Origin: Isoetes taiwanensis
Lineage: Eukaryota; Streptophyta; Lycopodiopsida; Isoetales; Isoetaceae
Assembly (NCBI GenBank): GCA_021234155.1
Contig: JAJEKV010000080.1
Span: forward strand, 1,038,182 to 1,102,181
DNA: 64,000 bases
Direction: 5' to 3'
In this document: piece by piece, positions 1 to 64,000 of the stretch
Position numbering within the stretch: position 1 is the stretch's first letter
Layout of the letters: each line of letters begins with the position of its first letter
Notes under the pieces: model-generated
The model's input: the letters and a program-made list of their open reading frames with translations, nothing else
Told to the model about the DNA's origin: nothing
The model's database searches: none
Program-made: the position numbers and the translations under genes

Positions 1-960
1 TATATGATGTATTCATATCCAAATTTGTCCATATCTAGCTTACACTGTTTATCTTTTTGTAAGAGGTCTCAGTTATGCATGAAGGTTGTCATCCATCAGA
101 GTCAATTGGTGCTTGCTTCATAATAAATTCCAAACACATGGACAGAATCCTCGTTCTGGTCTGAAGCATTGTACTCTTTATTATAATAAATAAAAATAAT
201 AAAAATACTATTTCCAGTACACATCTTTATTTGAGTAGCCATTTGCATTCACAACAAACTTAAATTATAGATCAATGTTACATACAGAACATAAGCAAGT
301 GAAATTGTACAATTGCCAATTTTTCTAAATCTTTTACACCATTTATACAAGTTCTCCATCAATCTCATTAGTCATTGTACAATAACATGCATGAAATACT
401 AAAAATCCATAATTAAACATACTCGTTGCTTTACAAAAGTGGAATACAATAGGATCAATTTTAATCTTAGAAACGACATGTACATCAGATTCACCTTTGT
501 TCTTGGCCTCTTAGACTTGATTCTCCTCCATATTGTTGTACATTTAACTTTCTTCCTTATAGTTCAAATCTTTCTAGTTGGTGTGTGATATTGATCACAT
601 ACCCTATTTTGAGTGACTTTAACTATCTTCATCATAGTTAAAAATATTTCTAGTTGATGTAGAAGACATACATCATAGGCCCTATTCCAAATGCTGAAGT
701 TAGCCCCTCTGTCAAGATGCTCCCTTGCCTTGTGTGCACCAACTTGTCAAAGTACTTACTCTCCATGTCATTGTCTGATCATAGACTTGTCAATGTACTA
801 TCTCCTTGTATGCCCACCAACAAGTATATCAGTAGCATTTCACTGTTGGCACCATCAACCCTTCTCCCGTCCCCCACCTCCCTCCCTACCTTCACCCACC
901 CTATGATAATTAATGAGGATTTTCAACTTCAATATCCCAATAGCCTAGATGAGGTTATCG
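1..960. other. AT-rich intergenic, no gene seen
   Basis: Only short, low-complexity frames occur here and none shows a recognisable domain or paired splice signals. No gene or repeat is supported. Confidence 0.6.
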
Positions 961-970
961 GTCTAGCCGA

Positions 971-1036
971 GGTTGATAACTAAAAATGCGTGATCGAGGT
1001 TGTATGTAAGAGGCCACGCATTTTTGGTTATCAACC
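971..1036. repeat. 22-bp-arm hairpin
   Basis: A 22-base arm at 971-992 (beginning GGTTGATAAC) is repeated inverted at 1015-1036 with one mismatch and a 22-base spacer. The flanks also hold short GATAAC/GTTATC motifs. It probably is the remnant of a small fold-back element; no target duplication was identified. Confidence 0.75.
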
Positions 1037-1260
1037 GAGGCAAAGACCAATAACCACCTTATCGGGCTTATATGGGTAGAATAGTACTGGTAACTGGGTA
1101 GCAATACTACTCCAGTACTGATAACTAGTTATCATTACTCATCCAATAGTGATAACCAAAAAACAAGAACTCTTATTTACATAGAAGAGTCTGATAAGAT
1201 TATTTAACATCTCAAGCATCAAAATGAGGAGACCTTACCAATGGTAATTTAAGGCCATAT

Positions 1261-1694
1261 TCACAACCATTAACATTATTAACACAAACCATTGCATTTA
1301 ATACATTTAAATTAAAATCCCCCTTAAACCCCCTTTGGTTTGGGTGCATATTCACACGGGGGGTTACGTAGGGCAGCGAGAGCCCCAAAAATATATTTGC
1401 AATACATGTACAAAATTAACACCATTAAGTACATTCTCTCAAACCTTATAGTATTTTGCAAGCCTTAATATACAGTATATAAAAACTTGTACATGCATAC
1501 CCCACAAATGAGGATCTCTATGTACGGTCCAGATCTTGGAATATAGGGCAAATATGCCCATCCGACAGCTCTCGTTGCCCGGAGTAACCCCCCGTGTGAA
1601 TATGCACCCAAACCAAAGGGGGTTTAAGGGGGATTTTAATTTAAATGTATTAAATGCAATGGTTTGTGTTAATAATGTTAATGGTAGTTGTGTG
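1261..1694. mobile_element. Fold-back (long inverted repeat) element
   Basis: The left arm at about 1262-1382 reappears inverted at about 1566-1692, about 120 bases with few differences, around a spacer of about 180 bases. Both arms contain the run CCCCCTTAAACCCCC or its complement, and the ends are near CACAAC and GTTGTG. There is no coding capacity; frames that cross it are by-products of the palindrome. This is the structure of a fold-back MITE. I could not identify a target site duplication, so the exact ends are uncertain. Confidence 0.7.
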
Positions 1695-3230
1695 TTGATT
1701 GTTATATTAAAAAAATTTTTGGGCCCTTTGGGCCCTAACACAAGCCTTCAGGCACTAAGGATGGCATATATGCATGTAACAATTTTAGAAACACTTATGC
1801 ATGTAACAACTTTAGAAACACTTGAGCATGTAATCCAATTTCAGAAGACAAGTCTAGAATGGCATACATACATAATTTGATTCTTGAAAACAATAAGTTA
1901 AGCACAATATAAAGAGTCAATTTTTGTGCAATTTAAGTGTTTTTTTTTTTCAATGCATAAACCGCAACCATGGCAAATCCATCTAAACCCATCTGAACCC
2001 ATCCCTTTCCCAAGATCTCGCCGAGAAATAATTTAAGCTTTTTAAGCTCTTCATGCATGCCCGGCATATGTATAAACTGTGGCATTTCAGAAAATCAAAT
2101 CATGACCAAGCATTTCCTTAGAGCTCAATTCTTGCCGAGGAGAAATTCATGTTCAAAGATATCTTGCAAGAATCACATTCTATGATACCCAATCCTTCTC
2201 GGCCATTTTTTCAAGTACTTCTTGTGCCTCATTAATATAACCTAGATGGGTGCAACCTTAGTCCTGAACAAGTATGCAACCTAGTCCTATAGCAAGTCCT
2301 CAGAAAAATTCTACCAACTAGCAACCTCCTTCACAACACGCTAATATAGGATAATCATGTGCGAGTGGTATATTTTGTTAAACAAACTAGACTAGAAATG
2401 AAAGAATAATACTTTCCATTCACTACAACATAAATTTTGGTTGAGTCATGCAAATTATCGATATGAATTGGAAGCCATCTTTTGTTGTAAACAAATCAAA
2501 CTTTTGCAAAGATATAATAGGTCCTTGCTAATATTGACATCATTTCTTGGAAGCCATCTTCTATTGCAAACAAATTATCCTGTAGAATAGCATATAACAG
2601 CCCCGGTAATATTTGACATCATTTTTGTATAGTATGTTTTACATTTCATCTTTCCACCTCCAACCAAGAGCTGAAATGTAGAGTCTTATATGCTAGAGTA
2701 TTAGGCACAGAGAAAGCAACATACATGGCATATAGTGATATTGCTTTTGCCACCCTCCTGTCATTCAGCTTCAAGTAATAATGGAAGAAATTCCTTCGAA
2801 AAACGGTAAGCGTGAGAATGAGCTTAACATGTAAATTCCCCGACACAATAAGATAGTATGTAAATTCTGACACAATAAGATAGTGCTACTCACTCCTCAT
2901 GGCATTTCTTCAATTGCAAATTGCTGGAACAACTGAGAACGACCAAGACTTATCTGAAAGGATTTCAAAAGCTAATATGGCTTTGGATAACCTGCAATAC
3001 AAAAAGGATATGGCTTATAGTAATATAAGGATGAGAATGGGATCCGAAAGGACCGGATTCGATCCGAGTCTTTGTGTTTGTGTCGGCGCGATTCTTTGTT
3101 GTCGGGAACAAGGTCGGAAATCATGTAGCGCGTCCACAAGTTATCAGAAAGGCAGGCTCGGGGTCCTAAGTCAGTAGCAAAAATTGAGATATGCGGAGCG
3201 CCAGCCAGGACGGTCGGTACGTAAGGCTCC
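1695..3230. other. Intergenic, nothing assigned
   Basis: No convincing coding sequence. A short direct repeat (GACACAATAAGATAGT) occurs twice around 2842-2885. Minus-strand frames near 3.0-3.2 kb could be a 3' extension of the possible gene at 3.2-3.9 kb, but I cannot support exons. Confidence 0.45.
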
Positions 3231-3233
3231 ACA

Positions 3234-3859
3234 TCAAATGTCCGAACAATACCTCAGCTTGTGTTGCTCCTCGCTCCTATAATCAAGAAACGTGCATAAA
3301 ATAATTGATTTAAGCACAAAACATTGAAGTGCGATTATAAAACCTGTGGTTGCCTCAAGTTGATCCCGAGACACAACTTTAAAATCACGGACATCAACCT
3401 GTTTTGATGTTTTATCAGAAGTTGACCTCAACGCTACTTACCCGCACACCACATGATATAATTAAGCATACTTTTTGCAACACAGCGTAATTGGTTCAAT
3501 GAAGTTTGCCACCTTTTCGAGGTCGAGCAACTAGATCACGAATCTCTGGATCTTCAAAATCGCTCCCAAACATATCATTTCCCTCATCATGCCATGGCGA
3601 CTTGGTAATTGGGGTTGCAACCCTTTTCCCATTAAATGTGGCTGCAAGCAACTCAAGTTTAATATCACTGCCCTTATATACAGGCCCGACCTTTACCAAG
3701 AGCGCCAGCATCTAAAACAAACATCCCTAATCTCTTTACGCTACTACCCGCACAAACAAAAGCAAACTCTAAATCGCCTTGTTGCCGCAAGTCGCTTGAA
3801 ACTGGCTTTGATTTCATACACCCACCAGACCCAACCTCTCGTCCGACTAAGGAGTTCAT
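3234..3859 (-). CDS. Possible small multi-exon gene, unknown product
   Basis: Three minus-strand segments look like exons. The first starts at an ATG at 3859. The second follows a plausible acceptor (TTTGTTTTAG) at about 3716 and encodes a stretch containing FGSDFEDPEIRDLVARP before a possible donor near 3510. The third (about 3430-3345) follows an acceptor and contains KQVDVRDFKVVSRDQLEATT, ending in a good donor (CCACAG/GTTTTA). I do not recognise the family. Composition is codon-like and acidic/basic mixed, with no transmembrane segment. The intron implied between the first two segments is very short, so the model is unsure; it may be a gene remnant. Confidence 0.3.
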
Positions 3860-3916
3860 CCTTTGCCTTCACCTGCCGATCCCTGAAAAAAAAAAATAGA
3901 ATCGAAGAAGGAATAA

Positions 3917-3987
3917 AACCCTAAAATGGTCTTTTCGATGCTTGCCCTGAAAACCCTAAAATGGTCTTTTCGATGCTTGCCCTGAAA
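3917..3987. repeat. 35-bp tandem duplication
   Basis: A 35-base unit beginning AACCCTAAAATGG occurs twice head to tail, essentially identical, just upstream (on the minus strand) of the possible small gene. It is a simple recent duplication. Confidence 0.85.
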
Positions 3988-4884
3988 TGCTATCAAGGCT
4001 TGCATGTTCAGCCCCTAAAATAAAAAGAGGGCTTTTGTTGTGAGCCCTTGGATGTTAGACCATTGAAAAAAAAAAGTTAAATCAACGGCTAAGAAATGGT
4101 GCACTCTAGATGTACGCATTAGTACATCCATTTGAATACACCATGAAATCTTAGGAAAACCTTTGTGAAAAGCGTACAAAAACATAAAAAAAAACCCCTG
4201 TTATTATGCTACATATTGTAAAGGTAATGCTTGTCGAACAATTTTTATTTTATTTTATTTTATTTTTATTTTTATTTTTTTTGTTATATGGTTCATAAAG
4301 ATACATCAATTATAGACCCATATGGTTTAAGATGATAACGTTTATCTCATAGTGTATATGATCTTGTTTGTACGAAGATAACATAGTACAAGTTAGTCTT
4401 CTCCTCCCCCACCCCCTTTCCTTTTTCTTCTTGTTTAGGTGTTTTTATTTTTCCTATTTCACTCTGAAATACACCCCTCTAACTTATACATATTTCAAAA
4501 TGCATAGCTGTCTTAATTATTTGAACCCATCTTCAATGGCTGTATTTGTAAGTTGTATCGTTCCGCTCTTGCTTTTTTGCCCAAGGAAATTTTCTAAAGA
4601 ATAGTGATTGATCAAAGGGTAGGGATGGAAAGACAAATTGCAATAGCTAAATTGTCAGTTTTATGTAGCAAACAGAAAGGAGAATCAATCTAATGCATTG
4701 TGCACTGGTTTATGTTAGTGATAGTAGGGCACTATTCTACCTAAGTTGATCATAAATGGTTGCTCAGTGTCTTCATAACCAATTTTCTAGAGATTAGAAG
4801 GGGACATGGAACAACATGAGCAATTGTTGTATACTATTATTCTAACATAAATTTGCTACACATATACTGTTAGCAACGGGGAAA
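3988..4884. other. AT-rich intergenic with TTTTA simple repeat
   Basis: Contains an impure (TTTTA)n tract at about 4240-4281. No gene or RNA gene is supported. Confidence 0.6.
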
Positions 4885-4947
4885 GACCTATTGGTCTTCG
4901 TGGACGTTAAAAAAACTATTCTATTCTATTCTATTCTATTCTATTCT
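4885..4947 (+). repeat. 3' end of a SINE-like repeat with (ATTCT)n tail
   Basis: The block CTATTGGTCTTCGTGGACG followed by an A run and pure (ATTCT)n matches the 3' ends of repeats near 12.2, 16.6 and 25.9 kb, which also share ATTGG(T/C)CTC(C)GTGGACGATAAAA and an ATTCT-type tail. This shared end plus microsatellite tail is typical of a short retroposon. Only the terminal part is recognisable here. Confidence 0.6.
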
Positions 4948-6245
4948 TATGCAATCAACTATTTGAAATTTCTTTAGATTTAAATAGTGACTATATATAA
5001 TAAAGTATTCTTATAATCCAGGAGCGATATTTTTTGAATTAAGGGAAATGTAGGAGTATCTTTAGAAATATCGACAAGTTGATTGGTATATTTAGAATTT
5101 TTCATTCTATCATCAAAAAGAAGCTTTGTTTCAATGTGGGCATTAGCATAATATTTATGTTTTTTAAACATCAGTCTCTAGAGAAAGGTTAGATGGAGAA
5201 GAGATGTTGCACTCTATAAAGTGCTTGCCTAAGGCATCCCCTACAAAATGGATATGACAAAGACATCAGTTCTTGCAATTTAATATGATGTCCTTTAGTA
5301 AAGCAATAGAATGTCCAAATGTTTGCTTCAGACACGCACTAACTCAATGCTTTTGTTGTATCATTTTGTCATGATATGATGGCAAGAGAATGTTAGGACA
5401 CTTTAGGTTATCTTTATAGTCCACTTTGAGGAGTCACGAGAATTTTCAGTTGCCATAGCTCCAGTAGAAGCACTATATTATTTCAAGAAATTTGGATTTC
5501 TCGTTTAACCGTGAAATAGGTTCTTATATATGTGTAGAATAGGAGAAGTTGTTTCCATTAACCTAAATTGCACGACTTGAAACATACAATTTCGAGCCTA
5601 ATATGATTGATACAAATTTATAGCTATTTATCAATAAGGTTCTACTCATTGCACTAAGAACCACAAGGATTATTTTAATGTGTTGCTCGAGAAGATTGCC
5701 ATTACCAATTTTCTGAGAAGAAAAATCACATCTACTGCCTAAGAAACAAGATGAAGCTTACTAACAAATATACCTCACGTAGAGTACAAGAATTGCACCA
5801 ATTATATTTTTGTAGCAGTACATAAAAATCATTATGTTTTTATCGCATTTTATGATCCCAATAAGATGCTCAACAAAACTGCCATGGTGATTACCTCAGG
5901 TGTTTCAATGACTATGTCTGGCTCAACTCCTACCTCCTTCGCAATTTATTTCATGTTTATTTCCAGCTGCTAGCAAATTCTTGGTATCCATGTCTGAGTA
6001 TCCTATTACCAAGGGTACATTGGCATCCATGGACACAACAAGCTAGTTAACATGTTTGGACTCTGCGAAGCTTGCACCACCAATGAGTTCGGCATTAAGC
6101 TGATCGACAAAGAAGCCCTCTTTAGATTTGCTTCTTTTTTTACTTTCTGCCAAGACTACATGCCCATGAATGCTGGTAAAATCTCTATCATCTTTACACT
6201 ATCCATGTGCTTTGCAATGGAGAATTCTCTTGGATCCTTACCTGT
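4948..6245. other. Intergenic, no gene assigned
   Basis: AT-rich with no supported exon. The minus-strand frame at 6156-6245 is read-through past the apparent last donor of the ParB/methylase-like gene to the right. Confidence 0.45.
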
Positions 6246-6837
6246 TGGAAAAGGGAAAGCTGAATCAAACACTTGATTTAACTTTTCTAATTTCTCAAAC
6301 TTGGCATCCAGTTTTGGATCATCTTTTTTCGCAGCCTCTATTAACATTTTGGCTCTTGTAATCTTTGCTCATAGCTCTTTGTATCTAGGCTATCCAATAA
6401 TGCATCCATATATGACAAATTGTTATTTTAAATGATGCTTAGAGTAGACCAATTAGATGTACCAGAATGATCATTGGAAGCGCCCCCCGTCACATTTCCT
6501 TCTTCAGAATCTGAATCTAGGACCAGCCTCGCCATCTTATTCAGAGTTTCAAAGAAGATTTCAGAAAGCGACTTATCTTATCATCATGCTCAAAGGCTAT
6601 GATGTGTTTTCCTTGCATTAAAGCAACTCTTGATGTTGTACCTGTAGAAAAGAAATAAAGACACAACCAACTAATATCACCAGCTGATTCAAGATGTAAT
6701 AGCAGTAAGATATTTTCATTTGATTTTTAAGCATCAAGTTCCCATCCATCCCACTCCAGTCGAATTTGGCATTACCTGTGAAATAAGTTTGATATTTTTT
6801 TTAACCTTATCATCCCTCCTCATTTCCTATAAGCTCG

Positions 6838-6905
6838 ACATGTGGCATGAAGGTGCTTTTTGGGGCACCCTCGTGCCACATGTTGTTTGGATCAAAGATC
6901 CAAAC
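6838..6905. repeat. Two adjacent short hairpins in an intron
   Basis: 6838-6883 forms a hairpin (arms starting ACATGTGGCA, two mismatches), immediately followed at 6885-6905 by GTTTGGATC-AAA-GATCCAAAC, a perfect 9-bp-arm hairpin. They lie between exon-like blocks of the ParB/methylase-like gene, like the larger palindrome array at 7.9 kb. Confidence 0.8.
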
Positions 6906-7891
6906 TCGATTGCAAATATATAACCTAGCCCCGTTTCGATTCAAAAATATATGGCATGCTTCTTGTTCGTCCATCGGGGCCCTTCATAGGCGCCAACAGA
7001 AACATGAGAAGACCCTTGCACTGGGCTCTGACTATGTAAATAGTTAGGTAAATGAACTGGGCACAAGACCATTATAATGTGATAAATCTCAACATATGCC
7101 ATTATGGGGACTCTGCTAAAAAAAAATCCAAGCAATTTTTTATTTTCTAAATTTTTGTAAAGCTTTCGATGATACGGGAGCAGACACAAGGATACCAAGT
7201 GTAGTTACTGATTAGAGATCTCTTTAGGTTCCAATATAGAACTAACAGTTTCGAAAATGCACTAGGCATATTTTCACGAACATGTTCATTGTTATAACTT
7301 GATTTGGCATAGTTAGTGTCGAAATCAATAATGTCAAGGAGTTTTCGCTTTGTGAAATTCAAAAAATATCCTGGAATATGGAGAATTTCCTATCTTGTTT
7401 ACATAGGCTAGAATTTCCCCTCCATGAATGAAGAGCTTGATATCTAAAGCTCTTTGCTTGCAGTCAAATCTGCATGAATATCCAAATTGCACTTTTAAGA
7501 ACGTTTTGCTTTCCAATATCTCCTGCATCAGTTGTAATACTCCAGCATTAGACATATCTGGCAAATACCAAAGGAATGCCTTGCTAAGGAAATCCTTAGA
7601 AGGCCTTTTTGACAATTAATCATAGCCGTCGAGTAATTTCTTTTCGACCCATCTACCCACAACCCCCATCAAATGAGCTCAAGAGTTTTCTTTCATAAAG
7701 ATGAATTGCTTCTTAGAGGGCAGCTTGAATAAAAATGGATTTCTTTAGACTAGTGAGGACAACCCAATGCCTTCCACTGTTGCTAAGCGTGTATGATCTG
7801 ATCAGGATATGGGCTGCAATGAATAAATGGAACTATGTCAGAACAGTTATTTTATTTATCCATTATGGGGAAGAGAACATACAGAGGGTTT

Positions 7892-8405
7892 GGGGCTTTC
7901 TTGACTCGCGGGTCGAGAAAGTCCCCAATTACAAGGAAGCCCCTGAATAGTAGTAAATTAACAATTATGGGTATTCTCGACTCGCGAGTCGAGAAAATCC
8001 AAGTCGAGACAAAAAATAGAGGGCGCTGCATAGCAGTAAATTAAAAATTCTGTGTGTTCTCAACTCCCGAGTCGAGAATACCCAGAGGAAGACAAAAAAA
8101 AAATAAAGGGTGCGGGGGCTTTCTCGACTCGCGAGTCGAGAAAGTCCCCAATTGCAAGCAGGTCTCTGCATAGCAGTGAATTAAGAATTTTGGGTATTCT
8201 CGACTCGTGAGTCGAGAATACCCAGAGGAAGATAAAAAACAGAGTGTGCGGGGGCTTTCTCGACTCGCGAGTTGAGAAAGTCCCCAATGGCAAGGAGGCC
8301 TCTGCATAGCAGTAAATTAAAAATTCTGGGTAGAGTCGAGAATACCCAGAGGAAGACAAAAAACGGAGGGTGCAGGGGCTTTCTCGACTCGCGAGTCGAG
8401 AATAG
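7892..8405. repeat. Array of near-perfect palindromes, two alternating types
   Basis: Eight hairpins share the core CTCGACTCGCGAGTCGAG. Type A is flanked by GGGCTTT and AAAGTCCCC (starts near 7892, 8115, 8251, 8375). Type B is flanked by GGGTATT and AATACCCA (near 7969, 8053, 8194, 8330; the last is half deleted). A and B alternate in units of about 124-136 bases (223 for the first interval), with shared spacers such as CTGCATAGCAGT. The array lies just inside an intron of the minus-strand ParB/methylase-like gene, 25 bases beyond the donor. Long minus-strand frames here are repeats of the palindrome, not protein. Confidence 0.92.
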
Positions 8406-10390
8406 CCCTAGTGCAGGCTGAGTAAAATACCTTATGTAGCTGGCACTTGCTGCTATTGTATTCTGACAATGGCAAATGTTGGCAATCGGTGGATGGAGTA
8501 TCCACTGAGAAAACTCTGCATTCCCATTTGGAATACCAATCCGTAATCCTCTGTGGGACCTCCTTTTCTATCTGCAACACTTGTGCTGCCCTCACGGAAT
8601 GCTGATCATCCACAACCCAGAACCTCACATCTTTACCCTTCAGTCTTCCTCAGTGCTCCACATGAACAGCTCACATGTAGCTCTGCTGAATGGCATACCG
8701 TCTGCAGGCATTGGATCCGCAATAGTTTGACGCACCATGAGGTTCAGTATCTCTAGCATGTGAGCTGGATTAAATTCCCTGTGGTTGAAGAGGACCGCAT
8801 CATTAGTGCAAACCTTCAAGCATCTTATGTCCAGTAGTGACTTATGGCCAATCCCCAGTGGATAAAACTGAGGCGCTCCATCTTTTGGGCCCCCTTCTGC
8901 GGCTTCTTTATTCGGTCGTCTGGATCCAAGAACTAGGATTCGACTATTTCATCGTCTTCTGCATCGAAATCTAGAATCTATCATTTCATCATCTTCCGCA
9001 TCAGAATCCTCTGGAGTGCTTTCAGTTTCCCCACTTGCACTCTTCTCTGGACTTTTCTCCTCTCAACAACATCCTTCGTAACTGTTGAGTGCTTTAAACT
9101 CTTAAGCACGTTGGATGTGAACATCCCTGTGTTAAAGAGATTCTCCCTCAGCCTGGAAATTTCCATTCCGAGCTCCCTTGAAGTGAGCATTCCAGCCTCC
9201 TTCATCCCTTCCAAATCCTTCCAGCCCAAGTTCTGGCAATTTAGAGGCGCCTTTGTCAGTCCCCTTGGCCTTGCTCATCGATGTAGAAGAATAATTTGAG
9301 ACTGACAATTTCCTGGTGTGGTAAAATTTTCCCTTCAACACGTCTTCCACATACAAAGTAACATGTCTTTGATCTGGAGCAGCAACAGAGAGGACCACAC
9401 CGACCTTCTTATACTTTTCGCCGGAACTTCTTTTACCCCGTGCCATAAAAACAAATCTTTTTCTTTTCCACAAGCTGTTACTTCGACATACCACGAGCAA
9501 TAATCCACTGGGGTTTCTAGCAGCTCTGTCTCCAATCCTTCAAGGACGAAGAACGGAGTTCTACCAGTGGTGACGAGTGTCTCTGCTGTTAATGCTGCAA
9601 GGCTAAAATATCATCAGAACAGATAGACGAATCGAATAAAAAATTTAGAGTTTACGGGGAGGCATGGTCTTTCGTTTCTTCATTCCATTAGAAACCGGCC
9701 AAGTTAAAGATGCTTATGTCAGGAGGCACCCTACCCATAGTATCTAGCAGCTTCTTTTGTGCATAAGCGTCCTAGAATTCATTCCACTTGAGCCATACTG
9801 CCTCCTTACAAAAGATAATTTTATACGAGTCTATTGGACCTGACCTGCTAGATGTGCTATTAGAAGGATCTACAATGTCATCGCCACCTTTTTTCTTTGA
9901 TTTTCTTGCAGTCTTAGTCATCTGGTCGAGCCTTTCACATCACTTGTTGCGAACAACATGTTGGAGGGTATATTGGTAGAGAAGCTCTGAAACCAGGAAG
10001 AAAATATTTGAGTTTTCTCAGTGACGACCACCGCATTGACTTTCCTGACGTGCTTTTAAAAAGAAATACTATTCAAGGCTGATAAGGTTCATCTCTTTGG
10101 CCAAATTAGAGTGAGCAACATATTGTTCTTCTATTACCTCTAGCAGATGTAATGTACTATAATGTTCAATAGCCAAGGATCCCAGCAAGACATGACCAAG
10201 AAGCCAGAGCAAGGGTGCCAATATAATGGAGAAAAATCTTAAAAAAAATATTGGATAATGTACTACATACGAGGTTGTCTTCTAGTGGGTCGAAACCTGG
10301 GACGGTTGAATCAAGAACAAGCTCAGAACAAGCAAAGAGATAAGTATTAAACTTTGAAGTACTTATAGTAGGGCAAAACTTATTCAATCT

Positions 10391-10868
10391 AAATCATGAA
10401 GCAGATTCTAATAGTCCAAGGAACAATGTAGGCGACTATAAAGACTCTGATGATGAAAGGTACTTTCTTTACTTTATCAGCTTAACATGAATATAGTTTT
10501 ATGCAATTCATGATAGGTGTGATTTAACAATTAATAATGTTTGACAAAATACGCTTGGCATATATTGCAAACAAGTATTTGATCACTCACTTTTTTGTTT
10601 TTCATGGTATATGCCTCCACCTGCATGTGACAAACCATTTTTCTTTGATCTAAATGGTGTCTCTGTAAAACATTTTCAAGAAGCATATTAGGGATGACTT
10701 TGAACAAATGCCTCTTGAGTCAAAGATTACTTGGATCTATCCTTGACCTCACTTAGAAGATATGATAAATGAGGCATTCAGATTATTTCATGTTGCTATC
10801 TGGTCGTAAATGGAGCGCAAAAAAAATGAGGAAGTTCTTTCATTGTTACCATGAATGGATAAAGAACA
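10391..10868. other. Intergenic, nothing assigned
   Basis: No exon, repeat or RNA gene could be supported. Confidence 0.6.
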
Positions 10869-10977
10869 AGGCACTATAGATTAGAAACAAGGTGCCATGG
10901 CACTATGGATTGCCCCAATGCCATGGATTGGCATTATAAAAAGTGTGGCATTGACAGGCTGTTTGATGCCACGAATG

Positions 10978-12017
10978 TCGTCGATTCGCGTAGCGAATCG
11001 GCATTCTTGCTCAAGACGAGCATGCATGCATTGCATGCGTCGCATGCATGCATCGCATGCGTTTTGGGCCGTTCGTCAGGTTGGGCGTTTGCTACTTATT
11101 GCCGAGTTCTTCATCGACGTTTCATCGGCGCTTCCTCTTCTCTCAGCAGTACCTTATTCTCTTGGATTTGTTTCCAGGCAGGGGAGGGGCTTCTTCCTGC
11201 CTGGTTTGGCCAATTTGGCGTTGCTTTCCTGCTGTCCTTTTCGGCCTTTAGCCTTCATCCTGTGACCTTCGTCCTCGATCCTAGTTTGTTAAGGAAGTCC
11301 TTTGGTATTCGGGCGCTTTGTTAGTTTCATGCGAATCGCAGGTAAGAATGTCGTCGATTCGCGTGAAGCGAATCGGCATTCTTGCTCAAGGCAAGCATGC
11401 ATGCATTGATAAATCGTCGCATGCATGCATCGCTATGCTTTTTTGGCCGTTCAAAAGGTTGGGCGTTTGCTACTTATTGCCGAAGTTCTTCATCGACGTT
11501 TCATCTACGCTTCCTCTTCTCTCGCCAGTGCACCTTATTCTCTTGAACCCACCCTTCCCCTTTTTGTTATATTTTTGTACAAGTTCTCGCTTATCATGCT
11601 TTTCCACCCGGTGGGTGATGCTTTTTTCCACCCAATCGGGTGATGCTATTCTTTGGTATGTTTCGCTTGTTGTTGGTGATGTGCGTGATTGCAGGTTGGC
11701 GAGCCATCCGCTTTGACTTCTCCATGCGCCGGTTTTTGGGAGGGCGATTCTATGCCTTTACGCTTGTCTAAGCCCCTTGTCAAGGCTTATCACTAGGGTT
11801 TTTCCTCGAAAACCCGAAAGGGCTGGGTTTTTTAATCCCTGATAAGCTTTCTAAGCAGTACATCAGCCACTCATCTATTAGCATTGTATTTGTTTTTGGG
11901 GTCCAAATGTTATAATTGGATTTTCCCTTTATTTTTCGTGGGTAGTTCGCATGTGTGCGGCTATCCACTGTCCACCATTGTAGAAATCTGCTGAGATGAA
12001 TGAGAAGCCTATCTATG
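10978..12017. mobile_element. About 1-kb insertion absent from the sister repeat copy
   Basis: The sister copy reads CCCACGAATG/AATATATTTTG without a break where copy A holds this segment. Inside are two direct repeats, 10973-11166 and 11346-11546, each opening with a GATTCGC...GCGAATC hairpin and followed by TTGGGCGTTTGCTACTTATTG. Further right (11783-11852) lies a structured block also found at 25.77 kb. There is no long reading frame. It may be a non-autonomous element, or the other copy may carry a deletion; no clear target duplication is visible. Confidence 0.55.
11783..11852 (+). ncRNA. Putative structured RNA motif (also at 25.77 kb)
   Basis: The outer arms GGCTTATCA and TGATAAGC pair. 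Inside, GGGTTTT pairs with AAAACCC, and CCC-GAAA-GGG makes a GNRA-capped hairpin. The related block at 25771-25840 keeps the core GGTTTTTCC(C)TCGAAAACCC and GTTTTTTAA(T/C)CC. There the outer arms are TTATTACTG/CAGTAATAA and the tetraloop is TTCG. Changed but still complementary stems argue for a selected fold in the repeat's transcript. Plant Copia LTRs have similar T-rich/CGAAAACC hairpins, so an LTR origin is possible. Confidence 0.4.
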
Positions 12018-12574
12018 AATATATTTTGTTCAACACAGAGACACAATCTCTAACAGATACACCTTTAAATTTGCGCTTATTAACTATCAATACATGGTTG
12101 TGTAATATCGGTAATAGTTACCATCGCTACAATTTAAAGAAGCTAATCTACTTAGCCACTGAAATAGGATTAGATAATATTTTAAATGCCCAAGATTCTT
12201 GCTTTGTTTGGGTCCATAGATCAATTGGTCTCCGTGGACGATAAAATACATTCTTTCATTCTTTTTCTGGTTCTGTTTTTGTGGGCATAAAGAAAATATA
12301 CAAATATGTCAAGAATAACATCGTACTTTTATCATCGAAGACCACTTTGTGACGCCAATAACATTGCTTTATGGATCCTACTCCCATTACTTTACGTTGC
12401 ACTAGATTTTAAGATATGCTTAGAATAATCTAAAACCTAATTGACATGGAAAAAAAGAATAAAATAGAGTAGAATAGTATCTTTAACATGAATTTGTTTC
12501 ATGAAGTATGTATCTATCTTTGAGCTAATTGATTGTCAACCCCTTCAGTGTTTCTTCAGAAATAGAATGCAAGT

Positions 12575-14175
12575 CAATCCCTGTAGTCTTACATTGCCAT
12601 AACTGTCCTTCGTTCTATAGCGTGTTGGAGCGGAAGATTGTTAGCCACTCAGACCCATATCAAATGATCTCGCTCCATGAGTTGAAATCTGTCAAGGAAC
12701 AATTGGCATGGCGCCAGTTGATCATCCATATAACGGTCTGCTATAGAATAAACTCATTCTGTGTCCATCTAGCTAGATCCGGGAGTTAACATAAGAGGCC
12801 AACAATGCAGGTAACACACTTGGTGCTAGAGAAATCAACCATAGTGATGAACCCAATTTGGATGCAACTAAAGATATCAATATCAAATCCAAGCTTGCAA
12901 GAGACCCGTCAGGAATGGAGAGGCATTAACGTACTGTTTGATGTCAAAAAATAGTGGCCATGATCGGCTTATGAAAAACAACCGAGTGGGATAAAGACTG
13001 ATAAAGCAGCACCAACCTGAGAAATCAATCTCATTTTTAAGAATCTTCCAGATGAACTTGGAAATGAGGACCTTATTATGGGGAGAAAGGTCTAGAATCC
13101 TGAGTTCCCCCTACTGCTTTGAGGCGCACATGCTTCCACCAAGTTCCTTTAATCACTGCACCTTCCACATTGCATCCCCAGTGAAATCACGTATAAAGGA
13201 GGAGATTTTCTGCATTTTTCTCTCTGGAGCCAAAATACAGAAGCCATGTAAATATGTGTAGAGTATATTACTAATTTTGCTGCTATGATTTTATTGGCCA
13301 TCGAGAGCTTACCACCCTTCCACCAATTGTGTGTCGATGTAAACCTATAAAAAATTTCTTCTCAGATAACATTGGTTGAGATGTCGATGCCAAATGGAAT
13401 ACTCGATAACTTTGAGCATCTGCCCCGCGACTGCATTTGTCAAGCATCTGGTTTTGTCATGCACTTTCATCCAAGCACTATTTTTCTCTTATATGTGACT
13501 ACGTCGAAACTCTTAATAACTCATTATGCACATTGATGGCGTATTATTAAATAATGAAAGAATTTTCGGAAGAATTTATCTCTAGATATTCTTAATAGTG
13601 GAACACATGCATTTGTCGAATTAACATCCAATGTGTAGTCAAACTCAACAGGAAGTAATTTAACATAGAAAGGTCTAGAATAAGCATCATAATGATCATG
13701 ATCCACAAAAGGTATGTGGATGGCTTTTTGATTTCATAGTCTGAAAAGAAGCTCTATCTGGATTTTCTTATTAGTGTATTACCCGGTATTGTTTACTAAA
13801 ACTTAAACAATTGTCTAGATACATTCTGTCATTGGTGGTGATGGACCAAAAGACTTTTGTTATCACTCAAGGCATGCATAACAGGCCTAGAGTTGTGGCG
13901 GGCAGTCCCGGTGGCGAATGCCGATCCAGTGCGTGAAAGTGTGCATTGCTAACATGCGAACCATCTCAGCACATCTTTCATGACCTACTTTGACGTGTCA
14001 GGCCCCATATATACTTGAAATACTATAATGCTTTAAGGAGGTTTGAAGAATTAGATTAAAATATTGCTTTCTTTTAAAAATTCATCAAGCTTATAATAAC
14101 ATGAGGATCTAGCATTAGGTAAATGAAGTGCTTGGAAGAAATAACAATGGGAGCTTGAGCCTGAGATGAAGGAGA
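12575..14175. other. Intergenic, no gene assigned
   Basis: No recognisable domain. A minus-strand frame at 13524-13706 has ordinary codon composition (VDHDHYDAYSRPFYVKLLPV) but no recognisable family and no clear splice frame, so it is not annotated as a gene. Confidence 0.4.
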
Positions 14176-15200
14176 AGCTTGAACAGATGCCTGAGATGCA
14201 CGAGGGCCTCGACGAAAGCTAGCAGAGGCTTCCTTATCAGGAAACAAGTGAGCCAATTCTGGACCATTCAAGAGCTTCAGATCTAACTTCTTGTACCAAG
14301 ATTTACTTTTCACCGCTATACAATTCGGTAAAAGTGAGTCCACTAGCATAGAAACACAAATCCTCGGGCCACGTAATAGAGTGTGAGATATGAACTCCAA
14401 GCCCAGTTGCAATTGCTACAAGCAATTGACGAGCCATTATATCTGGAGGAAGATTAGATATTGAGAACTAGCAAGGCATCTTTAATGCATGAACCATGTC
14501 TGGTGTAAAACCAGGCGAGTAATATTGCTACATTATATATTCCCCACCAAGTGGATCAATCCCTCTAGATACCAAGGAGTCCACTGCATCACTATCATCA
14601 AACATAATCAAAACATAGTTAGTTCCAACAAGGGAAATTGAGACGTCACAAAAGATGAGATAACCAAATATAAAACTATAAAAAATCTAAGTAGCCACCA
14701 GTAGAATAGCTAAGGACTGCACAAGAGGACAAGTTCTCAGTACACTTAATATGAACTCGATGTCCACCACAACCACTGGAATACCAGAGGCTTGAACTGC
14801 ATTCTGACAATTAGATTGGTGAAATATTCTATCTGAGGTAATTGCTATTGAAATTGAGTCTGCTAAAATTTCAATGTAATCAAAACTGCTGATATGCCAG
14901 CCTTTTTATGCACTAGATATATCTTTAAATAGACAATCACTAGATCTTTGATATGAAACTTTTGTAACAAAATTTTGATGATATCCAAGCACCACCATTA
15001 GCTTGAGGGTGAGTGACTACATTAGGACTAGAATTTGTACCTGTTTGATGCGTATTTCCATTAACTTCTGCTACCTTACTCCCCTTAAACGCCTTGCAAG
15101 GAGAGAAAATTCCATTCTTCAAGAACCACTGGGGCAGCCGCCACCAAAGGCAAAGTACTTCCCACTGAATTATTTACCTCTTTTTGGATAACTAGGAGGT
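14176..15200 (-). pseudogene. L1 LINE ORF1 (DUF4283-like) remnant
   Basis: Reading the minus strand from about 14665 downward gives, over frameshifts and stops, VLIMFDDSDAVDSLVSRGID, QYYSPGFTPDMV, SNLPPDIMARQLL, IATGLGVHISHSI and DLKLLNGPELAHLFPD. These align in order with the ORF1 of the L1 at 32.7-33.9 kb (IIMFEAESSVRQLVSRGVDI, QYYTPAMST, KDLPPDLMVPDFL, MANGLGVYLAHSI, RLKLLNGSEIQRMFP). So this is a second, older L1 ORF1 copy in the opposite orientation. The segment up to 15.2 kb (minus strand, KNGIFSPCKAFKGSK) may be its upstream part but is not diagnostic. Confidence 0.7.
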
Positions 15201-16306
15201 GATGTATCAACAAGCTGGAAATAGGCTCATGCCATTTTGTCTCTGCATTGGTGGAAGCAGTATCTGTCTCTACAAATAGTGGTCAAAATCAAGCAGGCCT
15301 AATTTGGACACTAACTTGATAATCCTAACAAAATTAATACCATTAGGGATCTCTCGAAACAAGCTTTCTAGCGAACTTAAAGATTGCCGAAAACAGAGCC
15401 CTGATGCACAAGCTATAAGAAAAATGTCAGCAACCCTAATGGTTACGAGGGCCCATCCTCTTCACCCCATTATTGAAACATCATTGCCCCATAACTAACC
15501 ATAAAGGGCTTAAGGTAAGCTATATAGTGTATTTATAGTGCCCATTGTACTATTGGGCCTTACCAAAAAACATACCTTATGACTTGTTACTGTTCCAAAC
15601 ACTCGCTTCATTAGGATAACAGTAATGTTATTTGAAATCCACAGTGCACATGCAGATACTTCACAATTATCCTGGCAATTTCAGTTAAATCGAATAAATC
15701 CAAATACAATATTGTATCCTATGGGTACTAGAATACAACTATTGGACGTAACCCCACATGATTGAAACCGAAGAACATACTCAGTTAATACTCAGTTAAT
15801 TAAAACACAGTCAGTTAGTTAGCTAGTAGTTTTAACATTATATTTCAACATATGAACGAAGAAACTTTATATATGAACGCATGTCTTATGTTATAGCTGA
15901 TATGCATCTACGACTTTTTTCATTTCTTTCCTGGTCGCTTTCTTCTAAGCACACTCATTTTTCTCGTTGGTAATTTACTAAATCTTGGAACATAATATTT
16001 TTCTTTTCGTGACTAAGTCTAGACAACAGGAACTATTAGTTATCTACTTACTTTTACCCAAACTTTTGCTCGCCTTTTTACCTTCCCAATTATTGTAGAC
16101 AAGCTGTTTCAACTAGCCGTATGTGCTATCTGGACAAGCACTTCAAGTTTTGATGGTGTAAGTGATAATGTACTAACAATTATTGTAGACAACTTATTTG
16201 AACAAGCCGCATGTGCTTTTATGGTCAAAAACTTCCACTACCAATTTAAATGACAGGCCCAACAATTAGGGCAAGAAGAATAGAAAGGGAAAGAAACAAG
16301 GTATCA
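15201..16306. other. Intergenic, nothing assigned
   Basis: AT-rich, no supported exon. AATTATTGTAGACAA occurs twice (about 16088 and 16177), a small local duplication. Confidence 0.55.
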
Positions 16307-16958
16307 AGGCACTATAGATTAGAAACAAGGTGCCATGGCATGGATTGGCATGATCAAAAGTGTGGCATTGACAGGCTGTTTGATCCCACGAATGAATATA
16401 TTTTGTTCAACACAGAGACACAATCTCTAACAGATATACCTCTAAATTTGCTCTTTTCAACCATTAATACATGGTTGTGTAATATCGGTAATGGTTACTT
16501 CCGCTACAATTTGGAGAAGCTAATCTACTTAGCCATTTTAATAGGATTAGATAATATTTTAAAATGCCCAAGATTCCTCGCTTTGTTTGGGTCCATTGGT
16601 CAATTGGTCTCCGTGGCCGATAAAAATACATTCTTTCATTCTTTTTCTTGTTCTATTTTTGTGGGCATAAAGAAAATATACAAATATGTCAAGAATAACA
16701 TAGTACTTTTATCATCGAAGACCACCATGTGACGCCAACAACATTGCTTTAAAGGTGCTGCTCCCATTACTTTACATTGCACTAGATCTTCAGATATGCT
16801 TAGAATAGTCTAAAGCCTAATTGACATCCAAAAAAGAATAAAATAGAGTAGAATATATAGTATCTTTAACATGAATTTGTTTCATGAAGTATGTATCTAT
16901 TTTTGCGCTAATTGATGGTCAACCCCTTTAGTGTTTCTTGTGAAATAGAATGCAAGTC
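16307..16958 (+). repeat. Dispersed repeat, copy B (uninterrupted)
   Basis: This is the continuous counterpart of copy A at 10.87-12.57 kb. It runs from GGCACTATAG through CCCACGAATGAATATATTTTG without the 1-kb segment, then through the ATTGGTCTCCGTGG block (about 16600) to GAATGCAAGTCAA. The open frame across it (16250-16732) is not protein-like. The two copies lie 5.4 kb apart in direct orientation. Confidence 0.85.
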
Positions 16959-18060
16959 AAAAGTTAAAAGCTCTATAAGTTTAAGCTTACAAAGGAGATC
17001 TATTCATAGACACGGAGAAAAAGTGGACGAATTTTAGGAAGTGCAGTTTGATACTTGTAGGCAAAGAATAAGCAACACTAGCCTAGATGGATTACGACTT
17101 CGTGATCTTTTAATATTGCCACAAAGATATAACATTTGACATGGACATGTTATCTCATGTTCTTTTCGCTTGTAGTAGTAAAATCTCAGACATGGCCACC
17201 ACCACTTCCAATATTATTTATCTTCTTTCTCTTTCTTCAAGATTTTGGTCAACAAAGTATTGCGTTGGAAAAATATTTAGCTATCATCCATAATAGTGAA
17301 AGGAGCATGGTTCTAGATAATGCACATAGATCTAGAATTTTCAATTCATATAAAATGTTGGAATATGTTGTCATGGTTGTCGTTATTAGTGCATTTTCCT
17401 GTACTGGATGCCCCATGTACTTCCAATTAGGGAACTCACCAAAGAAGGGGTAAACAAAGTTTAAGCTTGGCCAGACTAATTTATATTTCCGCCTTCAATG
17501 GCATGTAGTGTCTTCGAGTAGCCCAAGTTTCTTTGTCAAAAGTGGACATTGAAAAGAGAGATGAGAATCATAGAATACTGGCCTTAAAGCTGGAGTGAAT
17601 CTTTGGTTTTCCTCAACGGTAAATAAGACAGTAAATGCATCAACGTGGTGCTGTAGCATTGGACATAAGTTCACAAGCTTAGATATGACAGATCTATCTA
17701 ATGGACAAGACTTGTTGCATTACATTTAGACAAACTCATGGATGAGTTTGACTAAAACAGAACAGATATTTAAACAACTGGGGAATAAAGTCGAGCGAAA
17801 GGCTGAGGAGCAAAGCAATACCGTAGTTGCAGTAGTTGCAGTTAGAGGCGAGTGTCAACCATGGGAAACAAAGGCGCATGGAGGTGTCAGAGGTGGGGAT
17901 GAGGGGCGAGGATTAGCGAATCGGGTCATAATGGTGTCCAATTGCAAGGGGGTAAAGAAAGGGGATCCATCTAAAAATTCCCTAACCATTGGATGTGAGA
18001 AAAAAATCCGACAAATCTAGACGAGGGGAGATCTTACAGCATAACCATTAATTAACAATT
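16959..18060. other. Intergenic, no gene assigned
   Basis: No domain-bearing frame. The plus frame at 17742-18020 is short and charged, and not recognised. Confidence 0.5.
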
Positions 18061-18899
18061 GGTCACGTGTTGGCCTGATCTTTAGTTTATATAATAGAAT
18101 TTGGACCACATGGTCATAAGGGTCCAAATCATTGTGGACCCGAAGGCCACGTGGCGCGTTCGCAGCGGTTTACAAGTAACCCGCAAGACACGTCGGAACC
18201 CTAAACGGAGGTATTATGATCCAGTATGTCATTAGCCTCCTTAACTGCGCCGTTACGGGTCCTTCGAAAATAGTCCCCTTAACTGCCACTGAAAATCAAC
18301 CCGTCGTTTACTCCCAAGCGTGAGCCTGACGGTACGATGGCTTCCACCTTGTCCTCGCCGTCCAAGCCACGTGTCCCTCTCTGCACCCACGGCATATCCT
18401 AACCGTTCCTTCACCGCGGGAATCGCAAGTGCATCCCCTCAGCGGTTCAGATGTTCGGGTTTTCTGGTCGGAGAAAATCACGCCTTTCCTCCCACGCTTT
18501 AAGTCGTGAAAGAAGAGCTTTGTCCTAGCGCTGGCTATGGCGGATACCGTGCCTACCTTTTAGCAAGCTGATCGCCCCAGCTTGTTTTTCTCTGTTCCGA
18601 AGCTTTACCTTGTCGATCCTTGCTTTCCGATCTTCCTGCCAATGCTTATTTGATCCAGTATGAACCCAACACTGTTTCGAACTTTAGCTCCAAAACTCTC
18701 AGCTGGATCGCCCAAATCGTCTTCCGTAGTACCTGGATAAGTAGGATTAATCACTCTGTTCAGCATGTGGAAGCCGCAATCTGTCGGCATTTGTTATGCT
18801 CGATCGATTATTTTTGTGGTGCATTTTCAGCTCAGATTGAATGGTTAAGCATGGATTTGAAGGGATATTTGCCTTGACCGGAGCTGGAATTAGCTTGTA
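18061..18899 (+). promoter_or_regulatory. Upstream/5'UTR region of the SPEAR gene with three G-boxes
   Basis: CACGTG G-boxes occur at 18064-18069, 18148-18153 and 18368-18373, and a TATA-like TTTATATAATAG at 18085-18096. Base composition rises in GC relative to the flanks, as expected for a promoter and leader. The transcription start is not determinable from sequence; the ATG at 18900 is over 800 bases from the TATA-like site, so a long leader or a leader intron is possible. bZIP/bHLH binding to G-boxes is general knowledge, not shown here. Confidence 0.4.
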
Positions 18900-20962
18900 A
18901 TGGCGGCATTATTGTCTCGCAGCACGGATTTGGGCTCGTCAGCTGAAGCAGTAAATAACGGAAGCGCTTCTGAAGGTGAGGATAAGCAGAATACAAAGAG
19001 TCGGAATAGATCGAGAAAAGGCAAGAACGGGCAAAAAAAACAACCTCAGCGAGGGCTAGGAGTTGCCCAGCTTGAGAAGCTCAGACTTCAGGAACAAAAG
19101 AGGCAGCAGCAAGAGGCCATTTGTCTGGCATCCCTTCACGGTATTCATGGACTCCCTTCTGTTTCTAAAATGTCATTTCTCGATCAAGTTGTAAGCTACC
19201 AACCTCAGCTTCCTGTTAGAACCGGAAATGGCTTGCATGTTTCAATCGACCAGAGAAGTGGTCCGGTATACAATGTGGTACCTCGTTGTTTTGGTAGAGG
19301 CAGTCCCGATTTCCATCACCATTTTGGGTTTAATGATCTAAATACCGCTCATTCTGGCTCGGGATTTTCTTCATCAATACGTCTAAGAGAGTCTCATTGC
19401 CCGTCTGATGGGCTTGTTTTTCAAAAACAGACGAATATGAATGCTGATAGTTTTCCTGCAAATAGTGTCAGTTCATCTAGAGCTTCATCGTCCGGGCCTA
19501 CTTCCCCTGTTGACGATTCAAGGAGCGGGTTTCCTTTGCACGAAAAAGAAGATTTCGCACATATGAATTCAGGCAGGAAACCTCCTTCATCTCTACCATT
19601 TGAAAAATTGGTCGGATCAGCAGATGGAAAAAATGGGCAGAAGCAGTATGGTTTTCCTCCTGTAATGCTTGCTTTTAAGGATGCCGACATGCATGGGCTG
19701 AAATTTCGCATATTGCCCAAGGATTCAGGAGAACTAGACTCTTCCAGACCTCCCGATTTTCTTAATATCCAGAGGGATAATAAGGAACTGCCCACGGTAT
19801 GAACTTTGTAAACAACTCTTGCACTTCTTACAAATTTTTATGGCTTCTTAACTATAGTATGAACTGTAAGTATAACTGGAACTGAAAATGTATGTTCGTT
19901 CGTTGTGTTTTAGAAGGTGGTCATTCCCTCATTTGGCAATAGGCCAAAGGAGCTCTCTTCTTTCCAAAGCTATACTAGCAATCAGGCATGGGCCTCAGAA
20001 GAAAATGTAAGTGTGCTTCTACTGACTTTTGATAGGGTTTTGTGATACAACTAAACTCTAGTTTAATGACAGACTTTTGAGAAAAAGCGACCGCGATTCG
20101 CTTTAGAAAATTCTTCCAACGGGCCAATTCAGACAAAGTTTATGAAACCAAATGATTGTGGATCTGATGATACAGGTGCAACTGGGATTCTTGGGTAAGC
20201 TATATCATGAATCTTGTTTATTTCTATGTGCACGTTTTCGCATTTCCTTCTTTTATCTCTTTGCTTTTCCTTCTTTATCTCTTTGCTTTTCAACATTTTA
20301 CAAAATGGCAAGGTTGTTACAGGAGTCCTATAAAGAATGCAAGTTCAGCCTTGCCTATGTTCTGGAAATCAGGAAGTGAAATCACATTGGTGAAGGATGC
20401 AGCTAAATCAGACAAGGGTTCGGTCAATGTATTACCCTTTATGAAGGAACAATTTGGCCGTGCAAAGTTCTTGCTTCCGAGATCATATTCCAAAATTAAT
20501 GCAGCAGCTTCAACTTGTGAAGTCTTATCAGAAGCAGAGATTGAGAGCAGACCAATGAGTGACTTCTTAAGCCTAGGACTTTCTAACTCTAACTTGACAT
20601 CAGTCCAAGGAATGGATCAAAGTAGCAACAAAGGTCATGACGCACTCGACTCAGTAATTACTGTTGAAGTTGATAACAATCTGAATCATGTAGGCAAGGT
20701 ACATGTGTTAACACATTCTGCTGTAATTTCTGAACATGTAATCTCTAGATTTTAACCATTACCCATTGTTCAGGAGCCAGAGAAGAATGGTTCATCTTGT
20801 TTGAGTAGCAGTCGATATCCTCAACATTTATCTTCAGTCAGTCATGGTCCCTGTATGGTATCTGGTGGTACATCTCCAAAGGTCAAGGCCTATAATGTAG
20901 GCAAATTGGAGCTGCATTTTGACGAAGGCCCTTTGGATTTAAGCTTGAAACTGGCTCTGTGA
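18900..20962 (+). CDS. SPOROCYTELESS-like EAR-containing (SPEAR/TIE) transcriptional repressor
   Basis: Five exons with canonical sites: 18900-19796, 19914-20006, 20073-20194, 20323-20698 and 20774-20962. All phases join, giving 558 residues. A basic stretch (33-49, SRNRSRKGKNGQKKQ) precedes the family's SPL motif RGLGVAQLEKLRLQEQ at 51-66. A second basic cluster is EKKRPRF (333-339). LSLGL at 453-457 is EAR-like, and the extreme C-terminus LDLSLKLAL (550-558) is a classic EAR repression motif. Members of this family bridge TCP and other transcription factors to TOPLESS corepressors through the EAR motif, acting in leaf and sporangium/ovule development. The protein is longer than TIE1-type angiosperm members; the long middle is low-complexity Ser/Asn-rich. 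Splice sites, both terminal motifs and the absence of stops indicate a functional gene. Confidence 0.88.
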
Positions 20963-21950
20963 TTCCGTTGCTGATGTTTGACATGAAAGACCTTGGAAGT
21001 GGCAAGATTTTCCCCAAAACAAGATGCATTATTGCTCGTCACTATTCCCAGTGGAATTGAGGCCTTTTTTTTTCAATTCAATTATGTGTTTGCTTATGAA
21101 TGTTTATGGGCTATATGCAGAAGCACGGCTACAGTTCAGTACTGTTTTAATTTCTTTGATATGGCATATGACTTCAGGCTCTGAGATGTTTGGTTGTAAA
21201 TCCTTAAATCATGGCCTTGCAAATTATCAGGATTTAACCGTTTGCAGCCATTGGATCGAAGATGGGTTATAACCTGGAACTTCGGGTATGATAATCTTCC
21301 AAGAGATTATCACGAAAATCTTCTGAATATTTGAATATTCTAATCCATCTGTTATGAGCGTGCCACGTGGTGCCTCCATCATTTTTGCCCATCCATCATT
21401 TTTCCTCTGTTTGCTCCGTTCTTGTTGCCAGATACGTTTTTTCCTGTCGCAGCAAAGCAGCAGCCACATATATCGAGTTTTCCTTCCAGGCATCCAAAAC
21501 TCCAAGCTTTATTTTATGCCTTTTTCTTGCACAGTGTTGATCCATGGTTTTGCAGCCGGCTCCAACTTATACCTTTGCACTTGGACGGCTGTGGGTTTCT
21601 CGAATCCAGGTTGCTGCCATGGCTGCTATGTCCCTCGTCGCCCTCTTATTCTTGTAGGAGGAGCGCTGAATGTAGGCAATGGAACTTCATCAACAACTTG
21701 ACCAACCTTATCAATCTGCAGTGGTTTTGATAATTTGCTCCACCCAGATGTTGGGGTCATGCAAAATAACCCTCTCGATGACATGCCGCCTCAGGGAGTT
21801 ACTTTGCATAATTCCCTCAAGAAGATTAACGGCATAAGTTCCTGTTATGAAAATAAAAACAAAATAAACCTGTCAAATTTATAATGGAAAATAGCACCAG
21901 CCCCTTAAAATGCCCTTGTGGATTCAATCTTGTAATAAACAGCAATGGAT
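20963..21950. other. 3' flank of SPEAR gene and intergenic
   Basis: Probably holds the 3'UTR of the SPEAR gene at its left. Plus-strand frames at 21354-21730 overlap in two registers with no domain; I see no second gene. Confidence 0.5.
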
Positions 21951-21961
21951 GTAATAAACAG

Positions 21962-22290
21962 GATGAGGAGGATAACCTCCTCTCAAGATGATTATGTCAG
22001 GTAACCCTCGAGGCCGGAGAGGGTTATCTACCATAATCATCGAGAGAGGAGGGTTGGCCTCCCTTAAAGATCTGGTGGAGGCGATTATCACCATGGATTT
22101 GATAATCTCCTCAATCTCAGCCGTGGACTTGATAATCACTCAGGGGTGATGGATTATCAGAAATAACCTCCCTTGCCAAGATGCTGATTTAACGGTGGAG
22201 ATTGCTACGATCAGATAATCGCACGACACCAGATGTTTAAGAGGAGGTTAACAGGGAAGGGTTGGCCTCCCTTGAACCCATGTCCGAGCA
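21962..22290. repeat. Nested hairpin/fold-back cluster
   Basis: GAGGATAACCTCCTCTC..GATGATTATG near 21967 is mirrored by CATAATCATCGAGAGAGGAGG near 22033, enclosing an inner hairpin (GTAACCCTC/GAGGGTTATC). Similar GATTATC/GATAATC arms recur to about 22225, and the AGGGTTGGCCTCCCTT block occurs twice (about 22050 and 22258). This is a compound fold-back element without coding capacity; smaller related GAATATTC/GAGGTTAT motifs continue at 22.73-22.82 kb. Confidence 0.7.
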
Positions 22291-23000
22291 GGTTCTGTTA
22301 GGTGTCAGCAGCAATGGCCATAAATGGGTTAGCTATGGCAGAAACAACCTTTTTGAAATGGGTTAGCTATGCCAGAAACAAGCAAAAGCAACAAGCAAAA
22401 ATAAGAAGAAATCGTGAACATAAACGGGGATTTTTTTGGGCTTAAGCAATGATCAGAAACATGATTTTTGCTGGGCTGGGAGAGTGGCCTTGTAAAGGGA
22501 TGGCTTTAACCCAGGATACAGGTTCTCTAGCCAGAGTTTATAGCAGGATACACAGAGAAAATTTTAGTTGGGCCTGTAAGCTTTGATATTAGAAGCTTAC
22601 CACTGCCAAGAAGATGTCACCGAGCTGAAAGAGCTGCTTCCAAAAAGAAAAAGATCGCCAGAAGAGCGGAAGATCACCATGTCGATGTAGGGCGGCAGAG
22701 CTATATGGAATGCGAACAGTTAGAATATTCTTTGAAAAGGAATATTCGGGAGGTTATTTTTAGTAATAACTAATATACCTTTGAAAAGAATATTCGAGAG
22801 GTTATGCGATATAACCACTCTCTAATCCAACGACCAATAGCAGTTAGATCCTTAGAACCTGCGAGGACAGGGGTTTAAGGAAACTTCTAGGGAGTCTTTA
22901 TGAAATGAGTTCGACCTAATTAAACAGATATGAAGCCATAGTTAGAAGACCACGAGAACGACCTAATTAACAAGCTTGCAAGTGGGGCCTTGGCGCCCAA

Positions 23001-23142
23001 AATCAACTCTCAATCCCTTCAAACAAGATGGAAGAATACCTTAACTGCAAATACTTGGAGTTTTCCCTCCTAATCGACTCTCAATCCCTTCAAACAGGAT
23101 GGAAGAATACCTTAACTGCAAATACTTGGAACTTTTCCTCCT
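23001..23142. repeat. 71-bp tandem duplication
   Basis: A 71-base unit beginning AATC(A/G)ACTCTCAATCCCTT occurs twice in tandem with a few differences. It has no coding meaning. Confidence 0.85.
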
Positions 23143-24600
23143 TTTTCCTCATCGCATCATGGTTTATAGTCCCTCCTTGCCCCCTTTGTCTCTTGAGGTT
23201 GTTGAGTGGTTGGTTATATTTTGGTCAATGATATCTGCGTAAAGCAGGTCTATGTGCATGATGTTGGTTGGCCTCCTTGTTCTAAAGTGTATTATCAGTA
23301 TGGGTTTTGATTGTGGTTTTTTCCTTGGTTAGTCATCTCTTATGTCCTTTCTCAAGATAGCATTATGACTTTCGAGTAGCACTGTTGGGGTTCTTTTTTT
23401 TTCCCATTAGGTTTGCCCTTGAGTTCTTTCCATGAGCCATGCTTCCATTTTCTCTTTCCCAGTGTAGCACTTGTTTAGGCAAGCTCCACGGGTTCTTCTT
23501 TTGGATGTACCTATTTTCTTCTTCTTGGTGTATCTTTGTGGCTTCCAAGTTTCTTTATTACGTCTGCTGTATGCTTTGTTTCTCGGTTTTGTCCCTTTAT
23601 TCCAGGCATAGCACTTGTCGGTCCTTGGCAAATTTCAAGTGCGTCATTCTATTGGATGTACCTCTTTTCTTCTTCTCGATGTTGTATGGCTTTTAAGCAC
23701 CTACTTTCTTCTTCTTAGTTTAACTTTGTGGTTTCTAAATCTTCTTGTTACACGTGCTTTTCATTTTATTCTTTTGTTTTCTTTGGTCTTTCTTTCGTGA
23801 TGTGGTTGCAACACAACAAGAGAAGGGTGCTTGTTTCGTCAAGTATAACGACTAAATTTTGACACAAATGGAACCTTCAAAACTCCCATTCTGGACACAT
23901 TCTTGACATTATACATGACGCGATCATTTGCCACAGAGTTGTCACCGTGGTGATAACCATTGCATCAACCTTGTGGCTTGATTATTTGCCACAATAGTTG
24001 TCATAATGGCTATTTGTACCATGTTGCATCACCCAAGTGGCAAAATAGCATCATGTTTCTACTAATTTTGTAAGAAGTTTATTTCAATGTATTGTCACAA
24101 TAGCATCAAATGTTGTAAGAACTTTATTGCATTATATTATCATATTTCTTGGCACTAGAGCTCCACACTTTCAATAAAGTATTAGAATATATTAAGTTCA
24201 ATATTTTCCATAGTTTTGGCAATTGAATCACCAAGATTGCATATATATTTTGTCGACATTTCATCCTATTTGTAGCCAGCTAATAACTATACTTTGTCAA
24301 TTTCTATGCAATGATTTGGCATACTGATGCAAAGTTAGGTATATTTTCGTTAAGAAATTAATTTAACACTACCATCAAAAACATTTTAATTAAAATTTCA
24401 CATCCTCTGAGTCACATAGTGCATCTTTTGTTGTGTTAAGATAAGTGTATTGTAGCATCATATGAAACAACATGCTTATGATAAAACTGTAACCCTACTT
24501 GCATCCATAAACCAATGATTTTATTTAAAAGTACAATAAATGAGATGGTGAAGAGATGGTTTTAACATTGTAAATGCCAATAAGGCAGGTCTAACACATT
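23143..24600. other. Intergenic
   Basis: T-rich at 23.4-23.8 kb with imperfectly repeated TTTTCTTCTTCTT(G/C) phrases, then AT-rich sequence. Frames there are lysine-rich or phenylalanine-rich artefacts of composition. No gene is supported. Confidence 0.55.
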
Positions 24601-27563
24601 CTAAACAATGAAATAGAATTTAATCGTCCTGGTTTGAGCAATCATTTGCATTTTTGGACCTCGTGGACTGCCTTCACCACCATCGTTCTCCTTTTCATTC
24701 TATTAGTTACCCCCATAAACATATATTAGATATATTTGTCCAAAATCATTGTTAACAAAACAAAATTTGAACCCTTACCTTATCAGAGTCATCGCTATCA
24801 ATAAAGCACACATTTTGTTGAATTGCATTCTAATTAGTGCCAAATAAATAGGAACTTAACTAATATAACAAATGCAAAGATACATACAGTCTCAACCTCC
24901 TTCCCTTTCCTTGATTTTGCCTTAAATATAATACCCTGTACTGCTCCTTTAACACAGTCCAAGGCCTTGTGCTACAAAGAAAAAAAAAGTTAAACTGAAT
25001 TGAATAACATTTTTGGCAGTCTATTAAATTTAGACTAGTATCCCTTTGCTATTATTTTCTTTTTGAAGACTTCATATCCATTTGAAAGATAAAATTGCTT
25101 AATTAATTAAGATAATGGCTAATATATCTTTTCAAAGTGAATGGCCGTCTTTGACCATCCTGCAGAATTAATGGAAGGCAAAACATCATCAAATATCCCA
25201 TATAAGAAAGCCAATAAAAAGAATGGTTTCGTATAAGAATCGTCTCATATAAAAGTGCAGTCTGTGCAAACCTATCCACTACTTCCTATGTTCTTGAAGA
25301 TGCCATCAAAGATGGATTGCGAGTTGGAATCATTGAGACACAGGCCTTACCTTAATAGAGATACTGGTGAAACCTGCAGCTTTACATGGATTATAAATTT
25401 GGCGATTTAAAAATGGTTGCAGTAAAAAATGCTAAAATATTCAACTCCGTGGACTTTTTGATGGACTTTGTACCATCACTTTCATATAAATAACAACACC
25501 TACTATTGCAAATCAATCAACATATAGGGTATGAGCTGTAGTAGCCCAAAACGTATGAAGAAAGAAATGTAGTCTGTGATAAGGATCAGACTATAAGCTT
25601 TGTAATTGTGCATGATAAAAGAAATAAAGTAGATCACCATAGACTATCTAGACTAAAGAGTTGGATTGCAAAGGGTATATCCCACTTGCATAAGTGGGAA
25701 AGCAGTGATATAAAATGCATTACAAAAAGACATCCTATAAAAAAGAAGCAACGGTACTTACGAATTTTGTTTATTACTGCCACGGTTTTTCCCTCGAAAA
25801 CCCTTCGGGGCAGAAGTTTTTTAACCCGGACAGTAATAAGTTTGCTGCGCTCCTTATGGGTCCCATAGGTCGATTGGCCTCAGTGGACGATAAAAAATCA
25901 TTCTCATTCTCATTCTCATTCTAACAGCCATGAGCCCTCCTAAGCTAGTGCGTGGTGTTTTTCTGAACGCTGCAGCAGCATTCTTTTGATGTTGGTAAGT
26001 CTTGTTACAAGAGTCTACACGTCGTTTCCACGATTCATCATCTACATGCATGGGCCTTGTAGAGTTTCCAACACGGACATTTCTTTGTAGATTGTCCCTG
26101 AATTAAATTCATGTAAACCTAGTGATATCCATCTCAGTCACCCCATTACCAGACTAGTCATGAATATATTTCAAAGTCTTCTGAAGATGGCGTGGCTTAA
26201 TTTGTTTGAAATGCTTGTCCACTTCCCTGCAATATGTTTTCAAAGCATCTACCACTTTCTGTTCAAATTCTCGTCCAGCTTCATCTCTCAGTAATTGTCC
26301 CTTATAGCACATCTGAATTTTTCATTAGTCTACCTTGTTATTAAAGGAAATGGAAGATCAGTATCTCAATATCCCCACTACTGTACAGACACAAAGAATG
26401 TCCTGACTTCAAAAGATTGGAAATCTGTTTCACATTCTTCATCTGTTATCCCGAATCTGTCAGAGCTTTATGATCAGTCAAAATTCTAAAAGGACAGAAA
26501 ATGCATTTGTGTACTATTGGTTTGTCCTGCCTACTATATTGTAAAAGGAAGATTATTCTTTCTTTAGACATCCAACATCTTTACAACTGCTTCATGGAAT
26601 ACTATGGCTAGAAATGTGTAGTTCAAGTTGTCCATGACATTTCTGTAACATAGAATACTCAAACAAAGGACATCATAGGTGGCAGCATAATACTCCGCAT
26701 GCATTATACGGATACATGCAACTATAGTGAAGTATTGGATGCAAATGCAACTATTCAAAGTCACCTTTATGAAAAGAAGGTATAACATGTATAAGCTATT
26801 ATACATAGTGTGAAAGCTAAGCAGCAGAATATCTAAGGTCCACATCTGGTATACATGAAATATTCAAACTTGGCTCTCAGTTCAAGCAGGTCCTAAGGAG
26901 GAATAAGATCTTTTAAACTAACTCTTTAAACTGAGGGGTAAGAATTCAGTCTAGATGTCTCAGACTTAGTAGCTTGGAAATGAAACCCCAAACATTAGCA
27001 AAAGAAGCAATCCATATAATATTGCAACCAACATGCGATCCCCTAACATGGCACAAAACCTCAAACGATTGAATAATCCACTGTTCATTAGCTCATAAGC
27101 CTGCTAGCTAAATAAGCTTCACAGACACATGACCAATTCACCATTCTACAGCAGCGTATGCAAAGCCTACAGAACCAACACTTAACACTTGTATCCAGAC
27201 ACCATCTACAACGACAAATAACATATATAACTATTATAGAGGCAAAAGCCCTACCCCAACAGAACTTACACCTAAAATAATTGGACCAAATAAAAGCATA
27301 CCTCTAAGTTAGATAGTTTTCGAAATTGTACATTGTAAGACAAGTCAATGTCAGTAGTATCTTTCTCTTTCTCAATATCTGCATCAGAGTGATAAGGATC
27401 TTCACCATTTGATTCATCTTCCTCTGCAGACGACGATGAAGCACTCAATATAACATGCCGATCTAAGATGATAGAATTGGATGATTTTCTTTTTGCTCCC
27501 TCTTTTGATGTTTCAACTTGTGGAGTATTAGAGGAATCAATTGACCATCCACAACTCTTCAAC
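24601..27563 (-). CDS. Unidentified multi-exon gene, 3' exons well defined
   Basis: Minus-strand exons with canonical borders: 27563-about 27302 (after TTTTGTCAG, before GAG/GTATGC), encoding an acidic Ser-rich stretch (SASSSSAEEDESNGEDPYHS); 24971-24888 (after CTTTGTAG, donor ACT/GTATGT), encoding DCVKGAVQGIIFKAKSRKGK; 24829-24779, encoding NAIQQNVCFIDSDDSDK; and terminal 24699-24601, encoding NEKENDGGEGSPRGPKMQMI and a TAG stop. The last three are in phase (84, 51 and 99 bases). Exons between 25.0 and 27.3 kb are not resolved; candidate pieces at 25140-25250 and about 25360 remain uncertain. The C-terminus is hydrophilic and acidic, suggesting a nuclear protein; I do not recognise the family. 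It may be truncated. Confidence 0.45.
25755..25925 (+). repeat. SINE-like repeat with structured core and (CATTCT)n tail
   Basis: Contains the structured block described at 11.78 kb (here 25771-25840, outer arms TTATTACTG/CAGTAATAA, CCC-TTCG-GGG loop). It is followed by GGTCCCATAGGTCGATTGGC, CTCAGTGGACGATAAAA and (CATTCT)n. The shared end with the 4.9, 12.2 and 16.6 kb copies defines the family. It lies in the apparent intronic region of the minus-strand gene. Confidence 0.6.
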
Positions 27564-27606
27564 CTGACAAAACTCAGAAATAAGGAGCAAACATAACTCA
27601 GATCTA

Positions 27607-29420
27607 ATGGATGATTTTGTAGAGATGGAAAGGTTGGCATCCACCATGGACACCACCACTTCTGATCAAGGGGATCGAAAGCTTGAGGGAGCTAGTGATA
27701 AAAGTACAGAAGCTAGTCAAAGTGGAATTTCCATCCATGATGAAAGACTATTACAGCAAGCATTGGGACAGAAATAGAAGGAACTTGAGGCAGTCAATCA
27801 AATGTGCAATGAGCTAATAAAGAAGCTGGCAATTGTCGAGGAACAGCTTCAGGCACTTCAATCCAAAGAAGAGACTTTGTCTGTTAACTGTTGTGAGAGA
27901 TCAGATCACTTTGTTGCAAGTAATACATGTGACAGACTACATCTGACAGACTACATGTTGAGATTCCTAATATAAACTATGATAGTGAGTCTGGATACAC
28001 CAAGTAGAAACGAATCAAAGGGCAGATTGACTTCTGCAATGAATAGAATAATTCATATTGTTGAATTGCTTGCGCAAGAGAGCGGGGCAGAACTGTCAGG
28101 ATTTTCTTCGGAGGCAAGGAATAAAGGACATCTGTTAACTCAAAATGTTCAACGAGAAAATCCAGAATTGAATGCTAGGTTAAGTCGCCTTGCTTCAATG
28201 AGCAATGACCTTTTAAAATGGAAGATATGAGTTCATTTTAGAACTATCATCGGCATTGGATTTTGCAATTGGTTTGTTTGGAAACTCAATGAAATGTAAA
28301 CGTCAAAATAACAAACTGAGAGAATCTTTAACTATAGAGCAGCTTGCAGAATTAAGGGCAGAAATTAATTGGAACATGGGCTAGGTGTTGCAAATGAAAA
28401 AGCCGAATCTCTTCAGGCTTAGTTACTTGAAACTAAAAATCTCTTGTCTGGCATAAGGGCTCAATTAAGCTCCTCTGAACATTCTAGGCAACTGGCGTAA
28501 AATGAACTTGCATATTTCACATTAGCTAAAGCAGAATTGGAGTCTGGAATATCAGCAGCTAATGTTGATTTACTAGAATTACAGGAGAAGCTAAAGTCAC
28601 GAGAAGTTGAGCTTCAGCAGGAACATGCACGTTATGAGGAAGTACTATCTAAATTGCGTGTGCTTGAGCCAAGGGGGATTCACTCATGTATAAGGGGGAT
28701 ATGCCATCTGCGTGCATGGGGTGGCAAAAAACCCCCCTGTATACGAATCTTTAAAAGCAAATTTTGACCCCTTTCGAATAAAAATTACCTAGGATAGTGC
28801 AAAAAATACCAGAAAAAGGACCCCCTGCCGACCGCATATGTACGAAAATGGGTCCAAAAAACCCACTTTCCGTGCATGCAGATGGGTTATACGCCCAAAA
28901 CTGTGAACCCCCCTTGGCTTGAGCAAAAGAAAGTAGACTGGTAAGTTCTTTTCAACTTCTATTCTTTTTTCCTTTGCATGTCCAGATGAAGTCTTTACTG
29001 TTTATGTTTACTTTATGTATTTTTCTATGTGCTCTGGCTGTTTATTTTTCATTTTCATCCTTTTTACGTGGGGTACAAAGGAACCACTTGAACATGGGAA
29101 TTTGCTTCTAATATGCAGGGAAAAAACAAGAGAGCGTGCGGATGTTGCCAGACCAACGAAGGTGAACCTAATTTTTCAATGGATTTATCTATGGCCCAAT
29201 CTCTTTTCTTTCTCAAAGTCTCTGTTTACTTCCAAAATACAGGAAAAGGAAATTGCAGCTGCTGCAAAGAAGTTGGCTGAATGCCAAAACTCAATTATGG
29301 CTCTAGGAAAGCAGCTTTAGTATCTCAGAGCACCTGAAAATGCGAGAGTCACTGGAATTACAGGAGAAGCAAGTTGAGCTTGCAGGAACATGCATGTTAC
29401 GAGGAAATACTATCTAAATT
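27607..29420 (+). pseudogene. Filament-like plant protein (FPP) remnant
   Basis: Plus-strand blocks carry FPP signatures in family order: LMDDFVEMERLAS (27604 on) with ELEAVNQMCNELIKKLAIVEEQLQ (an in-frame TAG between them); NRIIHIVELLAQESG near 28040; coiled-coil QEKLKSREVELQQEH near 28580; and EIAAAAKKLAECQNSIMAL near 29254 followed by GKQL and a stop. FPPs are long plant coiled-coil proteins. Several in-frame stops, short spacing between blocks and a transposon insertion at 28669 show that this copy is non-functional. Apparent intron remnants remain (e.g. 28940-29118), so it is a decayed gene rather than a processed copy. Confidence 0.75.
28669..28917. mobile_element. 249-bp MITE inside the FPP pseudogene
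   Basis: The ends are inverted repeats beginning CCAAGGGGG(A/G)TTCAC, with a further inverted block CCATCTGC(G/A)TGCA(T/C)GG about 30 bases in. The element is bracketed by a perfect CTTGAG target duplication (28663-28668 and 28918-28923). Removing it rejoins the coiled-coil reading frame of the FPP remnant (LSKLRVLE then QKK). No coding capacity. Superfamily is not certain from a 6-bp duplication. Confidence 0.88.
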
Positions 29421-30376
29421 GTGGGTGTAAAAGAGTTTTTAATAAGGTGAATTAGATGCTAGGTATGGATTAGTAAAGATATGTAGAATCCATGTACAAA
29501 CCATCCTTCAAAACTTTACATTTCATATGTTGAAGCAACAAGATTCCAGCAAAAAATAAGAGAGAAATTCATTCACATGACAATAGAGGAGGCAAAAAAT
29601 AAATCTGTGGGCTTGGAAAATAGAGAAAGAAGACTGACTTTTCAAATCTTTAATTCCTTATACAATAGCTTTACATTGCACAAAGAAAGAAATCAAAACA
29701 GAAGATGTTGTTACCTCTCCTTTCCCTTCTTTTTCATTTCCAGTTGATTTGATGTCCTAGAGGAGATGTTTGAATCAACACCTGTTCGAACTCATCTTTC
29801 CAATTCGCTCATTAGTGCAACCAAAATATCTTGGGGCACACTGCCAAGAAAACTTTCAAGTCTTCCTGCAATGGCTCATCTGTCGAACCCTCTTTTCCCT
29901 GGCCAGAACCTTTGGAAGACATTGGAGAGAAAATAAGATAGAATATTAGAAATCAAAATGGATACACTGAGAAATCGACGCAAATGCACTGACAAATCCA
30001 AATATAGAAAGAAGTTCTAGCTAGTTTTGTGAATGTGTTTAATCCTTTTCAAAACTGATGCCGAGTATTGCAATGTGAAGGTGCATAATGGTGCTCTTTT
30101 TTTGTTGCAATTCAATTATAGTTTTAGTTTCACTGTTTTTTCTTATGTTCTTGCCCTTATAATTGGGCGTACTTAAAACCATCGCATAAATTCGTTCCCC
30201 CTTACTTGTTTTTTATGATCATGGTTTTTTTTTCCTTGCCCATTTTGAGATAATATTTATATAATATAACACTTCCCTACATAATTTATGCTGATCTATA
30301 TTTTTTTTATTTTGTTTCATTCAAGTTGGGTTTTGACTTCTTATGTTCATTGAAATTAGTGATCAGGTTTAAAACA
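29421..30376. other. Intergenic
   Basis: A minus-strand frame near 29.80-29.92 kb (SKGSGQGKEGSTDEPLQEDL) looks codon-like but is short and unrecognised. Otherwise AT-rich sequence. Confidence 0.4.
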
Positions 30377-30712
30377 ATGTCAAGTTCTAATTCTAGCAAT
30401 GTGAGGGGTGATTGCTTGCCACATGGCATATCAACAAAATTATCATCTTCATCATCACATGAAGCCTTATCAAAACCATCGTCCTCATCGTCATCGTCAT
30501 CTCATCAACTGAGTAGAAAGTGAGCTAGATGAGATCCAAGCAAAGCTTTCTATTTCCGTCGGGGCAGTTATTGGTGCAACAAATGTAAAGGCAAGACAAA
30601 TCGGCCCTATCGAATTTGTCAAGAACATGACGGAAAGTATGGCCTTTGGAAGAGCCGACCAAGCCAAATTGATGAAGGACACAAGACCCCCAAAAATGAA
30701 CTTGCATTTATA
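30377..30712 (+). pseudogene. Short Ser-rich ORF plus shifted continuation, unknown
   Basis: An ATG at 30377 opens a Ser-rich frame (MSSSNSSNVRGD...) that stops at 30523. The next register continues at once with SELDEIQAKLSISVGAVIG and FVKNMTESMAFGRADQAK to a stop at 30712. The two together resemble one small protein broken by a frameshift, or two exons. No family is recognised. It may be part of a mobile element. Confidence 0.3.
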
Positions 30713-30959
30713 ATCACTATGAAAAGCATTATAAGCATAGTTTTTTATACAAATAATTCATAATGTCAAGAAAAACCATATGTTTGCCATGCTTTTGTAA
30801 AATCAACGCTAGCTTGTTCACAGTTCTTAATACAAATTTTATATCTTACACTAGTTTATTGAAATTATCACTAATTTAGGAGGTAGTTTTAAGCTATACA
30901 TCGTAATATTATAATAATGTAGGATGATTTCACATACTAATTATAATTATCATTATAAT

Positions 30960-32285
<1,326 letters not shown>

Positions 32286-32696
32286 TTTCTTCACATACTT
32301 TTAATGCTCTCAAGGTTTTTTAGCTAGTTCAAAAACCAAGCTCAACTTTGTAAGTGTGAGATGGTTTTTTCACATGGTTATTTACTAAATTTCTAATCTT
32401 AGGTTTAACATTTTTTAGGTGATTGGAAAAATGGCTTTTTATGTGCCCGTTCTTGATGATGGAGATGTTTTTTATCTGGATGTTTTGGAGCATTAGCTTT
32501 CAACTACATCATATAAATTTTAGATTAGCTTAGGCATGGCTTAGACGAAACCTGGTTTGATAGGCGATTTCTCTCTTATCTGGTGTCAGATTTCGGCATG
32601 CTTGGGCTTGTTGGAAAGCTTGCTCCGAGCTCTTTCCGCAGGTGTATTAGAATCTTGTTGCCTCAAACAGCTGATTTCCGGACTGGTTCGGATGTC

Positions 32697-33845
32697 ATGG
32701 CTCCTGCCAGACAGGCTGATGGGGGATCGATTGAGCCTCATGGCTTGGGGCTGAAGCCAAGGGAGATGGCGAGGAGAAAGAATCCTCCAGTAAAGGGGAA
32801 GGGCGCGGGTCTCGGCATGCATGAAGAGGCATGGGCTGTAGGAAGTGGCATGCAATTGGTGGCAAAGATGAGGGAGCTCTTGGAATCCCCTTCGGTTGAG
32901 AGGTATGTGGATTACTCTTCCTCTCAGTATAATTTTGAGACCCCAGTAGATTGTGTTTTGGAGACTCCGGTCTTGATTCCATCAAGCATGCCCCCTTTGG
33001 AAACTGGACCTGTGATGCCCTCTTCCCCTGTGCTTGGGAAGGGATCACTTGCTGGTGATGCGCCCTCTTCTAGGGTGCGGCATTGTGTGCATGTAGATGA
33101 TGTGCCTTCTGGAGTGCCCCTGGATACCTCTCCTTCTGGAGTGCCCCTGGATACCTCTCAGGGTGCTAGGGCGGCAGCCCCAACTCCTGTGCGCCTGACC
33201 TGGCGGAGCAATGACACTGTTGCTCGCATCACTCAGCCGGGGTTTTCAGATTGGATCAAGCGCAAGGCTCCGGAGTGTAGGACTGCCCGTGTTCAAGAGG
33301 CTCTGAAATTTGTGGAGGATCATCAATCTGTTGATCTGCAGGCAGCTCTTCCAGGGACTCCATGGATAGATATTGATCATACCAGACATGTTCAGACCAT
33401 TGAGAATCTAGTTTCATTTGCGGTATTGGGCTACTTCACAGGTTACATATTGGACACGAGGAGGTTTAGCTCTTGGCTTCTTTGGACATCCGAGGCGCAT
33501 TGGTTTGCCTGTGTCGGGCCTCTCAAATTCCTACCAAATAATTTCTTCATAATCATGTTTGAGGCTGAGTCTTCCGTACGGCAGTTGGTTAGTCGAGGGG
33601 TGGATATTTTGGGGGAATTATATGTGTTGTATCAGTATTATACTCCGGCAATGTCCACCAGTTCTTTGACAGCGGTTAAAATCCCGTATTGGTTCCAGAT
33701 AAAGGATCTTCCTCCTGATCTGATGGTGCCTGATTTCTTGGTTTCTATGGCTAATGGCCTGGGTGTATATTTGGCTCATTCTATTGTGCAGGTCCCCAAG
33801 ATCTGTGTTGCTCTGCCTGCTTTGCAACATGTGCCTAGTGCGTAG
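32697..33845 (+). CDS. L1 ORF1 protein, DUF4283-like nucleic-acid-binding domain
   Basis: The first good in-frame ATG (MAPARQADGGS) gives 382 residues. The N-terminal half is Pro/Ser-rich with a small duplication (DVPSGVPLDTSPSGVPLDTS). The C-terminal half (from about residue 215) is the RRM-like domain typical of plant L1 ORF1: ENLVSFAVLGYFTG, FIIMFEAESSVRQLVSRGV, VKIPYWFQIKDLPPDLMV. The frame stops at 33845, but related sequence continues in the next register (RLKLLNGSEIQRMFP), so the 3' part is frameshifted. Its role would be binding LINE RNA. Confidence 0.75.
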   Translation: MAPARQADGGSIEPHGLGLKPREMARRKNPPVKGKGAGLGMHEEAWAVGSGMQLVAKMRELLESPSVERYVDYSSSQYNFETPVDCVLETPVLIPSSMPPLETGPVMPSSPVLGKGSLAGDAPSSRVRHCVHVDDVPSGVPLDTSPSGVPLDTSQGARAAAPTPVRLTWRSNDTVARITQPGFSDWIKRKAPECRTARVQEALKFVEDHQSVDLQAALPGTPWIDIDHTRHVQTIENLVSFAVLGYFTGYILDTRRFSSWLLWTSEAHWFACVGPLKFLPNNFFIIMFEAESSVRQLVSRGVDILGELYVLYQYYTPAMSTSSLTAVKIPYWFQIKDLPPDLMVPDFLVSMANGLGVYLAHSIVQVPKICVALPALQHVPSA

Positions 33846-34534
33846 TGGTCCCTGGCATTTTCTCTTCCGATTGAAGCTTTTGAATGGCTCTGAGATCCAG
33901 CGGATGTTTCCATCTATTGTGCTACCATCTGACCATGTGGTTGATCCTGCTAGTGCTTGTGATGTGGTAGGGGTTGCACCATCTGATCCTGTTGTTGATC
34001 CTACTGGTGCTTGTGATGTGGCAGGGGCCCGGGATTCCTCTGTTCCTGAGGCAACAGGCAGAGGACTCCGTGGTGCAGTGAGTGGAGTTGGACGAGGTGG
34101 TGTGGTTGGGAGAGGTGGTGTGGGGCCGAGGCCGGGGCAAAGCTTGTCTTTGGCCGCCCATTGGATGGCGGGGCTAGGGGCGTGGTGGCTCGGGGGAGGG
34201 CCTGGGATGATGATTTGGTTGTGGCTAGATCCGAGGACGAGGCTGTGGGAGGGGCTAGTGGTCCCGCCGGGATGTCCCAAAGCGGTATGTCTTGCCGAGC
34301 ATGAGGTGGCTGGAGCAGCCCGGCTGGAGGTAGAGACTAGTGTGGCCCATGACTCTATGGAGGTGCCTGGGGGACCTCCAAAACGTGTTGGAAGTGGAGT
34401 GTCACGTAGAGCGGCTGTGGGTCACTTTGCTGTGATTAATCCTCTGGCTCTAGATGATGACTCTGTGGAGTTGGCTGATGGCCCGTGGGTAGGCATGTGG
34501 GGCTTGACACTTCTCCTCCGTGATGAATAGGTCG

Positions 34535-37500
34535 ATCTACTTGCTTGGAATGCGCGGGGTGCGGTCCTCTAGTAGTAAGAGGGCCCGTTTTCTTTGGCAC
34601 TTTAGCAGCTTGCGGCCCTCGATATTGTTTGCATTCAGGAGCATAAGTGTCACAGGGTGATACGTCCAGGCTCATGAATATGGTTGGTAGGCAGTTTGTC
34701 TCTATTGCTTCTTCTTCTGGGGTACTCTTATTGCTTGGAGGATGGATGTGCAGGTTACATACTCTGCAGCAGGCAGGTTTGGTCGGTGGGCAATAATTAA
34801 GTGGTTGGAGGGAGGGCAAGAGTGGGGGATTGTTAATGTTTATGCCCCTAATCAGCCTTCTCGGGGGGTGCTTTATGGGCCACAATGCGGAATAAGTTCT
34901 GCAGCCCTTGGTGGGTTGCGTGTCGCTTTGGTTGTTTGTTAGGGGACTTCAATATGGTAGAGCGAGTAGAGGATCGCTCTGGTTCTGGAACCCAGGCCAT
35001 GCATGGGTTTGAGAGGGACCAATGGTCTCGTCGTTTGTTGCAGGATTTGGCCTTGGTTGAGGTCCCTGTGGACTTGTCTTTCACCTATTGTAATAGGCAG
35101 ATTGGTGCGGGCCGGGCGTATGCTAGGCATGACTGGTGCTATGCTTCCCCATGCGCACTGGATGGTGTGCCCTCTTTGCGCCGGAGTAACATTATGTCTA
35201 CCTCCATTTCTGATCATTACCCTCAGGTTTTGTCCAGTCAGGGTGCGGTTGCCTCTCGGCCCTCTAGGACGGTGTTCCGTTTGAACACCCGGCTTCTGGC
35301 TGATGCGGATTTCTTGGCCCAGTGCCAAGAGTTGTGGCTTGATACCTTTTCATCTCTGAAGGGTATATCTAGTATGGTGACTGCGTTGGCCAGGGTGAAG
35401 CGTTTTGCCAAGGTCTTTGGTAGACAGCGTGTGCAGCAGGAGCGGCAGGAGTTGCATGGCCTCTATCCAGGAGTTGGAGAAGATTCGGGCGCAGCCTTCT
35501 GATGGCATTAGGGAGAATGCAGTGTTGCAGCGTATTGTTGCTCTGGAGCAGGTTAAAGTGCAGAAGGCGCGTGTGAAAGCGGCCCTTACCTGGTTGAAGG
35601 AGGGGGACACAAGTTCGTCGGTGTTCTTCAGAGCAGCTAGGGCAAATGCGCGATATGCAAAGATCTATGGCGCCCCTTGCTTTGCCTGATGGCCGGACTT
35701 TGGAGGATCCCGCTGATTTGCAGCGGTATGTGCATGCTCATTTCTCAGGGTTTTTCGCACAACGCACTCTTCCCTATGAGCAGGAGATGTAGGAGCTTGT
35801 TTTGGGGGCTGTTAAGCCATCTATTCTGCCTCACCAGTGTGAGATCTTGGAGCAAGAGCTCTCCAGAGAGGATTTAGCGGAGGCATGTATGTGCATGGCC
35901 AAGGATAAATGTCCTGGACTGGATGGCATCCCTGTGGAGCTCTTTCAGACTTATTGGGAGTGGGCTGGTGAGTCTCATGTACTGTGTGTATCTTGAGTTG
36001 TCAGCAGCTACTCAAATGGATAGGATCTTGAATACCGCATGCATTTCCTTGATTCCTAAGGTTAAGCATCCTTCTACCATTAATGATTGGAGGCCTATCT
36101 CCTTGTTGTCCTCTGTGTACAAGATTATTGCGAAAGCCCTGACAGAGAAGTTGAAGCCGGTGTTGACTTCTTCCACTAGTAAGGTGCAGTCTGGGTTTGT
36201 TCCTGGGAGGAACATTTTGACTAATGTTGCCGCAGCTTATGAGGGCCTTTATTGGGCCAAGAGAACAGGTCAAGGCATTGCCTATCTTAAGCTTGACTTT
36301 GCCAAAGCTTACGATAGCATCCGTTGGGAGTTCTTATCTGCCATGATGTTAGCGTTGGGCTGTGGTCCATGCTTTACAGAGACAGTCATGAAGCTGCATA
36401 GGTCAAGACAAAGCTACTGGTGGTGTGCTGTGGTGAACCCTCCCCGCCGCTTTCTCCTTAGGCGAGGGTGCGTCGGGGGTGCCCTTTGGCTCGCTTTTGT
36501 TTACGACAGGCGAGGGCAATCGCCCTCGCTTGTTTTTGCTTTGCGGGAGGAGGGTGTGGTGGATGGGCTTCGGATGCAGGATGGTAGCCAGCAGATTATT
36601 AACCAGTTCGCCGATGACACTTTCCTCTTCTTGGTGGCAGAAGAGAGGAATCTGCGGAATGTGAAGGGTTTGCTGGATACTTTCTCCTTGGCCTCGGGCA
36701 TTCTTCTGAATTGGGGTAAATGCTCCGCATTATGGGCCTAGCTGACTCCGCCTCCCCCTTGTTTGGCTCTATTCCCTTGGAAGGTGCTTCCAGGTAATGT
36801 GTATACTAAGCTGTTGGGTATTCCCTTTGGAGGGGATGTTTCCATGGGGAGGGTATGGGATGAGATTTTGCAGGGGTTCCAGAAACACCTCAATTGATGG
36901 AAGGGTAGCAAGTTGTCCATGACAGGTATGATCACTATTGCCAAGTCAGTACTTTGTAGCACTCATGTGTATACAGCATCTGCGATGTTAGCTCCTGAGG
37001 GTAAGATACAGGCTTTGGATAAGATTGTTCGAAATTTTGTGTGGGGCGGGGATGATGAAGGGGCGGTTGTTAAAGTGGCTTGGTGGAAGTGTCTCCGCCC
37101 CCGGGAGGATGGGGGCTTGGCCATTCTGGATTTGGCGCTGCATAGTAAGGTGTTGGTCTCCAAGTTTGTTTGGAGCACTCTGCAGGATGGAGCATCTTCT
37201 CTTGGTGCGGCGCTATTGTTGCAGTCTCTCTGCCATTGTGTGGCATTTGGGAGCCGTCTGTGCATGTGGAGTTGCCCTGGGCACTGTTGTATGGTCTCCG
37301 GCCGTTCCCACATGCATCCCCGTTTCTCAGGGGGTGTTGCGGGCTTGGGATCATGTGCGTGTGCTCTTCCAGCTAAATTACGCCTCAGTTTATCACCACT
37401 CTTCTCCTTTCTTGTGGGTTCCTCTACCCCTGCAAGACTTGCCCTTGGTCGCCATCAGGCATGCTCAAGGCGCAGGCCCGCTGGAGGCGAAGGCTCACCT

Positions 37501-37550
37501 TTGGAGGATTGGTATTGGGGTGGTCAGCTAGCTTCGTGGGAGTTCTTTTG
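34535..37550 (+). pseudogene. L1 ORF2 (endonuclease-reverse transcriptase), frameshifted
   Basis: In order across several registers: LLAWNARGA and IVCIQEHK (start of the APE-type endonuclease); WGIVNVYAPNQPSRG; GDFNMVERVEDRSG; SISDHYP. Then come the RT motifs LIPKVKHPSTINDWRPISLL, AKALTEKLKPVL, GFVPGRNIL, LKLDFAKAYDSIRWEFL and FADDTFLFLV. The GLRQGDPLSP-type motif is altered in the region of 36.45 kb, where an insertion or frameshift scrambles the sequence. Further downstream motifs (KIVRNFVWGGDDE, WWKCLRPREDGGL) mark the post-RT region. Multiple frameshifts make it inactive. Confidence 0.85.
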
Positions 37551-38458
37551 AGCTCGCTTTTGCCTGAGGGGCAGTGACCGGGCTATCTGGGAACAAGTGG
37601 CGGGAGTATTCCGCTACACATACCTATAGTCCCACGTGATGATGTGGTGGTGCAGTTTGGAAGGTTCATCCGGATGTTGTGTCTTCTTGTTTTGTGTAGT
37701 CTTGTTACCGGGTGCCGGGCTATTCAGACACTCTCCCCCTTTCTCGGCAAGTGGTCTCTCGCAGCTTCCTGTTCTCGATGGCGCCGGTTTGGGCGTGGAC
37801 ATGGAGCTCACTTCCCCACCGGGTTAGGGTGCTTCGTGGCGGTGGTGCACTGGCCAGATTAGGGTGAATGCCCTTGTGAGTCGGGCTTTAGGCGGGGTGT
37901 GAGCCCTCTCTACCCTTTGTTGTGGCCTTCATCGTTGAGACTTGTGGAGCATTGTGCGGTTTTATGCCCTCACTTGCGTGTGCGCCTGATTGGGCCGGGC
38001 TCGCTTTGTAAGATTGACTAGCCGCCAGCTTTCTTCATGTGTATCCCGGTGCTTGGTCGCTTTGTGGCGACAAGCCTTGCATCCGTCGCGGGCTTGGTTG
38101 GTGTGGCTGATTTGGAAGCCGCGGCGGTTGGGATCTTTCGTGGGGATTCAAAGAAATGCAAAATTTCTCGATTCCTCGACTCGGTACAAGCTATTTCAAA
38201 GCTTTATGGTGTTCCCGGATTAGTAGAGCCGGAAGTTTGCCATTTGGCTGACTTCTTGGGTGTTGTAGATGGTGATGGTCGGTTTTGTACAAAGAAAGAG
38301 AGTTGCGCTTTTTCCTGTGAGTTTATTGTGGAGTGTTGAGGTATCGCTGTCTCTTTAGGGCAGTTCTCCTTCCTCCTCACTTGCTTTGTAACATTACCAT
38401 TCTTTTAATATATTGATGACACAGTTTTCCCCACAAAAAAAAAAAAAAAAAAAAACCG

Positions 38459-40619
38459 ATATGTGCCATAATGCAAAACCTGGTATATGTCTTTGGGTAT
38501 GATGTGGAACATGCTAGAAACACTTTGTTCTGAAGTTAACAGTTGCTGTTAGAGCAATTGTGCAAGGTAAGATTTAGGGGGAAACAATAGTTTTTAGCTT
38601 ACTCTATCTTATTAGCATTTGATATAACCCTAATAGTTTTTATTGAAGAACACGGTCATAGTTGAATAAAGCTAGTCTTATGTATGTAGTTAAACTTTAG
38701 GTATTTTCTGGGCTTGTGGACACATCTGCAGGAAGCAGGATTTATCAATCTTTGGAGCTCTCAAATACTACCAGAGTGTCGATACATTGATGGGAGAAGA
38801 GTCACTAAGTTTCAGTTACCACTACATTGAACTCTTGACATTAAACTGATAACTGCTATTATTATATGAAAAGGATAAAAGGCAGCTCCGAATTCTAAGA
38901 AATGATTCATGCTTTTGCTGAATCCCGTTATTTCTTTGCAGGCAAGAGGAAAAGTTATCATTTTTGAATGGTTGGATGTACCCATCCTGAAATATTATAG
39001 CTTTATATTATAGTTTTGGTTTCGACCATTACAATTTTTGGCATTTTATCTTGCAAAAATAATAGCAACATAGGATGGACTATTTGCTAGAGGAGACTTT
39101 GATTTTATATACGTGTTGGTACTGTAAATAATTATTTGAAAGTTTCAAGATGTATTATATAAGTTGTTGAAAACACATCTCAAGATGTATTATACAAGGC
39201 ATTCTTCTGACCAATTCCTGAAAATAAGTAACAGTTAAGTGTATGTTCTAACACTATGTATTTGTCTCTAGTTGCCTTATTTTCCTGTTATAGGTGATAT
39301 TTTCTCACCATTTTGCTTGCACACAACAACTTGTCAATAACATTTTCAATTTTAGACATTTCAAAAATCTAGAAAACCTTAATGCAACACACTATGGTAG
39401 TAAAGGTATTATATTGAACTTCATATGAAATGGAGTTCATAGGAAATGGTGTTCGAGAATGCTCTAAAGTTCATGCACACTATGGTAGTAAAGGTATTAC
39501 ATAGAAGTTCATATGAAATGGAGTTCATATGAAATGTTGTTCGGAATGCTCTAGAATTCATACAGCTTGAAAGAAAATGTGAATATTCATTCATATCATC
39601 ACTCATATCATCATATATCAGATCTTAAAATATAGAACCGAGGAGTTGTCATTTACTAGTAATATCATAGATGATGTTGTGCTCGAAAAGGGATATAACA
39701 TTGAATAGTGTTATATATGTTGTATCCCAAATTTCTTAACTGTCGTCCACATTGCTGTTGCTTTGTTGATGGTAGCATTTGAGGGGAAGAAAAGCCCTGA
39801 GGCTCCAGTAAAAATCAGCTTCACAATAAGAGAAGGATGCAAATGCGTGGTAGTGTAAGTGAGGTTGAATTGGAAATTGCCAAGAGGAGAATTGCACAGT
39901 AGGCAAAATTCTAGCCAAGGCAGTTTGGGAAAGAGAAATGTCAGTGGTGGAGCATGTAAGATCAATTCTTCTAGTCATAGACAACGACAGTTTCAAGAGG
40001 CTAGGCCCCATTCACCTGTTAGGCAAGCTCTTCCCCTCAAAAATGGTGATCCAACTTCCATTTTGAGGGAGGAATGGGGGGATTGCAATTTAAGACATGA
40101 GGATTTTCAATAAAAAAAAACTAGCAAAAGGCACACCAGAAGGCTTTAGCAAGGTTTTATTTAGCTAGGTATATTAAAACAGAAGGCTTTGGCAAGGTTT
40201 TGTTTAGCTAGGCATATTAAAACTTCTACTAAAGCCACTTAGTAACAATAAAAGGCACTAGTAGAAGTTGTTTCTATTAAAGGCACTTAGTAGAAGTGGA
40301 ACACATTTCCACCATGAATTTCGCTAATGTGAAGATCCACCTAGATAAATCCATCATACTTTACATGACTTGTATTGAACAAATTGCTTGCATTGAACTA
40401 ATTGCTTTTTCTCTATCCTTTCCATGGCCTAGGCATTTGCACTTTGTCTAAGACTCTGGGCTCCCTTATTTCAAGCATTGTAGTGTTGCCGACTTTGGAA
40501 CTGCGAAATGATTAGAGTTTCAGAAGAATGTTTTGGCACTGATCAGACTTCATATATTCCCTTATAAAATATGCATAATGTACACAATATATATTTGGAA
40601 GGGTATCCATAAACCCATT
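38459..40619. other. Intergenic, AT-rich
   Basis: Short local duplications: GAAGTTCATATGAAATGGAGTT-type repeats at 39.42-39.54 kb and AAGGCTTTRGCAAGGTTTTRTT at 40.14-40.21 kb. The plus-strand frame 39859-40113 is not recognised. No gene is supported. Confidence 0.5.
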
Positions 40620-40970
40620 CAGGAAAGTTCACGTTTGTAAGCCACTCTGGAGCAAGCACAGTTGATTATTTGTTGGCTAAAGATGCACGTATGATTAAGG
40701 ACTTCTGGATTGGTGAAAAGCTTCCAGAATCTGATCATAAACCCCTATTTATAATGCTTAAAACATGTCATGAAACTGATTTATAGCAGCAGCCCTTTCA
40801 TCCTAAGATTAAAGTGAATTACACCCTACATGAAGCATATAAAAAGTGCATTGAAGATTTATTGGAACAAGCCACATGGTCAGGACAATTTGTAGCAGAT
40901 GCAAACCATTTTACGGGGTTAATATTGGATGCTGCAAAGCAAACATTTGGTGTGACCAAAAGGCGCATTC

Positions 40971-40995
40971 AAGCATAATTTCATTAATTGTGGAC
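40971..40995 (+). repeat. Left terminal inverted repeat
   Basis: Starts AAGCATAATTTCATTA and ends GTGGAC; inverted partner at 51471-51495 with mismatches at two positions. The ATTC target duplication precedes it. Confidence 0.9.
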
Positions 40996-41239
40996 TTTGC
41001 CTCCATATGACTCCCAAATGGACCCGATTTTTTAGAATATAAGGGTTTTATTTAGTAGAATGATGCAAAATTTCGAAATGCGTACAGGTAGGTGAGATGG
41101 CAGGCCTTGTATCTATTAAGCAAAAAAAGTGCCAACCGAGTTTGTGTCTCGCCCAAGCGCCTTCTGTAGACGTGGTCTCGCCACAGCAGCCGGCATTCGC
41201 AAATCTGCATAGTATAGATTCATAGTCGTGCCAGTCAGA

Positions 41240-41572
41240 ATGATCCGAACCAGGCGCAACGATGGATTCACAATGAGCGAAATGCAGTGCCATATCGCCG
41301 AGCCAATATTAGCTCATGCGAATCAGCTTCAGGTTGAGGTGCAGAACGAGATAAACCAAAATGGCACAGAAGAAATGAGACACCAACTCAGGAAGCTCCT
41401 TCGTCGTGGAGAGTTGATGAAGGATGGCGATGAGCCGGATCACCTCAGCAGGGTAGAGCTAGGAAGGCTGCTTGATTTCCTTGAAACGCCATATTTACAG
41501 GGCAGAAGCTCTGAAGAGGTTGCTGAAAATGGAGGATGTTTGGCTGCACAACAGTTTCCGGTCGTTATTTAA
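41240..41572 (+). CDS. Small charged protein or exon near the left end of the element
   Basis: An ATG at 41240 opens 110 codons with clear codon bias: a helical, charged sequence (ILAHANQLQVEVQNEINQNG; MRHQLRKLLRRGELMKDGDE; LSRVELGRLLDFLETPYLQ). It lies 245 bases inside the left terminal repeat, convergent with the leftward ParB/methylase-like gene. No family is recognised. It could be a separate accessory protein or a terminal exon spliced from elsewhere in the element. Confidence 0.45.
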   Translation: MIRTRRNDGFTMSEMQCHIAEPILAHANQLQVEVQNEINQNGTEEMRHQLRKLLRRGELMKDGDEPDHLSRVELGRLLDFLETPYLQGRSSEEVAENGGCLAAQQFPVVI

Positions 41573-42065
41573 GAAGCTTTACAAGAAGGAAAAGAGGCAG
41601 CGTGTGGCTTTGGTAACGAAACTCATCCTGACAATGATATAATAATGTTGTAAGGATGTAATAAGCATAGTCAATATTATATAATGTAACGTACCTGAGT
41701 AATTCCTGAGGGTGTGCTCTTTGATCTCCACTGTTTCTGCACCTCCACTTCACTTCATGTTTGATGACGTTTACTCTGCTAGTAAATTGGGCGCCCGCCC
41801 AATTTGTGGCCGAGGATAGCGAAGGTCTCAAGTTAACAGCAACAAGATTGGTTGTGAAATAAATTAAATTAAAGGTTTTAGTTTCTACGGGTAAGCAAAT
41901 TGGGCGCCCGCCCAATTTGGTTAGCAAAGTAAACTAGAGAATTATAAGACAAGGAAATGAGTGCAACGTTATAATTTCTGAAAAAAGAAGTAATTACAAT
42001 TGTTCATAACATATTTCACATATTTTGAAATCATAAATTGCTCATTCGTCTGGAGGCACCTCTTC

Positions 42066-45000
42066 TCAATGATCCTTGCTGGGTTCTTCATGCTGGGGCG
42101 GAGGTTGTTGTGCTGCCTCTTTGATCTCTTCCATTTTTTGCCTAAAATCTTCGGCCCCCAGTTCCTCATTCTCCTCATCTGCACCCTGATTGTCTTCGGT
42201 GTTCGCCGCCTCTTCCTCTACATCTTGACTATTTAATGTGTTGGGGACCACATCCTCTCCATCCAGATTGTCCCCTTCCTGTGTTTCCATGACAATGACA
42301 GACTCAGGATCCCTAGCAACCTCTTCCTCAAACTTTGAGGTCGCCTCAATAATGTCCTGAGTATTCACCAGTGCGGTCCCTGCCAGTGCATTGATGTTGT
42401 CTTTTCTTCTCCTAAATAGTTCCAAATCCTGAGAGCCTAGGGCCGCTGCCTTTTTGAGCTCTATTTGAATCGAGCTCTTGTCATGTCTCAGAATGGATTG
42501 CACTTCGTTTATGGTTGTAGAGGAGAACGGACAAGATGTCTCAGGAGCAGGAAGCTGAGGCTGAGGAACATTTTTGGAAGTAGAGGCCTTCTTCTTTCCC
42601 TCCTTGATCTTTGGTAGTGCCTGAGCTCTTGATTTTTTCTCGTCTAACATGACATCGAGTTGCTCGAATATCTGTACAAGCTTAATTTCCAGCTTCTCGT
42701 CTGTCTCAAAAGACAATGTTTTATAGCCCTCGCACACTGCATCTCGGCTAAAAGCACCACCGGAAAAGAAGTCGAGAACAGTGCAATCTTCCAACATCAA
42801 CTTCTGTACTAGATAGGTGCACGTCTTACTTTCCAACTGATTATGCACGAGTACTCCTCCCCCACCTGCTGCACCCTTGTCGCACCAAGGATGATACAGT
42901 CAATAAGCTGCAGGGAAAACAAATGTTAGAAACATTGATGGTCAACAACAAAATTGGGCGGGCGCCCAATTTAAAATGCATACCTGCTGCACACTCATGA
43001 TCAGGCAAATTCTTTTCGATGTCCTGTTTTTCTCGTAAATGCTTGGGAAACTTAGCATATTGCTTTGGATGGTTGGAATTGCCGAAGCAAATATTTATTT
43101 CCTGTACAGATGGCGGAGCCGCTGCGTCTCTGGCAACATACATTAGCAGGACAAGACATTGCAGCTCTCGAACTCTAGAGGTAGAAGCAGTTCTGGCCGG
43201 GGGGTCCTGGTAGGAACCAACCCAAACACGGCTGCCACCGTCTATTATCTTCATGGCGGATAGGCACTCATTGAGGCGGTCCGGGGTAATAAATATAGCT
43301 ATCCAAGAAAGTCGCTGGTCCGCCATCGTCTTTGAGCTGGTCAAGGAATTTTTCATAATCTTCCTTTGGCCATTTCTTTGTATATCCGTCGCATCCAATG
43401 AAGCGGCAGAAGTATTTACCACGCCCACGCACAAACCTCATGGACTAACGTGGAAACACTTGAAAGGTTTGCCACCCTCCTCAACCGCCCAAGAAGATAT
43501 TCGTCTACTTTACTTTGTCAGAGGGACTCCGAAAGCTTTCCTTCTCCATCTCTTTAAGTCCCTACGCCCATCCACCGATACTCTTGGCGAACATAAGCAT
43601 CAGATTCTCTGTGAATATTGGATGAGCTTGCCTCAAGGCAGTCATGTCTTGAAAAGGGAGTTTCTTCACTTCCTTCATGTATCTGACAAGGGCCCGCTCC
43701 ATTGTTCCAATCTTCTTCAGCTCTAAGGCTCTGACTTTCATGGTACGTCTCCCAATATAATCCTTGCTTCCCTTCAGGAAAGTGGTGCCATCCTTGATCT
43801 CCTTCAAAGACCTTTGCAGATCTAGAGGATGCATGGACTTTAATGGGCGACAGGAATTGTTGGTGAAAAGTCTAAGCCTGTCTTTCACTTCAATTCTTTC
43901 TCCCTTCTTGTCCTTCAACCGGTCTTCGTAGAATAACTGGGCAACTTCGGTGCACAATGACCACGATTCGTTATCAAGATATACAAAGTAGTCGTAGTCA
44001 CGCATAGTTGACTTCTTAATCGCTTGCAACGCCACGCTGCCTTTCCAACTCGCATGACACGTAAGGCATTAGATACGGCCCATACACATCATCGTAATTT
44101 GCTTGCACTAGCTGTTCCAAATTGGGCGCCCGCCCAATTTCAGATTGTTGACACTCTTTTGGCGCCCACCCTTAATTTCCTGGGTCCCAAATTGGGCGGG
44201 CGCCAATTTGCACTTCGCTCAGTGGAAATTGGGCACCAATTTCCAAAAAGAGTGTCAATAATCAAATTGGGCGGCTTTTGGAACTGGTGGATAGCACGAA
44301 CTGTCAGAAATAATGGTGGTTAATGCACTCACAGAATAAGCTCCACCGACGGAGTGCCCGCGATTGCCCTTCTTAGGCTTCCGTAGAATGCCCACTTGGT
44401 TTTCAAGCTGCTGAATTTCTTCAAGAATACTTCGTGTATAGTCTTCTTTGTTATGTCATTATTCTCCGGGCCGATTACGAACGCATTTTCGATTCTTTGG
44501 AGATTTCCTGCCAGGACTTGGCATTTCCTTGTGGCATAGAAAAAGAATATCAGTTCAGCCAAGTGCTTCCTTTCAGGAGGCCATGCCAAAGCTTGTGTGA
44601 CAAGCGGTTGAGCAACCGTGTAGTCGTATGGTTGCCATTTACAATCCAAAATTCTGCATTTTGCGAGGTCCTCCGCCTTCTTCCACTTAATTGCTGCTCC
44701 GCACATGCGTGGATCGAACGGCACGACATCAGCATCGAGGGTGCATCCGATGGCTGATAAACGATTAAGTAGAGAGTGTCCAAATGCTCTGGACTTATGA
44801 CCCTACAAGTCATATTTGCCGGGCTTTATGCATCTTGAACACATCGATTTCAATTTGAAGCCCACCCCCGAGGGTAGATTCTCTCCACAGGCTTGATGCT
44901 TGCTATGGCGCTGTGACAACTCATATGCGCTCTCACGTGGACGCCGCCCGGGCCGGATGGAGTGAACTTCACGATCTGCACGGCTAGTCTCCCGTTCTTC

Positions 45001-45964
45001 CGGCTAGACAAGGACTCCCTCTCCGAACTATTTGGGCTCTGTGGTGAGATGTGCCGCTTGCGCCTCTTGGACGGACCACCTAAATCTTTTCCTCTGCGCT
45101 TAGAGGGTTCCTCTTGATTAATTGGTCCTCTTACGCACTCACCTCGGCGACCTTTGCTATTCTCGACAATCCAATCAATACAAGTTTAGGGGCAGCTTTA
45201 CGGGAATAGTCAGAAAGGCGTGTCCTCGCCTTCTTTATTCTTTGTCTCTCGGTCTCCATGGCCGCTGGTGCCTGCGCTTGTGATGTCTCACCCTTCTTGT
45301 ATCTAGACTTAAGCCACTTAGTATCGTATACTTTAGGTTGGTTCTTGCCCTGATACTCCGTGAACAGTGCTTTCGATCTGTTCTGTTTGTGTTCTAATAT
45401 CCACTGCCTGACAGCGTAGTAGCCATCCAAGATATCAGTTCTTGATTTGATGCCCGAGCGCTCTAAACTTTCATATGAGTCTAGCGCCCATCCTTTATGA
45501 GCGCAAGAATGTGGGCTTTCCTTTATACTTATGCTTCATCATACATGGCTCGTAATTTCAGAAAGTGGAACTTTATAACGGACGAAAGCCCGATCTACGG
45601 TGTCTTCAACATCGATGAGGAAGTCATCGCTGTTCTCAGGCGAGACCTCCATGTCGATGACGATACCCGCCGAGTTCATTTTCCCTGTCCCTCTCTTGCC
45701 AAAGAAAAGCAAAAGATCCTTGAGGTGGTTTGTCCGGGACCCGTGATGAATATTCCCTATCTCTATGCACCGTACACAATCCTCAAAGAACCGGGCCATA
45801 ACTTCATGGGGCACTACCCGGATGTCGCAAAAACGCTTCTTTCTTCTTCTTCGTTTTGCATCCTCTCTTGCAATAGCCTCTCAGAAATTTGGGTCGGGAC
45901 CGGAACCCCCGAAAGTACCGCTTTGTTCAAGGCCATAATAATTCCCCGCAGAATCGGAAAGTAG
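42066..45964 (-). pseudogene. ParB-like/DNA-methylase-like multi-exon gene (copy 2), frameshifted
   Basis: Exon-like blocks, 5' to 3': about 45960-45539 (ARFFEDCVRCIEIGNIHHG); 45430-45131 (VRQWILEHKQNRSKALF); 44813-44333, containing FWIVNGNHTTTR and, after a register change, ALAWPPERKHLAELIFFF, ending at donor TCT/GTGAGT; 44036-about 43565 (starts after GGCAG, phases match); about 43430-42984 (donor CAG/GTATGC); and 42907-42066 (after CCCTGCAG), with LEDCTVLDFFSGGAFSRDAV and CEGYKTLSFETDEK, then a Lys-rich and an acidic tail (EEEAANTEDNQGADEENEE). FW(V/I)V(D/N)xxH is ParB-like; DFFSGGxFSRDA...FETD is like motif I of N6-adenine methylases. Register changes and a TGA at 42902 suggest decay. Enzyme activity is not established; the DPPY motif was not confidently located. 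Confidence 0.6.
44110..44300. repeat. 190-bp compound hairpin in an intron
   Basis: GTTCCAAATTGGGCG... and GATT(G)TTGACACTCTTTT at 44114-44160 recur inverted at 44244-44295 (AAAAAGAGTGTCAATAATC ... TTTTGGAAC). Three 22-bp palindromes or their remnants are nested inside. The whole lies in the intron between donor 44332 and acceptor 44037 of the leftward gene. It looks like the palindromes grew into a larger fold-back. Confidence 0.8.
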
Positions 45965-45974
45965 TGTTAGTACT

Positions 45975-46285
45975 TGGGAGACTAGGAGCTGAAGAGACGG
46001 TTGTATCATAGAGGCCAATTATACCAATTTGGCCGGATCTCTACGCACACCAAATTGGGCGCCACGCCCAATTTACTGCCACTCAACTCATGGTGAGACT
46101 TGGGGCTGAGGAGACGGTTGTATCATAGAGGCCAAATTGGGCGCCCGCCCAATTTGGCCGGATCTTGACAAGACACCAAATTGGCGCCTACCAATTATCG
46201 CCACCAACTCATGGTGAGACTTGGGGCTGAGGGGAGGAGCATCATAGAGGCCAAATTGGGCGCCCGCCCAATTTACTACGGCCCA
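45975..46285. repeat. Three tandem units of about 120 bp between the divergent genes
   Basis: The unit (CTCATGGTGAGACTTGGGGC, GAGACGGTTGTATCATAGAG, palindrome, GGCCGGATCT, second palindrome) repeats three times with decay, each carrying one or two 22-bp palindromes. It sits at the 5' side of the leftward gene, so it may act as a shared control region, but that is inference. Confidence 0.8.
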
Positions 46286-48368
46286 AGTCTACCATCCAAG
46301 GAAGTCGTGCTGTCCTTGAGAGTAAATTGGGCGTCCGCCCAATTTGGTGTGAGGGAGAAGTTCATTCTACTGCCCTTGAGCATAGTTAAGATACCCCTCG
46401 TGATGGAAGGGTACCGTACTGGAGAAAAAGGCCAATGTTGTGCAAAATGAAAGCCCCTCAGGGAAGCAATTCGGTGCCCTATGAAGTTCTCGCATTACGT
46501 ATGCATTTGTGGGGACCAAAGGAGGCATCTAGAAGATGTTAATTTCTCACCACACCCAATTTCCTCTAAGCAAAAGTGGATACTCAATCAGCAAAGCTCA
46601 AGTTTATATTTACACAAAGAGTCCAGCCTTACCTTTGCCTCCTGTGGTGGGGCGAGATGCCATCAACTGCTGAGATTCCTTGGTGTACAGGGGTTCCCAG
46701 GCGATAGGACAATGAACAGAGGAAGGCGCCAACAGGATGGCGACAAGCGGCCGAGAAACACAAGGCGCCAAGTCTTTGGATCCGGGCCGACAAAATGGTT
46801 CGGGGAGTATAGTCTTGGCGACAGGATAGGGATGAGAATGACTTTCCTGGGTAAAAAATATGAAGGCGACAGTGTTAAGCGGAGCAGAAAGCGCCAAGGA
46901 AGCACAGAATTTTCTAAAACTGCAGTCGAGGAGAATGAGGGGAATTTAAAGGGTTATGGACCTTTCATGAGCCGAAGACAAGTGTCGTGCATGTGAGAGT
47001 TTGGACTTTTCAAATAAAAATGGATCGTTGATGGGTTCGAGCGTGAGGAATTAATTGTGGACCTTATTAATAATTGCACGGAGATTTTAAATTTCAAATC
47101 CGTCATTTAAAGGCCGCCCAAATTTAATTCGAGTCATGCACGTGTCGCACGTGTTTTAGGCGGGAAGTTGTGTTTAAAAGTTCCCGGCCGGACATATTAC
47201 TTCGAAATTAGGGGGGGCATTTAACTTTCAAAATAGGGGGGAAATTACATTCAAATTTTGGGGGGAATTTGTGTTTAAATGTAAATGCGCTTCAGACCTA
47301 TTGTTTTTCTAGCACTGCTCCGTTTGGCTACTATCTTTTCTTCAAGACGCAAACATCTTCAGCGCTTCATACTCATGGCCACGAAATCTCCAAAGGTTTG
47401 TGCTGCTCCTCAATTTTATTCATCGTAGCTCGATGTGTAAGTGCTGCAAATGTAATCTGAAGGGATGTAATCATTCACGCCTGTTCATTCGCACCTCTTC
47501 AAGCACGCCTGTTCATGCACACCTCTTCATTCACGCCTGTTCATGCACACCTCTTCATTCATGCCTGTTCATTCATACCTCTTCATTCACGCCTTTTCGA
47601 TGGCGCCTGTTGAGTTCCTAAGGCGGGTGATATCCTGCCTGTTGACATTTACATAAACTCTAATTTTCGATGCAGTCTGCCCTTTTCCTGAAATTGGTGT
47701 GCAGGAATTGTGTGCCTGTTGTTTTCTCCATGCTCGTTTGTTTGCCCCCAAGAATTACCCTGATAGGTCCACCCTTGTTTGTAGTCGCCCCTTCCAAAGG
47801 CTCGATTGTATTTGTTTTGGGTAGCTCATTCTTCATCGTCGCCTCGCTCGGTTTCATTTACGTTAAAGGGACAAATTGGGCGGTCGCCCAGATTGTCCCT
47901 TTGTGTAGATGACCAGATAGGTGAAATTGGCCGGGTGGGCAAACTGTATCTCAAGTTGTGCCTATTGTGTCTATTCTCAAGTTGTCACACGAATGTGTTT
48001 TCTCTACGGCAGCTAAATTGGGCGGGCGCCGAGTCTCTACCTACTTCACAGCATCTTCTATATAACCATTTAACCAAATTGGGCGGGCGCCCAATTTGTA
48101 AGCGGTCATGGTCTGTTCAGAGCGAGAACCTTTCTTCGTACCCATTGTGAGACTGACTGCATCAATACTAACCTTATATAAGCGCCTCAGTCGGTTCAAA
48201 TTGGGCGGCCGCCCAATTTGCAACAAGGGGAATCTAAAGACCTCATATGTAAAGGCACCCGCCAATTTCATTGTGCGTAAACCATTGAATGGCCATCCCC
48301 CATGTCCTTTGCATTGCTTTCTCGCCTTCCTTACTCGATTTTAACACTACTGAAAATCCTTGTGCAGT
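46286..48368. other. Central region of the element, low coding potential
   Basis: Holds palindrome copies at 46324, 47873, 48076 and 48197. Frames at 46481-46996 are open but unrecognised. GC-poor stretches with GGGGGG(A/C)ATTT repeats lie at 47.20-47.27 kb. It probably contains the 5' end, leader and first introns of the rightward gene. Confidence 0.45.
47472..47602. repeat. 28-bp minisatellite, about 4.5 units
   Basis: The unit approximates CATTCACGCCTGTTCATGCA plus CACCTCTT, repeated with point changes. It lies inside the element upstream of the rightward gene. Confidence 0.85.
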
Positions 48369-51300
48369 TGTGTATCTCTACCTTAATGAACATCTAGTAG
48401 CAAAGGGAGTTGTGGGGCAAATGACACAATGCCACTTCAAGGAGATATCGAATGGAGTAGTGAGCGTAGGTGTGGAGGAAGTGTTCGAAGGCCACCATAC
48501 CCTTCCTTGGTCAACTCCAGATGCAAACACAATAGTGGAAGCCAGGGGCTCATTCGTTCTCCGGAGAAGCCAAGATGCCCGTGAGTCGTCTTCTAATGAC
48601 GCCCCCAAAGAAAAAGACAAATGGACGAGAGGTGGGAAAGGAGACACAACCGCCACAAGATATACCTTGCTTGAAAAGGATTGTGAGATATGGCACTCCC
48701 GCGACTCCATTATCGCCGAAAAGGGATTCATATCTTTCACCGCCCCGGCGATGCGCTTTGTGACCGCCGGGTTTCAAGTTTGTGGGAGTATCTCAGAATC
48801 GAAGGTTTCCCTCCCTTTTCTGAAGTGAACATCCGCTGCCGGGGGTTGCTTGCAGTGCCGGGCCGGGATGCTCGTGAGATGGAGCAATGACCTCGTCCGT
48901 TGATGGAGTAAAGGTCTCGAGATATTGACCGCAAAGACCGCAACAGAAGCGATATTGTGTCCAGCCGGGAGCTCGTGAGCATCGGCACCCAAATTATGAG
49001 AAACGACATTACACTTTTCATTCCCCGACAGCCCAGGAAGGTTGTAAGGCCACCAAAGCTTGCTCGCCTCACCACTCGAGAATGCTATCCTCGCCATTTA
49101 GGAGGACCTTGTGTTGCAAGAATAGGTGTTGCGTCAAGTTCTCTACGAATCAAGTTGTTAACATGCGAAAAGGAATTCCTTTGCCATGAAATCAAGTGAT
49201 AGGGTTACTTTTGTTTATGACATGTTCGCCAATAACATGAAAGGTCGAAGAGTGGGACGACCGGGTGCCGCAGGGGAATCTCGCTTTGGCGAAAAGGGCG
49301 GGTACCTTGGTCTCGGATCTCAAAGTCGGCGATCCGAAATGGAAGGCCCAATTTCTTGAGGGTGCACGCAAGGCCTAACATGGTAACCGTGGCACCTTGA
49401 AGCCTCGCCCTCGACGCTGGCATGTGAGGCCGTTTTCCATGTTTGTGAGGGAGAACGGTGAATCTTTGCCCCACCGCAGCAGGAGAAACGAGGAGGGGAT
49501 AAGAGAGAATGTCGAAGTTGCCCGCAATGTTTACGGTCCAAAGATTCTAGAAGAGGTTAATGCAGAGGTTGTGGCATTGACCGGCAAGAAGGTATCACCG
49601 GCAACGTTTTCATAGAACGCGGAGGCGGAGCTTTCCCGACGTTAGTATCGCGAAAAGAAAATTGCATTCTCCAAATGCGATACATGTGAGGTGATCCGCA
49701 CGGTTATCAAGACCAAAGATGAAGGAGAGAGGAGGATGTTGCATGATGAAAGAAGAGCGCATAGACCGGAGCAGCCTCGTGGTCGCATTACGCATCGGGT
49801 CGTGGAAATTATACTCCCACGTATCCCGCCAATATCTTTGTATTATTCACGACAAAATGGATCAAGCCAAAACAATGATTCCAAAATTGCAACAACTGTG
49901 AAGTCTCTCCGAGACTTGACAAGCTCAAAACGACATTGACCGGTGCATTGACTTATGGTCATGGGAATGGATCCTATGGAAACTTTGCCTGGACTTATGG
50001 CCGATGACTCTAACTTCCATGTAGGTTCTTTGAATAGCATCTTGAAGAGATTAGAGATGGGGCACGAAGTATGCGAGGAGGCCACCGCCGATGCTGAATC
50101 ATCTGCCCCAAAATGGGTCTCCTCATTGCAGACACGGCGGGCCTTGGAGTCAAAGTTGTCACTATCCAATACCAAAGATACCGCTTAATTTGCCACAGGT
50201 GAGAGGGACCATCATTGAAGCCTCTCGCCCAAGATACTTTATTCCCCTTTCAAAATGGACAACGATCCGGACGGAGAGAACAAGAATAGGTACGCCTTCT
50301 CCTATCTTTCTTACCTAGTATATCTTGGTGTGTTTGAAGAGATTGAGCTAGGGTTCATGATGCCCGGTCACACACATGATGATATCGATGCCTTGTTTGG
50401 TAACTTCTCTACATCTTTAAAGAAGGTCGAGGTGCTCACAATGCCGAACTACTATATGAATTCCACAAATGCAACTTGAATACACCCGTGTCCTATATGT
50501 TGTTGACAAAGTTCGATTGGAAGGGTTTTATAGAAGGCTACATACCGGATGGGGATGATAGATTGACAGGTCATACAACCCCTCTAACTTTCAGATTCGC
50601 TATGAATGGTGATTGGTCAGTCATATATTACAAAACTCGACCCACTTACTTGGATTGGTTGCCTGCTGGTGGAATAAAGATGTGGAAAGAAAAAAGAGGA
50701 CGGAAGCCCATGATGCCGCTTGGATATCCTAAGTCGCTTCCTCCCAAGAAATCGGTGAAGGACCTTGGCCTGCTGCATAAACAAGATCCACAAGCATATA
50801 TTGCATTGGGTTGCTTGTTCAACTAGTAACAAGGGTGCTCCGAAACGCCAAGTACTTTCGGCGCGATTCCGCCCACGATTGAATATTGGATGAAACTCTT
50901 TGCAAGAACTCGTGAACATCAGCAAATGACGGAAGGCACTTATAATGACTTTCGGCCACGTACTAGGCAAGCACAAGCTCCACCTCATGTACCTGTAGTG
51001 GTGGAGCCAATTGCTACTATCACTCCTCCTTATGTCGGCCCCTGGAAGGATAAACCTGTACCGGAATTCAACCCATACAAAGATTTGAAGAAAGGTATGT
51101 TTATTATGGCACGCCCTGATGATGTGTTGTGCCCAACTTGGGTGGGCCTAGCTACTGAGGACCCACAAATGGATGATAAGAAGGAGAACTTTGAGACTAT
51201 TCTGGTGACTTGGTGGGAGCCAATCCCAGTGAGGAACCAAGTCTACCCAGCTAATTATGCCAATTGCTGGAAGAAGAGATGGAGGCCAACGACTGCAAGT

Positions 51301-51417
51301 GACCGCATAGAAGTGGAGACTATCGACTACGCTTGGGAGCACCTAATACTATTAAGATACCCGTGCATGCTGCTGAGGCATATGCAGCACTCGCAGGGGA
51401 TGTCAACTAGTGTATGA
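48369..51417 (+). pseudogene. DUF7869-type transposase-like gene, decayed
   Basis: After acceptor TTGTGCAG at 48368: VVYLYLNEHLVAKGVV, VSVGVEEVFEGHHTLPW and EARGSFVL, then charged coiled-coil-like segments (48.7-49.6 kb) in shifting registers. The core (49.7-50.48 kb) reads YLCIIHDKMDQAKTMIPKL (49845 on), KRHLTGALTYGHG, GSLNSILKRLEMG, MDNDPDGENKNRYAF (50255 on), GVFEEIELGFMMPGHTHDDI and DALFGNFS (50366 on). D-M-D-Q-A-K, DN..ENKNR and GHTH(E/D)DID are, as I recall them, hallmarks of DUF7869 proteins, consistent with an RNase-H-like DDE fold (inference). Downstream frames 50476-50826 and 50890-51417 (PDDVLCPTWVGLATED, YANCWKKRWRP) form the C-terminal part. Register changes at 49.9 and 50.2 kb mean this copy is probably dead. 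Confidence 0.65.
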
Positions 51418-51470
51418 AAATGAGTCATTCATCCAAGTGTACTAAAAAATGGTCCATAAATTCAGGTATT

Positions 51471-51495
51471 GTCCATAATTAATGAAATTGTGCTT
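51471..51495 (-). repeat. Right terminal inverted repeat
   Basis: Inverse partner of 40971-40995; begins GTCCATAATTAATGAAATT and is followed by the ATTC target duplication. A second GTCCATAA lies at 51452, subterminal. Confidence 0.9.
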
Positions 51496-53758
51496 ATTCA
51501 TGGGAGACCATGCAATGCATGGTGGGATAAGGAATGCAAGATAGCTAGAAACAGATTGCCAAAAAGCTGCATATGTAAACCAAAATGGTACAAGCAACTC
51601 TTGAGAAAAAAGAAGCGCGATTACTTCAAGAAAAAGCAAAGAGAATTGACAGAGCACCTCAAACATACACCAAAAGCCTTCTGGGATATGTTTAAGGGCA
51701 GATTTGAGCGCTCCAGCTTAAGGGAAGATGCCTTGATGCAACTAGTAAAAGATCTCTATGAAAAGAGTGGTCAGAATAGCATGCCAAGAATGGCCTCCAG
51801 TGCATGCATTGCTTTTAAAGAACATGAGGTGAAGGAGATATTAAGTGACATGGCTAATAATAAAGCATGTGATTTGGATGGCGTGTGTGTGGAGCTCCTA
51901 AAATGGGGCGGACAGAGCACTTTGTCCACACTTACAGGCTTGATAAATGAAGGGTTCAAAAGTGGTTTGCCTGATAGTTGGAGGACCAATATGGTCCATC
52001 CAATTCACAAAGCAGGTGACAAGAAGGATGTAGCAAATTACAGAACAATTCTAATTGGAAATACATTTGCTAAAATTATGGGCAGTCTCCTGGACTATAA
52101 ACTTAAATCTTGGGCAGAAGAACATAGCAAGCGCTCTCCATACCAGGCTGGTTAGAAGAACATAGCAAGCGCTCTCCATACTAGGCTGGTTTTAGGACGG
52201 GGCATAATACCTTAGACCATGCCCTTGCACTTCGAGTATTAGTGGAGAAGGCTAGAAATCCAAATGCAGCATTGTTTGTGGCATTTATTGACTTTGCAAA
52301 AGCATTTGACTCTGTTCCAAGAGATAAACTGAGCGAGAGAATGATACAGATTGGGTTCTCTGAAGAAATTAGAGAAGCCATAGCTCAGTTATATTCAGAG
52401 GTATTGATTAAAGTTTCTTTGAATTTAAGCACATTAGTGAGAAGCACGGTGGGGGTACGTCAGGGGTGCCCGTTATCTCCAACTCTATTTGGCATATTCA
52501 TTGATGAACTAGAAGAATGGCTGAAAAATCAGTCTCTATCAGGCACACAAATAGGTACATACCTTATCCAGCTCTTATTATATGCAGATGATGTGGTGTT
52601 ATTAGCCAACAAGAAGCAAATATTGCAGAAGCACTTGGCTAGAATTATTTTGCATGGCAAAGGGGATGAAAGTGAATGTGGCTAAATCCAAAATCATGAT
52701 ATTTGGAACCAAGAAGAGACCCAATTTCTTTTACCAGGGACTTACACTTGAAATAGTGGACTGCTACAAATATTTAGGCATTGATTTTGCTTCAAAATAC
52801 AATTGGAAGGAATGTGTAAAAAGAAGAGTCATGGGAGGTAAATCAGCTTTGTATAGTATGCTTACGAGGTGTCATAAGGCATCTCTAATAGATTGGGAGC
52901 TGAAAAAAATGCTTTTCAAAACATTAGTACAAACAGTATTGCTATATGGAACTCCGGTATGGGGTCCAGGATGCTCAGCAAGGCTATGGAGCCAAATAGA
53001 AGCTGTGCAGAAAATGTTCTTGCGGGAGGAGCTGGGAATCAAAGCTCAAATGCCATATGCAATCATGCTTGCAGAAGCTGGGATGTTCCCCTTAGAGCTT
53101 GAAGCTCTATACCAAGCTGTAAATTTTGTAAATAGGCTTAGAGAACAGAGTCCAGCTCGAATCTCCGATCAAGCTATGGCTAATGCTGAGCAAGGGTGGC
53201 TAAGAGATTTTTGGAATTGGGCTAATAAATGGGGGATGTCAGAAGCCAATTGGCCTAGTGACAAAAAGGAGGCAAGAGCCCTATTGAAAAGACTTGCAAT
53301 AGATTACTTATGGGTTGCCCCAGGTAGTAGAATGGTACACTATAGAAGAGAAGTCAACAGCATTATAGATTACAAAAGCACTTATGTTCAGATATTTCAA
53401 AAGCATATAAACAAATTATAGCCAGGTACAGAACCAGTTCTCATCGTCTGGGAATTGAAGTAGGCAGGTGGTTCAAAGTTCCCATGGGAGACAGGAAGTG
53501 TGAGATATGTGGTTCGGGAGATGTAGAGGATGAGGCACATACATTTCTACATTGCTCAGCTTATGAGCATATTAGAGATGAGTCCAGCATTGTTGAATTT
53601 GGAACCATATTTGTTAGGAGAGTATATAAGCAAGGTGGATACACACCGATCATTTTTGATAAAGTTGTAAATATTAGTGCTCCATGGCCTCTCAAGGTCC
53701 TAAGTGAGCATTAGATAGATAGATAGATAAATAAATAAATAAATAAATAAATAAATAG

Positions 53759-54690
53759 TTGGCACATCATGGTTTTTGGTAAGACACATAGAACATTACT
53801 CACAAAATGTTTACCCATTTGTCTTTATTCGTCTAACTTAGAGCTGGATATTTCAATTTGTGGATGCTAGCGTTGATGATTATGACAAACTACAAAGAAT
53901 GCGCTCCTATGGCTAACTTGTAGACGACGACGCACTTGATAGGATCAACAGTTGATCAGATCAGAGGCTGCATTACTTCTAACTCAATGTAACAAAATGT
54001 CAAACATTAAGTTGCAGCAAGCAAATATGAAGCTGCAAAAGTTATAGTATCACAAATCATGAACTGGAATTAAGTAACAAGCTACAGCTGTAAAAATGGG
54101 TTACAATGGCCATTGAAACAAAAAAAAAAAAAACTAGAGGCGCAAAAGATGTGCACTCTAAACTATAATGCAAAGCGGAAGATGATAGATAGCCCATAAA
54201 CGATCAGACAAACTGGTTCAAGATGAAATGATTAATAATTTTGGTTGACTGTTCAATCCGTACTACAATAGTGCCAACAACAAGCATATTATTTTGAAAA
54301 TACCGAAGGTGAAAACAATGAATAGTACTAATGTTTCTCCCTATGATCCTTATCCAACATTCCTTCTTATCGCTCATTCTTGACCATTGATCACTCTAAT
54401 ATTCCTTCTATTATTCCTCCCAGAGCATTCTCGACCGTTCGTTGACTCCATGATGGGGTCAAACTGCCATTTCCACGTCACCATAAGATTTATAAACCAT
54501 TTGCAGGAGTCAACATATAAGTGAATCAGAAATAATCATGCAAGAAAGGGGACTTGAACCCCCTGCCAAAAGAGGCAGACCCAAGATAATATGCTTCAAA
54601 ATATCTATAGCACATATCTGTACATTCTTTTAAAACATGGATATTTCTACAAGCCTAATAACGACGCATGCATTCTTTCAAACAACATAC
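53759..54690. other. Intergenic
   Basis: No exon recognised. A short GGGGACTTGAACCCCC stretch near 54547 resembles a tRNA T-arm but lacks the rest of a tRNA. Confidence 0.5.
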
Positions 54691-55197
54691 CAGCCTAGCT
54701 CAAAGTTAATCACTCTCTGAGCTGCTGCTTTATCCTCAGCAGAGTTAGTTAAAGGTTCACGCCAGTCAAAATTCAGCGTGATTCCAATTTCTCCACCTTG
54801 CTTTCTCTGTTGCTCACAAATTTGTCCCCTCCTTAACACTCTATCCATCCATTATGTTCAAGCATAAAGCTTAACAAACCTGATACTTCTGCCTGTAAAC
54901 CTTGCAGCAGCAGCATGTGACAACAAAACATTATGTCCAGCTATATAAGGCTCTGTTGCAGAATATCCTGCACCATATGATGAGCACCTTCCAGTTCTTC
55001 ACCCTATCTCCAAACACAGCAAAACATGCATCTGCATAAGCATCAAACAATGGTCTGCACATAATCCAAGCATGTCTATGATGCACTTGTTCGAAAAATT
55101 TGAATAGGCTTTTCAACAGTCTTACACTATGGCTGGACTGAGCCAACCTCCAATGGAGTCTTCTAATGCCTGAGGTAGATCCCAGTGATACAAGGTC
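54691..55197 (-). pseudogene. GH1 beta-glucosidase remnant
   Basis: The minus strand from about 55194 reads LYHWDLPQALEDSIGGWLSP then, after a disrupted segment, DAYADACFAVFGDRVKNWK and a donor. A second exon at about 54811-54692 reads KQGGEIGITLNFDWREPLT and NSAEDKAAAQRVINFELGW, ending before GTATGT. Both are highly characteristic of plant family-1 beta-glucosidases (the HWDLPQAL, FGDRVKNW and IGIT...EDKAAAQR blocks). The catalytic acid/base (TxNEP) and nucleophile (ITENG) exons are not present nearby, and the first block is interrupted, so this is a fragment. Confidence 0.8.
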
Positions 55198-55484
55198 ACA
55201 TATCAGTAATCAAAGAACTCTGTATGCTTATGAAATTACATTCATTTTCAGATATTTACAAGGGGCTCTCAGGTTTGTTACCATAGCTCATTGCAACACA
55301 TGCAAAAAAGTATTTACTGTATTGTCACATTAAAAGCATGACGTTGATAGAATCCTAATGGGGTGGAGAATTTTACCTTAAGAAATCGAATAGATCCTTC
55401 ATTATGAATCTGAAGAGCCTGAAACATGTGCCTATAATGGATCAACAATGTGCACCAGTAACATGTCCATCTTGCACCATGCTT

Positions 55485-55928
55485 TTAAGCTCTAGATTCA
55501 TCGAATATGCCATTACAACACAGACTTGCTGAAAGACTGAATCCTTGGACAGGTGCAGGAGCTCCAGAAATTGATGCCTTCCCACGAACTAACAAGCAAT
55601 AGACCTTGTCACTGAATACACTCGGAAATTGCTCCAAGTATTCCATGGGCTCTGCCAAAGTTGCATCAACGTGCTGTAGTTGGGCTGAAAGTAAGCGAGA
55701 ACCCACAATAAGATTTCAAAAACACAGAAGATTCAGACCTGCAGTCTAACTTACCTGCAATGAGACGCCTCCTATAAATCCAGGGCATGCCGACCTCCTC
55801 GCATAGCCGCCAACGTGCCACCTCAGATTCGACATCTGGAAGTCCGGTTCCGCCTTCGTCTCCATCATTCGGCTATTCGGCTGCTGTTCGTTCGATGGCA
55901 AAAAGCCATTTTCAACCAAAAAAAGCAA
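55485..55928 (-). CDS. Possible exons of unknown gene
   Basis: Two minus-strand blocks: about 55928-55756, ending at a strong donor (TTGCAG/GTAAGT), and 55706-55485 after a CAG acceptor, containing DATLAEPMEYLEQFPSVFSD and KVYCLLVRGKASISGAPAP to a stop. No family is recognised. They lie directly upstream (minus strand) of the GH1 fragments but do not resemble GH1 5' exons. Could be another remnant. Confidence 0.25.
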
Positions 55929-56930
55929 ACCCTACCCTCCACCATCAGCAATATACGTATTTCTCTACTAATACCCTCTCTAAACCTTCGAAAATCTTAT
56001 GTTACAAAATACTCATTCCACATTTTTTACACCTTATCCAGAGGCTGATATTTGTTTATAGTTCATTGTCAAAATTTACATTTGCTTCAGTGCTTTTGCT
56101 TTTTCTCTGGCAATCTAAGATGTCACATGAAAATAGAAGTGCCAGCTCCATACCAAATCCTAGATTGTGTTTCAGTCAATTTTCTTGTATCATGCTCTAG
56201 TTTCCTTGCATGCAAATTGCGTGAACACATCATGAAGAATTTTGCAGAAGGCATAAAGCATGCATTTTTCAAAACGGCAACATGCTATTGTTATACATGT
56301 CATATGCCAGTTTCAAACTTAGGTCCTATAGCTGAGTAGTTTGTTTTTAGAAGCATGATACTTGCAGTTGTTAAAGGCCCACCGTCACAAACATTTAAAG
56401 TCTCTAGTGTGTTGTCACAGTCCTTTTCTTCTGGTATTCAACCTACTATTCAGTACTATAAGCATGTTAATGTATAGAAATTAAATAAGAATGGCCATGA
56501 ATGAAGCTTAGCTACAATGAAGGGTGATAGAAGTCTCTGTCTAATTGAAATCATTTGCTCTAGGGGTATCTAAGAGAAAATTGGAAATTTCGTCACATTG
56601 TTATAGAGCACTTGAAATTGAATGCCTCTACCTCAATTCCAGGTCACAAAAATAGCTCTTAAGCTCTTGGGGCATCAACTTCCTGAATCATTTTCTTGAA
56701 ATACAAACTTAAACAACATAAAGGGACATTTAGATCATATGCCGAGGATTGTGCTATACGAGTGTTGAATGCAAAGAGAAAGTGGAATGAAACAAAGTCT
56801 ATATCAAGGCATGCATGAGCTTTCAATGCATCTACAAAATCAACACTAGAGAATTGTATCTACTCAGAGGCAATGGACATCAATTTTAAGCTTCAAGTTG
56901 TAACTAGACAAGAGCTTGATTGCAAAAGAC
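55929..56930. other. Intergenic
   Basis: AT-rich; plus-strand frames at 55.8-56.3 kb overlap in two registers with no domain. Confidence 0.5.
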
Positions 56931-56934
56931 TGAC

Positions 56935-57490
56935 CTGATATGGTGGAGTGAAAGATGCATGAAAAAGAGTAGCCATACTGCAATGAAGCAAGAACAATAT
57001 CGAAAAATCCTGGAGTGCTGCCACTAAAGACTGATCCTTCAATTTTGCTTAGAGGTCAATCCAATATTATAGCATTCTCCACGAGGTCTTTGCTTGGCTT
57101 CTCCTTTCCTTGAGCGTTGTCTCTTATTGATTTGAAAGCAGAATCCACAAACTGAAAACTTCAAAAAATAGCAAAGGCAGATTAAGTTAGCACTATAAAA
57201 CACAGAGGTCATCCACCAACCTTGACACAAACTTACGTTCTTATCAATGAAATCTTCCCAAAACCGTACCATAGCTTTGCCATAAGAATCCTTTGGAAAG
57301 AGACCGAGATGTCTGGCCAAACAATCGTTTATGTATTCTACAGTAATGAGGGATTCACAAATAGGCTTATCATTGTGAATAAGAACAGGAAGCTTTCTAT
57401 GGACGAAATTAAAAGCAAGAAGGAGCTCTCTCTGTTTGTGGAAATCTTCCTGTGGTTATTGGATTCATTTAAAAGCAAGGGCTATCCACA
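56935..57490 (-). pseudogene. Tau-class glutathione S-transferase remnant
   Basis: The minus strand reads QEDFHKQRELLLAFNFVHRK, LPVLIHNDKPICESLITVEY, INDCLARHLGLFPKDSYGKA and MVRFWEDFIDKN, ending at donor AAC/GTAAGT (about 57238). This is the glutathione-binding domain (PVLIHN...ESL.(I/V)VEY) and first helix of a tau GST, in which the ESL serine contacts glutathione. The second exon, from about 57155, reads FVDSAFKSIRDNAQGK, then is frameshifted to EGSVFSGSTPGFFDIVLASL. The first 30 residues, with the catalytic serine, are missing or mutated (a TAA before PQEDF), so the copy is inactive. Confidence 0.8.
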
Positions 57491-57714
57491 GCCTCATCAT
57501 GAACGGATTTGACCACAGCTAGCCATCGTAATGTCTTGAGCTATAAAGAAGGACAGATACAGAGGGATCAAGGCCAAACAATCTACTGCTAGAGCCCCAA
57601 CTACTGGCCTAGTATGATATTGTGCCGTAAATTTAAAAGAAAACTTGTAAAGATGTTTAGCCATAGATTATAAAAAGAGAGCAGAACAGAGATAGATGAT
57701 GGGTTACTCCTGAA

Positions 57715-57860
57715 AGTTGTTTTACAATAATTTGAAGGGAGTTCTGAAGAACCAAAGTCAGACCCATTGTTAGCATAATGGTTTCTGTATTTTCGCCCTA
57801 TGAGATGCTTGATCTGAGAACCAGTGTTTTTAGGATTCATGGTGGATGTAGCAGCTGTCT
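57715..57860 (-). pseudogene. HSP110/HSP70 N-terminal exon fragment
   Basis: The minus strand reads AATSTMNPKNTGSQIKHLIG and RKYRN, matching the conserved (S)xMNPKxTIxQIKRLIGRKF block of the nucleotide-binding domain of HSP110-type HSP70s. Nothing of the preceding or following domain is found next to it. It is an isolated fragment. Confidence 0.65.
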
Positions 57861-58014
57861 AGATCCGAGAAAACACTGGCCATCTGCAAAAACACCATAG
57901 CCAGTATCTTTGAACAATCTAGAACATACAAAATTAGAAACAAATACTTCAAGTCAGTTGCAAGTTATGAATACAATCTAAATTAGAATGTAAAGGAAAG
58001 ACTTTGGCAGGAAA

Positions 58015-59500
58015 AAGGCTGGAGATATTCGCAGTAATCTATGCCGTCTTTCAAAACTGGAAATCTCATTTAACTTGGAAATGGTTCTATTCCACCAGAG
58101 CTTGCCAACTGCACAGAAATGTTCTATCCAGATTTGAGCAACAACCTTCTTGCAGGCAATCTCCCACAAGAGATGAATAGTCTTAAGAAATTAGAAACAC
58201 TAAACCTTGAAGGGAACAGACTGGCAAACGAAATTCCAAGATTAATTTTTGCTTTGCAATCTTTTGCGGAGGTGAATGGGAGATAACAAACTGGAAGGAT
58301 CCATACCTCATGAAATTAAGCACCTGAATTTAAGGATGCTTAACATAAGCTACAATAAGCTAACTGGGAATATACCAGCAGAACTAGGCATCCTGATTTC
58401 ACTTGAACAAATGGACTTGTCACATAACAAATTAGAAGGCCACATTCCAGACATCTTGTGTAACATGACAAAGCTAATACATGTGGATGTCTCATATAAC
58501 AATTTATCAGAAGATGTTCCCGAGTCATGAAAAAGGTTCTTGATTTCCTATCCTCTGACATTTGCTGGCAACCAGAAGTTGTGCACTTCAAATACATCCT
58601 GCAAAAGGTTCCTGATTTCCTCTCCTCTGTCATTTGTTGGCAATCAGAAGTTGTGCACTTCAAATATATACCTGCACTATAAATACGTCAGAAACTTTAT
58701 CAAGCAAAAAGGGACTAAAAAAAGGCTTTTTTGCTGGGATAATTCTTGGCGCGATTGCATTTTGTCTTTTAGTTGTTTGTCTAATCACCATCTGATGTCA
58801 GAAAGCCAAATCAAGAGTCTTCCTTATCAATGGCTCCAGGAAACTGTCTGCAGCAGAAGTATTGCATGCCACATAGAACTTAATTAATGATAATATTGTA
58901 GAAAAAGGTGTACATGGAATAGTATACAAAGTCATTAGCAGATCTAGACAAGAACTTGCAGTAAAGAAACTTGAGCTATCAAGAGCATGAGCAATATTTT
59001 AAAGGGAGTTAGAAACTCTAGGCAAGTTACAACATAGAAATCTAATAAACATCATTGGGTATTCAGCCCAGAATGGAATTGGTTACGTCATATATGAGTA
59101 CATGGAACTAGGAAGCCTCAGGGATGCTCTGCATGGGACACCACCTCTTGATTGAAAAACAAGATACATAATTGCATTAGGTACTGCACATGTATTGGCA
59201 TACCTGCACCATGATATTCATCCCCAAATTATTCATCACGACATAAAATCCAGCAAAATTCTGTTACACTCTAACATGGAGCCTTGAATCAGACTTCGAA
59301 ATAGCAAGATTGATTGACAAAGATGGGCTATCTGTATCTGTTATCGTTGGCAAATCCAAAGACCTCAAAATATCTCTGCCATTTAATTTCTTATCTAACA
59401 TGAATGACTTCCCTGACAGAGTGTTGTTACACTATGAAAGTGAACGAAAAGTTGATGTTTATGCCTTCAGAATGGTGCTTCGAACTGATTAACGGAAAGA
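58015..59500 (+). pseudogene. LRR receptor-like kinase remnant
   Basis: Leucine-rich repeats come first (NGSIPPELANCTEM, LKKLETLNLEGNRLANEIP, MGDNKLEGSIPHEIKHLNL, NISYNKLTGNIPAELG, QMDLSHNKLEGHIPD, HVDVSYNNLSEDVPES). They are followed by a duplicated FxGNQKLCTSN cap region (58558 and 58628), then a kinase: ELAVKKLELS (with the ATP-binding Lys), [50 protein letters not shown]. The catalytic HRD is HHD. Stops are frequent, the transmembrane region is disrupted and the DFG part is lost. The architecture matches plant subfamily XI/XII-like LRR kinases. Confidence 0.85.
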
Positions 59501-59969
59501 AGCTCATAGCTTAAACGAGATCGGATATGCCCAAGAAAAATCAACCCTCTCAGGTAATATAGCTTATGCATTTATATCCCAGGTAATATAGCTTATGCAT
59601 TTATAAAGGACTGCTTGTAGAAATATGATCTATGGAATTATGCCCAAGATCCTCTTGACAAAATCGATCTAAGACTGAAGCAAAACATTGAGGAAAAACT
59701 TGGCTCCACACCATGATGTAACTCACATAGCCCTGTGTAAATCTGAAACGTCAGCCAAGCGAATGAAGTCCCAGCAGATGGGTTGGATTTTAGAACACAC
59801 AATGAATCTGTCTGCAGACTTTTAAAGATCCATGAATATTTCAAGGTGCCTGAAAGCGTGCATCAAGCACGCAGTTGGATGGATCTGCGCAAAAGGAATG
59901 CAGAATAAAACCTGTGGATACCTTGCATCTCAAAATGATAGGTTTGAAATTCTGCAGTGGAGGAGAGTA
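59501..59969. other. Intergenic, short direct duplication
   Basis: CAGGTAATATAGCTTATGCA occurs twice (about 59552 and 59580). Otherwise the sequence probably is a decayed continuation of the receptor kinase. Confidence 0.5.
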
Positions 59970-59977
59970 TCGATCTG

Positions 59978-61497
59978 GGGAGACCTTCCTTATCCGGCCC
60001 CCCTCCACGTATACATAAAAAAAAGAGCACGTCAGCAGCATTTTTATAGAGAGCGGACGTTTTGTAGCACCGGACTGTAACAGAAACAGATAACAGAGAA
60101 GAGAGAACCCAGATAACAGACAAGAGAGAATCGCTGACAATTTTGTATTTCCAATCTAAAAAATATTCATGCCACAGCATTTGCCATATCACAAGACGGG
60201 ATCTTGTTCATTTTCAGGAGCATTCAACATCTTCTTATTGTACATAGCGACATGGGAGCAAAAAACATTAAAAGCCTGATCTTTCTGATGAACAAAGTAC
60301 TTCCTCCACATATACTCCATAAAATACGACTCATACAATGCTTTGCATGTGCCATATCGAGGAAGCGATTTCTTTACTGCACCCCATGTAGATTCTATCC
60401 TATTTATATGCACACCAGTCTCAGGATCCTTGAAATGTAGACTATGGTTCACAGTGCAATGTTGAAACTGCAATTGCTCCAACCATTCTGAATCATAACC
60501 TCTCCAACAATCACTGTAAATAACAGTTCCAGGTGCTACATACTTGTAAATGATAGAAACTAATGTATCAGCTGTCCGATCTTCAACTGGCACCATGAAC
60601 ATCTTGTTGGATCCTCGCTCAATGCCTCCAAACACCCACTGACCCTCAACTCTTCTACCCCTATTATACTTCCGCTTACCAAATTTGCTCTCATCTATTT
60701 CTACGATCTTTCCAGGACCACCAATCACCTCACTGTTATTCTGAATTGCAATGGCACAAATATCACAGCAATAGTTATACCAATTAACCATTGCCTGATA
60801 TGTACAGATGCCACACTCGCTCATTGCGACGTCTTGTGGCATCTTAACACTCCAGCAGTACATCAATCTCAACATTTGTGGGAATGTTAATTTGCTTCCA
60901 GAAAACCAGGTACCTCTACGAATAGAACATGTAAAACTGCAATGCTTACCTCTACATTTCCACTTGATTCCATCTCTTGACCCCTTCAAATTTCCACGCA
61001 ATTTCATTGTCTTGTTGCATTTCTCACACTCTCTCCTTCTTGGCAAGAAGCCTATTTCTACACAGAGAGCAATAGCAGCTTCAGAACCGCTAGTCTTCTC
61101 TACTAATTGAGCAAGACTCGTGACATTCATGCTTCCATTCTGGAACTCCATTGAATTCTGGAACTTTTGAAGAGCACAGAGAACAGAAAACAGTAGGATG
61201 GATTTCTTGAATGATGTTTCTCCTTTCATGTTTCTTGAATTTATGGCTTCCGATTATGGGAGTGGTTCAACGAACCAGTTAATGGGCTAATGGGCAGTGG
61301 TAGCAGTTAGACGGATCCTAGCAGGTAGTCGGATCTGGCAGGTAGTCCGTTTGTGCTTAATTACGGCAACCGAAAAATAGCGTAGTTCGTGTTTTGTTCG
61401 TCCGTGTAAAATTCGGCAGCAACAGCGAAATAAGGAGCGGCTTACGTGGACAAAAATGGTCTACGTGGAGGGGGGGGCCGAATAAGGAACGCTACCC
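59978..61497 (-). mobile_element. Merlin-family DNA transposon, apparently complete
   Basis: Inverted terminal repeats of about 36 bp: left GGGAGACCTTCCTTATCCGG then C6 and TCCACGTA; right inverse GGGTAGCGTTCCTTATTCGG then C8 and TCCACGTA. A perfect 8-bp target duplication TCGATCTG flanks it at 59970-59977 and 61498-61505. Length is 1520 bp with one intact transposase gene. Merlin elements are known to be related to bacterial IS1016/IS1595 and to make 8-9-bp duplications, so structure and coding sequence agree. Perfect duplication and an intact frame indicate a young insertion. Confidence 0.93.
60189..61229 (-). CDS. Merlin (IS1016/IS1595-like) DDE transposase
   Basis: An intact frame of 346 residues starts at the ATG at 61229. 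An N-terminal zinc-ribbon-like module has C68, C71, C92 and C97 (CEKC...CRGKHC). The catalytic core has IDESKFGKRKYNRGRR (D179), VFGGIERGSNKMFMVPVEDR, VIYSDCWRGYD (D240) and HINRIESTWGAVKKSL (E279), giving a DD38E spacing typical of the DDE_Tnp_IS1595 family. The HFKDPETGVHIN block before the Glu is a family hallmark. It should cut and paste the element by binding its terminal repeats. No stop or frameshift is present, so the protein could be functional. There is no visible intron. Confidence 0.93.
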   Translation of the reverse strand: MKGETSFKKSILLFSVLCALQKFQNSMEFQNGSMNVTSLAQLVEKTSGSEAAIALCVEIGFLPRRRECEKCNKTMKLRGNLKGSRDGIKWKCRGKHCSFTCSIRRGTWFSGSKLTFPQMLRLMYCWSVKMPQDVAMSECGICTYQAMVNWYNYCCDICAIAIQNNSEVIGGPGKIVEIDESKFGKRKYNRGRRVEGQWVFGGIERGSNKMFMVPVEDRTADTLVSIIYKYVAPGTVIYSDCWRGYDSEWLEQLQFQHCTVNHSLHFKDPETGVHINRIESTWGAVKKSLPRYGTCKALYESYFMEYMWRKYFVHQKDQAFNVFCSHVAMYNKKMLNAPENEQDPVL

Positions 61498-61505
61498 TCG
61501 ATCTG

Positions 61506-61941
61506 CAACGCCTTAAGAACTAACGCAGCAGCTCCAACCCGGGGACAGGCACTCCAATCGGGCCATATTGGCAAGGTGTAAGATGCGGGTATAGATGCAA
61601 TACAAGAACACAAGCTCCATATTAGAGCAACTTCCGTGACAGGTTTCAGGACCAAAATGCTAGACAACATCATATTATTGTTCAGCATTGCAAAGTGTCC
61701 AGTGGAATTCCTTCTACTCATGCCCCACAAACCCAGTTATGTCGATATGTCCATATGGGAAGCAGATTCTTAAGGTCCGCTGGAATTTTTCCTTCATCTT
61801 ATTCTCAGATAGGTTGAAGACATTGATCATCTCCTTCGAATCTTGCAAGGACACTCGAATGGTTTTATTCAGATTGTCGTGCAGAAGATAGATAGGGGAC
61901 CTGATAATGGTGGTGATATGTGAAGCTGTAATTGTACACAC
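61506..61941 (-). pseudogene. Unidentified ORF beside the Merlin insertion
   Basis: The minus strand from 61941 encodes PIYLLHDNLNKTIRVSLQDS, KEMINVFNLSENKMKEKFQR and TLRICFPYGHIDITGFVGHE before a stop at about 61714. Similar codon-like sequence continues past stops to the transposon end (KEFHWTLCNAEQ, HFGPETCHGSCSN). Merlin therefore landed in or next to a decayed gene that I do not recognise. Confidence 0.3.
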
Positions 61942-62824
61942 CGCTTCTCCTCTGCCCGATCTTCACAGCATGAGGTCCAACCTGGTGGAACACCACCGCC
62001 AAAGTAACAAAAAAAATCGTGAAAAAAAACAAAGTAGTTCCCCAAATGCCCAAACGAAATAGATACTACCAAATGCTCAGTTCTGCTCTTGATTCTTGAT
62101 GCCTTTCTACACTTCTTACATTGTGTCGATTTTGTGTGTGTCGATTTTGAGAAACACAAGAGGGTGCAGAAAGGTATGAATCGAAGCCATGTCAAAAGCA
62201 AAGCCTAGAAGGAAGAATGCTCACTGACATAGACGTTTTTCGTATCCCCGTGTCCAAATTTCAGGTCTTATTTAATTTTCATGACTGTAGATTCATAAAA
62301 TTATAGATGTGGAAGAGACACGTGGATAGGCTAGAATTGCAAGGAAGACCGTAGGCCCAGGCCCGATAGGGATAGTGTGCTAATAAAAAAAAAGGAATGT
62401 GGGATGAGGAGAAATAGCGTAGTCACGGGTAGAGGTGGTGATGAGCAATAGAAGGATTGCAATGTAGGATGATAATAGTGGGTTCAACCTTTACAGGTTT
62501 TGAACCAAATAAATGTTCACGGCGGCCATGATAAATTTTTTGTATAACTATATGTGAAAATGAAATGACATATTCATGTGCTTAACCTCCACCACTATTT
62601 CATTTTCCCTAAATAAAGTAGCCTATAGTCACTCCATTCCATTTGCGCAATAAGCAAAGTAGCCTATAGTCACTCCATTCCATTTGCGCAATAAGCAAGC
62701 TTAATAAAAAAAAGATAGCGATAAGGTTAAAGGTGTGGATATTGTTTTATTGACTTCAGCATTCAACTTATTGTTGCATTACACACATAAGGATTATGAT
62801 AATATTATTAGCATATCCAACAGC
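61942..62824. other. Intergenic with 42-bp tandem duplication
   Basis: A 42-base unit starting AAGTAGCCTATAGTCACTCC is repeated in tandem at about 62617-62700. No gene is assigned; this is probably the 3' flank of the lectin gene at its right end. Confidence 0.6.
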
Positions 62825-63592
62825 TTAAGAGCTATAAGTAGAAATATCCCACGAATATACTCGATGCTCAGCCACAGCTGCACCCGTAGCTGCAGAGAAT
62901 CCTACATACATCTTCTCATTCACAATTTTTGCCAAATCCAATGGTTGGCTAATGTCAGCTCGTGCAGGTTTATTTGCTTTTATACCATCAGCCAACCTCA
63001 CTTCCACCTTCTTACTGTTAGCATAATAATCAATCCAAGCTACAAACATAGAGTTTGTTGTGAAATCAACATTTGAATAGGTTGCCAAAGAAGTGACGCT
63101 GTTAACATCGATACCAATATGATGATCGGATGGATCCCAAGGATTCTGGTAGCTATCAAATTCTACAGCAAACAAATGGTTGCTAGAATTTCCATCTTTG
63201 TCTGGACTGATCAATCCAAAGTAACCTCCACCAGCATTGAAAGGCTTCGGGATATCAGCATGAGGGGAGAGGAAAAACGCCATGCCATCTCCTAAAGTCC
63301 TACCTTGTACTGTAACAAATTGAAAGACAAATTTGGTGGAGAAGGAAAGGGGTGTTTTGGACTGGATGAATCGGATTGGATGGGAGTAGATTGCTCGCCC
63401 CTTGGTAGTATCTACGGAATTATCCATTGTTAGTGCAATGTAGTTGCCATGGATGGTAGCGTTGCCTTTGAGATCAATTCCTTTGAAGGATGCTGGCATG
63501 GAGTATGAAAATTGGGTCATTCCATTTCTTGCAGAGATAGGATAAAGAGCAACACATACAAATAGAAAACTTACTATAAAAAACTTTCCCAT
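62825..63592 (-). CDS. Legume-type (L-type) lectin, secreted, no kinase domain
   Basis: The ATG at 63592-63590 gives 255 residues in one exon. Residues 1-21 form a signal peptide (FFIVSFLFVCVALYPISA), so the protein enters the secretory pathway. The legume-lectin beta-sandwich follows: TQFSYSMPASF (26-36), FSTKFVFQFV, LGDGMAFFLSP with D102 in the sugar site, GGGYFGL (121-127), and the metal-binding signature VEFDSYQNPWDPSDHHIGID (143-162). There E144, D146, N150, D153 and H158 fit the Mn/Ca ligand pattern, followed by VNSVTS. Near the C-terminus YVGFSAATG (229-237) and VYSWDIS complete the domain. All key residues are present. The frame stops after the lectin domain, so this is a soluble lectin rather than a lectin receptor kinase. 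An in-frame upstream extension to 63718 lacks ATG support. Confidence 0.9.
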   Translation of the reverse strand: MGKFFIVSFLFVCVALYPISARNGMTQFSYSMPASFKGIDLKGNATIHGNYIALTMDNSVDTTKGRAIYSHPIRFIQSKTPLSFSTKFVFQFVTVQGRTLGDGMAFFLSPHADIPKPFNAGGGYFGLISPDKDGNSSNHLFAVEFDSYQNPWDPSDHHIGIDVNSVTSLATYSNVDFTTNSMFVAWIDYYANSKKVEVRLADGIKANKPARADISQPLDLAKIVNEKMYVGFSAATGAAVAEHRVYSWDISTYSS

Positions 63593-64000
63593 ATCACTAA
63601 TATTGAAGAGAGCTAATGCAGGCAAGCCTAGATATAGGTTCCAATTGACGGCAAACATGCTTGGCATTGGCGGCAAACATATTTGGACTTGGCATGAGTG
63701 GGAAACGTGTTTGACCAATATCCTTATGCTAATAAGGTCATGATGTAAACATTAAATATTGATATAAGTTCTACACCATTGTGGGGGGAGATTATTTAAT
63801 TTCATGACGAGCTGGCAAGTTTGTCTTTGAGTTTTTCGTCTTTTGAAATAAGAGACAATGGTTGTTTTTAAGTAGTTGGATTTGAGATGATACCTACAAA
63901 AAACTTATCGGGGCGGCCAAGGCCGCCGCAAACATTTTGTTTGTTCGGATCGACGCAAAATATACTGGGTGAAAAGGATACTCGGTGTGAAAGAAGAAAT
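63593..64000. promoter_or_regulatory. Upstream region of the lectin gene
   Basis: Probable promoter (minus orientation). TTGGCATTGGCGGCAAACAT-like phrases are loosely repeated at 63.64-63.69 kb. No TATA box could be assigned with confidence. Confidence 0.3.

Follow-up and report, generated by a model that had tools for sequence, protein, structure and literature searches.

A decayed giant transposon of Isoetes taiwanensis, most probably Sola-like, from a family with private palindromes and a histone-H3-like protein start

Academ transposons carry XPG-type nuclease/helicase domains, KDZ transposons make an 8-bp target duplication and VANDAL transposons are Mutator-like. Transposases of the DDE/D type have an RNase-H fold with three conserved acidic residues. 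To our knowledge, few anti-silencing systems encoded by transposons are known. For VANDAL21 of Arabidopsis and its protein VANC21, the published passages describe a motif that lies in introns, intergenic DNA and terminal non-coding DNA and has been amplified by tandem repeats (PMC5735166). Sola1-1_Ec32, from the brown alga Ectocarpus, is described as a giant Sola-1 element of 21.5 kb with a ParB-like and DNA-methyltransferase gene on the strand opposite the transposase, and its authors propose that the methyltransferase modifies the DNA of the element itself (PMC12477816). The Sola2 elements of Dictyostelids are described with short inverted ends and AT-rich 4-bp target duplications (AWWT), some of them with Fanzor1 (PMC3627910).

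The window analysed here is a stretch of 64,000 nucleotides from the lycopod Isoetes taiwanensis. A DNA transposon of 10.5 kb occupies positions 40971 to 51495, with the following features (a dot marks features without a strand).

40967–40970,. : left 4-bp target-site duplication ATTC, from the sequence; same 4 bp at 51496–51499
40971–40995, plus: left terminal inverted repeat AAGCATAATTTCATTAATTGTGGAC; exact start of 24 of 39 other genomic matches
41213–41629, plus: what is left of a small third gene, truncated at 41629 by a deletion; from comparison with copy C1040
41784–41918,. : two palindromes AAATTGGGCG-NN-CGCCCAATTT, downstream of the minus gene
42066–42917, minus: last exon of the minus gene, with a methyltransferase motif X/motif I-like VLDFFSGGAFSRDAVCEGYKTLSFETDEK at about 42693–42779 and an acidic C-terminus
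42951–42972,. : palindrome in a minus-gene intron
42986–44105, minus: middle exon of the minus gene (broken frame, approximate boundaries)
44119–44210,. : two palindromes in the next minus-gene intron; degenerate half sites on to about 44275
44332–45936, minus: first coding exon of the minus gene (broken), with a ParB-like segment FWIVNGNHTT at about 44600–44960; from motif reading
46134–46345,. : three palindromes between the divergent genes, plus a degenerate one at 46051
47873–48219,. : four palindromes (up to three mismatches) upstream of the plus gene
48368–51417, plus: plus gene, DUF7869 transposase-like, with stops and frameshifts (start approximate); from domain search and pieced reading
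50219–50476, plus: stretch of the DUF7869 domain in an open frame, containing ...GHTHDDIDALF...; PF25273, E 2e-21
51471–51495, minus: right terminal inverted repeat, near-exact inverse of AAGCATAATTTCATTAATTGTGGAC; present in 7 of 10 copies fetched
51496–51499,. : right 4-bp target-site duplication ATTC, from the sequence

The 25-bp terminal inverted repeats are identical at 23 of 25 positions. When the element and one ATTC are removed, the flanks join as ...TKRRIHGRPCNAWWDKECK..., a LINE frame free of stops, and the next open frame downstream of the insertion site encodes RVT_1. An earlier note, made from the sequence alone, had described an element bounded to the base whose excision restores a LINE reading frame, and both statements hold. 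The end sequence had no further match at up to three mismatches within the window, and none in 100 shuffles. A genome search with window positions 40950–42000 gave 970 candidates, of which 40 places were scored, one being the window itself, so that the left end occurs, beyond the window, in 39 or more places of this 1.66-Gb genome. The match starts exactly at base 40971 in 24 of the 39 places and within 11 bases of it in 38. The right end was present within 20 kb in seven of ten fetched copies and was not found in the other three with up to four substitutions allowed. The earlier note had asked whether other copies also have 4-bp duplications; perfect direct repeats, all different (CAAG, AATA, AAAA, CATC, ACAA and TTGT), flank six of the seven bounded copies, and no perfect 4-bp repeat flanks the seventh (C1031). 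A longer copy measures 12.5 kb; the window copy is decayed and has lost 1.8 kb, positions 662–2461 of the C1040 element being missing.

Two divergent genes were present as had been claimed, both broken by stops and frameshifts in the window copy. Introns had been claimed for both; splice-like sites point to them in the minus gene, and none was established in the plus gene. The assignment of the plus gene to DUF7869 was borne out by Pfam (E 2e-21 for a single open fragment and 2.7e-27 for the pieced reading). The same genome contains 9,902 first-look DUF7869 candidates; all 150 that were scored exceed the cut-off, and the longest open frame, of 987 aa, encodes an intact DUF7869 protein (L033, 949–3909, minus strand). 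The aspartates in IDGMDQ, QLDN and GHTHDQID are invariant across 14 aligned relatives, drawn from 20 loci read (of the six omitted, most have an open frame that stops short of the first motif, and L051 yielded none), and the protein would be the transposase, judged by these conserved aspartates. A profile search of PDB with this alignment returned no transposase, its four weak matches being not credible, and viral contigs contained no relatives of the DUF7869 piece, of the alignment or of the ParB protein.

For the minus gene (gene 2), the ParB-like and methylase-like motifs that had been noted are present, but Pfam recognizes no methylase in the window copy or in near copies, which stay below the cut-off for N6_N4_Mtase (PF01555). 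In the window subfamily neither part has credible support from Pfam, PHROG or NCBIfam, and both are assigned by motif. A catalytic motif of the usual (D/N)PP(Y/F/W) form is not apparent there, DPPA alone being present. Sequence searches of PDB gave no credible match to the ParB part (no match in one search, one in another), none to the pieced methyltransferase and six weak matches to the last exon, among them M.RsrI (E 1.4) and none better than E 0.09. Elsewhere in the genome N6_N4_Mtase yielded 1,442 candidates, and all 150 scored places passed the cut-off. Matches with E 3e-17 to 1e-12 are divergent from DUF7869 matches, mostly 5–12 kb apart. A distance of at most 15 kb separates 24 of the 150 from one of the 150 DUF7869 places scored, against 0.4 expected, and all but two of them (22 of 24) are divergent, as in the window. 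The gene-2 lineage itself has 1,103 first-look candidates in this genome.

The closest named superfamily is most probably Sola (Sola-1), judged by description. Sola traits found here are the 4-bp target-site duplication, in the window and in six of seven bounded copies, and the terminal inverted repeats. The earlier note had narrowed the field to superfamilies such as Sola or Academ and had seen no obvious match to their proteins; Sola stands as the closest name, and Academ does not, its domains being undetected by Pfam in 10 ORFs and five pieced readings. KDZ was rejected, the target duplication being 4 bp and not 8 bp in the window and in the same six copies. The further statement that no described plant transposon is known with this gene pair goes too far: the algal Sola1-1_Ec32 as described resembles the window family in its giant size and in a gene opposite the transposase strand, which is ParB-like plus methyltransferase there and putatively so here (PMC12477816). 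It differs in its algal rather than plant host and in length (21.5 kb against 12.5 kb), and the passage that describes it names neither an H3-like start nor palindromes (PMC12477816). Sola2 of Dictyostelids is likewise similar in its 4-bp duplications and short inverted ends, but with AWWT as their target (PMC3627910), whereas the window family has no target consensus, and no Fanzor/OrfB domain was found in its ORFs scanned by Pfam. The gene pair is already known from Ectocarpus Sola-1, and the unexpected part is the combination of an H3-like protein start with private palindromes.

The palindrome, AAATTGGGCG-NN-CGCCCAATTT, is 22 bp long. All 12 of its sites in the window lie inside the element and none falls in the exon model; they are spread across introns, 3' flank and intergenic DNA and are not clustered near the ends. 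Genome-wide there are 5,256 sites, against none for a backward control. The seven bounded copies hold 100 palindromes in 92.5 kb, the three copies in which no right end was found, with 36 sites, not being counted, against none in 47.5 kb of flanks. In one relative (C1070), the equivalent intron contains seven palindromes, arranged in tandem with a repeat unit of 73 bp, with the arms unchanged in six of the seven, while exon DNA is 74% identical; the palindrome is kept more strictly than exon DNA in the one relative compared. A VANC-type trait, an element-specific motif confined to non-coding DNA, is found in this family. The likeness to VANC21 also extends to variation of the motif among related elements and to an accessory protein encoded by the element, whereas the VANDAL21 motif is a short YAGTATTAY rather than a 22-bp palindrome, the VANC passages name no ParB, methyltransferase or H3 mimic, and anti-silencing has been shown for VANC (PMC5735166) and is what we infer for the window family. 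Although single strands of the palindrome can fold, an RNA hairpin is not favoured as its reason, because of 136 sites in ten copies 74 are altered in a single arm and none carries changes that match between the two arms.

Relatives of gene 2 begin with MARTKQTAR, and ARTKQTAR is residues 1–8 of histone H3 after the start Met. Among 25 N-termini the match to H3 is exact in 20, K4 is present in 25 and K9 in none, the residue at that position being V, M, A or L throughout. Codons 2–9 have pN 0.04 against pS 0.66, and the H3-tail-like start is held under purifying selection in these relatives. The set omits the window copy, C1101, C1025 and C1018b, in which this start is broken and the H3-like sequence lost (window positions 45910–45936 read MALNKAVLS), and also C1100a and C1100b, in which the stretch was unmatched. 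The 20 gene-2 loci fetched were picked from 150 scored hits because they aligned from residue 1; in all 39 gene-2 matches that are 48–54% identical across 127 aa, the alignment starts at residue 1 or 2. Identity to H3 is limited to the eight residues, and a search of PDB with gene-2 residues 1–37 listed no H3, only RecR/RuvA in four weak matches (E 0.1 at best). A 3' splice-like YAG precedes the ATG by 5 nt in 20 of 20 N-termini, and the peptide may therefore be buried by a coding exon further upstream. Influenza NS1 and G9a are H3 mimics in which a short H3-tail-like peptide is part of a non-histone protein. The gene-2 relatives differ from them in that the peptide is at the very N-terminus, with eight residues exact including K4 and without K9, and in that the host protein is a transposon accessory protein. 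Among the papers listed for histone mimicry, or for the H3 peptide, with transposons, none concerns a transposon-encoded H3 mimic as judged by title and opening part of the abstract.

We give roughly even odds to the reading that the element is a decayed giant cut-and-paste transposon of a land-plant branch of Sola(-1)-like elements, whose accessory protein would act on chromatin at an address given by the palindromes, binding and chromatin effects being inferred. The gene-2 protein would bind the palindromes in dimeric form and would thereby coat its own element only. The first Met is usually removed before Ala; its removal would leave A-R-T-K-Q-T-A-R as the N-terminus, an H3 tail with Lys4 and without Lys9. 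Such a tail might be offered at the element to readers and writers of H3K4 (COMPASS/ATX, PHD-finger or LSD1-type proteins), and the outcome would be a patch of permissive chromatin unable to take the silencing K9 mark. The family would then have a device against silencing that serves its own element alone, in the manner of Arabidopsis VANC but made of different parts. More tentative is the full sequence of steps, in which the protein nucleates on palindromes, possibly spreads as ParB does, shows H3 tails that can never be silenced (Lys4, no Lys9) and recruits host H3K4 machinery. With eight H3-tail residues under strong selection and never a Lys9 in 25 starts, histone mimicry by a selfish element is directly testable. 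If true, a selfish element would use such mimicry to choose its own chromatin state, a function would be offered for the ParB/methyltransferase accessory genes of the algal giants, and so would a sequence-addressed tool for plant chromatin.

The palindromes may instead serve the transposase, as do the TnpA sites of CACTA elements, being its binding sites or transposition enhancers, or they may be operators for autoregulation of the divergent promoter, with some other role for gene 2. L033, from another DUF7869 subfamily, carries a different 24-bp palindrome six times between its divergent genes (two of them variants and four exact or almost exact); it lacks the window palindrome, has a different divergent gene and shows no MARTK in any frame within the 10 kb examined, one frame reading MARTHGTL. 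With another palindrome, another gene and no MARTK in L033, the protein that binds the palindromes could be the transposase or some other one. The scattering of the window-family sites through introns, intergenic DNA and the 3' flank, without concentration near the ends, and the sharing of the palindrome by two gene-2 lineages and not by L033, itself without a MARTK start in that 10 kb, make this explanation somewhat unlikely. Rather unlikely is that gene 2 methylates element DNA (N6-mA/N4-mC) at or from the palindromes, blocking silencing or controlling access of the transposase, with the H3-like tail for recruitment or localisation only. N6_N4_Mtase does neighbour DUF7869 in divergent orientation at other places of the genome, but the catalytic motif of the window subfamily appears degraded, and Pfam finds no methyltransferase there; such self-modification is what the Ectocarpus authors suggest (PMC12477816).

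The H3-like start could also be what remains, without function, of an H3 exon that an ancestor took up, H3 itself beginning with the same peptide after Met. Plant transposons do capture exons, yet a leftover would hardly be under purifying selection with near-saturated synonymous sites, or have V, M, A or L at the place of H3 K9 in all 25 starts, and we consider this origin very improbable. That the element forms an undescribed superfamily of its own, and not Sola, is suggested by the absence of the name DUF7869 from the literature searched; this is quite unlikely, given the 4-bp duplications, a Sola trait (PMC3627910), and a putative divergent ParB/methyltransferase gene that matches Sola1-1_Ec32 as described (PMC12477816).

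Beyond the earlier note are the palindromes, the H3-like start in gene-2 relatives and a truncated third ORF at the left end. In copy C1040 this third gene is an open frame of 176 codons, counted from stop to stop, that ends in VELDID.

The transposon was delimited to the base, in agreement with the earlier note, by its inverted ends, the pair of ATTC tetranucleotides and the rejoined frame of the LINE.

Positions 40,971–51,495: the element, 10,525 bp, with inverted ends and flanking ATTC.

The termini are 25-bp inverted repeats, alike at 23 of 25 positions, with ATTC on either side, and a single open LINE frame results once the flanks are joined. No further occurrence of the end sequence was found in the window at up to three mismatches. 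In a left-end search of the 1.66 Gb genome, 40 of 970 candidates were scored, the window itself among them; the 39 other places matched at 92–97 % identity and 24 of these started exactly at base 40,971. The match of one copy (G000:C1065:884599-885274) continues for 21 bases beyond the element into its left flank; this copy perhaps inserted at the corresponding position of a different LINE copy, or the locus may be duplicated. Ten copies were read, of which seven had the right end (lengths 7.5 to 17.0 kb) and three showed none. The 4-bp duplication described for the window copy recurs in perfect form in six of the seven right-ended copies, at target sequences without a common pattern; copy C1031 has both ends but lacks the duplication. 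The window copy is probably not autonomous, because both large genes contain stops and frameshifts, and it also lacks positions 662–2461 of the 12,484-bp copy C1040, a gap that takes in the end of a third, small gene. The CpG observed/expected ratio is 0.76 in the element versus 0.50 elsewhere in the window, which is odd for an old plant transposon, where methylation is expected. A 14-bp tandem repeat (TCATTCACGCCTGT / TCATGCACACCTCT) lies at 47471–47624, between the element's divergent genes.

The DUF7869-type motifs noted earlier correspond to a domain that Pfam recovered in the plus-strand gene, with E 2e-21 for one open piece and E 2.7e-27 for the pieced reading. A genome search for this domain gave 9,902 first-look candidates, with all 150 scored places over the cut-off and most of them free of stops in the match interior; the same domain was found in none of 14 control genomes. 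DUF7869 is enormously expanded in Isoetes taiwanensis, and this transposon amplification, very large in scale, is perhaps recent. At L033:1-10000, the locus of another DUF7869 element type with a different divergent gene, the relative of the plus-strand gene has an unbroken frame of 987 aa. In an alignment of 14 relatives, from 20 loci read, the aspartates in IDGMDQ, QLDN and GHTHDQID were invariant, as would be expected of a DDE/D transposase. The element stands as a transposon, as first proposed. A Sola-like affiliation is more likely for it than an unknown superfamily; 4-bp duplications are on record for Sola-2 elements (PMC3627910).

In the divergent minus-strand gene (gene 2), the ParB-like (CRVISPEH..., WIVNGNHTT) and methyltransferase-like (VLDFFSGG...) motifs of the earlier note can be seen by eye; Pfam detected neither domain in the window subfamily, nor the ParB part in C1070, a gene-2 relative of another lineage. 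A genome search with N6_N4_Mtase gave 1,442 candidates, and all 150 scored were over the cut-off; the control search was positive in 11 of the 14 known genomes, which befits a prokaryotic family. Most matches span only profile positions of about 133–220, which would fit a single exon. Twenty-four of the 150 scored places lay at most 15 kb from a DUF7869 place among the 150 scored for that domain (0.4 expected), and 22 of these 24 pairs were divergent and upstream, as in the window. This indicates that the gene pair is a recurring module in this genome. Such a pair has been described before: PMC12477816 reports a 21.5-kb Sola-1 element of Ectocarpus with a 1,104-aa ParB and methyltransferase protein opposite the transposase, cites comparable proteins of green and of red algae, and proposes self-modification. 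The pair is therefore not new in kind, and the striking features are a histone H3-tail mimic and private palindromes. A literature search found no description of this gene pair in a plant genome with an H3-like start and palindromes.

Gene 2 begins with MARTKQTARV in copies C1040, C1031, C1018a and C1036m and with one change in C908; this start is broken in the window copy, C1101, C1025 and C1018b, and the search for it gave no match in C1100a and C1100b. ARTKQTAR is identical to H3 residues 1–8, and the identity is limited to these eight residues; H3 was not among the matches of a PDB search with 37 gene-2 residues. When the genome was searched with residues 1–127 of gene 2, there were 1,103 candidates; 150 of them were scored, and 20 N-termini were read (49–84 % identical over the query's 127 residues). 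MARTKQTAR was exact in 16 of the 20, with MARTKSTAR in two and MAQTKQTAQ and MARTKQTVC in one each. Across 25 N-termini, K4 and T3 were present in all and R2 in 24, and the position of H3 K9 held V in 17, M in 6, A in 1 and L in 1, but K in none. Mean synonymous difference over codons 2–9 was 0.66 and non-synonymous 0.04 and, as judged from these codons, the peptide is under purifying selection. These N-termini were found with a query containing the peptide and chosen as aligned from residue 1; synonymous change is unaffected by that choice, and all 39 matches with 48–54 % identity to the query align from residue 1 or 2. A YAG sits 5 nt 5′ of the ATG in all 20 N-termini; it probably marks the end of an intron, and a coding exon may therefore lie further upstream.

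The palindrome AAATTGGGCG-NN-CGCCCAATTT has 12 sites in the window at up to three mismatches, all inside the element, and 100 shuffles gave none. No site falls in the exon model, and random placement of the five clusters left all in non-coding sequence in 0.12 % of trials. Seven bounded copies hold 100 sites in 92.5 kb versus none in 47.5 kb of flanks. Genome-wide there are 5,256 sites at up to one mismatch, with none for the backward control; on contig C8 all four places examined fall in family sequence. C1070 has a protein identity of 115 of 140 residues in the ParB part and 82 of 116 in the next exon, with DNA identity of about 74 %, and its corresponding intron carries seven palindromes as a 73-bp tandem repeat, the arms unchanged in six. 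This palindrome was not found in L033, where a 24-bp palindrome, AAAGTGTATTCCGGAATACACTTT or close variants, has six sites between the divergent genes.

This distribution resembles the known hallmark of VANC targets in the VANDAL elements of Arabidopsis (PMC5735166). There, motifs peculiar to each element lie in its introns and in its intergenic and terminal non-coding DNA, spread via tandem repeats and differ among related elements. By analogy, gene 2 would encode the protein matching the palindromes, a counterpart of the VANC role. This protein may recognise them in a ParB-like manner, by binding and spreading, and would perhaps self-methylate the element. With MARTKQTAR as the protein start, its H3 tail would offer Lys4 and withhold Lys9, with a putative effect on chromatin.

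Other features were identified in the window.

Positions 60189–61253, minus strand: 354-aa open frame whose transposase domain is ISXO2-like (IS1595, Merlin-type), E 4e-17.
Positions 62825–63751, minus strand: legume-lectin domain gene, E 2e-59.
Positions 32001–38000: GC-rich stretch, GC 0.47–0.54 per 2 kb.
Positions 35878–36741: second reverse transcriptase frame, inside the GC-rich stretch.

The legume-lectin gene points to a land plant as host, as does the plant family NOZZLE, matched weakly in the window. Merlin-type elements are unusual in seed plants. The GC-rich stretch is apparently another LINE-like element.
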